Shown one piece after another: positions 1-64,000 of a stretch of 64,000 nt of DNA. The notes under the pieces are model-generated. The model made no database searches and was not told the origin of the DNA. It was given only the letters and a program-made list of their open reading frames with translations. The first letter of the stretch is position 1, and each line of letters begins with the position of its first letter. This DNA is from Romanomermis culicivorax (taxonomy: Eukaryota; Nematoda; Enoplea; Mermithida; Mermithidae): the NCBI GenBank assembly GCA_963922205.1, contig CAWUHX010000062.1, positions 620,001-684,000 of the forward strand, given 5' to 3'. The position numbers and the translations under genes were made by a program.

Positions 1-2
1 AC

Positions 3-3000
3 GACAGCATTCAAATCTTTCCGCATGATTTCTTGCCGCCCGAATACATCCACATCGCTGCGCAAAACTTGTATGATAACGCGAACATAGATCGCGAAGG
101 CGATGAAAAGGGCGCTTTCGGAGTCGTAGATCCGACGCTCTCGAAGAGTATGCTGCATGCGATCATGCGCGACGAAATCTTGGCGTTAAATCGAATCATA
201 TACTACGACTATAACGTTCCGAACATGCGATACTGTACGTATAATCACGTAAACGTGGAGCACTCCACTAAACCGCTCGGATTGAAAATGCATCCGACAA
301 AACTACCGACGATAAAAGGTAGCAAAAACAACACGTCCTCGTTGACCGACGACGGAAAGATTGAACCGTATGACGACGCCGCTGAATGCGCGAAAGTAAT
401 TGAGCGAGCTCTACGCTCCAATGACGTAGTTAGCATCCATCACGCAGTCGGCGCACCTATGTCTTTGCTATTTCTTTCCGAAATAGACCAAAACATGGTG
501 ACAAGTGATGACGCGAAACAAATAAACTTCGAATTAATCGTAAACGATCCGTTCACCACCTATGGTCCTCTAGAAACGTGGCCGATCTACGATATAAAAT
601 GCGACCATCAGATCGCCGAAAAGCCGGCTCTAACGCCGCTCTACTCGGTTCCGAACCATCATCAATGGATGAATGCTGTTCGCGGAACTATGCCGCTAGT
701 CGCTCACGTCTGCTCCCCACACTCCGAAATGGAACTGCGAGCAATCCTCAAAAATGAGATCTCGAAACTGTTATCGAAAAGTGACAGTATCGACATAGAT
801 CTTATTTGCGAGCAAAATTGGGTGAAAAGAGACGGCACGTTCGAATTCGAACTAATGGAATGGACTAGTCGTTTGCCCTATTATGAAAAGAGTCGCGTCG
901 ACAGTAAAAAACCGATATACGCGAATCGATATTTTATGCGACAAATCGTATTCAAGAACGACTGTTTTCCAGTCTCTAACGAAACAGATCTCGTAACGAA
1001 AAAGAAGTACAGGGAAAACCCCTATTACTACTTTTCTTACAATTCACCGATTTTAATGTCGAGAAAATGCGAGCAACTCATTTGCTTTCCGCCGAGTCAT
1101 ACTCTAACAATGAGTTCGAACTTGCCCGTAATACCGACCGCCATATTGTCGGGAGAAAGTCCCACAAAAACGCCTACACAGGCTCCTACACAATCCACCG
1201 CGGAAACTGAATTCGATGCGGAAACGGCGATGGCCGTCGATTCGTTACTCAAACAAACCGCCGAAGAATCGTTCGCGGTAAAAACAGAACTACCGTCCGA
1301 ATCCGACGTCATACAACTCGAAAGCGAAGAAGAAGACGTATCCACAGCTGATACTACTGCACCTATAACAACGACTAAAACAACGTCCTCGTTCACTCCG
1401 ATATCCAAAAACTTGTCGAGCAGTACATTCGAATTGGAATCGGAGGAAATAAAGAAACGAAATATACAAGAGGTAGCCGCGTTAGTGAAAACCTCATCGA
1501 TGTACGATGTTTCGCGTATGGAAGAGGAAGAAGACGACGAATCGAAAATGGTACCTCCAAAAATCATACCTACGCGATATCGGATACCGAAGAAAAACGA
1601 GGAAGACACCTCTACCCCGATAAGTACCGAAACCGCCACTCCAGTTTTGGAGGTGAAAGACGACCGATTGTGCGACGAACACGGCGTACCTATTCGCAAC
1701 GTTAGAGCGTATCAGTTTTCACTGTTTCGCAGACGAAATGCCATCGATAAACAGTTGCGCACAATACAGGATTACCTGGATACGCATCCAGAAGATCCTA
1801 ATTACGTGCCCCCATCCAAAAAACGCCGCGAATCACGAGAAGACACTCGTAGTAGAGAACGAAAACAAACCGAATCACGATCACGAGAACGACCCTCGCG
1901 GTCTACTGCTCGCAAAGAAAGCGACGATTATGACAGTCGAAAATACCGACATGGTGAATACGCGTCGAACGAGCGTCCTAGAAAATTTCACCGAGACCGC
2001 GATTATAGACAAAAACATCCTAGCGAATCGAAAGATCGACAAAAAAGAATCGAATGGGCTAGCGCCTTGAAACGCGATCAATTGAAAAAAGAACAGTTAG
2101 AGAGCCAACAGCCTCCGACGGCTGGCTCCGAACCAATGATCGAGGAACCAACAACGTCGCAGCAAGCGGAAGCGACTAGCGAACAACAAAAGTCGCAAAG
2201 AACCGTTCGAGAATACAAAGTTGCACATCGACGACACGGTAGACAGCGTACACCGCCGGAAGAACGGTACCCTAGCGTACCTACAGCACCTATTACGGCT
2301 CAAATCCAACCGAGAACGACCGATGACGTAATTATCATTAATTACTTCAATCGTGCTCATTTGGATTTTGATCCCGTAATTCTACGTCAAGCCACCGCGG
2401 CTTCGCAACAAATAGCGCAGGACTTTCCTGACTATTTTCAAGCGCGATACTTGCGACGAGATCCGCATTGCACTGAAGAACTCACTGCAGTTCTTCTAAG
2501 TTGGATGTGTGATTATTATAAGTATTACGGCGCCGAAAACGCAATCGTGATAACGCAGCTCACGCTGTTCCTCTTCCACGCCAGGCAAGCCTACGATTAC
2601 AAAACTACCGATAATTCGTACTCAATGGCTCTACGCTACATCTTGCAATGTCTCACCGACACGCGAGCCCCGAACTATCCGGCAACGGAAGAAAGAAAGA
2701 GTATCATTCGAGACATACATCGCGAGTATCAAATTGAAATGGACAAACGAGCCGAAGAAAAGAAAAAGAGAGACGCCCAAGCCATGGCAAAAGCGGCCGT
2801 ACCGCCAAAATACCAAATGACACCGGCTCCGATCATCACTATGGCAACGACAGCGACAACTCAACCGTCGACGGTTGGAGTGCGAACCTCACTTGGAGCC
2901 GCGCAGCGAGCTTTGGCCCCGCGAGCACCGACCACGAGCCAATCGATACAGATGCCCCAGCCGGGTATTCTAAAAGCGGGCAAAACCCCGGTCAAAGTTT

Positions 3001-3032
3001 TGCCTAAAGGTCGCGGATTTCCGCCGAAATGA
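3..3032 (+). CDS. ORF3 C-terminal part of Ty3-type element A (5' truncated by window edge)
   Basis: The frame is open from the first bases of the window to a TGA at 3030-3032, so the true start lies upstream; the first apparent start (33) is only a TTG. The opening residues ([16 protein letters not shown]) align with the segment just after the exonuclease domain in element C (YPHDIVSPAQVKTLAFR) and B2 (FPHNLIGPPVIDHIAR). The order of later blocks is also shared: HAVGAPMSL, a [12 protein letters not shown] block like PHSRAEYDYIL in C, and PYYYF like B2 PHYYF. Counting from base 33, residues ~590-675 are rich in Arg-Ser/Arg-Glu like an RS domain, and residues ~760-880 form a folded-looking block. 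No membrane segment is seen. The frame is free of stops, so this copy may be functional. The exonuclease domain itself is outside the window. Confidence 0.8.
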
Positions 3033-3366
3033 GTCGAAAGGGATAAGTATCACGATGCTAACGCATCTCCTTTTTTTTCTTTCACTAGTTTATTCTTTTC
3101 CACTAGAATCTTTTCTTTGAAATCTCTAAAAAATTTTTTAAATTCTCGGTGCTAAATACTAGTTTTCATTTGCTCATCACGTTGTGCCGTAACATTTTTT
3201 GTGATAACATCGTTTAAATTTTCTTTGTTTGTGTAGTATGTGCCGCAGAGTAGAGAAACGGACAAATCGTCGAAAGAAAACTTGCCCAAAACGAGCTAAA
3301 CGCTCTCATTCGATCAATACGCAAATTCACCACGACACGTCGAAATCGCTTGAGGCGATTTAGATC
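3033..3366 (+). other. 3' untranslated spacer of element A
   Basis: AT-rich non-coding stretch between the ORF3 stop and the polypurine tract. I see no gene in it. Confidence 0.5.
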
Positions 3367-3380
3367 GAAAGGGGGAGGAG
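3367..3380 (+). promoter_or_regulatory. polypurine tract of element A
   Basis: Fourteen uninterrupted purines (GAAAGGGGGAGGAG) directly precede TGTTGTGG. This is the expected plus-strand priming site immediately upstream of a 3' LTR, and the TGTTG start resembles TGTTGGGG of the element C LTR. Confidence 0.65.
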
Positions 3381-4547
3381 TGTTGTGGAGCAATTTGACG
3401 TATTTGTAAAGCTCGTGTCGTTTGCGAAAAAGATCGGCAAGTTTGATTTGGAAAGATCGTGACGAGACCACCGAAGAGGCGTGGCTACAATGTGAAGAAA
3501 TTATGAAAGTGTTCTTTCATTAGTTTGCGTTGTACTGTAGCCGAAAGGTTGTGTTTTTGGTGTTTGTCTGAAAAGTGTGTGGCGGCTTTGTACATTAGTA
3601 AATTGTGTGAAAAGTCTGTTCTAAGTTAAGTCAAACTATTTGGAAAATAGTTTGAGTAAGCGAGTGAGACTCCGAAGCGAATAAGATCGTACGGCGCGAG
3701 TTTCGGCATCCGAAAACCTTTGACGACCTGAGCGAAGATCCCTGGATAAAATTGACACAGCGCTCTCTACGAGCCCGTCAATCTCCTGCGTTCGACTATC
3801 GTTGCGTTGATTCCGTAAAACACTCCGAGTGTTTCGTCTACAGCGTTCCGCACGCTCTTCTACGTTCCGTACGTCTCTTCTAAAACGCGCGATAAATCGT
3901 CGAGCTACACAGCTAATTTCTCATCTGCGTTCTGTCGTCTATCATCTCTCAATTTCTCACGCACGACAATTTATCCGCTATTTTAATATTCATCAGGGTG
4001 GCCACCGGTTTTTCAAAATGAAATTCCCGGTTTTCTCCCGGTTTTCCCGGTTATGTTTTAGAATTTTCCCGGTTTTTCAAATAGGTATAAGTTTCATCTA
4101 ACAAACTAATATTGAGAAATATAACGTCGATTTGCCGACCATTGTTTAAATGAATTATAAAAATCTTGAAAAGTATATAAAATAGTAATCAGTAGAAATG
4201 ACATGAATTTTCATCAATAAATGAATTCATGATGACACGATACGCGGACGATGCTTGTGAAAAAGTAAAAATGCTGAAAGTATTGATTAATTCAACTTAT
4301 ATACTACCATAAGTTAATAAGTATGTATAAAAAAGTACAAAAAGAAAAAAAAATTGCCGCGAAGCGGCGAAATTTTTTCTCATTTTTGTGTACTTTTGCA
4401 CGAAAAACATTTCATTTGCCACAAAATTCCCGGTTATTTCCCGGTTTTCCCGGTTCGAAAAAAAATCCCGGTTAATTCCCGGTTTTCCCGGTTGGTGGCC
4501 ACCCTGATTCATGTGGTTCCGATTAGGATTATCCAATTTTATTTACA
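3381..4547 (+). mobile_element. probable 3' LTR of element A (interrupted by a MITE)
   Basis: The stretch starts TGTTG right after a polypurine tract. If it ends at the TTTACA near 4547, removing the 513-bp MITE and its duplicated target leaves ~650 bp, close to the 605-616 bp LTRs of element C. The 5' LTR partner is outside the window, so the 3' boundary is a guess. Confidence 0.5.
3994..4506. mobile_element. 513-bp MITE with CAGGGTGGCCACC terminal inverted repeats
   Basis: The ends are perfect inverted repeats CAGGGTGGCCACC / GGTGGCCACCCTG, flanked by the direct repeat ATTCAT (3988-3993 and 4507-4512). The interior has subterminal copies of the motif TTCCCGGTT on both sides and no coding sequence. 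This is a non-autonomous DNA transposon; TIRs of this look are known from hAT-like MITEs, but only 6 bp of target duplication is visible. Confidence 0.85.
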
Positions 4548-6217
4548 ATTCTCTGTCCGATCCGGCGCGGAGCGCTGGAAAATTTTTTGGGTTTTCACTT
4601 TATAGCTGGAAAATGAACATTCACAACGTTGGGAAATAAATTAAAATCAAACTGATGAAGTATAGGTTTTATATTCTAAAACGCAGGAAAATAAATCTCT
4701 CCAATGGATATTCGTGAACAGAAGTTCTAAAATCACAGTCAAGAATGATGTCTCCAATTTCCATTTTCAATGAACCCAAAATTTCATGCTAAAAATTTTT
4801 TAAAAATTCCAAGCATGGAGAGAAAAAATTGAGAGAATTGATGAAGATTGAAAAAAAATTACGGCGGAATACTGACTGTTATTGTTGAGAAAATGAGACG
4901 AGCTAACTTGTTTGATAGAATCTGTTGAGCATTAATTGGTAAGTCGAAGTAGATATGCTAACGGCCGCGCCTGATGGAATATAGTTATAATTATACCCAA
5001 AAATTTTGAGATTTTGACCATTTAAAGTCCACCAAAACGCATCTTTTCGGTTTAGAGTTCCCCAAAATTTTTTCCGCAATGAGAACCATACCCAAAATTT
5101 TTTTCCTCATTTCGAAATTTTTTTCCTCAAAAGACCCCATTTGAGGAAAAAAAACGGTGTCCCCCTCCCAAGTACAGGTATGCCCCAAGTACAGGTATGA
5201 ATGAAATGCAGGAAAACTAGCTTTTGGTGCCTATTCCGATTAAATTAAGCTGATTTATTGATTTGAGAGTGAGCAACAAAAAAATTTTCTGTGCAACCAA
5301 AATTTTTCCCCAAGTTGCACATTGCAACCTAGCCTGTGCAAAAAAGAAACCCCTGCCTGGCTAAGATTATGTCCAATTAGTTAATATTTAAGATGAGTGG
5401 GCCGGCTTAAAGCGCCGAGAAAATTCTGCTTTCTAAAATGCCTCTAAAAATCAAAGAAATTCAACCCTAGACCAGTCAAAAAATTTGTGCGAATTGGCAC
5501 AAGTGCTCAAATTTCTTTGCACTATTCCAATTTTTTAGTGCCAAAAATCATGTTTTTTGGAACAAAAAATACCGTTTTCATGGCACACTATCGATTGCTT
5601 GATTTACTGTGGCTCCGCATCGAATTTTATTCAAGAGCTGTTTGACAAAGCCTACGTGCTTCTCACACTTGATTTTTAACGCAGTCACTCGCACAATCAT
5701 TTAAGGTCCATGAACGCATGATGGCCTATACTTGTTCACTTTTTACGAAAATGATACAGTCGTTTTATCATCAGATCTACTGATTGCGCAGACTGATTGT
5801 TTCATGTACTTACCAGAAATTGATGTTGAGGTGCATCTTGCATCGACGCTTATAGCAAACACAGTCTTCGTTCTTCCATTTTCAACATCAACATTCCATC
5901 ACTATACTTCTCGCTTCTATTTCCATGATCACTCGACTGTCCGTCACTTATAAGATTCACGATGTGCGCACGAGATTCGGCATGAAAGTGCCACGTACAG
6001 TTGACCCAGCCAAATCCAGCGTTCAGTGTCATACTCTAAACGTCAATTATACATAGCCTTTGGAAAAAACGATGACGGTCAATCGATTACTGTAACTCCG
6101 ACGGATGGAGATAATCAAAGATCGTGAGACTATAACAACATTCGCAACGTTGTCAGTATGATATTCCACAATCTTTCAAGCCGATATCAAGTCAACCTTT
6201 CGGACGGTAGTGTTCAT
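4548..6217. other. non-coding stretch, no gene recognised
   Basis: AT-rich sequence with many homopolymers. Short open frames here (for example 5732-5953) show no recognisable domain, splice structure or repeat partner in the window. Confidence 0.5.
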
Positions 6218-6576
6218 CATACATGTACGTGGGGGCGGGGGGTTGGGGAGTTTTAACTCCCAGCAGATTTTACACCCCAGCAATGACTGAGAAGATGACG
6301 AAGGAAAATGAGAAGAGAAAATTGTCATAAAAATGGAAATGATGCTGTAGTAACAATTTTTCTACACAAAGCATACTTGATTCCAAAGAAGTAACATGAA
6401 AACTTTAAAAAGTGCTGTCTAAGCAAACAATCTTACATATCTGACTAATATAAGTTGAAGAATATGCTGCTTGGATGTTAGAAGACCTATCTAAGATCTT
6501 TTTTTCGTTATCAAGAACGAAAAAAAATTTTATTCTACCCTCCGTCCTGGCAGAATTTCTATGCTGTGCATACATG
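6218..6576. mobile_element. MITE-like repeat, family I, copy 1
   Basis: Begins CATACATGTACGTGGGGG and ends GCTGTGCATACATGG, near-inverted termini. Its interior aligns along its length with 30357-30798 (shared CCAGCAATGA..CAGAAGATGA and GAAGACCTATC/AAGACCTATC segments). No coding capacity is seen. Confidence 0.65.
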
Positions 6577-7129
6577 GTGCTCACATTTCTGTTACTGGTG
6601 ATGCGACAATGGTACGTAAATTGATTGAATGCAAGATTGCCAGTCTCGATGGATCGATCAGACAAATGAACGTTGAGAAAGTATTTGGTGTAAAATCGAT
6701 GTCTGTTCACTTTAAAGCAGTTATCGGATTTTGCAAACGTCGAGTAAATCTTTTTCATACTACGGTTTCCTCGAAATTCCGCTCGTAGAAGGATCTGCCC
6801 GGTAATATATAGGATATGCAAATTGTTCACCAATGTGGTGGCGTCACTTAATGCAAACACGGGATTTGCGTGACACAGTGCAGATAGGCTTCGTGCAGAT
6901 TTTGTTTGTGATTTCTGCACTGATGCAAAATTTTTTGAGTCATGTGTTTGATCACACACACTTTTCTGTAATGTGTCAGTCATTGATTTTGAACTTTTAA
7001 AATCAATTATTTTTCTCATTTCAAGACTTCAAAATGTCTAGTCAAAAAACTAAAAATTCGTTTTTCCAAAAAAAAGAATTACACATTTAATTTGCTTTTT
7101 TCCTATATTCAGTATTATTGTAGGGAGTG
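6577..7129. other. non-coding stretch, no gene recognised
   Basis: Open frames on both strands overlap (204 aa minus, 75 aa plus), but none shows a known motif. The minus frame runs through the MITE at 6218-6576, which argues against coding. Confidence 0.4.
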
Positions 7130-7731
7130 CAGAAACTTTTTTAGGCTTTTCTACACTTTGCAGAAAGCCGGGTGCAGAAAAAAACATTCCGTGGGGATAC
7201 AAACTACCCCAAGAGTTTTGAAACTGGAAAATTTTGTATGAAAAAAAAACATTTCGGCCAACATTTTGTGAATTTTTTGTCTCAAAAACGTAAAAAGCAA
7301 GGGTCGAAATTTCGAAGATGCACATATACGGCTGAAAAGTGTATTTGATGCACTCAGCTGCAGAACATACTTTTTCACAGACATGGGAAATTTTTAATAA
7401 GGAAGAATGAAAATCCAATATTACAAAAATGAATTTCTTCCAATGTTAACCCAAGTTTTCAAAAATCTAGTCCACCCATTTATCTAGCTTGGCATCTATT
7501 CAAGCGAATATATTCTTATTTTGTCTGCCCCATCGGGGCAGACAAGTGGGCTTCAACCATGCAAGAAAACCCTCCTAGAAGCACATTGAAGTTTTACATT
7601 TTGGCATCGTCACATCAAAGAAAAAATAAAAAACAATCTTAAAGCGACGAATCCTTACTTTCGATTGAAGTAAAAGATGTGTAAACCGCATGATACTCAA
7701 AACACATTGTAAACAGTGTGTAAAGTGACCA

Positions 7732-8153
7732 AACAGAGCTCCGAGGTCCGGGGGCGACTTTTTTTGGGGCCGGGGGTCAGTGATTCCCCAAAATTTTGTA
7801 GAAGGGGTCTTCGAAGGGAAGAAAATTCGATTTTTTCACCAAAATAGTCCGAAAGACGGTTCAAAAAATAGTAATTTTGTCTAAAAAACGGTAAAAATTA
7901 ATACATGGCGCGAACCGCCGAGAAAATTGACGTTTTTGACAATTTTTTGCTAAAAAATAACATTTTTCATCAAAAAATTGACATTCTTCAGTATTTTTCC
8001 GACCAAAAGTATGGGGGTCCCTATGACTTTCATATGACTAACCATAGGATTGGAAAACCCTGGGGAGGAGGGTCGCCCAATGGCTAGCCATATGTCCGAC
8101 GATTTCTGGGGGGGGGGAGATTCCTATGGCACTTCCCCCCAATTACATGTATG
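7732..8153 (+). mobile_element. GC-run MITE family II, copy 1 (left end lost)
   Basis: Aligns end to end with 22779-23205 (shared CCGAGGTC, GGGGTCAGT, TCGATTTTTTCAC, GTATGGGGGTCCC). The right end AATTACATGTATG is kept. The left terminal CATACATGTA is missing. It sits inside a satellite unit: the left flank is TAAAGTGACCA and the right flank resumes mid-unit. Confidence 0.75.
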
Positions 8154-8154
8154 A

Positions 8155-8620
8155 TTGAATACTCGATTGCCAAGAAAAACAAAAAATTGCAGAAATACCT
8201 TTGTTCACACACAGAACAATTTTTTGTGTAAAGTAACTGCGTCCATTGAATTCCCCATGGTCAGAAACTCATTCCCCCAAAAATTGCAGAAATACGTTTG
8301 TTTACACTCAGCACAATTTTTTTGTGTGGCGGACTGCATCAACCGAATTCTCCATAGCCGAAAACGTCTCCATCCAAAAAACGCAGTAAAGCATTTGTTT
8401 ACACTCAGTATATTTTTTTGTGTAAAAAGACAGCGTCCATTGAACCCCCCCCCCCGGTCAAAAAACCCTTCCACCAAAAAATCACGGAAATAAGGTTGTT
8501 TACACCCGGGATAATTTTTTTGTGTAGAGTGACCGCATCCATTGAATTCCCAATAGTCGAAAACCTCTTCCTCAAAAAAATCACAGAAATGCCTTTGTTT
8601 TACATACATGCAGGATAATC
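8155..8620 (+). repeat. ~97-bp satellite array, locus 1 (orientation 1)
   Basis: About five tandem units at ~95-100 bp spacing. Each contains TTTACAC..~18 bp..GTGTAAA (an inverted pair), then a TGAATTCCCCATGGTCGAAAA-like segment, then a run with AAAAAAT(C/T)GCAGAAATAC. No spacers of unrelated sequence separate units. Confidence 0.85.
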
Positions 8621-8639
8621 AGATAACACTACATCTGTT

Positions 8640-9350
8640 TCACCAAAAAAATAATTTTTTTAAAACCCAAACGAGGGGGATTTTTTCCAACTTTGGTCAC
8701 TCATTTAATTCGACCAAATCAATATTTTCAAAAAATAAAAAAAGCGTTTCGAGTGGGCACTCGTTAGATGCATGGGTAAAAGGATTCAGAGATGCATACC
8801 CATTTAGGAACCTGCGGCAACTCGAGGCCCAAAAAAGGCTGTTTTTCTGCATGTCTTTGGCGCCCCACCTAGCACCATCATAGGTGGTGCGATAGCGTCA
8901 ACCTATAATATACTTGGCCCCAAATTTCATGTCCCCCTACCCTAGCGCCGAAACGGTAAGAGCTAGAACCTTCGGTTTTTTTTCATAATTTTGGGCATAG
9001 GGGCAAACTATGGGGTGCCTTTTGTCAATTCGCCTCTACCTGCTAGTGGTGCTCGGTTGTACCCCAAAAACATGTAAAAAAGGCACTTTTGAGGCCCCCC
9101 GGTTCCACCATGCCCATCAATGAGTGTGCCATATTCAACCTCCATACTTCAGCCTTAGCGTCTTGGGTGTGCAATCTCAAATGCGATTGATTATTTTTTT
9201 GAAATATGGCCTCAATTCAATTATATGCTTCTCCAAAGTCCCGAGAACCGCGAAATTTGGCAATTTTGTTATATAAACTTAACGGCTTCAAAAAAATACT
9301 TTTTTGCAGCATTGGTGCCCGAATTTTTTGCAGTTCCAATTGAACCGGTA
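8640..9350. repeat. central/head segment, copy 1
   Basis: The part from ~8925 (TTTCATGTCCCCC, ACGGTAAGAGCTAGAACCTT, GGGGCAAACTATGGGGTGCC) matches 46673-47110 in direct orientation. Both copies are followed by a satellite array in the same orientation, so the segment is part of one repeated unit. No coding sequence. Confidence 0.7.
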
Positions 9351-9359
9351 GTCTTATTG

Positions 9360-10500
9360 GGAAAATCATGGGAAATTTAATGGACGCGGTCACTTTACAC
9401 AAAAAAATCATCATTAATGTAAATGAAGGTACTCCCGTGACTCTTTGGAGGGAGGTGTTTCCGACCATTGGGAATTCGATGGACGCAGTCATTTTACACA
9501 AAAAAATTATCCCGAGTGTAAACCAGCTTATTTTCGCGATTTTTACAGGTGAAAGGGGTTTTTAACCGCTAGGAATTCAATGGACGCGGTCACTCTACAC
9601 AAAAAAAAATCATCATTGGTGTAAATGAGGTTACTCCTGTGAATTTTTGGAGGAAGGGATTTTCGAGCATTGGGAATTCGATCGACACAATCATTTTACA
9701 CGGAAAATTATTCTGGGTGTAACAAGCGTATTTTTGTAATTTTTTGATGGAGGGGGTTTTTGACCATGGGCAATTCAATGAATGCGGTCACTTTACACAA
9801 AAAAAATTATTGTGTGTGTGAATTAGCGTATTTGTGTGATTTTTTGGTGGAAATAGTTTTCGACGATTGAAGCGGTCACAAAAATTATCTGGGGTGTAAA
9901 CAAGCGCATTTTAGTGATAATTTTGTGGAAAAAGTTTTCGACCTCAAGGAATTTGATGAATGTGATCACTTTACACAAAAAATTATCCCGGGTGTAACCA
10001 AACGTATCTTTCGTGATTTTTTGGTGAAAGGGGTTTTCGACCGAAGCGAATTCTTGAAAAGAACTGAAGGAAATGAAGGAACTCTCGTGACTTTTTGGAG
10101 GAAAAGGTTTTTGACCATTGGGAATTCGATGGACGCGGTCATTCTACGCAAAAAATTATCTCGAGTGTAAACAAGTGTATTTTTGTGATAATTTGGAGCA
10201 AGGAGTTTTCGACCACGAGGCATTCAATAAATGCGGTCACTTAACATAAAAAATTATCCCGGGTGTCAACAAGCGTATGTTCGTGATTTTGTGTGGAAGG
10301 GGTTTTCGACCATGGAGAATTTAATGAATGCGATCACTTTGCACGCAAAATTATATTGAGTGTATACAAATGTATTTATGTGATTTTTGGGGAAAGAGGT
10401 TTCTGACCATGAGAAATTCAATGGACACAAGCACTTCACACAAAAAAAAGTTCTTGATCATGGGGGAGTCAATGGCAACGGTCACTTTACATTATGTTTA
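9360..10500 (-). repeat. ~97-bp satellite array, locus 2 (orientation 2)
   Basis: Roughly a dozen diverged units, reverse-complementary to locus 1, with GACGCGGTCACTTTACACAA and GGGTGTAAACAAGCGTATTT as recurring anchors. Short open frames here are by-products of the repeat. Confidence 0.85.
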
Positions 10501-10676
10501 TAACGTGTTTTAAGTTTTATGTAGTTTACACATCTTTTAATTTTACGAAAGTGAGAATTCGTAGCTTGAAGATTGTTTTTTATTGTTTCTTTGACGTGAC
10601 GATGCCCAAATTTAAAACTTCAATGTGCTTCTATGAGGGTTTTCTTGCATGGTTGAAGCCCACTGAAAAAAGATGG

Positions 10677-12398
10677 ACTAGTTCATGAGAAAATACCCCG
10701 ATGGGGCAGACAAAAGAAGAGTATATTCGCTTGGATAGATGCCAAGCTAGATAAATGGGTGGACTAGATGTTTGAAAACTTGGGTTAACATAGGAAGAAA
10801 TTCATTTTTGTAATATTGGATTTTCATTCTTCCTTATTAAAAATTTCCCATGTCTGTGAAAAAGTATATTCTGCAGCTGAGTGCATCAAACATACTTTCC
10901 AGCCATATATGTGCATCTTCGAAATTTTGACCCTTGCTTTTTACGTTTTTGAGACAAAAAATTCAAAAAATGTTGGCCGAAATATTTTTTTCATAAAAAA
11001 TTTTCCAGTTTCAAAACTATTGGGGTAGTTTGTACCCCCATGTCCTCCCTCACACATGGGTGCTATTAACTGCGTTGAATTTTTTGCTGTTTTTCGTGTC
11101 AATAAAACAGGAATCAACTTTTGGAAAGTGACACATGAGATCCCACTCAGCTTTTTAAGAAAAGGCTACAGCACAAAGTCTTCTCAGAACTAAATCGATT
11201 GTGCAAGGTATGTTTAATTCACTCATTTTATATAACATACATATCGTATAGAATTCACTCCGTAAGTTTTAGTGATTACAAGCTATAAACAAATTTATTC
11301 TCCTCTGTTCAACTATTCAACAAAATAGCATCATTCACAGTTTTTGGATTTGAACTGAAATTTGCAGGCAGAGGGAAAGCTTTTTGCGGGATGGCAGACG
11401 GGAGGAAATTTCACCCATCCCTGTCGCTCCCATCCTGCTTTCAAAAAAGTCGTACTGTTGCCATGGGAGTGTGAGTTCAGTGGGGGAGAACCGGGTATGG
11501 GATTCGGCGCACACCCCTAATATAGGCATGGAGCATTTTTGTATGTTCTACCCTGTTCTCCCATTTGCAGATCAGTGCCCAATGACTGTAACCAAGGCCC
11601 AGTAGCACTAAAGAGGTCTAAGCTCGAGCTATAGATAATCTCGAACAAAAAGGCGACTCGGTTTGATATCAAGTTCGGTATAATTTAAATGTCATCAGAA
11701 TTATAACGAGCTCAATATCGAGACTATCCCAAGCTCATGCTGTCTGGTTGCACTAACATTTTCGCATAATTTTCTTGTCCCTAAAGCAAATAAATATAAT
11801 AATTTGTGCAATTCCCAAACTCGAACTCAAACCTCAGTATTGGTTAACCCTGAAGTGAGTATTGTTAATGCACTGGAAGAAAATAATTTGGGCATTGCGA
11901 TTAGCTCAAACTCAGGATCATCAGTTTAATCCCGATGTTGAGATTATCTTCATGTTATTAGGTTAGTGCAACCAATCTCAGGTTTCTTTATAGTTCTGAA
12001 AATGACTATAATATGTCTCCCACCATTTTTCAGCTAGTATGAGAGGCAGAAGTTCTGAATTGGTCGGGAGTTAGGATGCTATTGGTTTAACATTTCTTTG
12101 CATTTGAAGGCATGTGCATATTATTTTCATGTAGAAAAATGTTACTGTAGTTAATGCCAGGGGAAGGACAAAATGCGCGGTCCTGCAGCAGAGTGTATCT
12201 TTTCACAGACATGGAAAATTTTTTTGAGAAAGGAATGAAAAAAAGGAACGAAAATCCACTATAACGAAAGTGATTTTTTTCAAACTTTAACCTAAGTTCT
12301 CAAAAATCTAGCCCACTTCTTTTTCTGGTTTGGCAACTATCCAAGCAAGTATATTCTTCTTTTTTCTGCCTCATCGGGGTATTTTCTAATAAAATAGT
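10677..12398. mobile_element. fold-back element, copy 1 (~1.7 kb)
   Basis: Begins ACTAGTTCATGAGAAAATAC and ends with its near inverse (GTATTTTCTAATAAAATAGT). The terminal ~190 bp on each side are inverted copies containing TCCAATAT/ACGAAAATCC, TTCTCAAAAATCTAG and TTTTCACAGACATGG. The inner right half (11755-12300) matches 48600-49130. The segment 11040-11750 is present only in this copy. No transposase is visible. Confidence 0.7.
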
Positions 12399-12995
12399 TT
12401 GAATATAAAGCCGCAACGAACTTTGTTACCCCCATATTTGCCCATATAGCGGATATTATGCAAAAAACCTCATGTCTCTATCGATAAATGTTTTTGCTCT
12501 AGGGAGTAGTTAGATTTTAGGGAACCAAGTATATTATAGGTGGACGCTACTGCATCCCTGTGATATACCTTAAAACCGGAAAAATGCAGGGGTCGCTAAA
12601 GTATGTAAGTGCCTAAAGTAATTCCAAATTTTTTACCGAAATCATCTGCTTCCAAAAATCATAAAATAGCCTAAGCCTAGGTCTAAGCTTGAGCCAAAAC
12701 CGAAGTCTGAGTCTGAGCCTAAGCCGAAGCTTAGGGTAAGCTAACCTAAGGTAAATGTTGTGCTTGTTCTTTTCTTATCGTCCATTTCAGGTAAGTGTCA
12801 AGTAGTTGGAAGCCCATGCATTAAGTTCGATCCCTGGCTATCACTCCTGCCGAGATCTTATTCTCTTACGACCTACTGGTGAGCCGCCCGACCTTCAATG
12901 CCAATTCTGGAGAATTGCCTTTCCCACTCTTGCCTCCAATGATACACAAAAAGTTTCTACAAATTACTAATGACCATGCTGCACTTTTGGAGCCA
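12399..12995. other. non-coding stretch before the Tc1-like remnant
   Basis: Includes a short inverse match of the AACCTATAATATACTTGG segment near 8905 (as CCAAGTATATTATAGGTGG near 12525) and a CTAAGCCTAAG-type simple repeat around 12670-12740. No gene seen. Confidence 0.45.
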
Positions 12996-12997
12996 GT

Positions 12998-14049
12998 GCC
13001 ATGCCCAAAACTAATCGTTTGTCTATCGAAAATCACTCGAAAATGGCAGCATTTGCAAAATCAGCTTTATCACAACGTCAAATAATCGATCAAATATCAT
13101 CGAAGTACATCAAAAAGTGCTATTCAACGTTTGTTAACCAAGAAAAATGCTTTGGGATACTTGGAAAGAAAAAAGGGATCAGGGAGACCGTAGAAAACAA
13201 ATGTTAGACTCGATAGGCAACTTGTTCAACCAGCACTTGGAAATCGCAAACAGTCATTGGGTAAATTATCTGCTGATTTTAAATGTTTAAGTGCTGTTAA
13301 ATTGAGCCGAAGTAGCATTAAGCAGCGTTTAGCACCAGTAGGACTCAATATTTATGTATGTAAGCACAAACCTATGCTATCAAAGGCGAATTTGATTAAA
13401 AGAAAAAATGGGCAAAATTAAATTTAGAACAACCGATTGAATATTGGAAATCAGTGATTTGGTCCGATGAATCTTGGTTTTGTTTGGTTACAGACAGACC
13501 CGAATATTGCATATGAAGAAGTGGCGAAGCTTATAAGCCTGAATGTTTGAGTAAAATGGTGAAAATGGATGAGGGTGGGATAGTTTGGGGTTGTTTTAGC
13601 CACTCACATGTTGGGGCATTGTTTTGGATCGATCGATTCAAAGTGAATTCCAAGGCCTACTGTAATATTTGGGAAGCTAGCTTACACCAGACAATTGCCA
13701 CATTGCCTTCCGACATTAAATTTGTGTTTCAACAGGATAATGCACCATGTCACACAGCAAAAAATAACGAAAAAATGGTTTTCTGATCAGTCCATACCCA
13801 TGATCAGTGATTGGCCTCCCCAATTACCAGATTTGAACCCAATAGAAAATTTATGGGACTATATAGATAAGAAGATTCATGATACGCCATGTACAAGTTG
13901 TTTTGAATTGTGAGAAAGAATTGAACAAGCTTGGGATGCAATGCCAATTGATCTGATCCATCGTCTCATTTTAAGCATTCCAAATAGACTGAGCGATTTG
14001 TTGAAAATCAAAGAAGTGCCATCAAATATTGATTCTTTAAAACACTAAT
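12998..14049 (+). pseudogene. Tc1/mariner-like transposase (broken)
   Basis: Read across three frames this gives a Tc1-type transposase. The N-terminal helix-turn-helix region is near 13001-13130. The first catalytic Asp is in VIWSDESWF (~13460). The second is in FQQDNAPCHTA (~13735), and the Glu is in DLNPIENLWDYI (~13840). At least two frameshifts and several stops break it, including a run of A residues between the second Asp and the Glu. The family cuts and pastes DNA by a DDE mechanism; this copy cannot make a full protein. Terminal inverted repeats were not found, so the ends are those of the recognisable coding remnant. Gag of element B1 begins only ~120 bp downstream. Confidence 0.85.
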
Positions 14050-14167
14050 GATTGTGCTTAGTGTAAAATGAAATTTGCAGTAAGTTTTTAGTTTTCAAAT
14101 TCTTACAGGTATGCAAAACATTCAAAAATAAGGTAAAAAGTTCAAAAAAGCTGCTGGTCCATTTTTT

Positions 14168-16566
14168 ATGGAGAATAGCACACTAGCTTTCGATAATCAA
14201 ATGACATCTTTGCCAACCTCATCAATGGACCATAGCATCCTTGTTCCACAAAGTGCACTCCCTCAAGTTAGTTTACTGCTTTTACATCCATCTGTCTCTG
14301 TTTCTAGCCATTCTGCCTCTCAAAACGGAGCCCAATACAATGATCCACAGCTCTTTTATGCCGCCCCACGGATGTGTTCAGCTGCACCATTGGGTCCAGG
14401 TCAGGCTCTACATCCTACTGAAACCAACAGGGCTCGTGCGTTGGCTGGGTCAAATCACTTATGGACTGCGTCTCCAACTGCAGCTGTTACAGCATCTTCT
14501 GGTACTAGTACTGATCACCCTGATTCAACCCATTCATTTGTCAATGTCCACCCTCAGCTTGCCCCTGCTGGCGCCCAACCAGGTAGCCACAACCACCCTA
14601 GTAGCCTCGCCATTGCCAATGCTTATGAAGTTCAAAATTTCCACACCAAAGCACGCAATGCCCTCGAAAGTTTAAGCAATGCTACCATGCAGATCACCAA
14701 TAACATTCTGACAGTTCAAATGATAAATCAAATAAAAGGCACCATCACTGATTGAATCCAAGCCCAACAACTTCAAGTCCAATGCAACATCAAAAAACAA
14801 AATCAGTTGGCAAACGCCTGCATTACGGCGCTTGTTAAACAAATGCAACAACTCCTAGCAACTGCAACAGCCTTGTGTGCCAATCCACCAACCCCAAGGA
14901 CACTGTGGGGTAGTTCTCAGCCTCCCTGTGAGGATTCCTGTGATATCTATATCACAAATGACACCCACAGAGACCTTGAACCAGCTCTGGTTTATTCAAG
15001 AGGGCCGCCACATATCAAACCTAAAGCGCCATCTATGGATACCTTTTACAACAACACATTCCACTGTGCTGGCCCCAGAGAAGACAACCATCCATGTACC
15101 ACACCACCCTGTGGTCCACCACCTCCAGCGCACCCATTTGATTTCTCAGATTATCTACCTGAGGACTACTATCATACATTCTACCACCACTACAATCCAC
15201 TGCGGTGCATGTCTCATCATGAAGAAGATAGTCAGATCAAGACAATAGTTGACAATATGCATCCGTTTGTTATCCATGGCATGTTCTCAAATAGGAAGCT
15301 CATACAATTTTTCATATGCCTCAAAAATGAATTCAGCTACAATGCATCATCTTACCCCCAACACACCGAGTGATATGATACAAGATATGAGGTGCTATGG
15401 AGACTCAAAGAATTTCCTCATGTTCCAATTGGTGCCTGACTGTAATCAAATGATGCTAAAACACAAGCTAACTGCTATTGCACCCGAAGCCAGTGAAGAA
15501 CCCACAGCTTTTCTAAGTAAAGTAATGACATATGTTCAGTTATTATATCAAAATGAGGACCAAACTTTTCAGCACAAACAAGTAATAGATACATTTTGAA
15601 CCAAAATGCCTGTTTTCTACCAAATCACTCAAGCAAAAGATTTCACAAACATTCAACAATTGGCCAATGCCATTGCCAAAGCTCAAAGCATCTTCAACAC
15701 CACGAAAGTGGAGATCAGCGCCACTGAGCAGCCATTCTTGGTTAATCAGGCTGCTCTGATGGCCATGACCTTGCGATCATTGCTGCTATTGGTATACTGT
15801 TTTGGCTACCACAGAAGCCTGGACCAATCACAAAAATGCTGCCATGACAGAGAACACTCAGCAAAGAGACACGCACCTGACAACACCATGGTACCAGCAA
15901 AGAATGAATCCGTCCAAGCTGGGCCATCACATACAAAAGTTCTTTTAGAACAACTAATCGAAAGATGGGATCACGACCAAGAAGAATGCAAGTCACAATA
16001 CTGCCTGAATGATACTAACACTCATATAAGGGATAGCAACTGCGACAAAAATCCGAGCCCCACAACCAGTACTGGGATCATTTTGATAACTCCACCAGCA
16101 GAGACCGCCCTTGATTGCCACAAAATCAACCTACTGGCCTGTGGTGTGATGCCCACAAACCCTGCATGCACAATACAGATGATTGCCTCTGGCTCAAGTG
16201 CCATAATGCTCAAAGAATCTGTTGCCATGATCAAAATTGACCCAATTATGCCATACTACAGCCACCCACAACCGATTTCTGGACAAACTCCAACAATGTC
16301 AGAGGTCAGCACCATGTGAAACCAATGCAGTGGACCCAGCTGGCAAGGAAACAGCTATTCACATGGCTCACAGGCGTATTATAACCAAGGTAACCATTTT
16401 TCTAGAAATAATCATAGTATTTAGAATCTATTCCAACTATGGCTATACCACTGTTTGGAAACAACATATCCATTATAATGCACCACCCACACCACACCTA
16501 CGAACTCATCTTGCACCAGCTCACAATCACCTGAAGTCCCACTCCTGTTGCCAGCATTACCAATGA
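14168..16566 (+). pseudogene. gag remnant of Ty3-type element B1
   Basis: A Pro/Ser/Thr-rich N-terminal part (14168-14755) is followed by stop-separated pieces (14807-15373, 15249-15599, 15606-16319). The block [19 protein letters not shown] aligns with SHRDEESQIEGIVKNM in B2, and [15 protein letters not shown] aligns with AFLSRVMTYV in B2. These are capsid-region segments upstream of the protease in all three elements. Gag forms the virus-like particle. At least three frame changes or stops show decay. The start at 14168 is only the first Met of the open frame. Confidence 0.75.
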
Positions 16567-16794
16567 GTTCAGCCATCCTCCCGCAAACAATTCAAAAGCA
16601 CCCAGCTACAGTCAAATGACATCAACTACCGATACAGTCATGCTATCTGAAGAAGTTGCTGTCGCCACTCCTATTGTCAGCCCAAGAATTGTCTGGTAGG
16701 CTGCCACAGCCAATGCTGCAGATGATCACTTCCATATTCCTTTGTCCATCTGCCAAACCCACAACCTCACACTGATCACCAAATTTTTTTAAAG

Positions 16795-17424
16795 AAGTAC
16801 CCAATTTCCAATCCCAGTTAAAATCAGCAACATCAAAACTTACACCCTCATTGATACTGACACCCAATGTTCAGTATTATCCTCTGACCTTATTAAATGC
16901 ACTTTTGACAAACAAACATTGTCCTTACCAACTTGTGGCAAACTCAAAGTCATTGCACCACCATCACCAACCATGGCCCTGTTGTAATTACCATGGAATC
17001 TGCTTTTGGTGATCACATGATCAAATGTGTCACTCTTGATGATGACATCAGCAATCAATGTATTATCGGCACTGATTTCTTACCATGCTCAGACATCCAT
17101 GTCATTCTCAACTTTAAAGATTTTCATGATTAAAAAGAAAGGCAGATCTTGGGGTCCCATCATCAATTACCACAGCATCAATGAGGTAACTCCTGGTGAT
17201 CACTTTCTGATCCCACCAATAGGTTATTACGCAGACATTATGGGCAGCCCAAAATTCTTTGCTACACTCAATTGGAAAGCTGAATACTGGCAAGTACCTC
17301 TCAACAACGCCTCCCATGATAAGATGACCTTCATCTGCCAGGACAGTTTGTTCTGCTTTGAAGTTTTACTCTTCTGCCTCAAGAATGCACCCCCCCAAAT
17401 TTCCATGATCAAAGGAACAAATTT
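16795..17424 (+). pseudogene. protease and start of reverse transcriptase, element B1 (truncated)
   Basis: IKTYTLIDTDTQCSVLSS (~16820-16880) is a protease active-site block in which the usual D-T-G has become D-T-D. Near 17130-17420 the frame gives INYHSINEVTPGDHFLIP, ATLNWKAEYWQVPL and CLKNAPPQ, the first RT motifs, aligning with B2 and C. The YIDD motif, RNase H and integrase are absent. The copy stops where the repeat at 17424-17580 starts. Confidence 0.8.
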
Positions 17425-17580
17425 AGGACTGTTGTAGTGACATTCCCAGTCTCCCACAACTGTTTTGATGTCGCTTTACAACTTCTTGCATCTTACAACC
17501 AAAGATGAGCATGTCTCAAGCATCTCATCTATTTTCAAACAGGGTGATGCAATTACTGCAGTCATTGCATCATGTGCCGG
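17424..17580 (+). repeat. dispersed repeat, inverted partner at 29380-29530
   Basis: Contains CCACAACTGT, TTACAACCAAAGATGAGCATGTC and GGGTGATGCAATTACTGCAGTCATTG. The reverse complement with few changes is found at 29380-29530. It marks the break point of element B1. Confidence 0.7.
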
Positions 17581-17850
17581 AATTTCAGTCAGTGATTCAG
17601 AGTTAGTGTTTTGTAATTTTATCAACTGTTCTTACCTCTGCAGTGTAAACTCCTCACCGTGCAATTTTATGGTTATCACATACATTATTTTAAATTGAGA
17701 AATCAGTGATTTCTCAATTTGATCCATTTAGGTTTACTAAGTACTTACCTTTTTCTGCGTTGACCCCTGGTTTCCTTTACTTCTCATCGAATACTGGAGG
17801 CCATACCTCATAGGACATCTGCCTTAAGTTATTTTCCAAGTTTTTATAAG
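17581..17850. other. spacer between B1 and B2 remnants
   Basis: Holds a short palindrome (AATTGAGAAATCAGTGATTT / CTCAATTTG around 17690-17725). No LTR could be recognised here, although the 5' LTR of B2 would be expected. Confidence 0.4.
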
Positions 17851-20510
17851 ATGCTAATGAAGTCTCAAAAAATTCCTCATACCCCACCGGGGAATAGCGC
17901 TTGGCTAGTCACTCCCATGGCACTTAGCAACTCACTATTTGCCTCTGAGTCCTCAAGTAATGTAATTTCCATGCAACCAGCACCAGTTGCGCAGGCAGTT
18001 GTACCATCAACTCTCACTCTCTCACAGGTGGGATTGGGTCCTCAGAATTCTGTGGATCAGGTGCAAATGTCAGCTAATTTGGCACCGAGTAATTCCCTCA
18101 GGTAACTCAAAATTTATCTTCCCAGTCACCCTATGTAATTAATCTTCTAAATTCAGCTCAAAATACACCTCTTAATTCTGTTTCCTTGGTGCCGCAGCCT
18201 CAGTTGGTTGCAGCTCCCATTTTGCAATCGGCAACTGCTCCTATTGGGGTCACCAGTTCTCAAGCAAACATAGCCTGGTGAATTCAGCAGTCACTACTGG
18301 GCGGCATTATTTCTAGCTCTCAACAAACTTCTGTACAACCTGTTTCTTCTGATTCTGATTCTGTAAATGTTGATTATTCTGTAATGTCCTCTTCTCACCC
18401 TCGTAAGAGTAGGAATGTATGAAAGAAAGCTTCAGCGCAGTTAACTGCCCTGGGGGAAGCTACCAAGTCAGTTACACAAAATATTCCTACTACTGCCACT
18501 GTTAATCAGATTCACGGTTTTGTTGAAAACAAAACCAGAGAGAGTGAGGAAAGAAATCTGTGACTCCCAAACAAACTTCAGGCAAAGCATAATAGTCAAA
18601 CTGCTACCATGTCTGCCACTATAACTAGCTTAATGAAACAGTTTAAGCTTTTCATTTCTGCAAGGTCAGGTAATTCCTCTGCTGTAAATCATGTAAGTAA
18701 TTTAAGTAACCCTCCTATTTCTATATCTCAACCTTAACTTCTTGCAACTCATAGGATGCCTGTAACTAGTACTGTACATGTAATGTCTCACATACCTGCT
18801 ATAGCTCCTGTAATTAAGTTGAAAACTCCTAATTCTGAGCAATCTAATCCCCATAGTCAGTGTGATTCTTCTGTAATTGAAGAAGAGCATGTACCTACCT
18901 CTAAGATACCTCACAATTCCTTGCATACTATTCCTCAACCAGGTTTTTCTGATTACCCTCCATTAAACTTTCCACATAACTATGATTATCACACCACTGA
19001 TATTTTCTACCCATCACATCGTGATGAGGAAAGCCAAATTGAGGGAATAGTTAAGAATATGACACCTCTCTGCATTAATGAAGCAACTTGCAATAAGCAA
19101 TTGCTACGCTTTTTCAGTTCCGTTTTGATTTAAATATTTATGTTAAGATGAGCACACTTTGCATATTAACTCGTGATGCTCCTAGTGATACTATTCAGGA
19201 CATCAATTATTATGAAGGAGCTAAGCATATCTTAATGTGCTCTCTTGCTCCTACCTGTGATAAGATGAGCCTCAAACGTGAGTTAGATTCGATGATGCTG
19301 AGCTCAGGGGAAGACCCTGCTGCTTTTCTCAGCCGAGTCATGACTTACGTTTAACTTCTATTTCCTGATAAGGATAAGAAATTCGGCCATGAGATAGTCA
19401 TCAAGACGTTTTTGATGAAAATGTCTGTTTTCTACCAAATTTCAATTGGTGATGATGTGCAGGAATTTACTACTGTTCAACAACTTGCCACAGCTGTCTC
19501 TAAATCTCATAACATTCTGGAAGCTACAAAAGCCAAGATTGGTACTGCAGAATGACCCATCCTCATCAATCAAGCTGACCCACGGTCTCAACCTCAACCA
19601 CTTACTCCTCCTTCTCAAAGACACCATGACAGAAGACATTTTCCTTACTCACAATCTCCTAATCGTAACTCTGATAATTCCACTTCTGATAAACGTAGAG
19701 TATCTTTTAGTGAAGCTACTGTTCCTGTAGGTAAGATTACTGACCTTCTTCAGCAAATCACTGATGGAGTTCATAATCACAAGCCACCTGCTTTCACTTC
19801 TGAGTCTCGACCTTCTCGCTGTCAATATCCGACTAACAAAATTCGCAATAATTCTGCTAATGATGATTTTTCCGCCTCATGCAGCCAGGATCATTCATGT
19901 TCTGATAATCGTTCTGATTTTCATCCTTGTTATGACAGGTCTCAGAGTAGGGATCATAACTGACCTCTATCCATCCAGTTCACTGGTCGCTGGTGTGAGG
20001 CTCACAAAAGCAACACACACAACACTGCAGACTGCAAATGGTTAGAGTGCCTTAATCCTCAAACACAACCTTCTTCTGATCATCAAGTAATTCCTTATAC
20101 TGAGAATAGGTATCAACACTGTTACAATCCAAACTTTGGCAAGGAGGTTCGCATCAACCCAAATTGGAGAAACAAGAGAGGCAGCTACAGTAATAGGGGA
20201 AACTCTTATTATGGTGGCAGTCGTGGGTGGTTTGTACTATAACACATATGCTAACTGTGATGCTGATGTTTGTAATGTTGTTACTTCGGCTCCTCATTAT
20301 GATTCTGCTAATTTTCCTATTGACTATCATACTTACCCCAAGGGGACCCCTCTGGCAAACCCTTGGGTTGAGTTTTCTGCTAATAATAGGCATTTTAATG
20401 AGACAACCTCTACTCCTCTTGCACTACCTGCTCCTCAATCCCAAACTCTAATTTCTAGTACTCCTGAACCTACTCACCAATCTGAATCAGTTTCTTAACC
20501 ACCATCTGCA
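17851..20510 (+). pseudogene. gag remnant of Ty3-type element B2
   Basis: Stop-separated open pieces (17851-18105, 18756-19133, 19148-19354, 19446-20045, 20136-20498) are collinear with B1 gag. Near 19980-20045 one frame gives [19 protein letters not shown], a zinc knuckle of C-x2-H-x4-H-x4-C form, the same variant as in element C Gag. Knuckles of this kind bind the element RNA for packaging. The frame is interrupted many times, so no particle protein can be made from this copy. Confidence 0.75.
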
Positions 20511-20516
20511 AATATT

Positions 20517-21590
20517 GTGCAAACTGATCCTAAACCTGATAACTCTGCTAATGCAACTCTGTTTTCTCCTGGTATTATTGGTTGGGATGTGGAAGACATC
20601 TCAGGGAATGATCCTTTGATTGCATACCCAGCAATATGCCATATAAGTAAGTGCACTCCTGTTTCCGATATTTATGTAAAAAGCTATCTGCCTACTAATG
20701 CCTTCCTCATTCCTATCAAAATTGGATGCATTACTGCAAATGCTCTCATTGATACAGGTGCTCAGTATTCTGTGTTATTGTCTGGTCTTGTTAGATGAGC
20801 CTTTGAGAAGATTGATACCCCTCTACCTGTCTGTGGCCACATACCTTTCGCAGATGGAGCAGTGGTAAAGACCCACCATCCAGTTCTATTTACTATGGAA
20901 TCTGATTTCAGTCAACATCTTGTCAAATGTGTCATTCTCTATTATGACACCAGTGCATTATTCGAACTGATTTTCTGGCTCATCCTGATGTCCAAGCCAT
21001 TCTGAACTTCAAGCAAGGATACCTTGAGATAGCCAATAAATGGGAACCCCTTACCATTATTCCTAGACATCTGCCTAACTCACCTGAAATAATTTCAACT
21101 CTGAAGAGTCTTGAAGGACCTATTCTAGAAGAAATTCTGATTCATGCCCAATCTTCAGACTATTCCATCATCTGAAAGTGATGAGCCAGTCGAAATGATT
21201 GGAGCTGAATCCTCTGATCAACCTGTTCATACCGACACTCCCACAGTTGTTGATCCCAACAATCTAGTTGCCGCTGAACTTGCCGAACCTATTTCTATTG
21301 TTGCTGCTGCTACTGTTAAGACTCAACCTTATTCTCAACATTGGATTTGTGGTGATGTTTTTCCACAAACAGAGGCATCATTCCTGATTTAATAGTTCAA
21401 CCTGCATCTAACACTTCTAACAGTGAAGAATTTCCCATAGAAACTTCAGTGATTAATATCTGTAATTGAACTTGTCCACTTCTGTTTGTCAATAATTCTG
21501 GTAACTGTCTTAAGCTTAGCACTAACCAAGTAGTTGCTGTTGTAAAGCACTCTCTGGAAAAGTGGCACACCAGCTCACAAGATACTCTTT
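20517..21590 (+). pseudogene. protease and linker of element B2 pol
   Basis: ITANALIDTGAQYSVLLSGL (~20720-20790) is a retropepsin active-site block with D-T-G intact, collinear with KALVDTGAQCSVMSS of element C. The frame then breaks. Fragments such as VKCVILYYDT and FLAHPDVQAILNFKQG match the post-active-site region of C (LIIGTDFLAHPDV). The downstream linker is open only in pieces (21144-21392). Confidence 0.75.
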
Positions 21591-21593
21591 CAG

Positions 21594-22577
21594 GTGGCTG
21601 CATCAGAGCGAAGTCCAGCTGATCACCAATCTGCTGCATTAGATCACTCTCTGCCTAATACTTCTGATTCTCAAAAACTTCACTTAGCTCTCAAAAAAAT
21701 GACTCAGAATACCTCTGTCTCACCCACTCAGAAGGCTAAAGCCATTAAAATATGCAAACAGTATCGTGATGTCTTTAGCTTACCTGGTGATCCTCCTACT
21801 TTTACTCATGAGCTCATGGTAAACATCAATACTGGCGATGCACAACCCATCACTAGACACTACTATCTTTCTCCCATTGAACAACACCCTGTAGTCAGGT
21901 CTCACATTCAAGAAATGCTCAATAAGGACTTCATTAAACATTCACAGTCCCCTTGGGCTGCTCCTCTTTTTCTAGTGAAGAAGAAGGATGGTTGTTGGCA
22001 CCTGGTAGTCAACTATCGGAGCATTGACAAAGTTACACCTTGTGATCATTTTCCAATTCCTAGAATTGATGATTACCTAGATGTAATGGGAAATGCAAAG
22101 TTTTTCACAGCATTAGATCTGAAAGCAGGCTACTGGCAAGTACCTCTTGACTCTGAATCTCGTGACATAACTACTTTCATCTGCCAAGAAGGACTTTTTC
22201 CGTTAGGGGTTTTACCCTATGGCTTGAAAAATGCTCCTGCAGAATTTCAATGCCTGATGGAAAGAATTCTTCATCCTTATATCTGGAAAATCTGCTTTCT
22301 TTACATAGATGACATTATCGTTTTCTCCGAAACTTTCAAAGAACATCTCCAACACATTCAGATGATTTTCAAGGCGCTCAGAGACACTAATCTCACTCTT
22401 AGAATTGATAAGTCTGAATTTCTACCTTTTAAGGTCAAATTTCTTGGTCACCTTCTGAATTCTGATGGCATCTCTGCTGATCTGGATAAAGTAATAGCTA
22501 TTTTTGGAGTACCAAAACGCAGATGCATAGCTTTCTTGGCCTTGTACAATAGTGCAAGAGTTTTATTCCTAAACTAG
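21594..22577 (+). pseudogene. reverse transcriptase of element B2 (RNase H lost)
   Basis: A 327-aa open frame covers the RT fingers and palm: SPWAAPLFLVKKKDG, FFTALDLKAGYWQVPL, PYGLKNAPAEFQ and the catalytic CFLYIDDIIVFSE, then HLQHIQMIFKAL and KFLGHLLNSDGIS. The residues needed for polymerisation look intact and the frame matches element C closely. It ends where the RT connection region should run on into RNase H. The RNase H block seen in C (TDASGTALGAVLYQ) is missing, apparently deleted before ~22770. Hence this is a fragment of a dead element despite the open frame. Confidence 0.85.
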
Positions 22578-22778
22578 CAACCTTACCTGCACCACTCTAT
22601 GAGCTGCTCTGAAAAGGGGCGACCTGCACTGTTACTGATCTTCAAAGACTGAGTTAGATGAACCTATCATAGGCGCTGTTACTCACTCTATGGCTAAGAC
22701 CTCTGACACTCCTCAAACTACTGTGTCCAATCGTCAATCTTGGTTAAAAGATGATTTCCAGTTACCAGCGGTAGAACA

Positions 22779-23205
22779 CATACATGTAACAGAGCCCCGA
22801 GGTCTGGGAGGGGGGGTTTGGCCACTTTTTTTGGGCTGGGGGTCAGTAATTCCCAAAATTTCTGGGGGAGGGGTCTCTGAAGGAAAAAAATTCGATTTTT
22901 TCACAACAAAAAGGCCTGAAAAACAGTTCAAAAATAGTGATTTTTGTCTAAAAAATTATAAAAAATGTATTTATGGCGCGAAGCACTGAGAAAATTCATG
23001 TTTTTGACCAGTTTTTGTTCAGAAATTGACATTTTTCATCAAAAAATTGACATTTTTCCGACCAAAAGTATGGGGGTCCCTAGGGGTACCCTATGGCTTG
23101 CCATAAGATTGGAAAATCCTGGGGGGGTGTCGCCCAAGGGCTAGTCATATGGTGAATGATTTCTGGGGGGGGTTCCCATAGCACTCCCCCCTAATTACAT
23201 GTATG
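22779..23205 (+). mobile_element. 427-bp MITE family II, copy 2, inserted in element B2 pol
   Basis: Terminal inverted repeats CATACATGTAA / TTACATGTATG. The flanks GTAGAACA (22771-22778) and ATAGAACA (23206-23213) match at 7 of 8 positions, which fits an 8-bp target duplication of the hAT type. It contains GC homopolymer runs and no ORF, and aligns with 7732-8153. It separates RT from integrase, so it inserted after B2. Confidence 0.85.
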
Positions 23206-24462
23206 ATAGAACAACCCTCTATTGCATCACCATGTGGAATTACTCAACTTCAAAAGGAAGATCATGTTTTAATTGAAATTATAACTGCTCTTAACTCTGA
23301 TAATCCTCTCAAGTCTCCTACCTGCTTTTTCATTGAAGATGGTATACTCTACCAACAGTCTAAGGCAGCGAGACAGCTCCTTGTCACTGCAGCACTTGTT
23401 GATATGGTTCTTCACCAATTCCATGGTGCAAAAATTATGAACCATCAAGGGCACAATTTTACTCTTGATGCCATAAAGCTTCACTTCTGGTGGCCCAGAA
23501 TGGAAAATGCTGTGCGAACTTGGATTAAAATTTGTAGAATCTGTCAGTTAACTACTGCTAAACTGTCAATCTATAGACCTCTGATTCATATTAAGCCAAC
23601 ATATCCTTTCGAGATTGTCACAACTGATATTGTTAATATTTCCCCTGCAGGTGATCATAGACCTTACATCATTGTTTTCCAAGACTATTTCACTAAGTGG
23701 GTAAGCACTCACCTGATCCCTGATTAGAAGGCCTCTACTATAGTAGAATGTTTTGTCAACAATGTCATTCTGCAACTTGGAACTCCTCAATTTCTACTTT
23801 CTGATCAATGTAGCTGTTTCACCTCAAAACTCATGCAAGATGTTTGTGAGTTACTGAAGATCAGGAAAGTTCAAACTACTGCCTATCACCCTCAGTGCTA
23901 GGGGATGGTTGAGAGATTCTATCAAACATTAATTTCTCAACTTAAATGGTATACCATGGAAGATTCCGATAATTGGGAAGGATACCTACCCTACACAGTC
24001 TTCGCATATAATGCAACTCCTCACTCTGCTACCCGCCATTCTCCATTCAAATTGTTGAGTGGTCCCAAGCCTCGAATCACTTTTGATTACAAATGTGCGA
24101 AACATCTGACTTCACCTTTAAATTATGATGCTTACCAGCATATTCTGGCCCAATCTTATCTGAATCTGTATAAGAAAGTTTGCAAAAACCTGGATAAAGC
24201 AGCAACCTCCAGTAAGTCCTATTATGATAAGAAAGCCAAACAGTGCGAGATCGCCACAAACGACCTCATGTTACTGGTTAACTCTAAGAAAGGCAACAAG
24301 ATACAGCCCGACTACATCAGCGGGTACATTGTTACTGACACCTCTACTCTTGAGCATAATGTTGTCACTATTGATGCACTAAATACTCCTGGTAGACCTC
24401 AAATAGTATCCATTTCTCACCTGAAAAATTATATTCACAATCTGCTAGGAAAACCTTTATAG
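23206..24462 (+). pseudogene. integrase of element B2
   Basis: The zinc-binding HHCC motif is seen in [13 protein letters not shown] and KICRICQ (~23410-23550). The catalytic core keeps all three acidic residues: VTTDIVN, LLSDQCSCF and GMVERFYQTL. It is broken by TAG stops at ~23725 and ~23898. The C-terminal part (23905-24462) is open and includes NATPHSATRHSPFKLL and a terminal segment collinear with element C. Integrases of this type join the element cDNA to the host genome. Confidence 0.85.
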
Positions 24463-25182
24463 CCGATGCTGGTGGTCCTCCTCAGCCATCTGCTCTTACT
24501 AAATAATTGAGTCAAGTTTGTCAGATATCTGTATTTATTTTCCATGAGAGTAACTAATTTTCATAAATTTTGTAAAATTCTAAGACTCACTATTTTTGGT
24601 AGCTCACTTCTGCATTGTTATGTATTTATTTATGCATATAGTCCCATGAACAACCAAATTTTTTCGGCTCTGACTACTTTCTCAAACATAGTCTGAGTTT
24701 TCCAGATCTGTTGTCCCTCTGTGTAGGAAAATCTTATTTATAATCTTGAGTTGTATATTATGCACACTAAACCTGACCTCTATATACATGTGCCTTCACC
24801 TCTGAATTTCTGGTGTAAACTCCTGCATATACCCTATGGACAAAGGTAGAGGGATTTACCCATAGCTATAGGTTCTGAACAGCAAGCAGTTGTTCAGCTC
24901 GGTTTGGATTGAAACAGACCCTCCAATCTCTGAGAGCAGACCTTGGACGACCTTCAGGATTTCAATTCTTGCATGATGCTTGTTTTTGTTTGTTTCTGTT
25001 GCAATTGCTTTATTCTGGTTTCTTTCTTTAGCTTAGAAAAATTGTATTTCCAAAGTTGTCCCCTATTTTTTGCAGTTCAAAAATATTAACATTAGTTTAT
25101 GGTGCAACCTGCCATTTCCATCAATACAGGGCCCTGGCCTTTGCAGTGACCTTCAGTTCGCCAGCGGCCGCCAATCTTTAGC
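24463..25182. other. pol-ORF3 spacer of element B2
   Basis: Non-coding interval corresponding to the 414-bp pol-ORF3 spacer of element C. A TTTGCAG at ~25138-25144 could be a splice acceptor before ORF3 exon 1. No other feature is visible. Confidence 0.45.
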
Positions 25183-28060
25183 AGTGGCATCAACACCCGG
25201 GAGTGGTATGCCACTTGGGCCGACACTTCAGGACATCAAAATGACATTTCATTTTTTGGGGATGGTAAGTTGCATGCACTTTTATAAGCTTTATGTGCTT
25301 GTCCTTTTTTATCTTGATCTTTCTGGTTTGAGTTTCCCACTGTGCTTATTTTCCAACTGCCCAAGTGCCAAAAGACTGGCAGTGGTCAGTTTCTGCTGAT
25401 CTGATCAATCATTATGCCTTGGCCTAGCTTGCGCACATTCTGATGCTGAGGCTGGAGACTGCTTCTGAAGTTAATCTCAAGTTAACTTTGGTTGTGAAGG
25501 TCATGCTCAAGTCCATAATCGAGAAAGCCATCTGCCTAATCAAACTTCATTTTTTAAATATTAAAATTTTCAAAATACAAAATTTTTCAAATTTCTCAAA
25601 TTCCAGACTTACAACTTTTCAAATTTATCACATAAAACACAATCGATTTTCCAAATTTCGAAACATTCTCAGCATCATATTTTCAAATAACTTTACATCA
25701 AATTTTCAAAAATTCCTTTTTTTATTTCCTACTATTTTTGGCCAGAACTTTTTTTTCTAACTTCCACTTCTGTTTAAGTATCTCGGAGTACCTGCTCTCA
25801 GTCATCTTATCTTAAGAAATGTGTATAATTTATTTTAAATGTTTTTAGAGTTAAACATCAAGTGGCTCATGAGAGTAAGAGAGCTGGAGCAGTGGTACAT
25901 GTCACTGTTCCAGCGTCTACCTAGTTTCATTTCCTCACCAGAGTTTGTACTCCCAGGCCATCTGCATTCAGCATTGTCCACAGTGCAGATGCCCAACTTA
26001 AGTGGATACACTCTGATCAACTTTGACACTGAATCGATTTACACATTGGACTTGTCAAAGTTTTCACATTCTTCTTTTATACCGTTTAATTCTGATACCA
26101 AGACTGTACCAAGGTACGTGCAATTCTCCTATCCAGATGGCAGGGCTCTTGTTTTCCAAGCTCTTTTAGCCACTGAGGAAGATTGGACTGCCTTCTTTGA
26201 GCATTTCGATAACACCCATACCATTGTCCCGACATTCAATGTTGACAATGACAGGTGTGCACTCTATACTCTGGTAGGTCCTTCTTTTGGCACTGCAAGT
26301 CAAAATGCTGAACCAATGGTCATCCCCAAGATACCGATGGTTGACATTTTCCACTGCATGAAACAGATTGAGAAAACTCCTGATCTTTTGGAGAAAGCTT
26401 ATCCGCTTTTTCCCAGAATGCTGTACTCTCAAAGCATGCATAACCTGCATGTGGGCTTGGGACATGGTTCCTTTTAACCACAACTTTTCTAAAAACCCCA
26501 TGTATTATGCCACACCATCCCAACACAAACTGTCCAGTGATAAGCTAATATATGCAGGACTAGATGCTTTCTATCCCATTCTGATGAACCTCCCCTTAGG
26601 TCACTATAGTTTTTTCGATGAGATCTTTTGTGCAGCTCAAATCTTTCCTCACAACCTAATTGGTCCTCCCGTTATCGACCATATCGCTAGGGTTCTTATT
26701 TGTCAGGGACTGTTAAGGACTCTCTGTTACCTATGGGGCTTAACATTCCTAATAACCCCATGCTGTTGATAGAATTCCTACTGGCAGTGATGCTTGATGA
26801 GGCATTGTCAGTCCTCTCCTATCTCTTTATGGAAACTATTCAGCCCACCCACTGTCAGCCAATGTGCCTGGCAACAATGACCAATGGTGTGGTGCCTTTA
26901 GAAACTGCTCAACATTCAACTTTTCCTCCTCCTTTTCCAAAACTTTCTTGGATTCAATGCAGGAGTCTTCGCACAGCTCAAGCTAATGACCCTCAGTCAT
27001 TACTGGACTATCCTGTGATTCTCAATAATCCTTTTGATCTACAAACAGCTGTAGCCACAGCTATGCGGTCAGGAACAGCTCCTGACTTGCACTATGCTTT
27101 GGGTGCTCCTATGTCTGTTTAATATCTGACACAGGTTTTCCACAGCCTGGTTAATGATTCTATTTCCACGTCTGATTTATTTCCTTGCAAATCTGAGCCC
27201 TTCGCTGACTGCATGGCTGTGGATCAACTGAGGCGGAGCAATCAGTACAGTAAAGGTTACCAGTACCCTTCTCAATCTTATCTTCAGTATCTGACTCCAA
27301 ATAATGTCCATGCCTTGAATCTTTTGACTGTTAGTCTTCCACTACCAGCTCGATTGACCTCTCCATGCTCTCTGGAGGAATACAATGATGTCAAAAAGAC
27401 AATTTGTAATGCCATCAGTGACATGGATGATGAACTTAGGAAGTTTTACACACTCCAATGTTGGTTGGACCTGAATGGTGACCCTAAGGACATCCTTACT
27501 TGCTATAAGAAAACTTTGCCCTGAGTCCAACCTAAATTCAGGTGCGAATCTATTACTCATATATCAAATCATTTCGCCCTATGACCTGTTCTAGTCTCCT
27601 CAGCTAGAATGGACATAAAGGAATCATATTTTCTACACCACGACTCTAGCTATGAAAGTAATCCTCACTATTACTTTTCCTGGTTGTTGAAACGTGTATG
27701 TCTATTACTGAATTACCAAGTTTTAATGCCACCATCTGCTATCCTTAATTTCAACATTTACAAATCTCGCACTTCTGCAGATACTCAACTTTCAATGCAA
27801 ACCAAATCTGATGCTGAGGTTACACTCACATCGGAAGGGTCCACAGTTGCTGTTATCATGACTGATACAGATACTCAATCTCAAGTACTCAGAGTCATCG
27901 TTGATACACCATCTTGCCCTCTAACAGAGGCAGAGATGTGACTCTCTAATTTAACTATTAATTTGAACCCGACTGAAGAACTACAGACTGAGCCACAACT
28001 CCGGTCCACATCCCCTGGTATGTCAGTTGTTGACCATATATCTAGTCTACAATAACTTTT
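25183..28060 (+). pseudogene. ORF3 of element B2: spliced DEDDy exonuclease-like protein (decayed)
   Basis: Exon 1 (25183-25264) reads TREWYATWADTSG..HQNDISFFGD and ends GAT-G|GTAAGT. The intron runs 25265-25848 and ends TTTTTAG. Exon 2 starts G|AG with LNIKWLMRVRELEQWY. Both exons align with element C, with the intron at the same codon and in the same phase. The exonuclease residues are kept: INFDTESI (D-x-E), FNVDNDR (D) and IYAGLDAFY (Y-x3-D). A frameshift near 26455 and stops near 27120, 27522 and 27938 break it. Downstream blocks HYALGAPMS and NPHYYFSW match element A. No clear start codon remains in exon 1; a TGA lies in frame at 25147. The tail is lost into repeats at ~28060. Confidence 0.8.
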
Positions 28061-30100
28061 ATAAAAATTTATTTCAACAGTTTTATGGTTTGTTGATGGT
28101 CGATTTATCCTGTGTATTGCGCCATTCTTGTAAACTTTTAAACTTCTACAAAAATTTAAAAAGATTTTTGAAGCACGGGTAAGCCTGTAAAACCATTAGG
28201 TTCTAAAGGCTCGAGGGTTTTAAGGATTTTATGGGTTAAAGGTTTTATGCATGAAACATGGTAAGATAGTTTTTAAAAATTTGTAAAATTTTTGTGAAAA
28301 TTTTTTAAGAATGTAGAAAAGTGTGAGAAATTTGTAAAAATTGAGTTGGCCCATAAGATTATTTGGTTCTAATGCGTTGAGAGTCTTGAGAGTTTTATAT
28401 GTTAATGGTTTTATGTACAAAAATTACAAAAAACAAAAACTAGTAGAAAAATGAGTTAACCCATGCTGACATTAGATTTCCAAGGCTCGAAGGTCTCGAG
28501 CGGTTTAGGGATTAAAGGTTCATACACACAAAAAATTGTAGAAAAAAATTTAAAAAAAACGAGTAAGCCTATGAAATCTTTAAGATCTAAAGAGTGGAAT
28601 GTGTCAAGGGTTTTATGGTTCATCAGTTTTACACACTAAAAATTGTAAAATTGTACAAAAATTTTCATTTAGGACATTTTTACTTATTTGGGACACATTT
28701 TTGTTGATTCCCCATGCTTAAGCATTGTTTTTGGGACATGAGTTTCAATGTCCCAAAGGAATTGTATGCCATTTTTATGAAAATTTTTTTCAGGACATGA
28801 TTTTTACTTATTTGAGACAGTTTTTGTTGATTCCCGATGCTTAAGCATTATTTTTGTGACACAATTTGCATTGTTTTGGCACATGATTTTTCCCAAAAAA
28901 ATTTTTTTAATGAGTCAACTTGTTAAAGTATTAGATTCTAAAGATTTGAGGGTCTTAAGGGTCATTTATGCTTGCTTTTTTGATGGAACAGATCGCCAAC
29001 ATTTTATATAAGTGTTTTCTTCTTTTACTTTTATTTTGATTTGAGACTCTTGCTTGGTGATCCACCAAGAATAAGATTTGATCTTGAATCCAAAAATGAT
29101 TTAGGCAGGAGTTACAAGAAGTTCAGACCTTAATACTAAAACTTGCTTTGCATTGTGCGGGGGCATGTATGCCTTTTGACTGGAGCATGGGAAAAATTTG
29201 GATGAAAAACCTTGTGATATCAGAAGTTATTTCAAATCGCAAAATCTCCGATTTAACGATTTGAAATAGATGCGGAAAATGGCGGCGAAGAAATAGTGCT
29301 ATGATTTTATTGGAGAGATGACCAGATGTGAAAAATATAAAACGAATAATAATATCACTAACCAATTTCAGGCACACAATGCAATGACTACAGTAATTGC
29401 ATCACCCAGTTTGAATTTAGATAGCATGGTAGGGACATGCTTATCTTTGGTTGTAAAGATTGTGAGAATTTAAGAATTTAAAGTGACATTAAGACAGTTG
29501 TGGAAAACTGGAAAATGCCACTACAACAAACAGCTTGAAATGTTCAGCCTGAAAACCCGCTTTCGATCAGAAAGGATAACTGTAATTTTCCAGAAAATGA
29601 CCAATGGTAACTCCAAACCAAACTGAATGGAACGAAAATTTCCCATCGGTTTGGTAACATTGTGTCGATTGCATTACGTTCCATTCTGTTCCATCAGAAA
29701 ACGCAAGTAAATGACCCTTTAGGGTTTTGCAGATTAATGGTTTAAGGCACAAAAAATGGAAAAAATGAGTCAAAAATGAGTAAAATTGTAAAACCATTAG
29801 GTTCCGATAACTCCAGGGTCTTAAGGTTTTACAGCCTAACAGTTTTATGCACTAAAATTTTTAAAACTGTACAAAAATTTTAATTTTTTAATTTTATTTT
29901 CTGTGCTCAACCATTGTTTTTGGGACAGGATTCTCATTGTTTTGGGACATGATATTCATTGTCCAAAATTTTTTTGGTCTAGGTTTACAGTAGAATTTAA
30001 GAAGTTTTGCCCTCAGAGAATTCCCATCATCAATTTTCAACATCCGAATCAAGGTATACTTTCTACATCGAGGTGGAATTTTACATATTAAAAACTTTGG
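28010..30100. repeat. dispersed/tandem AT-rich repeats (AAACCATTAGGTTCTAAAG family)
   Basis: Recurring phrases about every 90-110 bp: AAACCATTAGGTTCTAA, GAGGGTTTTAAGG, GTTTTATGCA and TTGTAAAATT. They are mixed with TTTTGGGACA(T/C)G..TTCCC(C/G)ATGCTTA segments, which recur near 45560-45720. The start (28012-28135) matches 43850-43960. Short minus-strand frames are artefacts of the repeat. The inverted partner of 17424-17580 lies at 29380-29530. Confidence 0.65.
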
Positions 30101-30235
30101 GCCTACTTTCTACAATAAGGTGGAAAATCTCCAGCATACTTTCTACATTGCAGCGGACTTTTACACGTTGAAGATTTGGGAGTACTTTCTACATCGATGT
30201 GGATTTTTACACGTTAAAGGCCCAAACATACTTCC
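30050..30235 (+). repeat. ~46-bp minisatellite (TACTTTCTACAT unit), locus 1
   Basis: About four units of TACTTTCTACAT(C/T)G..GTGGA(A/T)TTTTACACGTTAAA. Related units are at 46440-46670 and a single one near 45930. Confidence 0.7.
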
Positions 30236-30356
30236 CTGTACGTAGCATACGTAAGTAGTACTTAGGTACCTTCAAAAAGTACTACGTACGTCTGAGGCAG
30301 ACATAAGTACATTCGTATGCAAGTAGTACTTAGGTACGTTCATGACTTTCATCATT

Positions 30357-30798
30357 TACTTATAAGCATACATGCACGTGGGGGGGGGGTTTGGGGGGGT
30401 TTTGACCCCAGCAGAATTTGATTCACCCCCAGCAGATTCTTGCTGACCCTCAGCAGATTTGACCACCCAGCAATGATCCAGAAGATGACAAAGAAAAATG
30501 AGCAAGTGAGAAGAGAAAGTCATCATAAAAATAGGAATGATGCAGTAGTTGAACAATTTTTCTAAATAAAGCATACTTGAAGTCCAAAAAAGTAACATTA
30601 AAACTTTAAAAAGTGCAGTATAGGCAAATAATTTCCCATGTCTGACTAATATAAAATAAAGAATATGATGCTTGGATATTACAAGACCTATCGAAGATCT
30701 TTTTTCGTTATCAGGAACAAAAAAAAATTTGTATTCCACCCCCTGTCCTAGCTAGCCCCCCGCAGAATTTTTATGCTGTGCATGTATGCTTATAAGTA
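30357..30798. mobile_element. MITE-like repeat, family I, copy 2
   Basis: A 21-bp perfect terminal inverted repeat is present: the left end starts TACTTATAAGCATACATGC, and the right end is its reverse complement, finishing GCATGTATGCTTATAAGTA. The interior matches 6218-6576. No coding sequence. Confidence 0.8.
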
Positions 30799-31299
30799 CA
30801 TGTAAAGGTATCGAGAAAGCAAGTTCAACTGATTTGTATTGTTTTTCATCATCAAGTTGAAGTGCAAGAGCGAGTTACGAATCGACCATCAGGTCGCGAT
30901 TTAACCGTACAGCAATGACTACAATAATAAAAAAAATTGCGGTCAAAAAAGACTTGCTTCTAGAATCTAGTTCCTGCGGCACATTAGCATAGCAAGTCAT
31001 TCCATCCTGATGCGCAGGATCTTATTTCCAATCCTGATCCTATTATGATAAGAGGAAGGTTCACCGAACTGGATATTTCATTCTCAAGTCGTTCATTTTT
31101 TGGTCGATTCCAAAATACTGAGTATGGAAGATGTTCACATAATACGCAAGTACATCGTTGTGAGCTGCACCTATTGCAGCTATAGATGAAGCTGATGTTG
31201 CCCTCCAGAGTCTCTAGGGCAAGGAAGTATTTAAGGCACTTGTCTAAGGTTCGACCAGGGTTGTGATAAGTAAAAAATTAATCATACTTAGAACACGTT
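30799..31299. other. non-coding stretch, nothing recognised
   Basis: No open frame with a known motif and no repeat partner noticed within the window. Confidence 0.4.
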
Positions 31300-32150
31300 T
31301 TAAAGATAGTTTAAAGTGACAATATCGATTGAATTCCTGATGGTCAAGAACCTTCGATCCAAAATATCGCAGAAATACCTTCGTTTACACACCGGAAAAT
31401 TTTTTGTGCAAGTGATTGCGTCCCTTGAATTCCCCATGGTCAGGAACTCCTTTCCTTAAAAATCGCAGAAATACATTTGTTTACACTTAAGATAGTTACT
31501 CGTGTAAAGTGACTGCGTCCATTGAACTCCTCGCGGTTGAAAACCCCTTCCACCGCAAAATCGCTGAAGTAGGCTTGTTTACACTCAGGATAGTTATTTT
31601 TGCGTGAAGTGACTGCATCCATCAAATTCTCTATAGCCGAAAACTCCTCACAAAAGATCACACAAATACATTTGTTTACACCTAGGATAATTTTTGTTGT
31701 GTAAAGTGATTGCATTCATTAGAGTCCCCACTGTCGAAAACTTCTTCCAAGAAAAAATACGCTCGTTTACACTCAGGATAATTTTTTTGTGTGAAGTGAC
31801 CGCGTCCATTGAATTCCCTGCGGTCGAAAACCCCTACCACCAAAATAGCGGGAAAATTCGTCTGTTTACACTCGGGTTAACTTTTTATGAAAATAATTTC
31901 GTCTTTTGAATTCTCTGTGATCGAAAACTCATTCCATCAAAAAATCGGGGCAATTCGTCCGTTTACACCCGGGATATTTTTTTTTGTATAAAGTGATCGC
32001 ATCCACTGAATTCAAAATAGTCGAAAACCCCTTCGCGCAAAAAGACCACGGAAATACCATTGTTTCACACGCAAGATAATTTTTCGTGTAAAGTGACTGC
32101 GTCAATTGAATTCCCCATGATCGAAAACCCTAGTACCCCAAAAATCCCAA
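31300..32150 (+). repeat. ~97-bp satellite array, locus 3 (orientation 1)
   Basis: About eight units with TTTACAC(T/C)C..GGATAATTTTT..GTGTAAAGTGA(C/T)CGC and AATTCCC(C/T)(A/G)(T/C)GGTCGAAAAC. Same orientation as locus 1. Its right flank (GTTCAATCGAAACTGCAAAAAATTC) is the reverse complement of the segment just left of locus 2 (near 9325-9350). Confidence 0.85.
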
Positions 32151-33110
32151 TAAGTTACCAGTTCAATCGAAACTGCAAAAAATTCTGGCACCGTAGTGAA
32201 ATTATTTATAATTGACAATCAGGCTAGTACATAAAAACATTTTTTATGTATAAATATACACAAGTACTACGCACGGGTAATACTTTTGCTACCTACAGGG
32301 AAGTATGTTTGGGCCTTAAAGCTTCGGGGTGCACTTTCTACAGTCCCTGTATCGCTCCACACGTTACACAAATTCAGATTACCTCACACAGTAGACTATA
32401 CTTTCTGCACTCCCCTGTACGGTCCTGCACAGTACAGCGGTATAGGTATACTTTAATGCCTATGTTTTGTACGTGGGTATCTTGTGTAGCCCTGTACGGG
32501 CCTGACTACTAAAGTGAATTCCAGCGTATTGCGTATCATTTACCCACTGAATTCCTAGGCTTAGGTTTAGGGGCGGACTGGAGCCATGCGAGAGGGATGC
32601 ATTTTTCCAACAATATGGAACTCATTGTCTGTATTCCACGTGCTTTATATAGCATGCACGTTAAAAAACTTGGAAAAATTTATGGGTAGCTAAAGTGCAA
32701 GCAGTGAAAAATAAAAAGTAGTTTCGGCTGTTATAAGTATGCCAAAAAAGTTTGTATACGTCAATAAACTAATATCAGGCCTGATTAGCAAAGTTTCGGA
32801 ATTGCAAAATCATGATACCATTTATACGATTTTCCTATTTTCGGTCAGTAAGTCTTGGCTTATGGAAAACTCGAAGAAAAACGTGGTTAGATATTATTGA
32901 TGATACCAAAATTTACAAGTTTATTCAAAATCTCCGTTCGATCGACTCCACTCTGTCCTACTCCGGTAAAGTACGTTTGCAAAATGCGTACGGATCGATA
33001 ACTTTATTGATGATTTTTTAGTTTTATATTTCTGCCACATAGCATTTTTTCTGTCACTATTAGATGTTTTATTGAGCACATTATATGTATATATCCAAAA
33101 AATGAAATGA
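32151..33110. other. non-coding stretch downstream of the oxygenase gene
   Basis: Contains an inverse copy (around 32285-32325) of the AGGCCCAAACATACTTCCCTG segment near 30215-30240. The last part should hold the 3' UTR of the oxygenase gene on the minus strand. No ORF recognised. Confidence 0.4.
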
Positions 33111-33116
33111 AAATGA

Positions 33117-36102
33117 TCAAAATTTTTCGACAGTAGTTTCGACAAGACGTCTCATCCTTTCGTGCATGATCCTGTGATAAGTCGTCGGTTCATACCGTTT
33201 ATCCTGTTTTTTTTCGGGATCCACAAATTTGGCTAAACTCCCGAGCTTGGAATGTCTGTTCATTTGCATAAAATAAGGCAAAGAGACGCGGGCGGTCATT
33301 TGCGATCGATCTTCAGGATAAGGCACGTAATGGGGAGTCGCTGGCCAATGGTCGTTGGTCAATATGGCCATGCATTCGCCCACGAGAACCAAAAGGGCGT
33401 TTGACGGCGGATTGATGTACATCCACTCTTGTAAAACATTTTGAGCACACAGGCCGTTCTGTGAAACTATATGTGGTCAGAAGGTGTGAAATTTCTCGAA
33501 CTTCGTATTTACAAGTCAGAAAAATTAATTTTTGAACGTCATATCGACTGACACCCAAGTCGTTGGGAATTGAAAGAATTTTTTAAATGGTGCAATCAAG
33601 TATTGATGCTGCGTCATGATGAAAAAGCATAAGGAAACCGCGATTTTTGGAATCGATGTTTTACGCAATTCTCAACTGTCAACATGAAATAACTATAGAT
33701 TTTAGAATCATTGGCACATGACTATATGCTGTCCTTCCTCGCGGCTAAAAATAAAATAACCTTCCATTAAAAATGATGCATTGCCATTCAGAATTTCAAC
33801 CTAATTTGTTATTTTTCGATAGTATTTTTTAAGCTGAAATTTGAAAAACCTGTTTTTCAGTCGTCTTAGCCCTTCTTTCAGTTTTTCACACGTATACTGC
33901 TCATAATTCTACCATTTCATGTGTTTTTTTTTCTATTTTTGGCTCTATAACATCCACTTTTGGAATGGTAATTTGAATCGATCAACGAACAAAGTTGCCG
34001 TTAAGGTGCAGCTCTGCTGCAGCTTAACTCGTACACATTAAATATGTCGAGAAAGCTGTAGCTCAGCTGGAGTTTTCTCTCTGATGAAACAGGCTTCAGT
34101 ATTAGCAGTGTATAGCAATATGATGGCCGAAAGGCGGATTTAGGAGCCGATTAAAGCAATTTGATCTAATTCAATACTGTCTACAATTATTGACTCATAT
34201 TTCGGTCAGATTTTGATAACAGTAAAACATCCTTTTCTCACCACAGTATTGTCCATGAGCATTATCGTTATGGGAACGGCATCGATATGTTCGGCTAAAC
34301 GAGGTTGTTCCGGTCCCAGCCGTTCGCACACCGGGTAATAATTGGCTTTGACCATAGGATTGGCTCTATTGGTCATTTTTTCCAGGAAATCTTCTTGTTC
34401 GCCCAGAGCGGTCGAAAAAATTTTCTTCAACCAAAAAGCCATGTCGTGGAGAGTCTGAAAGGATTGCAGGGCAATATAGTGTCACGAAATGGGAGTAGTT
34501 GGTAAAAAGCAGTATATAATCTACAGATTAATGAGGAAAATTTCAATATATCGTTCAAAATGAAGATTTATATTCACCACTCTTTATCGATGAAAAAATA
34601 AATCATTACTCTCTAAACTGTCAGCTTTGTACTGCAATATTATTACGTCGAAGAAAAAATCATGTCAAATCTGCACACATCGAGCTAAAAATCAAGTTAT
34701 AGACGAAGAGACAACATTCATTTTGATTTCAGGCGTCATCTTAAAAATAAAAGAATGAATGAAATTTTGACTGAAAAAAATGGAATCAAGCTCATGTTGA
34801 TTTCAAGCATGGATCAAGTTTATTTTAATTAGAAAAGGTCTATCTATCTAGATAAGAAAAGGATAAATCACGTGCTTCTTCATTTAGAAAAATCAAGTTC
34901 ATCGTGGAAAAGTCAAGTATTGTGAAAAAACAGCAAATTCTATTTGGTATTCAAAACAACAACAAAGCACCATGATTTGAAAAAAATCAGAAAATTTGAA
35001 TTCTTAGTAAATTTAAAGTAATAAAATCAATTTGCACGTTGAATTGACCTGGAAAGAAATTTTATACTTCGATATTATGGAAATGCCTCATGGTCCCACA
35101 ACGTAACATCCAGACTCTAAAGCGACAATAAAATAAGCAATCAAACATTACCTTTTAGTTGAATATTAAAAAATAATATTATTGTTTAAAAAATGCGCAA
35201 CGATTCCACGAATTTAAACAAAATAAGTGAAAACTATAGTATCATAGACTAAATCCAGCCCTATGGCCTATAGAAGAAAAATTGGTGCGATATTTTGACC
35301 CAAAAAAGCTCAAATAGCAGAACTTCCTACATTTGAATTGGACATCTTTCTCCAACTTTCTAACATGTTCCTGACGCCTTAGAACTGAAAATCAGAACAA
35401 AAATACGTACTTCGTAATAAGCAATGAAGCTGTCCCTGAAACATGGAGCATAGACGTTGGGCGCCCAACCTTCTATGTAGTCCCCTGGCGCCTGGACGAA
35501 ACCACTAATCAACGGCTTTGTCGACCCGAAATGGAACCTTTCGAACAAGTCGTTTGGGAAGCCAGCGCGGCCGCTGTAGGCATTGCCGTTTTGGGTGGCA
35601 AAAGGAATGTAGCCCCGACCGGCGTTCCTACAAAAATTGCTCCCCTGATTTAGATACTTTCTAGTCAAAATCAAAATTATGACTACTGAAGTTACTTGTA
35701 TCAAAAAATCAGAAAAATCACGATCATTGCGACGTCTACCATGATAACCATCAGATCTGAATTTCGAGCTTAATTTTGTTTGCCTCAATTTTTTCGAATC
35801 CGTAATTTAATTTTCATCCAGTCTATCGATCGAACTTACTGATCTTTTAGTTCGTAAATTTTCTTCTCGTTCAGAGGCAATTCGAAGAATGTTTTTAGAT
35901 CGCGTAAAACTTTGTCGCATTTTTCCGCATCTAAACCATGTTCGACCAGATAAAAAGCGCCGCAAGTGTCCAAAGCTTTTTCTACGTCTTGGGCCGTTTC
36001 TATTAAATTTTGGGTAGATTTTTCGGCCAAATAGCTACCCAGGGACACAATGGGCGGAGATTTGTGGTTCGGTTTAACGTCCTTCAAGGTTACTATAGTC
36101 AT
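33117..36102 (-). CDS. 2-oxoglutarate/Fe(II)-dependent dioxygenase, isopenicillin-N-synthase-like (4 exons)
   Basis: Minus-strand exons 36102-35840, 35627-35411, 34454-34242 and 33458-33117 join in frame with GT..AG introns to give 344 aa, a normal length for this family. Exon 1 carries the N-terminal DIOX_N-like part (GAFYLVEHGLD). Exon 3 has the iron-binding H-x-D in LAEHIDAVP. Exon 4 has the distal His in ATPHYVPYP and the 2-oxoglutarate-binding R-x-S in RVSLPYF. All catalytic residues are thus present. The family uses O2 and 2-oxoglutarate to hydroxylate or desaturate small molecules; the substrate cannot be told. The family is widespread in plants, fungi, bacteria and some invertebrates. 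The ATG is only three bases from an assembly gap, so the promoter and any upstream exon are missing. Confidence 0.88.
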
Positions 36103-36105
36103 TTT

Positions 36106-36205
36106 NNNNNNNNNNNNNNNNNNNNNNNNNNNNNNNNNNNNNNNNNNNNNNNNNNNNNNNNNNNNNNNNNNNNNNNNNNNNNNNNNNNNNNNNNNNNNNN
36201 NNNNN
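36106..36205. other. assembly gap (100 N)
   Basis: Exactly 100 N, a conventional scaffold spacer of unknown true length. Confidence 0.99.
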
Positions 36206-36230
36206 AAGCAGTGGTATCAACGCAGAGTAC
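36206..36230 (+). other. SMART cDNA/WGA adapter sequence left in the assembly
   Basis: The 25 bases directly after the gap begin AAGCAGTGGTATCAACGCAG and continue GAGTAC with a one-base overlap. They are identical to the well-known SMART template-switching/PCR primer. Its position at a contig edge indicates library carry-over, not genomic DNA. Confidence 0.93.
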
Positions 36231-36607
36231 TGAAATGGAATTTTCTGCTATTTTTTTGGGAAAAAATTCTGTGAAAAATATCAACATTTTAAACCGTTTT
36301 TGTTACCAAGACTTTGCATTTACAAATGAAAAATTAGCACCCTAAAAAAATAATGGCGTGTTCTACCGTAAGTTAGAATTTCTACAGTAATCATTTTACT
36401 TTCTGTCAATTTCCCATAATAATTGTTTCAACTTTTGTAAACCTCTACAGTAACCGATCTGAATTTTTCTGTGAATTTCTACAGTAACTATTCTACTTTT
36501 CTGCAAATTTCTACAGTAATCATTTTACCTTTTGGCCAATTCCTACAGTAATCATTATACTTTCTTGTGAAATTTTCTTATTCTATTTTTAAGATTGATT
36601 TCTTGAA
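36231..36607. other. non-coding stretch with short tandem phrase
   Basis: Repeats of (T)TTCTACAGTAA(T/C)CATTTTAC occur about every 50 bp between 36380 and 36570. No gene. Confidence 0.5.
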
Positions 36608-36823
36608 ATGGAACCTCTACGCAACCATTTTTGGGTTTGCCCAATCTGTGAGTTTCGTTTTTTACGTTTGCACGAGCATTTAAAAAATTCGTGTATGGCA
36701 CTTCGGTGTGATGAAATCCATGACGTCATCGATCAGATCGAAAAGAAAGAAATAAAAATAATCAAGTATGATGGAAAAAATTTAATTTTTCTACAAATTT
36801 TTAAGCTTTTTTCCAATTTTTAA
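36608..36823 (+). CDS. hypothetical zinc-finger-like exon (71 aa)
   Basis: The ORF begins ATG GAA CCT and contains WVCPICEFRFLRLHEHLKNSC, giving C-x2-C-x7-H-x-H-x5-C, which could bind one zinc ion. An Ile/Lys-rich tail follows (IEKKEIKIIKYDG). It is followed by a pyrimidine tract and not by a clear next exon. It may be the first exon of the degenerate gene at 40473-42789, but phase and distance do not prove this. Function unknown. Confidence 0.4.
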   Translation: MEPLRNHFWVCPICEFRFLRLHEHLKNSCMALRCDEIHDVIDQIEKKEIKIIKYDGKNLIFLQIFKLFSNF

Positions 36824-36978
36824 TTCCTTTTTCAATTGTTTCTTTTTTAACAATATTCTGTTTCTTCAACTTTTTTTCTTTTTTCCCCTTTCTTCTCTTC
36901 CTTTTTTCTTTTTCCTGATTTTTCTCTTCCTTTTTTTATAATTTTGTTTTTTTTTTCTCAATTTTTTTTCTTTTTTCC
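36784..36978 (+). repeat. pyrimidine-rich tract, left part
   Basis: T/C-rich sequence (TTTTTTCTTTTCC-type) that continues at 38351 after the solo LTR. The LTR therefore appears to have inserted into one long tract. Confidence 0.7.
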
Positions 36979-38350
36979 TGTTGGGGATGTACTTACCATA
37001 GCAGTCATCCGACATCTATGCAAAATTGGTGGGCGAAGGTACAATTCAACCAGAAAAAGCATGATTATTCATTCATTATATTTTTGTGTTCTAGGTAGTG
37101 CTTCATACTGGGTACCTGGGTATTTCGGGTACCCGAGTAGACCCGGGTACCTGGGTCAATTTTCTGAATGAAACCTGGGTGCTCTGGGTACCTGGGTATC
37201 AACAAGATATTCTATAAATGGAATGTCCAGTTACAGTGAATGAACATATTTTCCTTTATTAATTCAGTGCAAGTGTGTCAACAAGGTCACTTATGGCTCT
37301 TCAAAAGTCACTGTAGCATATTTTTAATTACAAAAAATCTATGTGTTCTAACAATGCAGCACGAAACAGAAATATAAAAATGTCTCTGAGAAATTATGCC
37401 TGTGAGAAATATTGGTACTCGAGTCGATACAGTATAAGAAAACAATTAAAGTTGAAGAGATACATTATGTATAAGATTGAAGAGGCATAAAAACCAATCA
37501 TGATGAACCGGTAGAGACAACCCAGACCTAGTGGGATATCTATTTTGGAAATGGATTCATCAAATAGTTGTGATGCCTGACCAGGTCACCACAATTTGTT
37601 TAGAAGTGTACAAAATTTTGAAATATTCATTTTCTTCAAACGAAAAAAAAATTTGTTTGAAGAAAATGTGTTATTGGTTTTTCCTAACTTTTGTTTCTTA
37701 ACACTTTGCAAGGCTCATGCCTCAAAATTTATGAGTTTTCTGAAAATTTTCATGGAGTGCATTCATTCACTGACTTTTTAAATACTTGCATATAGAATCT
37801 GGGTAGACGGGTTTACCTTGGTACCTGAAATACCCAGGTAACCCGGGTACCCTAAAGACCAGGTACCCGGGTCCTAAAATTTTGAAAGTGTGAAGCACTA
37901 GTTGTAGGAGAGTCATGTTTATTTTACACCTAGTAAAAACAGAATGCCAAGAGCCCCAACCTCATTTGCATATTATCAATATTATTATGCATTGTTTATC
38001 ACTTATTATTATTCTTGCGCAGGAGGAGGGCCCCGATTCACCAGGAACACGTACCAAGGAAGGATCCAGCCTTTCCAGGATATTACTGTAGTGAGTTCTT
38101 TGTATTTGTGTTAACCTTAAGGAAGCATCTGGGGTGACCCTGATTAGTTTTCGATTGCAAGAGTTAGAGATTCCAGTTACTGATTAGTGACTGAAGGTTT
38201 TGTTTGGTTCTGCTCGACAACTGCTGCACTGTGTTTAACTGATTGAAGCTCCTTTGAGTGACGTATGGTGGTTGGTTAGATACAAGCTGGTAGACGTCTT
38301 TAATTATATTGCTGACATCTTAGGACTTAAGCACTTGTTTAGACACAACA
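36979..38350 (+). mobile_element. diverged solo LTR of the element C family (interrupted by hAT MITE)
   Basis: Begins TGTTGGGGATGT(A)CTTACC and ends TTAGACACAACA. It aligns along its whole length with the element C LTRs (CATCTATGCAAAATTGGTG, CCCCAACCTCATTTGCATATT, GTGAGTTCT, TTAGTGACTGAAGG, GAAGCTCCTTTGAGTGAC, TATTGCTGACATCTT). Without the 805-bp insert it is ~560 bp. The bases TTCC flank both ends (possible 4-bp duplication, weak because the flanks are pyrimidine-rich). No internal region remains, so it is a solo LTR left by recombination. Confidence 0.85.
37096..37900. mobile_element. 805-bp hAT-type MITE inside the solo LTR
   Basis: Terminal inverted repeats TAGTGCTTCA / TGAAGCACTA, flanked by GTTCTAGG (37088-37095) and GTTGTAGG (37901-37908), which match at 7 of 8 positions: an 8-bp target duplication. 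GGGTACC(C/T)GGGTA clusters lie just inside both ends. No transposase, so it depends on a partner element. Confidence 0.88.
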
Positions 38351-39505
38351 TTCCCATTTTTTCTCATTTTCTAATTTTTTCTGCATTTTTTCTTCTTTTC
38401 CAAATTTCTTTTTCCTCCTTTTCAATTTTTTTTTTAATTATTTCTTGTTTCAAATTTTGTTCCTTTTTTACAATTTTTTCTTTTTTTTCTTATTTTCCTG
38501 TTTTTTCTTTTTTTCAAATTTTCCATTTTTATTTTTTCTTATTATTTTCACCAGGTTTTTCCAATCCTTTTTCTTACTTTTTTCCAGTTTTTTTCAAATT
38601 TTTGCCTGTAATTTTCTTTCTTTTCTAACCAATTTGTTTGTTTTTTTTATTTTTCTTCTTTTCCAACTTTCTATTTTTTTCCTTTTTTTGCCAAAATTTT
38701 TTTCCCAGCTTTTCTTCCAATCTTTTCTTCTATTTGAATTCTTTTTCTTCTTTTGTTTTTTTATTTTCTCCCAAATTTTTTCATCTTTTTTTCCTGATTT
38801 TGTTTTTTGTTTTCCAACTTTTTTCCTTGTTCCAATTTTTCTCTTCTTTTTTCTTCATTTTTCTCATCTTTTCTATAATATTGTTTTCTTTTCAACTTTT
38901 TTTCTTTTTTCTCAATTTTGTTTTATTATTGCAAATTTTTCTCTCTTCCCATTTTTTCTCATCATCCAATTTTCCCTACTTTTTCTCCTTCCTTTTCCAA
39001 ACTTTTTTCTTTTTCCTGAATTTCTTACTCAACCTTTCTAATTTGTAATTTTTTCTTATAATTTTTTCTTCTTTCTAGTTTTATTTCCTTTTTTCAATTT
39101 TTTTTCTTCTTTCCATATTTTTTCTTCTTTTCTAATTTTTTCCATTTTTTCCTCTTTTCCCATTTTTCCTTCTTTTCCCATTTCTTCTATATTTTTCAAA
39201 TTTTTTTCTGTTTTTTATATTTTTATTTTTTTCCAATATTTTCCAATCTTTTGGTTTTTTTTAAGTTTTATTGAATTTTTTCTGCAATTTTGCTTCTTTT
39301 CTAACCAATTTGTTTGTTTTTTCCATTTTTTTCTTTTTTTTCCAATTTTCTTTTTCAATTTTTTTCTTCTTTCCAATTTTCTATTTTTATTTTTTTCCTT
39401 TTTTCCAATTTTTTTCCTCTTTTTTTTGATTTTGTTTCTTTTTCCAAATTTTTTCTCCAATTCTTTTTGTTTTTTTTCTATTTTTTATAATTATTTTATT
39501 TTCAG
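38351..39505 (+). repeat. 1.15-kb pyrimidine (T/C) tract, right part
   Basis: Almost continuous T-rich sequence with interspersed C and occasional purines. It creates long apparent Phe/Leu/Ser frames on the plus strand and Lys frames on the minus strand; these are not genes. Confidence 0.9.
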
Positions 39506-40472
39506 GTAATTTTGAAATCGCAAATTATAAGCTGGAGCAGCTACGTGGATTTGAATGTTCATGATTTGAGCAAAAAAGGTTTCATGGCCAAAAATGATAT
39601 GTAAAATGAAGGTATGATAATATTATATTGTTTGAAAAAAAATTGATTGATCTTTTCAATTTTTAGAAATTGTTGCCAAAACTTTAGAGAAATCTACAAA
39701 AAAATGTGAAAGAACCTGAAATATGATTGTCAGAGGCATAAGTTTAGTAAATTTTCTAAAGTGAGCCCTGCTGGATACTCAAGTTCTAAATTTTCCTGTT
39801 AATTATTGGTTGAGTTTCAGAAACTTGATGAAATGAGAACTGCAAGAAGCTACAAATCCCAATAATACAGTATACTTTGCCAGGTGTGAAATAATCGTCA
39901 CATCAGTGTCCCAGCACCACACCATCACCCAACACAGGGCAACAACGCAGCCTGGAAAGTAAGTCCACTGTAGCATTTTTGGAAATTTTCAATTTTGGAA
40001 CCTCAATCGGATTTTATTTACAGTTAACCAAAAATTCTACACTGCATATTGAAAATTTGTTAATTCTGGAAAATTGAGCCGCAGGTTCCACATCACTTTC
40101 TTACTGTATGTTGATTGTTTTTTCAAGTTGATGAAGAAATCAACAATGCAAAGATGATTATATTCACAAAAAATATGGTAAATAAGTGAATCCTAATGTG
40201 TGTGAATTTCAATATCTCACTATAGCTTTTCTACCATATACCTTCAATTCTATTTATTTTCTAGTGGTCAAAAGGGAAAAAGAGGAAAACTTTTCTCACT
40301 ATCATCAATTCTTCCTGTTGATCTATATTTCTCTAGCCCATCATATAAATTTCACCAACATCCCCATGCATATACGGTTCAGTTCCAATGAAGACAATGA
40401 AATGGATGATATGCAAGGTTCATGAAGAAGAAAAATTCTCAGGACAGAAAATTTTTATTTTTGTCATTTTAG
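39506..40472. other. intron-like stretch with one possible exon
   Basis: 39506-39606 lies between TTTTCAG and a GTATGATA donor. One frame reads SQIISWSSYVDLNVHDLSKKGFMAKNDM before a stop. It may be a decayed exon of the downstream gene. The rest is non-coding. Confidence 0.35.
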
Positions 40473-42789
40473 GGGCCATTGATCCGATTGGGCCGGCTGA
40501 GTTATTATCATCAACATCATCATCGTGGTTGACATTGTCATCACCATTGGCACCATCAACACCATTGATGTTTTCATCTTCACTGTCCACCAGTCTACCA
40601 TTGCCATTGACGTCGCACGAAAAATCCGAAATGGCAGGTATGGCCCTTTTTTCAAAAAAAGGAAAAAACAAAAAGTGAAAACCAACAAAAAATAAAATTG
40701 GCAGATGATTTTTGTATATTTCTGGAGTCAAAATTATCAGAATTCAAAAATTCAAAACTTAAAATCAATGGTTTACTGTATTGGAATTAATCAAGTATGT
40801 ATAATTTTTTGATACTGTATCTTACTGTAGTTTTGTCCTTTTATTTCATTCAGAACAAAATGATGACTACACTGATCGATCATTGATGTCAATGCCGCTG
40901 TTGATTTTTTCGCCCACTATTTTATCCATGCCATCCGATGACCTTGTACTGAAGAATGATGATGGTAAACTTTATGGAGAAAAAGAAGTTTTTCTACACT
41001 GGGAAAGAATCTTAAATTATCTAGTTCAGTTTTGAAATTTCTTCTTCATAAAGAATCTGGAAAGTGGGACTTGGCATTGCCTCCACATGCAAAGTTTTCC
41101 TACTTTTCTCAAGAGAAAATTTCTGAGTTAAAATTGTACTGTAAAATAAATGGTAGATTAGGCTAGTTAATGTAGCTGGAATTTGGGATTGAAATTTTGG
41201 ATTTTAGTGGCACTGGCAAAGTGGCACTCGGCAGTACCACCAGCCTTCAAATTTTTGTCCCAGTTCAACGACTTGTGGAAAATAATTTTTTTTCAAAACA
41301 GGTATATGCCAATTGTGTTCGGCATCAGTGGCCATTCCTAAATTTACAGACAATGAATTGATGCAAATGTGCAACAACTAAAATTGGCCAAATCTGGCTG
41401 TTTGCCAAACTGCTAATGTGGAGTGCAGCATTTTCGCCCTCACAAAAATTGCCAAAGGTGCCGTCATGGGGAATTACAATGGAAATATGCTGAAAATAGG
41501 GCGTTTTGACCAAATGGTTGCATTGCTGGTCGATGAAAAAGAAAAAGGTCGAAAAGCTGAGTAGGATTCTTTTTATAAAAAATATTGTAGAATAATTATT
41601 GCATTATGGTATGGTTAGTGTCTCAATTTTTACCTTCAAAAATTACAACTTGAGCACATAATTTGTAGATTTCAAGATGTTGATTTCAAAAAAAATAGTT
41701 TTTTCTCTTAAATACTCAAAATTAATCAAATGCCAACTGATTTTGTGTTGTTGCCTTGACCTTGTGCATTGCCGGTTTAACAGGATGCCCTACAGACCTG
41801 CAGAACCTGGAAGTCTGGGAAAATTTTTAACGACTTGGAAATTTTTTGACTGACCTAGAAATGTCAAAGGTCCTTCAAATTTGGATGGATGGGCCCAATG
41901 TCAATTGAAAATTGGTAAAAATGTTCAAAGTAATGAAGTATTCATTTTATGGACTAATCTCTCTAGACTATTTGTGTTTACCATTGATTTCTTGTGTTTA
42001 GTCAGAAAAGGATTGTGCAGAACCATGTATACTTGATATTGGAAGTTGTGGCTTGTACACTGTCCATGGCGCCTTCCAATCAGGCCATAAAGCAGCTGGC
42101 TGGAGACTGGATTCAATTCTTAATACCGTGTATTATCTGTTTAGAGATAGTCTGGCTGGACATACTGATTTCATAGAAATCACAGGTAAATTATCCTTTT
42201 TACTTTGTTAACTTGTAATTACTGAATTGAGAAACTGAATTGAATTCAGACTCCTCTATATTTGCCAAGAAGTTCTGCAGCCATAGATGGGTAGAAAATG
42301 TTGACATGGTAAAGCAAGCTATCAAAATATTACCAAAGATGGCGCAGTACGTATAACAAGTTGCCAGAAAACCCATTGTGTCATCACTTGGAAAGGTTCA
42401 CTTGGCAGTGGCTGACAAATTTATGGAAGCCAGCTTAGAGTTCTTCAAATCTGTAAGTGTGGTTCGTATTCTATGATTTGAAAACATTTTATCATTTCAT
42501 CAGTCATTTTTAAGGGTGTTTTATTAATAACTTGATCTGTATAAATGAAATTCAATCCAAAAATGTAAACAAGTGATATATTTCTCAAAACTATGTGTGT
42601 AGAATGCCAGAAAATTATTCACTGCTTGTTTGCATCCATACCTAATTTTTGCTCAGCAGAAAAAACTTTTCATTCCAGGTACTTGATACAATCAAACTCT
42701 GGATGAACAATGACAGCAATCATTACATGAGACTGAACAACTGTCAAAGAAAAACAAGCTGCATTAGAGTTAAAGACATTGGAAAATAA
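40473..42789 (+). pseudogene. degenerate multi-exon host-type gene with LDIGSCGLYTVHGAF signature
   Basis: Exons with matching phases are 40473-40637 (Ser/Thr-rich), 40854-40964, 41208-~41280, ~41302-41564, 42002-42185, 42250-42452 and 42679-42789, with AG..GT borders. Exon 42002-42185 reads CILDIGSCGLYTVHGAFQSG..KAAGWRLDSILNTVYYLFRDS. The next exon reads FAKKFCSHRWVENVDMVKQA. Both match my recollection of a large family of uncharacterised, probably hAT-transposase-derived, invertebrate proteins. In-frame TAA codons in the 41302 exon (after MCNN) and the 42250 exon (after AQYV) indicate decay, or exons mis-read by me. The boundary between the 41208 and 41302 exons is unresolved. Role unknown. 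Confidence 0.55.
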
Positions 42790-43163
42790 AAATCATAAAC
42801 TGGACTAAATGGCAAAAGCAGAAAAGACGCATAGTGATATTCAAATAGCTGAATTGAAAAAAGTGTTGTGAATGCTTTAAAATAAAATTCAGAAACGTGT
42901 TTCCTGTATTATCATAAGAAACTTGTCATGTAAAAACATCTTTTACATAAAACGGTCTTTAAAAAACCTGGAAAATCCACATAATCTAACACAGAAAAGT
43001 TAGAATTCTTTTCCAAAAGTGTTGGTAACCCTGGTTTAAATAAGAAACTAATTATCGAATCTTGATTTACGGTAACCAGAGACTGGTTTACTGCTAACAA
43101 TGATGAGGGTTCATATACATGGTACATTTACTAACTATTACCATAAATCTACTTTTTGCACAG

Positions 43164-43266
43164 CTATCAATTGGACTTCGTGTTCGATGGTGTCAAATTC
43201 TCCATCGATGCTACAGCCGAAGACATTTCTATAGGTCGGCTTATCAACCGTCAAACTGATCAATGA
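43164..43266 (+). pseudogene. SET-domain-like exon fragment (KMT5A-like)
   Basis: After a TTTTGCACAG acceptor one frame reads YQLDFVFDGVKFSIDATAED, then ISIGRLINRQTDQ and TGA. The IDAT..GRLIN pattern is that of the SET methyltransferase core, most like the KMT5A group (CIDAT..GRLINH). The usual N-H-S after LI is N-R-Q here, so the catalytic motif is altered. The remainder of a SET domain is not seen nearby. It may be the last exon of a gene whose other exons are unrecognised, or a fragment. Confidence 0.45.
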
Positions 43267-43787
43267 AGTGTTTCAACCACGGCGCTATCGTCATTTTGTT
43301 ACATAATTGTTATGCATAAAAGAGTAAAAATATTTTTGTATTGTTTATGATAGATGTATGTTAAATGATAATTTTCATACTTATCCTTATGCTTGGTGTT
43401 GAAACGAAAAAATTTTTTGTTATATAATAAAAAGCAGCACAAAAATTTGTGTAACGCGTATTGATTCCTCTTTTTATTAAAGAGTTCAACATGTAAGTGG
43501 TCGCTGATAACTTTGTGACGTCAAAAATGGACTAGTTGTCAAAGTACAGTATGATTCTGCATAAATGATATTTCATTATATATAGACTTACAAGATTTTA
43601 TCCACACAGACCAATTTATTACCATTATGACTATCATGACCTGTATAACCAATCAGACAGAATTAGGCCTCTGATTAACTTTTTTGAAAGCCTGGAGGCA
43701 GCACCCATCCTATTGGAGCCCGAGGGGTGCAATCTTTGAGAAACTACCTCTGCTGCTGAAGGAAGTCGTTCAACTCACTATATTTCT
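43267..43787. other. non-coding stretch, nothing recognised
   Basis: A possible polyadenylation signal (ATAATAAAAA near 43425) follows the SET-like exon. No other feature. Confidence 0.4.
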
Positions 43788-44530
43788 TTAAAATTTACAA
43801 TATGATACTGTCTGGTAACATGATACTATCTGGCACGTCTGGTAATTTGATAACATCCGGTGCATCAGCTGTCGACTATCTAGTCTACAATAATTCATTT
43901 TGCTAGTTTTTGCTTTTGTTGGATAGTCGGTTTGTCCTGCATTGTTCTTGAAAATAGGGCCAAGACTAAAATTCTGTAAAACGAGTAAAATACAAAAGAA
44001 GAGTAGGATCCAATGATCTAACAGTTTTAATCGCTGTAAACATAGTAAAACCATTAGATTCTGAAAAGTCTGAGCATAGGATCCAACAATTTTCCTTGCA
44101 AAAATTTTGTAAAACAAGTTAGATTTTAAGGTCAGGACACAAAATTTTACGATCTAACAAGTTTGCTTCTTTTCAAGCGAGTAAACTCGTTAGACCATTA
44201 GATTGTTAGATTTGAAGGATCTGAGCATAGGATCTAACGATCTAACAGACTTACTCACTGGAAAATTAGTAAACCCATTACATTGTTAGATCTTAATTAC
44301 CCGAGCATAAGATCTAACAATCTGGGGTTTTCTCACAGTGAAGCCATTAGATTGTAAGGATTCAAGTATAAAATTTAACAATCTACCGTTTTTACTCACA
44401 AAAATTTGTAAAAACAACTTAGATATTGAAGGCCAGGGCATAAGACCTAACAATCTAACGATTTTTTTAAAACATCCATGAGTCATACGATCTAACAATC
44501 TAAAGGCCCTGTCAGAATAGATTTTTGTAA
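43788..44530. repeat. tandem AT-rich repeat (GATCTAACAATCTAAC units)
   Basis: Units of ~90-110 bp contain AAACCATTAGATT(G/C)T, TCTGAGCATAGGATC and TAACAATCTAAC(A/G)GTTTTACTCAC. The left end (43850-43960, GTCGACTATCTAGTCTACAATAA) matches 28012-28135, so both arrays belong to one repeat family. Confidence 0.75.
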
Positions 44531-44556
44531 TTTTTGCAGCGCCGCCATCAAGTTCC

Positions 44557-44660
44557 AACTGAAACGAAATTTTCGAACAAGCTATGTGTTGAAAAGTTGC
44601 AGCATACTGTTGTTGTAACATATTGTTGCATACTGTGACATCTATACATGTAGTTGAATC
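44557..44660 (+). repeat. dispersed repeat, inverted copy at 63758-63866
   Basis: GTTGCAGCATACTGTTGTT..ACATATTGTTGCATACTGTGACATCTAT recurs as the reverse complement at 63758-63866. Confidence 0.75.
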
Positions 44661-45565
44661 ATATTTTTCACTTGAATGGTGAATTCTGACACTTGTCAAA
44701 TTATTTTACCAAATTGATTACTTAATTTTCAATTAAGATTTACTAAGAAGTTGATCACTTAATTTGCAATGAAGACATTAATGTGTAAAAATTATGAATA
44801 TGCAAAGTAGGTGTAAACATGTTCCTACAGCAAGTGTACTCGCACATTTTGGTTGTGTCTTTATTCCCCCAACGTCTCTTTTCCGCAAATATCCTGATTG
44901 TCCGAAAGTCCATATTCATTGTAGGTCCCGATTCCCCCAATAATAAATAAATTTCGTATTTCCATGAAAAATGCATAAGTCCCTATTCCCTAAACGTCCC
45001 GGTTTCCCGAATACTAGCGAAAGGATGGATCCCCTTTGAATCTGGGTGCTAAACAGCAGGTCCGACCGGACCCAGATCAGATCTGGATCCTGTATATAGC
45101 ACATATGTGAATGAATAATCGTGTATATATATTCAATTTTTCAAAATCAATTTATATAAATTGATATTTCTTAGCAGTTCAAGAGTTATTAATCGTTGGA
45201 ATGAGAAGCAAATTGAAGGAAGAGCCCAAAATCTTTAGACTTGGCTTTTTTTGCAAGCTTCTATCTGCACCATGCAGGAATGATTGATTTTGAATTTTCT
45301 TTTGCACTTTTTATTTTTCGATTTTTTTCGTATTTTACATCTTTTTCGCATTTTTCGTATTTCACATTTGTCGAGACAAGCAATACACATTTTTTGAGAA
45401 GAGCAAAATCCAAAAGTAAAAAAGCAGCACCATACGGCGCTGCGCGGCGAAGTATGACAAGCCACCGCGTAGTACCTCCCCGCGAAGTATGACAGGGCCT
45501 CAACAGTTTTACTCATTTTTTACAAAAGAAAAAAACAAAAAAATACAATTTTTAAATACTTGGGA
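44661..45565. other. non-coding stretch, no gene recognised
   Basis: AT-rich. A short GC-rich patch at 45425-45495 has two GGCGAAGTATGACA-like phrases. Open frames on both strands overlap with no motif. Confidence 0.4.
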
Positions 45566-45732
45566 CACGTTTTTTTCAATGATTCCCTTAGCTTAACCAC
45601 TGTTTTTGGGACACGGTTTTTACTCTTTCGGGGTAAGATTTTGCATCCGTTTTGTAAAAAATTGTACCCCGAAAGAGTAAAAAAAGTGTCCTGAAAACAA
45701 TGATTAAGCATAGGGAATAATTAAAAAACGTG
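45566..45732. repeat. long palindrome (arms ~70 bp, loop 29 bp)
   Basis: The left arm 45566-45635 (CACGTTTTTTTCAATGATTC...CTTTCGGGGTA) is the inverse of the right arm 45665-45732 with scattered mismatches. It carries the GGGACACG/TTCCC phrases of the 28-30 kb repeats. It could be a small fold-back element. Confidence 0.8.
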
Positions 45733-45957
45733 TACTGAGTAGGTAAAAATGTGACTTGAAACAATTTTTTTTTGTGAAAATTTTGTAAAAAATGTGTAAA
45801 ACCATTAGATTGTTAAATTCCATGACCCTCAGGCGTTTTTCAAATTTTTTCGAGAGAAACAGTCATCATTTTTAACATCCAAGTCAGTCAAGGAACATTC
45901 AGGTCCAATTTTACCTGTCACAGATTTTGGCGTACTTTCTACATGGAAGTCAAATTG

Positions 45958-46424
45958 GACCTTTTTAACAATTTTACCCCCACCGTTTTTTTTTTTTTGA
46001 TTTTCAGCTTTTCCTGTGTAAGAAAGAACAGTTGCAACCGGAATCGAACTCAGAATCTGATGTTTCAAAGGCAAGTGTCATATCCACTCGACCACGCAGG
46101 CACAACTAAACAAAACTGAAAATAATGATTTGACGGACCCTTGATACTATTTAAACTAACAACTTCATTTGGAAGAGCCTCAACAGCGCTGTATGCTAAG
46201 TCTAAGCCTAAGGAAAATTTTAAAGGAAAAACAAATGCCTACTCACTAATCACAGAAATCGGTGAAAATCGAAATTATTAAAATAACTCAATAATGCCAT
46301 TTGAAAAAGCAATGATAAACTGAATGAAAGGAAAAAATGTTTACAATTACTCTCAGTGTACACAAAGAACAGGAAAAGCGTGAAAACAAAAAAAAAACGG
46401 TGGGGGCAAAATTGTTAAAAAGAC
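45958..46424. mobile_element. ~470-bp fold-back/MITE element with tRNA-like core
   Basis: Ends are ~60-bp inverted copies: GGACCTTTTTAACAATTTT..CCCCCACCG at the left and CGGTGGGGGCAAAATTGTTAAAAAG at the right, each with a poly-T or poly-A run and an AGCTTTTCCTGT or inverse segment. A tRNA-like segment lies inside. Target duplication not identified. Confidence 0.6.
46031..46107 (-). ncRNA. tRNA-derived (SINE-like) pol III promoter segment
   Basis: On the minus strand a box A match (TGGTCGAGTGG) is followed ~43 bp later by a box B match (GTTCGATTCC), the spacing of an internal tRNA promoter. The T-arm stem does not pair well and no clean anticodon arm forms, so it is not a functional tRNA gene. 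More likely it is a tRNA-derived repeat. Confidence 0.5.
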
Positions 46425-46439
46425 CCGTCAAATTTTACA

Positions 46440-46672
46440 TGTTTGAAGCTTGGGGCATACTTTCTACATGGAAGTAGATTTTTACCAGTTGTAGCCAGTT
46501 GCAGTTTTTACCAGCTTGTAGCTCGAGTGTTTTTTCTTTGTGGAAGTCAAATTTTACACGTTGAAGCCTCGGGCATAGTTTCTAAATGGAAGTAGAATTC
46601 TAAGGGTTGCAGCCTCGGATGTACTTTCTACATGGAAGTAGAATTTTACAGGTTGAAGCTTCGGTTGTACAA
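46440..46672 (+). repeat. ~47-bp minisatellite (TACTTTCTACATGGAAGTAG unit), locus 2
   Basis: Four to five units of CTACATGGAAGTAGAATTTTA with GTTGAAGC(C/T)TCGG. Related to 30050-30235. Confidence 0.75.
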
Positions 46673-47110
46673 TTTCATGTCCCCCCCCTCTAGAGCCAAA
46701 ACGGTAAGAGCTAGAACCTTCGGGTTTTTTGCATAATATCGGGCATAGGGGCAAACTATGGGGTGCCTTTTGTCATTTCGCCTCTATCTGCAAGTGGTGC
46801 TCGGTGGGGCCCCAAAAACAGGTAAAAAACGCACCCTTTTAGGCCCCCCCAGTTCCACCATGCCCAGCAATCGGTGTGCCATATCCAACCTCCATACTTC
46901 GGCCTAAGCATCTTGGGGGTGTAATCTCAAATGCGAATTTTTTTTTCTTTGAAATATGGCCTCAATTCAATTATATGGTTGTCCAAAGTCCCGGAAAAAG
47001 CCAGATTCCCCAATTTTGTTATATAATACTTATGGGTTCAAAAAAATTAGTTTTTGCAGCATAATGCACTACTAATTTTTTAGCCGTTTCAAATAAACCT
47101 GTAGCCTTTT
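46673..47110. repeat. central/head segment, copy 2
   Basis: Direct repeat of ~8925-9350, at roughly 85-90% identity by eye. It is followed, as at locus 2, by a satellite array. Confidence 0.75.
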
Positions 47111-47119
47111 TGGGATTTT

Positions 47120-47990
47120 TGGGCTTCAAAGGTTTTCGACCATTGGGAATTTGATGGACGCGGTCACTTTACAGGAAAAATTATCCCGGGTGTAAACAAG
47201 CATATTTCCGTGATTTTTCAGTGGAGGGAGTTTTCGACTGCGGGGAATTCAATAGACGTCCTCACTTTACACAAATAAATTATCCACGGTGTAAACAAGC
47301 GTACTGCCGTAATTTTCTTGTGGAGGGGATTTTCGACAACGAGGAATTGAATGAATGTGATTACTTTACACCAAAAACTATCCCGTGTGTAAACAAACGT
47401 ATTTTCGTGATTTATTGATGGAAGGGGTTTTCGACCACGGGGAATTTAATGAATGTGATCACTTTACACAAAAACTTATCCCGGTTGTAAACAAACGTAT
47501 TTTCGTGATTTTCTGGTGGACAGGGTTTTCGATCACAGAGAATTTGATGAATGCCATCATCTTATAAAAAAAACTATCGCGGGTGTAAACAAGCGTATTT
47601 TCGTGATTCTTATGAAAGGGGTTTTCGACTACGGGGAATTCAATGGATGTGTCACTTTACAGAAAAAAATTATTCCGGATTTAACCAAGCCTGTTTTCGG
47701 GAGTTTTTTGTGGGAGGGGTTTTCGACCACTGGGAATTTAATGAAAGTGATCACTTTACACATCAATTCATAGTGAGTGTAAACAAATGTATTTCTGTGA
47801 TTTTTGAGGGAAAATGTTTCTGACCATGGGAAATTCAATAGACGGAGTCAGTTTACACGAAAAAAGTCATTTGTGTAAACAAAGGTATTTCTGCGATTTT
47901 TTGGGTTGAAGGATTCTTAACCATGAGGAATTCAATAGATATGGTCACCTTTCAGTATCTTTACACCGTTTTTTAAGTACTATGCAGTTT
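47120..47990 (-). repeat. ~97-bp satellite array, locus 4 (orientation 2)
   Basis: About nine units with CACTTTACACAAA(A/T)A..TATC(C/G)CGGGTGTAAACAA(A/G)CGTATTTTCGTGATTTT and GGGGTTTTCGACCACGGGGAA. Same orientation as locus 2. Confidence 0.85.
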
Positions 47991-48139
47991 ACACATCCTT
48001 TACTTTTGCCGGAAGTGTGAATTCGTTGCTTGAAGTTTTTTTTTATTTTTTTTTTGAAGCCCAGATGACCAAATTTAAGACTTCAATGTGCTTCTATGAA
48101 AGTTTTTGTGCATGGTTGAGGCCCACTAAAAAGAGGTGA

Positions 48140-49224
48140 ACTAGTTTATTAGAAAATGCCCCGATCGGGCAGAAAAAAGGAGAATATACTTGCTTCGACA
48201 GTTGCCATGGTAGAAAAAGAAGTGGACTAGATTTTTGAGAACTTGGGTCAAAGTTGGAAAAAATTCACTTCCTTTACATTGGATTTTCATTCTTTCTCAA
48301 AAAAATTGTCTATGTTTGTGAAAAAGTATATTCTGCAGCTGAGTGCATCAACACACTTTCCAACCAAGCATGTGCATCTCTGAAATTTTTAGGAGAGTAC
48401 AGGCGTGGACCTTGGTGTTTTAGCATTTTGTGAGACAAAAAATTTAAAAAAAATTGACCAAAAAATTTTTTGCATAACAAATTTTCCGGTTTCAAAACCC
48501 TTGTGGAAATTTGTACCCTCGTGTCTCCTCTCACACATGTTTGCTTCCAATGGTGTTAAACATTTCACTGAATTTGGTGTCAACAAAAAGAATCAAGTGA
48601 CATTTTCACATAATTTTCTTGTCTCTAAAGCAAATAAATATGAAAATTTCTGTGATTCCCAAACTCGAACTTAAACCTCAGTTTTAGTTAATCCTGAAGT
48701 GAGTATAATTTGTGCATTGAAAGAAAATAATTTGGACATTGTGAATAGCTTAAACTCAGGATCATCAATTTAATCCCGATGTTGAGATTATCCTCATGTT
48801 AGGTTAGTGCAATGAACCTCAGGTTCCTTTATCGTTCTGAAAATGACTGTAATATGCCTCCCTCACTATTTTTCAGCTAGTGTGAAAGGCAGGAGTTTTG
48901 AATTGGTCGGAAGTTAGAATGCTATCGGTTTACCATTTCTTTACACTTGAAGTCAGGTGCATATAATTTTCATACAGAAAAATTTTACTGTAGTCGATGC
49001 CAGTTGAAGGACAAAATGCACGATGCTGCAGAATATACTTTTTCACAGACATAGACAATTTTTTTGAGAAAGAATGAAAATCCAATATAAAGGAAGTGAA
49101 TTTTTTCCAATTTTGACCCAAGTTCTCAAAAATCTAGTCCACTTCTTTTTCTACCATGGCAACTGTCGAAGCAAGTATATTCTCGTTTTTTCTGCCCGAT
49201 TGGGGCATTTTCTAATAAACTAGT
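48140..49224. mobile_element. 1085-bp fold-back element, copy 2 (196-bp terminal inverted repeats)
   Basis: The left end ACTAGTTTATTAGAAAATGC and right end GCATTTTCTAATAAACTAGT are perfect inverses. The inverted repeats extend ~196 bp (48140-48336 and 49029-49224) with only a few differences. No ORF of note. It lies just downstream of satellite locus 4, as copy 1 (10677-12398) does after locus 2. No clear target duplication. Confidence 0.85.
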
Positions 49225-49280
49225 ACAAATATGAGTCATCGGCTATACTTTCTACACCCTTCGTATTGCGCCACACAGTT

Positions 49281-49885
49281 TGTTGGGGATGTGCTTACGG
49301 CAGTAGCAATCCCACATCTATGCAAAATTGGTGAATCGACAAAGTTACGATTCCACCAAAAAGGAAGAAAACATTCATTCGTGTTTACCTTCGCAATTTT
49401 GGTGTGTTTCGGGCGAGTCGCGTCCGTTAGAAATTGTATTGTACTGTTTCGCCTAGTAAAGGCAAACGTCGACAGCCCCACACCATATTTGCATATTATT
49501 ATTATAATAATTATTTATTATTTACATTATTATTACTCGCGCATTGAGCGGTTGGAGGGAGTCGCCTTACACGGGAGCCAAGCCAAGGTGAAGCCCCAGT
49601 CCTTTTGGATATTATTGAAGTGAGTTCTGTGTATTTGTGTGAACCTTTAGGAGGCATCTGGGGAGACCCTGAGTGCCCTTCGATTGCAAGAGTTAGAGTT
49701 TCCAGTTACTTATTAGTGACTGAAGGTTGTGTTTATTTCTGCTTAAGGACTGTTGCACTGTGTTCAGTTGATTGCTAATAGGAAGCTCCTTTGAGTGACC
49801 TACAGTAGTCGATTGAGTACAAGCCGATAGGACTTGAGTCATATTGCTGACATCTTCGGATCTAAGCAGAGAAGTAAACATAACA
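49281..49885 (+). repeat. 5' LTR of element C (605 bp)
   Basis: TGTTGGGG...CATAACA. It differs from the 3' LTR by about ten substitutions and small changes in an ATT microsatellite. It contains a conserved GTGAGTTC (49620-49627), also present in the solo LTR at 36979-38350, which has the form of a splice donor. Confidence 0.92.
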
Positions 49886-49905
49886 AGTGGTGGCTTCTGA
49901 CACTT
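49886..49905 (+). promoter_or_regulatory. probable primer-binding site of element C
   Basis: TGGTGGCTTCTGAC begins two to three bases after the LTR, the normal place for a tRNA primer site starting TGG. I could not assign the tRNA with confidence. Confidence 0.45.
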
Positions 49906-49979
49906 GCAATACGGAAGAGCGCAGAGTCACTCGAGGTGTCACAAAACCTAAAGGTTTTTACAAAGACTTAGGGCTCAAA

Positions 49980-52900
49980 ATGTCCAAAAATACTGAGGAT
50001 TTAGCCTCTGGTACGACTTTACCGAGGACTCCGCCTGGTGTAAGGCATGATGAGTCGGATAAATCTTTCCCACTGCCCGTGGTATCTAATACTACGAGCA
50101 AGCGGAAAGGCTCCGACTCAAGTGCCATAAGCCAGCGGGCTGAGGTAAAATTGGACCCAGTAAGCGCTCCCACTTCCGTAGCGCCTATAATGGCCAGCAA
50201 TAATATCAATAATATGGCCACGGCAAAGGAACTATTGACTGCCGAAGATAGAGACGCTCAATTATTAGCGCCTATTGATAGAAGGCCGAAATTGGCCGAG
50301 GATCATATTGATCCGTTTGATCAATTTAGAGAGGAACGTTTTCGACGACCTCGACAGCGATTTGATACGTATCATCGCGAATACGTTAACGAAAATATGG
50401 ATAATATTATTCGGGACGATTACCGTCATGATCCACTGGACGATTTACCTTTTGAAATGAGTCAAAAGGACGACGAAATTCGACGACTAAACGTCAAAAT
50501 TGATAAAATGGCCGATTCGATGGTCGGAGTCCAAGGACTATTGGAAAGATTCGTCCTGGATCAAAAGGAAAGGGATATCCGAGTGAGTATGACTACAGAC
50601 AGACCATTGCAAACTCAGGATATGTGTAGAACTTTGCCAACGACGTCTGCAACCTGTATTGCCAATGACCAAAGGTTACGGCAGATGGAAGCAGATAAGT
50701 CAGAGCAAAAGTTCACAGTCAAACCTGCTGTGAAATCAAAGGTTTCTACGGAAAAACGGGTAACTGAACCGCTTGCTGTTCGAGAACAAGCAAGTGATAT
50801 AGTTGCTCAATTTTTCCAAGAGGCTGATGAGGAAGCAGCAGGTAGTCATAAGGAAAGCAAACATACTACGTCGAAGCACAAACGATCCAAAAAGTCCACA
50901 CGAGGAAATTCATCAGATTCTGATGACTCCTCAGTGGATGGATTGGAGCCTACTGTGTCAGATATAGTGAAGGCTGTAAAGCCAAAGCTACTCCTCGATG
51001 ACATGACTGAGACACAAGTTCTCAGCTTCCTAAATGATTTAGAGGCAGAATTTACTTCAGAAACTACTGATAAAATGAAGCTGGCTGCCTTACGAGCGCT
51101 TTCTAAGGGTGTACCGAAAGCTACTGCCAAAAGGTTCAAAAGTTACGAAAAAGCCCGAAGAAAGTTGCTCAAAGTGCAAGCTCCAGATTCAAATGTCGGT
51201 ATGCAAACAAGGGAGCTGATGAACATAAAGCAGGAATTTGATGAAGCTCCAGTGAAATTCCTCAAGAGAATTAGTGTGCTAGTAGATAGATTGTATCCTA
51301 ATAAGACCGAAGAGTTCAGAGATCGTTTCATAATTGATACCTTTTTGTATAAAGCATCTGAAGAGTATCAGATGGAGTTGCTAGATCAAAGAGAAAAGTA
51401 TGAAACATGGCACGATTTAGCAGAGGATGTGCACAAGATTGATAAGCGGAACACAGCTGCTTATAAAAAGAGAGGAACTCCGGAGTCTCCAATTGTGATA
51501 AATGAGGTGACGATGGGTGAAGGGCAAGCTGAAGTGGCTTATGTCGGTAGAAATAAATTTGGCAATGCCCCACAAAGGCAGTTTCAAAATAAAGCTATGC
51601 GACAGCAAGCAAGGAGAGAGAAGCAAGCCCCGATCCTAGTGTCAGAAAAGAAGGATTCCGATACTTCTATAGAAGAGAATAACTCACAGGGGACTCAAAT
51701 GGCTACTACTCCCCAAAAGGGAAAAGAGCCTGAGGAACCTAGCAGTGATTCTGTTCTAGCAAAGTTATCACAGGAGATTGCGAAGTTGGCTCAGTGTTAT
51801 CAGGAGATAAGCCAAAAAACTGATGCTAAATTGAATGAAATTTCTGCCAAAGTTAATAAGGGCAAACCCCAAAAACCTGGTGGAAACGAGTTCAGGAAAC
51901 CATATTGTCGATACCATAGAAATAATTCTCATGACACGTCCGAATGTAAAACCCTTCAATGGAAAAATGCACAAGGACGTAATTGGGATAATCGATATGG
52001 TGGAAACAGAGGTTTCAGGCAACAGTTTGGAGGCTTTAGAGGAGGATATGTTGGCGGGAGCAGTAGAGGTGCTCATGCCGTAGGTTATTATGGTGATACC
52101 ATGGATTATGATACTTATCAACGATTCATGGATTACCAGAATAGATTGCGGAATGAGCAACTCTATATGGCACCACAACTGCCAGCCCCTAGCCAACAGC
52201 TGATGATCACAGCTCCCCCTCAAGGTCAGGTTCAAATCAGTAACCCTAGCCCAAGTGTGCAAGCCATTTCCAGTAGTCAACCATCCACGTCCAGTCAGAC
52301 AGAGTTGGGATCTGCTGGAGGTGTTAATAGCATTGCCACTACGGGTCAAGGTGTTAGTGAGATGAAATGGCCTGGAGTATTGAAGTGTGCCATGATGAAA
52401 GAAGATTATTCAAAAGTTACGAAAGCGTTCAAGCATGGGATAATTCCTAATCAGGAGGAACGATTAAGGTTTTCTAAATTCCCTCGAACTCTCCCATTTC
52501 ACATTAATGTGACCGTATGTAATACTAACACCAAGGCTCTAGTGGATACTGGTGCTCAGTGTTCGGTGATGTCTTCATGGTTTCTTAAGGAAGCTTTTGA
52601 TGAAGAATATACCGGATATCCTGAGATACTAAAAGTCACTGTTGCTGATGGTGCAGTAGTACATGCACATGGTTACATACAATTCAAAATGCATTGTGAA
52701 TTTGGAGTTTTCTTGGTGAAAGCCATAATCATTCCTAATGCGGAGGAAAATCTCATAATTGGAACGGATTTCTTAGCACATCCGGATGTTGGAGCAATGA
52801 TAGATTTTGGTAAAGGTATCATGAAACTTAATGGAGTTGAGAAAGCTATAAGTGTTGTACCTAAAGATCACGCGAGTCATATACAAGCTATTGATTGTAT

Positions 52901-55900
52901 AGGGGAAGCACCTATAGTACATTCAAGTCCTGAAGAGGATCAATACCCCAGGATCTGCCAATTAGGTATAGTGGTTCCAGTGGTATCATGTACGAAAGTA
53001 TACGTACCACACGGAACTGATGTGCTTATTAAGGCAAGGTTATGGGAACGATCGTCTAAAACAGATCTCGATTGTTTGGTCATAGATGGAAATAAAGAAG
53101 AAAAGAAATTCAGAGTTGATAGCACACTGGTTGATGGTAAACGGGAAGACTTTGTTCTGATGATTTCGAATAATACGGGTTCCGGATGCCAATTGCAACC
53201 TAACCAGGTTGTAGGCTACTGTGACTCAATATTACAAGAAAATTCAGGAGTATCAGATGTACAAAGTACGAGTTGTGGGATATTTAGTGTTGAAGATAAT
53301 TTTAATGCCACTCCCAGAATGTCCGTGCATGATGCATTGGCATTTAGGGAAGCGCTATATAAAATGATCTCCAAGGCTGATATCAATGAGGAATTAAAGG
53401 AAACAGCTGTAGCAAAACTGTCTAAATACAGGGATGTTTTCAGCTTACCCAATGATCCCTTAACTACAACACCGTATCTTACGTGCAAAATTGATACTGG
53501 TAATGCAATGCCAGTGGCAAAACATTATTACAGAGCTCCCATTAACCAAAGATCAGGGATTAGAGCTCAAGTCCAAGACATGTTAGATAAAGGAGTTATT
53601 GAACCCAGCCGGTCACCGTGGGCTGCTCCACTTTTCCTAGTTGGGAAAAAGGACGGTTCCACGAGACCAGTTGTGGATTTCAGAGGTATAAATGAGGTTA
53701 CTAAGGACGATAGGTACCCTATACCTAGAATGGATGATTATTTGGATTGTCTAGGTAATGCCAAATTTTATACCACATTGGATCTAAAGTCTGGATATTG
53801 GCAAGTCCCACTTGAGGAGAGTAGCAAGGAGAAAACTGCATTTATATGTCAGGAAGGCCTATATCAGTTCAAAGTTATGCCTTTCGGACTTAAAAATGCA
53901 CCTGCAGAGTTTCAGAGAATGATGGAGAGAGTGTTGCATGGTCTAGTCTGGAGAATCTGCCTAGTGTATATTGATGATATCATTGTGTTCTCCAAAACTT
54001 ATGAGGAACATTTGGAGAATTTAGAGTTGGTCTTGCAAGCTCTTCGGAAAGCAAAGCTAACACTTAAACCGGAGAAGTGCGAATTTCTTCCAAAAAGTGT
54101 TCATTTTCTTGGACACATACTGGACGAAAATGGAATCTCACCAGATCCGAAAAAAGTGAAGGCTATTACGGAATTCGAATTTCCCAATAGCGTTAAGCGT
54201 ATGCAACGATTTCTGGGGATACTGCAATGGTGTAAGAAATTTATCCCAAACCTTGCAAATCTTGCAGAACCGTTGTATAAGCTTACCGCTACGGGAAAGA
54301 AGAAGTTCCAAGCAACAGAGGAACATCGCCAAGCGTTTGAAAAACTGAAAAAAGCACTCACCTCAGTGCCATTTCTACGGTATCCTGTTTTGGATGGAAC
54401 TGCGGAGTTCATTCTCCAAACAGATGCCAGTGGAACCGCACTGGGAGCAGTACTTTATCAGAAGACTAAAGATGACCAATGGGTAATAGCCTATAGCAGC
54501 CGAATCCTTAAGGAAGACGAGAGGAAGTGGTGTGCTACAGAGCGAGAATGCCTAGCGGTTGTCTATGGTCTTAAAGTTTACCGGCACTATTTGTTTGGAC
54601 AAAAAGTATTGATCAAAACTGATCATAAACCTCTTTTATCTATGAAAGTTAATACTCAAACTAATGATAAGTTGAAAAGATGGTATTCCATTATAAATCA
54701 ATTTAATCATAGGTTGGAGTATGTGCCCGGTAGACAAAACGCAATGGCTGATTTTCTCTCAAGAAAAGATGAACCCGAAGACGCTAAGGACAAAAACCCA
54801 CCAAAATGGGAATATGTCTTCAAAATTCAATTTCGTAATTTTGGAACTCAAACCAATGAAGTTGAAACCCAAATATTGGTACAACAATTTCAGAGGATGA
54901 GGGACGAAGAAGTTGAAAGTAGAGACGAAAAAATTGTCCCCGAGCAGACCAAGGAATTGACGGATATCCAGGAATTGACGGTAGGAAATGACAACATTGC
55001 ACCAACTACCAAAGATGTATTGCAGAGCAGAAATGAAATGCAGAAGCTTACGGTAGTTGATGCAGTCACAACTAGAAGACAAGCAAAACTTCAGGATCAG
55101 AGTGCACAAAATCAAGAACAGGGTACATCTGTACCAAATGATCCTGAAAACATTGCTTGGCTTTTCCCGAATAGAGAGAAGGAATTTGAAGAGGTGAAGG
55201 AAGGAGAGAATGAAGAAAAGGATGATGATAAGATCGATTATCCAATTGATCTAAATGTTATCGCTCAATTGCAAAAAGAAGACACTAATCTTACCCCAAT
55301 TTGGGAAAGATTAGGGGTCAAAAGCACTACGAAGTATCATAGTGGATTCTATGAGGATAACGGAGTTCTTTATAGGGAAACTGAGGGACGTGGCCATGAT
55401 CAGATCGTGGTCCCGAATTCCCTCAGAGACAGCATACTTCACCAATATCACGGAGCCGTTATAATGACACACCAAGGGTTCAAAAGAACTCTGGGTATTG
55501 TCAAACAGCGGTTCTGGTGGCCTGGCATTGAAAAAGATGTCAGAAATTGGTTGAAGTTTTGTCCTGTCTGCCAAGTGGCTACTCCCGGTAAAAGCTCCAT
55601 ATCCCCATTGATACCCATTATACCGGAGGGTCCCTTCGATATTGTGTCTGTGGACATAGTAGGGATTGCTCCCTTGAGGGAACGTCGCCCATATGTCATT
55701 GTCTTTCAGGATTATTTCACTAAATGGGTTGAAGCTATATTGATTCCTGATCAGACGGCTGAAACCATAGTGGATGCATTCTTAGAGCATGTGATATTTA
55801 GGCACGGTACCCCAAGAAAACTTCTTAGTGATAACGGATCTGGATTTAATTCAGATCTTATGAAAGCAGTCTGTAAACTGTTAGAGTGCAGAAAAATTTT

Positions 55901-56588
55901 CACAACGGCATACCACCCACAGGGTAATGGTATGGTTGAGAGATTTAACCAAACTCTAATAAAGCAGCTGCGAAAAGTTGCAATTGAGGATAACAATAAA
56001 TGGCCAAGGTACCTCAGTGCAGTGGTATTTGCATATAATGCCACACCTCACGCAGCAACGAAATGCTCGCCATTTTCACTGCTGCGGGGGCATGAAGCTA
56101 ATTTTGGTATCAATTTCACTGCTGCTCTTAGAATAGTCATGCCTAATGACTATGAGGCTTACAAGTATGTTTTGGCTACCCATCTTACAAATTTGTACGA
56201 AAGTATTGCCGAAAACATACAAAAAGCCGCTAAGGACAGCAAGAAATATTTTGATAACAAAATTAAAACTTCTGGTTTTAAAAATCAAGATTGGGTTCTG
56301 TTGAAAGTAGACAGACAGAAAAAATTGGGGTTACCTTGGCAAGGACCATATATCATCATCGATGATAAAAGATTGAAAGACAATGTGCTCACAATAGCGC
56401 ATTGGAACAACCCGCTTAAAAAGCAGGTCGTATCGGCAAGTAGGCTAAAACACTTTCGATACGAAGGTACCAGATGGTCTCGACACGAAATGTCGCAGGT
56501 CTTCCGGGATACTCCAGTTAACGCAACTGGAAATCCCGCCGAAACCGAAGATCATCCGGTCGTTATTTCGGTGTCTAAAAATTTTTAG
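49980..56588 (+). CDS. Gag-Pol polyprotein of element C
   Basis: ATG at 49980 (AAAATGTCC) gives 2202 aa. The frame is open further back only to a GTG inside the probable primer site. Gag has a charged N-terminus, a capsid-like region (~400-550) and a C-x2-H-x4-H-x4-C zinc knuckle (643-656). Protease D-T-G is at 856-858. RT has LDLKSGYWQVPL and the catalytic YIDD (1330-1333). RNase H starts at TDASGTALGA (first Asp 1482). Integrase has the HHCC motif (His from 1821, Cys 1861/1864) and the core D1892, D1951, E1987, i.e. D-D-35-E. No frameshift separates Gag from Pol, so particle and enzymes come from one polyprotein or from processing. All key residues are present. It replicates the element through RNA and inserts the cDNA into the genome. 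Confidence 0.95.
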   Translation: MSKNTEDLASGTTLPRTPPGVRHDESDKSFPLPVVSNTTSKRKGSDSSAISQRAEVKLDPVSAPTSVAPIMASNNINNMATAKELLTAEDRDAQLLAPIDRRPKLAEDHIDPFDQFREERFRRPRQRFDTYHREYVNENMDNIIRDDYRHDPLDDLPFEMSQKDDEIRRLNVKIDKMADSMVGVQGLLERFVLDQKERDIRVSMTTDRPLQTQDMCRTLPTTSATCIANDQRLRQMEADKSEQKFTVKPAVKSKVSTEKRVTEPLAVREQASDIVAQFFQEADEEAAGSHKESKHTTSKHKRSKKSTRGNSSDSDDSSVDGLEPTVSDIVKAVKPKLLLDDMTETQVLSFLNDLEAEFTSETTDKMKLAALRALSKGVPKATAKRFKSYEKARRKLLKVQAPDSNVGMQTRELMNIKQEFDEAPVKFLKRISVLVDRLYPNKTEEFRDRFIIDTFLYKASEEYQMELLDQREKYETWHDLAEDVHKIDKRNTAAYKKRGTPESPIVINEVTMGEGQAEVAYVGRNKFGNAPQRQFQNKAMRQQARREKQAPILVSEKKDSDTSIEENNSQGTQMATTPQKGKEPEEPSSDSVLAKLSQEIAKLAQCYQEISQKTDAKLNEISAKVNKGKPQKPGGNEFRKPYCRYHRNNSHDTSECKTLQWKNAQGRNWDNRYGGNRGFRQQFGGFRGGYVGGSSRGAHAVGYYGDTMDYDTYQRFMDYQNRLRNEQLYMAPQLPAPSQQLMITAPPQGQVQISNPSPSVQAISSSQPSTSSQTELGSAGGVNSIATTGQGVSEMKWPGVLKCAMMKEDYSKVTKAFKHGIIPNQEERLRFSKFPRTLPFHINVTVCNTNTKALVDTGAQCSVMSSWFLKEAFDEEYTGYPEILKVTVADGAVVHAHGYIQFKMHCEFGVFLVKAIIIPNAEENLIIGTDFLAHPDVGAMIDFGKGIMKLNGVEKAISVVPKDHASHIQAIDCIGEAPIVHSSPEEDQYPRICQLGIVVPVVSCTKVYVPHGTDVLIKARLWERSSKTDLDCLVIDGNKEEKKFRVDSTLVDGKREDFVLMISNNTGSGCQLQPNQVVGYCDSILQENSGVSDVQSTSCGIFSVEDNFNATPRMSVHDALAFREALYKMISKADINEELKETAVAKLSKYRDVFSLPNDPLTTTPYLTCKIDTGNAMPVAKHYYRAPINQRSGIRAQVQDMLDKGVIEPSRSPWAAPLFLVGKKDGSTRPVVDFRGINEVTKDDRYPIPRMDDYLDCLGNAKFYTTLDLKSGYWQVPLEESSKEKTAFICQEGLYQFKVMPFGLKNAPAEFQRMMERVLHGLVWRICLVYIDDIIVFSKTYEEHLENLELVLQALRKAKLTLKPEKCEFLPKSVHFLGHILDENGISPDPKKVKAITEFEFPNSVKRMQRFLGILQWCKKFIPNLANLAEPLYKLTATGKKKFQATEEHRQAFEKLKKALTSVPFLRYPVLDGTAEFILQTDASGTALGAVLYQKTKDDQWVIAYSSRILKEDERKWCATERECLAVVYGLKVYRHYLFGQKVLIKTDHKPLLSMKVNTQTNDKLKRWYSIINQFNHRLEYVPGRQNAMADFLSRKDEPEDAKDKNPPKWEYVFKIQFRNFGTQTNEVETQILVQQFQRMRDEEVESRDEKIVPEQTKELTDIQELTVGNDNIAPTTKDVLQSRNEMQKLTVVDAVTTRRQAKLQDQSAQNQEQGTSVPNDPENIAWLFPNREKEFEEVKEGENEEKDDDKIDYPIDLNVIAQLQKEDTNLTPIWERLGVKSTTKYHSGFYEDNGVLYRETEGRGHDQIVVPNSLRDSILHQYHGAVIMTHQGFKRTLGIVKQRFWWPGIEKDVRNWLKFCPVCQVATPGKSSISPLIPIIPEGPFDIVSVDIVGIAPLRERRPYVIVFQDYFTKWVEAILIPDQTAETIVDAFLEHVIFRHGTPRKLLSDNGSGFNSDLMKAVCKLLECRKIFTTAYHPQGNGMVERFNQTLIKQLRKVAIEDNNKWPRYLSAVVFAYNATPHAATKCSPFSLLRGHEANFGINFTAALRIVMPNDYEAYKYVLATHLTNLYESIAENIQKAAKDSKKYFDNKIKTSGFKNQDWVLLKVDRQKKLGLPWQGPYIIIDDKRLKDNVLTIAHWNNPLKKQVVSASRLKHFRYEGTRWSRHEMSQVFRDTPVNATGNPAETEDHPVVISVSKNF

Positions 56589-57001
56589 CGGAAAATGCCG
56601 TATACGTGTATTTTATGTGAATAAAATTTTTATTTTCTGTGTTATTTAACCGATTTATATTCGTTTAATACCTTTCTTAAATTTTGGGTAGCGAAGGGTC
56701 AAATTTTCAGAATAATATTGTTAATTTGTACACCCGACGCTAAAATTTTTGGATTACATTTTGGGAGGTTTACGACCAATTTTCATTTTCAATTTCAAAA
56801 GTCGTGTTTTTCTTGTGCTCCGCGTCGCACAAAATTTTCGGAACAAATTTTTTCGTCCAGCCCAAGGACCCGATAAAATTATTTTCGGTAATTTCGTATA
56901 TTGTATCGATATTGAAGTAACGATAAGTGTTCTTTAACATTTTGTTTACTTTAGAAGATACAACGCGGAATTTAAGAAAAAAATTTTAAAAAATTTTTAA
57001 A
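56589..57001 (+). other. pol-ORF3 spacer of element C
   Basis: AT-rich 413 bp. It has an AATAAA at 56620-56625 and a good splice acceptor TTTACTTTAG ending at 56954, 47 bp before the ORF3 start. The acceptor could join ORF3 to the 5' leader. Confidence 0.5.
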
Positions 57002-60000
57002 ATGTCGAAATTAGGCGTTGCGCCTTTCGCGCGAAATTATTGCGCACACGCCGACCACGTTAAGGCGGGCCAACCGCAAGGCCGCCAAAACAATCGTTAT
57101 TTTTTGACCGACGGTAAGTTTTTATTTAATTATTTCTTGGTATGTGGGACGAATTCGCCCATTTAGGTGTCTTAGGAATGATTTCTTCACGCTCAATTTT
57201 CTGAATGGGCCAACCAAGGGGAAAACGAGTTCGAAGAAAAGTTTCTAAAAATGTTAGGATAGGTGAAAAGAAAAAACCTAATGGATTTACGGCCCTAAAA
57301 AGCCAAAGTCTAATGGTTTTTACCTTGGATCCGATTCCGAAGCATTTATTTTTGGTTTTATTAAAGCCCCTGGTTTACTAAATTTATTTCTTGGATTAAT
57401 TAAAACCTTAATTGGTTATTTATTCATTACTTAATTTTGGTACCGAGGCGTGAAGTTATCGCTAGGGTAAGTGGTAAATTGACGGCGGCCGACGTCGAGA
57501 AGCGAAAGGTGGTGCAGATGTGAGGTTCCTGAAAAATTGGTGTAGCATTTGCGTTAACCACTGGGCCTGCTTACTTTATGACTTTGACACCTAACCTCAC
57601 TAATTAATTTATTTTTCCCCACGCTAAATCTTTTTCCTAATTTGGTGCCGGTCAAAGTTGATTATTTATTTGGTGGTGGTGGCCTAATGCCTGATTTATA
57701 AAGGGTCAAGGGGCAAATTCTTTTTGATTTTTAGACTACAACATCAAGCGTCTGGTCCGCGTCGGAGAAATCGAACAATGGTTCGCCGGCGCGATGGGTT
57801 ATTGGCCGCAGCGACCAATGGAACCCGAACGGGTTCACGGCGGCAACGTCGAACCAATCCTGAAGCAATTGGCCACAAGCCAGTTTCGGGGGCTAGGCGT
57901 TGTCGGATTTGACGTCGAAAAGGTCAAGAAGACCGAGGTATGTATTATACCTTATAAGGTAGCGATCCAGAACCCGGAAGGGAAAGAGTTCGCTAGGCTG
58001 GTGTCATTTGCACACATAGATGGTTCCAGCTTTGTGATCGACCTTACAACATTGAAGCCGCAGGAATGGGATCTTTTGATTTCATTCCTGGCATCGGTGG
58101 ATCGTTTCTTGGTCGGTTTCAAAGTTGTGGACGATCTGGTTGCAATTTTGAACGTCTACGGATCCGGGTCAGGGGCCTCGGCTCATGATAAGACGAAAAT
58201 TATACAGGCCCGTATACTCCAAGGATTTGGAAAATATTGGGACTGTGAAATTTGCGTCAGATTGATGACGGGGCCCATGGCCAATCACGCTCGTGATTTA
58301 GGATTGTGTCCTGAAAACCTTGGGTTAAAAGGACTTTTCACCGAATTTTACTTGGCTGATGTCGGCAAATACCAATGCGACTTCGGTGACAAAAAGATTC
58401 GAGAAAAGTTCTTGGCCCCCAAGATTCAAGACACAGAAATTGTGTATGCTGGCCTGGACGCCTATTATTCAATTGCCGTATTTTTAGGGTTCTTTCACTA
58501 CGGGTTTTGCGGTGAATTGAGTGGGGTTACGGCAACGTACCCCCATGATATTGTATCGCCGGCCCAAGTGAAGACCTTGGCCTTCCGCTTTTATACGGTG
58601 TACTCTCAAGACCTAACGGGGTTCGAGGATCGAAACTTCGTAGATGAGAAGGACATCGTAAAGAGGCAGTTGTTCAAGGTCTACCATATGATGCGGCAAG
58701 AGGTAATGGCCAGGTGGGCTACACAATTTCATAATGACTTGCCAGAATATTCGTGTCCTGCGGATATTAAAAATCCCGCTAAAGCTACGGACCACACTTT
58801 ACTGTCTGGGGTTTATCCCAAGGCGCTAAAAGCTGGTCCAAGCAAAAAGAAAACAAATCAGTGGGAAGACGTAAGTGATCCGGAGGACATGGATACAATG
58901 GAACAACAAGTCAATAGGACAAACGAGGTGATAAACCGACTGCATACAGAAATGTTGCAAGGGGTTTCATTTTTCAAATTGACGGATCCTGTGGATGTTG
59001 TATGGTATATCACAGCCGGTCTTGCCATGAATAAGACTCCTCGACAGGACTGGTCGAAGCAGCTTCAATCGTTTCAACTCGGAACGGACTGCTACGAACC
59101 AGTGGAAATCGACACCGGTATGGCTAAGTACGACAGGGATCACTGGATGGCGGACTTGAGGAATTACGAGCATGTCATGGACTCAACAAAGTTTCCTGCG
59201 TTGGAAAAGGCATGCAACCTAATTCCTCTACCATTCTTTGTTTTCTGGCCTCATAGCCGTGCCGAGTACGATTACATACTGAGGGAATTATTGAATTATA
59301 ATTTCCTCAAATCCTACTCGAAGGAGGATGCAGAGTTAATAAAGAAGATGGCATGGAAGACCGATGACAGGGTTTTACAGAATTACGACATAGTAGCATC
59401 CTTACCGCCAACGGAACCTGAACATGCTGTAAAAGGCAAAAGGGTTACGACCTGGCAAAATAGGTTTGGTTTTATGCCTATTCGGTTGCGCTTGCGCAAC
59501 AAAATAGGTTCTCCAATTTCGACGGAAAAAGCAAAGGACAATATTACCCATAACAAGGATTATTGGGCCAACTGCTTTTTCTACGTCAGATTCTACTATG
59601 CGGAATTCGGTAGTAAAACCCCGTCACTGCGATATGGCCTATCACCAGACACGCCTACTCTTCAGACGGGTCAGATCAGATGTATACCGGCTGATTATCC
59701 GTTGTATACTATTGAATTTCCTGAAAAGTGTATTCACCGGAGGCCTCTGCCGTCGGAATTACCTATGGTTACCTATTCATACGGTAATCAAACCAAACAA
59801 TCCGATTTCAGGACGAAATCTGATATACTAGACCCTGATAATGAACCCACAGTTCAAACGGGTCTAGTGGACGAGGACGTCACGGAATTGGAAAGTGAGG
59901 ATGAGGATAATTCCGCACTCCTGGGAGAGGAAAGCTGCAAGGAGGTTGACGACGAAGACGCATTATTGTATATTTCGATCGCCGACCCCCAAGTAGCCGA

Positions 60001-61798
60001 ATCTGCGGTGACAGCACCTTCTGTCACGCAGTTGCAACCGCAACCACAAGTTGTGACGCAGCTGCAGACGGAAATGCTGCCGCCGCCGCCTGGCTTACCT
60101 ACGCTACAAGTCACACAAACATCTATGGATGCGAGTCAGTACTTGTCTAGCGTAGAAAGTCAAGCGCAATCGGAAGAAATTCCGATTACCCAGGATGAGC
60201 AGAACGTCTATGATCAGGCATATATTAATGAGTACATGGATGCCGAAGGTGGAAAGAAGAAGGAGGAAGAGCAGACGGCAGGGACACCTAGCCATACTGT
60301 GGTGGAAACACCACAAGAGCTAGCGGCCCGGCTGGCTGAAGAGGATAAGGAAATTCAAGTATTAGCCTTGACCTGGGACAAAGAAGGTGTTCCCGGATAC
60401 TATACTGCTGAGGCGATAAAAAATATGAAAATAAAAGGACTAAATGATAGGCAAATTTTCGTTAACTTGAAAAAGAAACGAAAAACAAAAGCCCGTCAGG
60501 AGAAGAAAAAGGTAGAAAAGGCAATTGCGCAGCCTGCAAAGGTTACGCAGCCGAAACCCGCCAAAACTTCTGCTCCGGCTTCAGCAACGGTATCCGTGAC
60601 CACCGTATCTTCAACTACTCCTGTGTCGCAGACTGTCTCTACAGGTACTTTATCGATGGCAACGAGTCAGTCCACGCAATTTGTGTCGCAGGCTATGGAC
60701 ACCTCTGCTTCCGGACGGCGTCAGCCTAAGGTGCAGGGAGCTCCTAGCAAGCCACAGGTTGCAGGACAAAAAGTTCAAATCTTTACACCAGGAAAGATAA
60801 AGCCGTTAACTCTGGTTACTGTTGACCCAAATCAACAAACACCAGAAATGACGGTGGAGTTATTCCGGGATGTATTGTTGGATTTTTGGCAAGTCACCAA
60901 AGATAAAAGTAGAGCCAGAGGTCCAATTTCTTTTGCTACACCGGAATTGGCTAATTATTTCTGCGACGAGCAGTTTGAAGATCCAGAGATTTGGCTGATG
61001 GTCAATAAAGCGGTCAGGACTATATACAAACTGTATCAGCCACAGTTTGATGTCCAAGGTGGATTTTTATACGACTCGCGAAATATTCCAGAGCCACTAT
61101 GGGATAGGATCATTCGTGAGATTGTCCTTGAATGGCTCACGGAATATCGAGCGAGTGTCGTATTTGCAGCTGTCAGATATTTGTGTATGATGATATTCCT
61201 TATGCTTGACTATGCACCACTTACGGCTGAGCAGATCGGTAAACGATCGGTCTCAGCCAAAGTGTTTGCAAACATCATGCTGTTACAGGAATATCGGAGT
61301 GCCACTGCTTCGGATGTTTTCAAGACTGCCTATCGCTTGGTGATGTATAATTACAGTCAACAAGCGGCGGAGATGGATGTCAAAAGGTCAGGTAGCCCAA
61401 GTCCTCCGACTACTGTTAAATTTAGCAAAGTTCAGAACGATGCGGGACAGACCTTTCGGGCACCCGGACCCGCAAGCAGTCAAACTGGTGGTCAAGGAGC
61501 CACGGTTGGTATAGCCAACCAGGTCTTCGCTGGCCCCAGTTCTGGCACTGGGCAAGCCTCCAGAACCGTTCCGAAACAACAGCAACCTATACAGCATCTA
61601 CAGGGTGCTAGGGGAGCTCGTGGAGGACGGGGAAGGGGTGCCCAACCAGGCCAGTTTCATTTTAACAATCCGAACAGGGGCAGAGCTGGTTACGTTGGTG
61701 GCCGAGGTATATACCGAGGACAACACCCTCGTGGTGCATTCCGAGGTCGTGGAGGTCATCAACAAGGCCAGCAGCAAGGCGGCGGGCAGCAACAATAA
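57002..61798 (+). CDS. ORF3 of element C: DEDDy 3'-5' exonuclease-like protein with RGG tail (2 exons)
   Basis: Exon 1 57002-57113 and exon 2 57735-61798 (intron 57114-57734, GTAAGT..TTTTTAG, phase 1) encode 1391 aa. Exonuclease motifs of the RNase D/WRN/Egalitarian type are VVGFDVEKV (Asp97, Glu99), VGFKVVDDL (Asp170/171) and VYAGLDAYYSI (Tyr275, Asp279). They form a complete DEDDy set for two-metal 3'-5' nucleolysis. Then come conserved blocks shared with A and B2, an acidic and Pro/Gln-rich linker (~700-1050), a helical-looking block (~1075-1196) and a Gly-Arg-rich RGG tail (~1326-1391) typical of RNA binding. No signal peptide or membrane segment, so it is not an envelope protein. The exon 1 start is chosen because B2 shows the same exon and intron phase. 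Substrate unknown. Confidence 0.87.
57114..57734 (+). other. phase-1 intron of ORF3 (621 bp)
   Basis: Donor G|GTAAGT and acceptor TTTTTAG|AC. The same position and phase occur in B2 (25265-25848, 584 bp). The 5' end of this intron is the only interruption between a conserved exon 1 peptide and exon 2. Confidence 0.8.
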
Positions 61799-62522
61799 TT
61801 TTTAGCCGCCAAAATCTTGGTCAAAAATCCTCCATTCTTGACTCCATTTCATTTATTCAAAAAATACAAAAAACACAAAAACATAAAAAATTACAAAAAT
61901 CCAAAAACATTATAAAACATAAAATACAAAAATATTATTTAAACTTTTGGTTGTGTTGTTGCCTTTCAAAAAATCTCATTTTTGGCCAAGCTCATCGCTT
62001 GAGTCCACATTTTTGGTTTAATTTTCTTTCACTTATTTTGCATTTGTTATTTTTTCTTGTATTTTAATCTCGTCATTTTGCCTCGTATTTTTCTTGTCGT
62101 TCTTTCGGTGTCTTGTAAATTTTTCTTGTTATTTGTGCCTCGTATTTTAAAATTTTTGCTCAATTTTTTCGCCCTACTAGTTTTGTAAATATTTGTTCGC
62201 CATATCGTATTTTAAATTTTTTCCGTACAAAAAATTGGCGACGAACCGAAAGGGGCGATGGAGCGGACGAAAGTAGCCGATTACTGCAAGGATTGGGACG
62301 CTGCTGCCAAAGACACTCCACATCACTCAATGGGACGAAGCGATCGACTGTGGAGGAAGGTACCTAGGAGCCTCAAGGCACGCTGGCGAAGCCAGGGAAA
62401 AGTCAAGCCGATGCAGAGTCGTCGATCCGTCAGATGCTGGATCAGTGATCGATCGTGCCGCGGCATCTCAGTGGACAGACCTAGGTAACCTTGTAAAAAG
62501 ACTTGACGTTGGAGGTGGTCTT

Positions 62523-62582
62523 GACCCGTACACCCTTCGGGGTCAGGTCAGGACGATTATGACCCGTACACCCTTCGGGGTC
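62523..62582 (+). ncRNA. twin RNA hairpin motif in element C 3' UTR
   Basis: GACCCGTACACCCTTCGGGG followed by TC occurs twice (62523-62544 and 62561-62582), and GACCC can pair with GGGTC in each. Tandem identical hairpins near the 3' end could act in RNA packaging, export or transfer; this is inference. Confidence 0.5.
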
Positions 62583-62681
62583 GGATCATAATCCTTTTAA
62601 GTTGGGATCCAGTAGTAGGTCACACCGTAAAAGGTAAAAGTCCTGCTCACGGTTTCCTTCTTCACCTCCCGTTGGTCAGTT

Positions 62682-62696
62682 TCAAGGCCCGAGGGA
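62682..62696 (+). promoter_or_regulatory. weak polypurine tract of element C
   Basis: AAGGCCCGAGGGA directly precedes the 3' LTR. It is interrupted by CCC, so poorer than the tract of element A. Confidence 0.4.
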
Positions 62697-63312
62697 TGTT
62701 GGGGATGTGCTTACGGCAGTAGCAATCCCACATCTATGCAAAATTGGTGAATCGACAAAGTTACGATTCCACCAAAAAGGAAGAAAACATTATTATTATT
62801 ATTCGTGTTTACCTTCACAATTTTGGTGTGTTTCGGGCGAGTCGCGTCCGTTATAAATTGTATTGTACTGTTTCGCCTAGTAAAGGCCGACGCTGACAGC
62901 CCCACACCATATTTGCATAATATTATTATAATAATTATTTATTATTTATACTATTATTATTACTCGCGCATTGAGCGGTTGGAGGGAGTCGTCTTACACG
63001 GGAGCCAAGCCAAGGTGAAGCCCCAGTCCTTTTGGATATTATTGAAGTGAGTTCTGTGTATTTGTGTGAACCTTTAGGAGGCATCTGGGGAGACCCTGAG
63101 TGCCCTTCGATTGCAAGAGTTAGAGTTTCCAGTTACTTATTAGTGACTGAAGGTTGTGTTTATTTCTGCTTAAGGACTGTTGCACTGTGTTCAGTTGATT
63201 GCTAATAGGAAGCTCCTTTGAGTGACCTACAGTAGTCGATTGAGTACAAGCCGATAGGACTTGAGTTATATTGCTGACATCTTCGGATCTAAGCAGAGAA
63301 GTAAACATAACA
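62697..63312 (+). repeat. 3' LTR of element C (616 bp)
   Basis: TGTTGGGG...CATAACA, with the same ends as the 5' LTR. The extra 11 bp come from an ATT microsatellite expansion (62790-62802) and similar small changes. Confidence 0.92.
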
Positions 63313-63517
63313 CAGGAAATTGATGAGCGATTTCTTTCATTATATCATTGAAAGGTGTCTTGTCATAAATCTTTCGCCACCAATAAGCAGCTAAATGTCC
63401 TGGTAACAAAATTTCGGATTTACCCCGCATTTTGCGAACTAATTCAGTTTTAACATGTCCCCAGGACAAAAATTGTTTTTGACAAAAAATGAAATTTGTT
63501 TTTGATAAAAAATGCAA
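63313..63517 (-). pseudogene. ISXO2/Merlin-like transposase C-terminal fragment
   Basis: On the minus strand one frame reads WGHVKTELVRKMRGKSEIL, then LPGHLAAYWWRKIYDK and PFNDIMKEIAHQFP. This resembles the end of ISXO2-like/Merlin transposases (W.hvK..lr.mRG....LLp.yLaEy.WR....pF..i...ia.qfP). The match stops exactly at the LTR border (63312), so element C truncates it. The catalytic core is absent here, and the matching half is not present at the other end of element C. Confidence 0.5.
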
Positions 63518-64000
63518 AATTTGTAATGTGTAAAGTGTTATTTTTACTTTTTAAAGCTGTTAATTGCGTAGTTTTCATATTACTTTTTGAGTTTTATGTG
63601 AAAAGTGTACTGTAAAACGACATCGGCTTACTGTAGGAAAAAATTGACATGATTTTTGAACTCCACGGTATCGATTTACCTAGGTTACTATGTTACATAT
63701 GCAAATTTCACAATGGTTCACAAAATATGAAGTCTGGTGCACGTACTACACTAATACCTCAACTACATGCATAGATGTCACAGTATGCAACAATATGTTA
63801 TAACAACAGTATGCTGCAACTTTAGAACACATAACTTGTTCAAAGATTTCGGTTCAGTTGAAAATTAATGGGGGTGCCACGCGGCGCAGCAAAAATGACA
63901 AAAACCTATTACCGCGCCGCACCAGCTGGCGCCCTTCTTTAGTAAGAATAATTTTTTTGGGTTTTGACATTCTGTGACGCTGGAATGTGATCAAAAGTCG
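63518..64000. other. non-coding end of window with dispersed repeat
   Basis: AT-rich. 63758-63866 is the inverted partner of 44557-44660. A GC-richer patch at 63870-63935 resembles 45425-45490. No gene. Confidence 0.5.

What the first reader, a model, noticed from the sequence alone, without database searches (positions are those of the whole stretch)
57002..61798. A Ty3-type LTR retrotransposon lineage with its own DEDDy 3'-5' exonuclease-like protein
Seen: the ORF after pol in element C has D-x-E, D and Y-x3-D motifs in the order and context of RNase D/WRN/Egalitarian-type exonucleases. The B2 copy keeps all of them despite decay, and the element A copy is collinear downstream of the domain. 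Known: Ty3/Gypsy elements may add env, chromodomains or dUTPase. I know of no described lineage with a separate DEDDy exonuclease protein. Inference: it is a captured host exonuclease maintained by selection, because three diverged copies share it.
Basis: partly seen in the sequence, partly recalled or inferred. Interest (0 to 1): 0.9.

Follow-up and report, generated by a model that had tools for sequence, protein, structure and literature searches.

The report
Retrotransposons carrying a DEDDy exonuclease gene
Several related jumping genes in a mosquito-killing roundworm each carry an extra gene whose front part looks like an RNA- or DNA-trimming enzyme; a similar extra gene was described in rotifer jumping genes in 2017, so the idea is not new, but this is a separate case in nematodes that natural selection has kept.

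Summary
Element C (LTRs 49281-49885 / 62697-63312) is a Ty3-type LTR retrotransposon with one gag-pol ORF and, inside the LTRs, a 1391-aa ORF3 with one inferred intron. Pfam, NCBIfam and PDB sequence searches do not recognise ORF3 as an exonuclease. Profile-profile comparison of its N-terminal domain with RNase D/NrnC/mut-7 gives 93-95% probability (score 55-61; best of 200 shuffles 26.5, best of 28 decoys 16.8), all five DEDDy catalytic residues in register. Structure prediction failed (pLDDT 35, 38), so the fold is unproven. The host matches the Romanomermis culicivorax v2 assembly. ORF3 occurs in at least four Ty3 lineages; LTRs are 96-100% identical in the three where they were found. Domain and RT identities rank broadly alike, ORF3 is under purifying selection (pN/pS 0.19 in C, 0.11 in D; RT 0.13), and a splice acceptor sits at the same codon in all four. 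The claim that no such lineage is described is wrong: bdelloid rotifer Juno/Vesta LTR elements carry RNase D-like DEDDy ORF3s (Rodriguez et al. 2017). This is a new nematode variant: a long, RS/RGG-tailed protein. Host capture was not tested.

The parts
49281..49885 (+). element C 5' LTR (TGTTGG...AACA)
   Evidence: 96.4% identical to 62697-63312; K2P 1.7% over 605 aligned sites, 11 gap columns
49980..56588 (+). element C gag-pol, one uninterrupted ORF (open from 49884; first ATG 49980): protease, RT, RNase H, H2C2, integrase in Ty3 order
   Evidence: RT best matches Ty3 RT in PDB
56953..56954 (+). candidate 3' splice acceptor (TTTACTTTAG) just upstream of the ORF3 ATG
   Evidence: sequence inspection; AG present in 8 of 8 C loci; no transcript evidence
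57002..57113 (+). ORF3 exon 1 (37 codons + 1 base), MSKLGV...RYFLTD
   Evidence: only ATG exon with a phase-1 GTRAG donor here; element A has a matching exon ending RFFFAD; exon and donor intact in 8 of 8 C loci, the window's own included; UniRef R. culicivorax protein P0124 has the same exon joined to ORF3
57114..57734 (+). inferred intron, GTAAGT...TTTTTAG
   Evidence: acceptor at the same codon in lineages A, B, C and D; TTTTTAG in 8 of 8 and 19 of 20 C loci, the twentieth not covering the site
57735..61798 (+). ORF3 exon 2 (main ORF; spliced protein 1391 aa)
   Evidence: at least 124 genomic copies of its first 323 codons scored
57878..58510 (+). DEDDy 3'-5' exonuclease-like domain; catalytic codons D 57911, E 57917, D 58133, Y 58445, D 58457 (D 58241 also invariant in A5)
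   Evidence: alignment A5; hhalign to RNase D/NrnC/mut-7 with residues in register
61604..61783 (+). RG-rich C-terminal tail of ORF3 (31 of 60 residues R or G)
62697..63312 (+). element C 3' LTR
19142..24432 (+). element B gag-pol, decayed
   Evidence: tblastn fragments
25839..26688 (+). element B (B2) ORF3 domain, two frames (25839-26333; 26413-26688)
3..3032 (+). element A ORF3, downstream part (domain lies just before the window, in L010 from 8214), with an RS-rich stretch
3381..3968 (+). element A 3' LTR, 99.8% identical to L010 706-1293

Best explanation
A clade of Ty3 LTR retrotransposons in Romanomermis culicivorax carries, after gag-pol, an ORF3 that is most likely made from spliced RNA. 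Its N-terminal domain is a diverged but catalytically equipped DEDDy 3'-5' exonuclease of the RNase D / mut-7 / EXD2 type. Shown here: position inside the LTRs, profile-level homology with all five catalytic residues in register, purifying selection, broad concordance of domain and RT divergence across four lineages, and a conserved splice acceptor. Inferred: splicing itself, and that the domain is an active exonuclease. The RS- or RGG-rich stretches near the C-terminus would hold the protein on RNA, probably in the nucleus. There it would trim 3' ends of RNA to the element's benefit, either processing element transcripts or removing small/antisense RNAs that silence it. Likelihoods: DEDDy domain about 0.93, active enzyme about 0.7, RNA as main substrate about 0.6.
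For: hhalign of the nine-row family alignment against seven DEDDy chains: probability 93%, score 55.1; 200 column shuffles max 26.5, mean 13.7. C, A and D each alone score 37-38 against maxima of 18-22 in 60 shuffles each. C/A/D together score 61.5 against 16.8 for the best of 28 decoy profiles. D61/E63, D135 and Y239/D243 pair with RNase D D28/E30, D85 and Y151/D155. pN/pS: ORF3 domain 0.19, middle 0.12, rest 0.17, RT-RNase H 0.13 over 21 C copies; D domain 0.11 over 8 copies. RT identities (A-D 82% highest, B-C 61.5% lowest) and domain identities (A-D 40.5% highest, B-C 22.9% lowest) rank broadly the same. Splice acceptor at the same codon in A, B, C and D and in the 19 of 20 further C loci that cover it. 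LTRs 100% identical in one D copy and 99.8% in A. RS/RGG stretches.
Against: No Pfam, NCBIfam or single-sequence PDB match to an exonuclease. In the PDB profile search the two best of four rows are Psb28 (E 0.004 and 0.006); the exonucleases mut-7 and EXD2 come third and fourth at E 0.28 and 0.84. A single Psb28 segment scores 33.8 in hhalign, more than any of seven single DEDDy chains (15.5-25.4); only the DEDDy profile exceeds it. The decayed B set alone does not beat its shuffles (20.5 vs max 21.4). Both AlphaFold2 models are unusable (pLDDT 34.8 and 38.1). One of 21 C copies has E63K and one has D135N. In B copies the acceptor is not universal: L019 reads TTGAG, L017's printed match lies elsewhere, and L013, L015 and L020 were not located by the motif. 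My exon-1 test found no such exon in B or D. No transcript or activity data.
Confidence: 0.62

Rival explanations
1. ORF3 is a pseudo-exonuclease: the DEDDy fold is kept as an RNA-binding surface and the protein works as a gRNA packaging, export or splicing regulator, as CERV does for Cer1 or as catalytically inactive EXD1/Maelstrom do in piRNA pathways.
For: Same place and inferred spliced expression as Cer1 CERV, which is needed for gRNA export (PMC10309623, abstract and passages); RS/RGG stretches; the domain evolves much faster than RT (28-40% vs 69-82% identity among A, C and D). EXD1 and Maelstrom as inactive DEDD relatives: passage in PMC5408684.
Against: All five catalytic residues are kept in the A, C and D rows of A5 and in 20-21 of 21 C copies at each position; a dead scaffold would be expected to lose some. 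One B copy has F for Y.
Confidence: 0.22
2. ORF3 proofreads reverse transcription (or trims primer/cDNA 3' ends), as nidovirus ExoN does for RNA synthesis, letting 12-14 kb elements keep long genomes.
For: Elements are long (C 14.0 kb by LTR ends; D 14.2 kb and A 12.3 kb); viral ExoN precedent (PMC7968707, start of abstract in search listings).
Against: ORF3 is a separate product, not part of gag-pol, so it would need its own packaging; no mutation-rate data; similar lengths occur in Ty3 elements without an exonuclease (recalled).
Confidence: 0.07
3. The motifs are chance and the domain is unrelated to DEDD exonucleases.
For: No curated family model recognises it; Psb28 outranks exonucleases in one search and single exonuclease chains in hhalign; structure prediction failed.
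Against: Three lineages each score above all their shuffles, and the joint profile is far above 28 decoy profiles with every catalytic residue in register.
Confidence: 0.05

Closest known systems
DEDDy ORF3 of bdelloid rotifer Juno and Vesta LTR retrotransposons (Rodriguez et al. 2017, PMC5408684), shared with Athena/Terminon Penelope-like elements
   Same: Downstream-of-pol ORF3 with an RNase D-like DEDDy exonuclease domain in LTR retrotransposons, in place of env; found by profile-profile comparison.
   Different: Different host phylum. The rotifer motif is reported as changed to DEED, here it is canonical DEDD plus Y. The rotifer Juno and Vesta clades carry a dUTPase; none was found in element C by Pfam. 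Here the main ORF3 is about 1.3-1.6 thousand codons, with an inferred intron and RS/RGG stretches. A profile search of about 5.8 billion proteins, limited to proteins sharing short words with the query, found only four R. culicivorax hits at E up to 1. Direct sequence comparison with rotifer ORF3 was not possible.
CERV of Cer1 (C. elegans Ty3-related element; PMC10309623)
   Same: Nematode Ty3-related element, single gag-pol ORF without a stop, downstream ORF expressed from spliced RNA; two UniRef gene models here join gag exons to ORF3.
   Different: CERV is 517 aa, and exonuclease and DEDD do not occur in that paper's main text; ORF3 function is unknown.
mut-7 / EXD2 / RNase D cellular DEDDy exonucleases
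   Same: ExoI, ExoII and ExoIII motifs in register; mut-7 and EXD2 are the only exonucleases among the four PDB rows.
   Different: Sequence below detection by curated models; embedded in an element-borne, much longer protein.

Membership tests
DEDDy 3'-5' exonucleases (RNase D / DNA_pol_A_exo1 type) | ExoI D-x-E, ExoII D, ExoIII Y-x3-D in order and spacing | tested here: met
   residues pair with RNase D D28/E30, D85, Y151/D155 (that these are its catalytic residues is recalled)
DEDDy 3'-5' exonucleases (RNase D / DNA_pol_A_exo1 type) | recognised by Pfam PF01612 model | tested here: not met
   no PF01612 match: C at E up to 1; C and two B2 pieces at E up to 10; none of the 9 members of A5, element A's domain included, at E up to 1
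DEDDy 3'-5' exonucleases (RNase D / DNA_pol_A_exo1 type) | profile-profile homology | tested here: met
   with shuffles and decoys; B alone not
DEDDy 3'-5' exonucleases (RNase D / DNA_pol_A_exo1 type) | RNase H-like DEDD fold | tested here: inconclusive
   AlphaFold2 pLDDT 34.8 and 38.1; no fold search run
DEDDy 3'-5' exonucleases (RNase D / DNA_pol_A_exo1 type) | metal-dependent 3'-5' exonuclease activity | not testable with these tools
   needs an assay
Ty3/Gypsy LTR retrotransposons | LTRs with TG...CA ends and PR-RT-RH-IN order | tested here: met
   no clear target-site duplication was seen at the ends printed
Ty3/Gypsy LTR retrotransposons | RT closest to Ty3 RT among solved structures | tested here: met
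   Ty3 RT E 5.5e-78, next different polyprotein E 4.4e-59
Bdelloid-type DEDDy ORF3 (Juno/Vesta) | common descent with the rotifer ORF3 | not testable with these tools
   rotifer sequences not at hand; none returned
Bdelloid-type DEDDy ORF3 (Juno/Vesta) | DEED variant of the motif reported for rotifers | tested here: not met
   here D, E, D, D plus Y; rotifer wording
Cer1 CERV-like regulator | spliced ORF3 downstream of a single gag-pol ORF | tested here: inconclusive
   position met; splice signals present but no transcript seen
Cer1 CERV-like regulator | sequence or functional homology to CERV | not tested
   CERV sequence not fetched

The most novel reading that the evidence does not exclude
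A whole clade of Ty3 elements encodes its own 3'-5' exonuclease as a counter-silencing weapon. In a nematode reported to lack Piwi/piRNAs and 22G-RNAs, the RS/RGG-bearing DEDDy protein would be tethered to nascent or exported element RNA and destroy the small RNAs or antisense transcripts that would silence it, the reverse of what mut-7 does for the host.
Probability: 0.15. Interest if true: 0.85.

Novelty: new variant of a known kind. Interest (0 to 1): 0.6.

Why it matters
The rotifer authors could not tell whether such exonuclease ORFs help the element: they found no unambiguous correlation with copy number and no significant departure from neutrality (PMC5408684, passages). Here the same kind of gene sits in at least four lineages of a second animal phylum, in many open copies, with purifying selection nearly as strong as on RT. 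That argues the exonuclease is a working part of the life cycle. It gives a large natural set of copies to test what a retrotransposon does with a 3'-5' exonuclease: RNA processing, export, anti-silencing or proofreading.

Tried and rejected
Sequence-only recognition failed: Pfam, NCBIfam, PDB phmmer (only alcohol dehydrogenase and Psb28 rows), and a protein database search with C residues 1-420 (4497 candidates, none at E up to 10). Viral-contig scans with ORF3 and with RT each found 3 pattern matches and no confirmed relative. An RNase D homologue search listed only close enterobacterial proteins and its alignment was not used. Two structure predictions were unusable, so no fold search was run.

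The Psb28 match was followed: it covers about 70 residues (43 columns in hhalign, score 33.8) against 55 for the DEDDy profile. I take it as chance from a library of 177635 sequences, though it beats each single DEDDy chain.

pN/pS values are uncorrected counts pooled over pairs, with stop codons skipped. The 20 C copies fetched were chosen for long open frames, which biases against nonsense and perhaps somewhat against missense. The decayed B set (the 20 best matches to B2, first half of the domain only) gives 0.38, with stops in 14 of 20; this is an old average, not a clean neutral control.

Recent capture of a host exonuclease is not favoured, since domain identity falls broadly in step with RT identity, but host DEDDy genes could not be searched. 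Adjacency to pol by chance is rejected: RT lies in the stretch at the expected distance upstream in 20 of 20 C copies examined, and pol lies upstream in A and in two D copies.

Literature was searched in the held library only. Besides PMC5408684 and reviews that mention it, no listed title or abstract start describes an exonuclease ORF in a nematode LTR element; most listed papers were not opened.
Full report
Anatomy. Element C spans 49281-63312: LTRs of 605 and 616 bp, 96.4% identical (K2P 1.7% over 605 aligned sites), beginning TGTTGG and ending AACA. gag-pol is a single ORF without a stop between gag and pol. Pfam finds protease, RVT_1, RNase H, H2C2 and rve in Ty3 order, and Ty3 RT is the nearest solved relative of the RT. 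ORF3 follows in another frame.

Splicing. Exon 1 (57002-57113) is the only ATG-led exon with a phase-1 GTRAG donor between pol and ORF3, and element A has a matching one ending RFFFAD where C ends RYFLTD; the same test found none in B or D. Exon 1, donor and acceptor are intact in 8 of 8 C loci (one is the window's own), and the acceptor in 19 of 20 further C loci, the twentieth not covering it. The acceptor falls at the same codon in A, B, C and D: 11 of 13 printed rows show TAG or CAG there, one B copy reads TTGAG, one printed match lies elsewhere, and three B loci were not located. UniRef gene models from R. culicivorax join the same exon (P0124), gag exons (P0121, P0123) or an RT exon (P0122) to ORF3; they are predictions and disagree with each other. 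Donors matching the gag junctions exist in element C (CGA|GTGAGT at 50583 and G|GTAGAA at 51547). This resembles Cer1, where cerv mRNA uses gag-frame exons and a downstream ORF (PMC10309623, passages).

Host. The window lies in a 359,112,060-base, 595-contig assembly, the size and scaffold number of R. culicivorax v2 (359.1 Mb, 595; PMC10879605, passages). The only relatives of the domain in the protein database, at E up to 1, are four R. culicivorax proteins.

Copies. The C-domain query gave 124 matches, the 124 scored of 3400 first-look candidates (75-100% identity). The B2 query gave 151 matches from 2651 candidates (150 scored). Of the listed rows, 64 are at 55-100% identity (mostly decayed) and the rest at 42-44%: another family (D), with open frames up to about 1.8 thousand codons. 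Element A lies across the window start. Its domain is in L010, its main ORF3 is 1272 codons, and its LTRs are 99.8% identical. One D copy has 100% identical LTRs; for a second D copy the stretches fetched showed no LTR pair. No LTR pair was found for B. So A and D moved recently and C not long before.

Domain. Nine domain sequences (C, A, four D, three B; partial rows included) align with W113, F130, D135, G144, D171 and others invariant. D-x-E and Y-x3-D are present in every row that covers them, except F for Y in one B copy; one B row starts after ExoI and one ends within ExoIII. hhalign against seven DEDDy chains (five bacterial or ancestral, two mut-7; typed, RNase D) gives probability 93%, with ExoI, ExoII and ExoIII in register. 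Controls: 200 column shuffles (max 26.5 vs 55.1); an earlier five-chain profile gave score 37.1 and probability 50% against 40 shuffles (max 23.9) and a reversed query (17.5); per-lineage tests (C 37.0, A 38.0, D 36.8 above all of 60 shuffles each; B 20.5 not); leave-one-lineage-out 45-60; 21 single-protein decoys (max 20.7); 28 three-sequence decoy profiles from gag-pol and the rest of ORF3 (max 16.8 vs 61.5). Against: curated libraries are silent, Psb28 outranks the exonucleases in the PDB profile search, single exonuclease chains score no better than decoys or only a little better (15.5-25.4), and the structure models failed.

Selection and descent. Over 21 C copies, pooled pN/pS is 0.19 for codons 1-290, 0.12 for 291-640, 0.17 for 641-1355 and 0.13 for RT-RNase H. 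D gives 0.11 over 8 copies; the decayed B set 0.38 over 20. At the catalytic sites 20-21 of 21 C copies keep the residue. Pairwise RT identity orders A-D, B-D, A-B, C-D, A-C, B-C (82 to 61.5%) and domain identity A-D, B-D, A-C, A-B, C-D, B-C (40.5 to 22.9%). This fits one gain before the lineages split; it is a ranking, not a tree test.

Mechanism. ORF3 is RG-rich at its end in C and has RS/RE-rich stretches in A and D. The most hydrophobic 19-residue window scores 1.2 in A (window part) and 1.7 in D, and 2.2 in C, which is borderline for a membrane segment. I read ORF3 as an RNA-bound, probably nuclear protein rather than an env; that is inference. I think it most likely trims RNA 3' ends. 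In R. culicivorax, Piwi, piRNAs and 5'-triphosphate small RNAs were not detected (PMC4323106, passages), so if ORF3 blocks silencing the target would be other small RNAs or antisense RNA; that is speculation.

Known or new. DEDDy ORF3s in LTR retrotransposons were described in bdelloid rotifers in 2017 and noted in reviews. The present case differs in phylum, motif (canonical DEDD versus the reported DEED), protein length, inferred intron and RS/RGG stretches, and shows purifying selection, where the rotifer study reports no significant departure from neutrality. I file it as a new variant of a known kind.

Noticed in passing
9367-10450, 31285-32190, 47074-47980: Tandem arrays of a roughly 98-bp satellite, shared by the three places at about 65-75% identity.
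   Followed up: no
50583 and 51547 with 57734: Automatic R. culicivorax gene models (P0121, P0123) splice gag exons to ORF3, like Cer1 cerv, and P0122 splices an RT exon to it; donors for the two gag junctions exist in element C.
   Followed up: partly
L010 706-9000 and window 1-3968: Element A is a 12.3 kb Ty3 element with 99.8% identical LTRs whose ORF3 has an RS-rich stretch.
   Followed up: partly
15324-17437: A further decayed gag-pol fragment between elements A and B, with no ORF3 match detected beside it.
   Followed up: no
38001-40000: Strong T bias (AT skew -0.41, GC 28%) with imperfect internal repeats at 38357-39503.
   Followed up: no
37929-38333: A stretch about 75% identical to part of the element C LTR (49452-49868), possibly an old solo LTR.
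   Followed up: no
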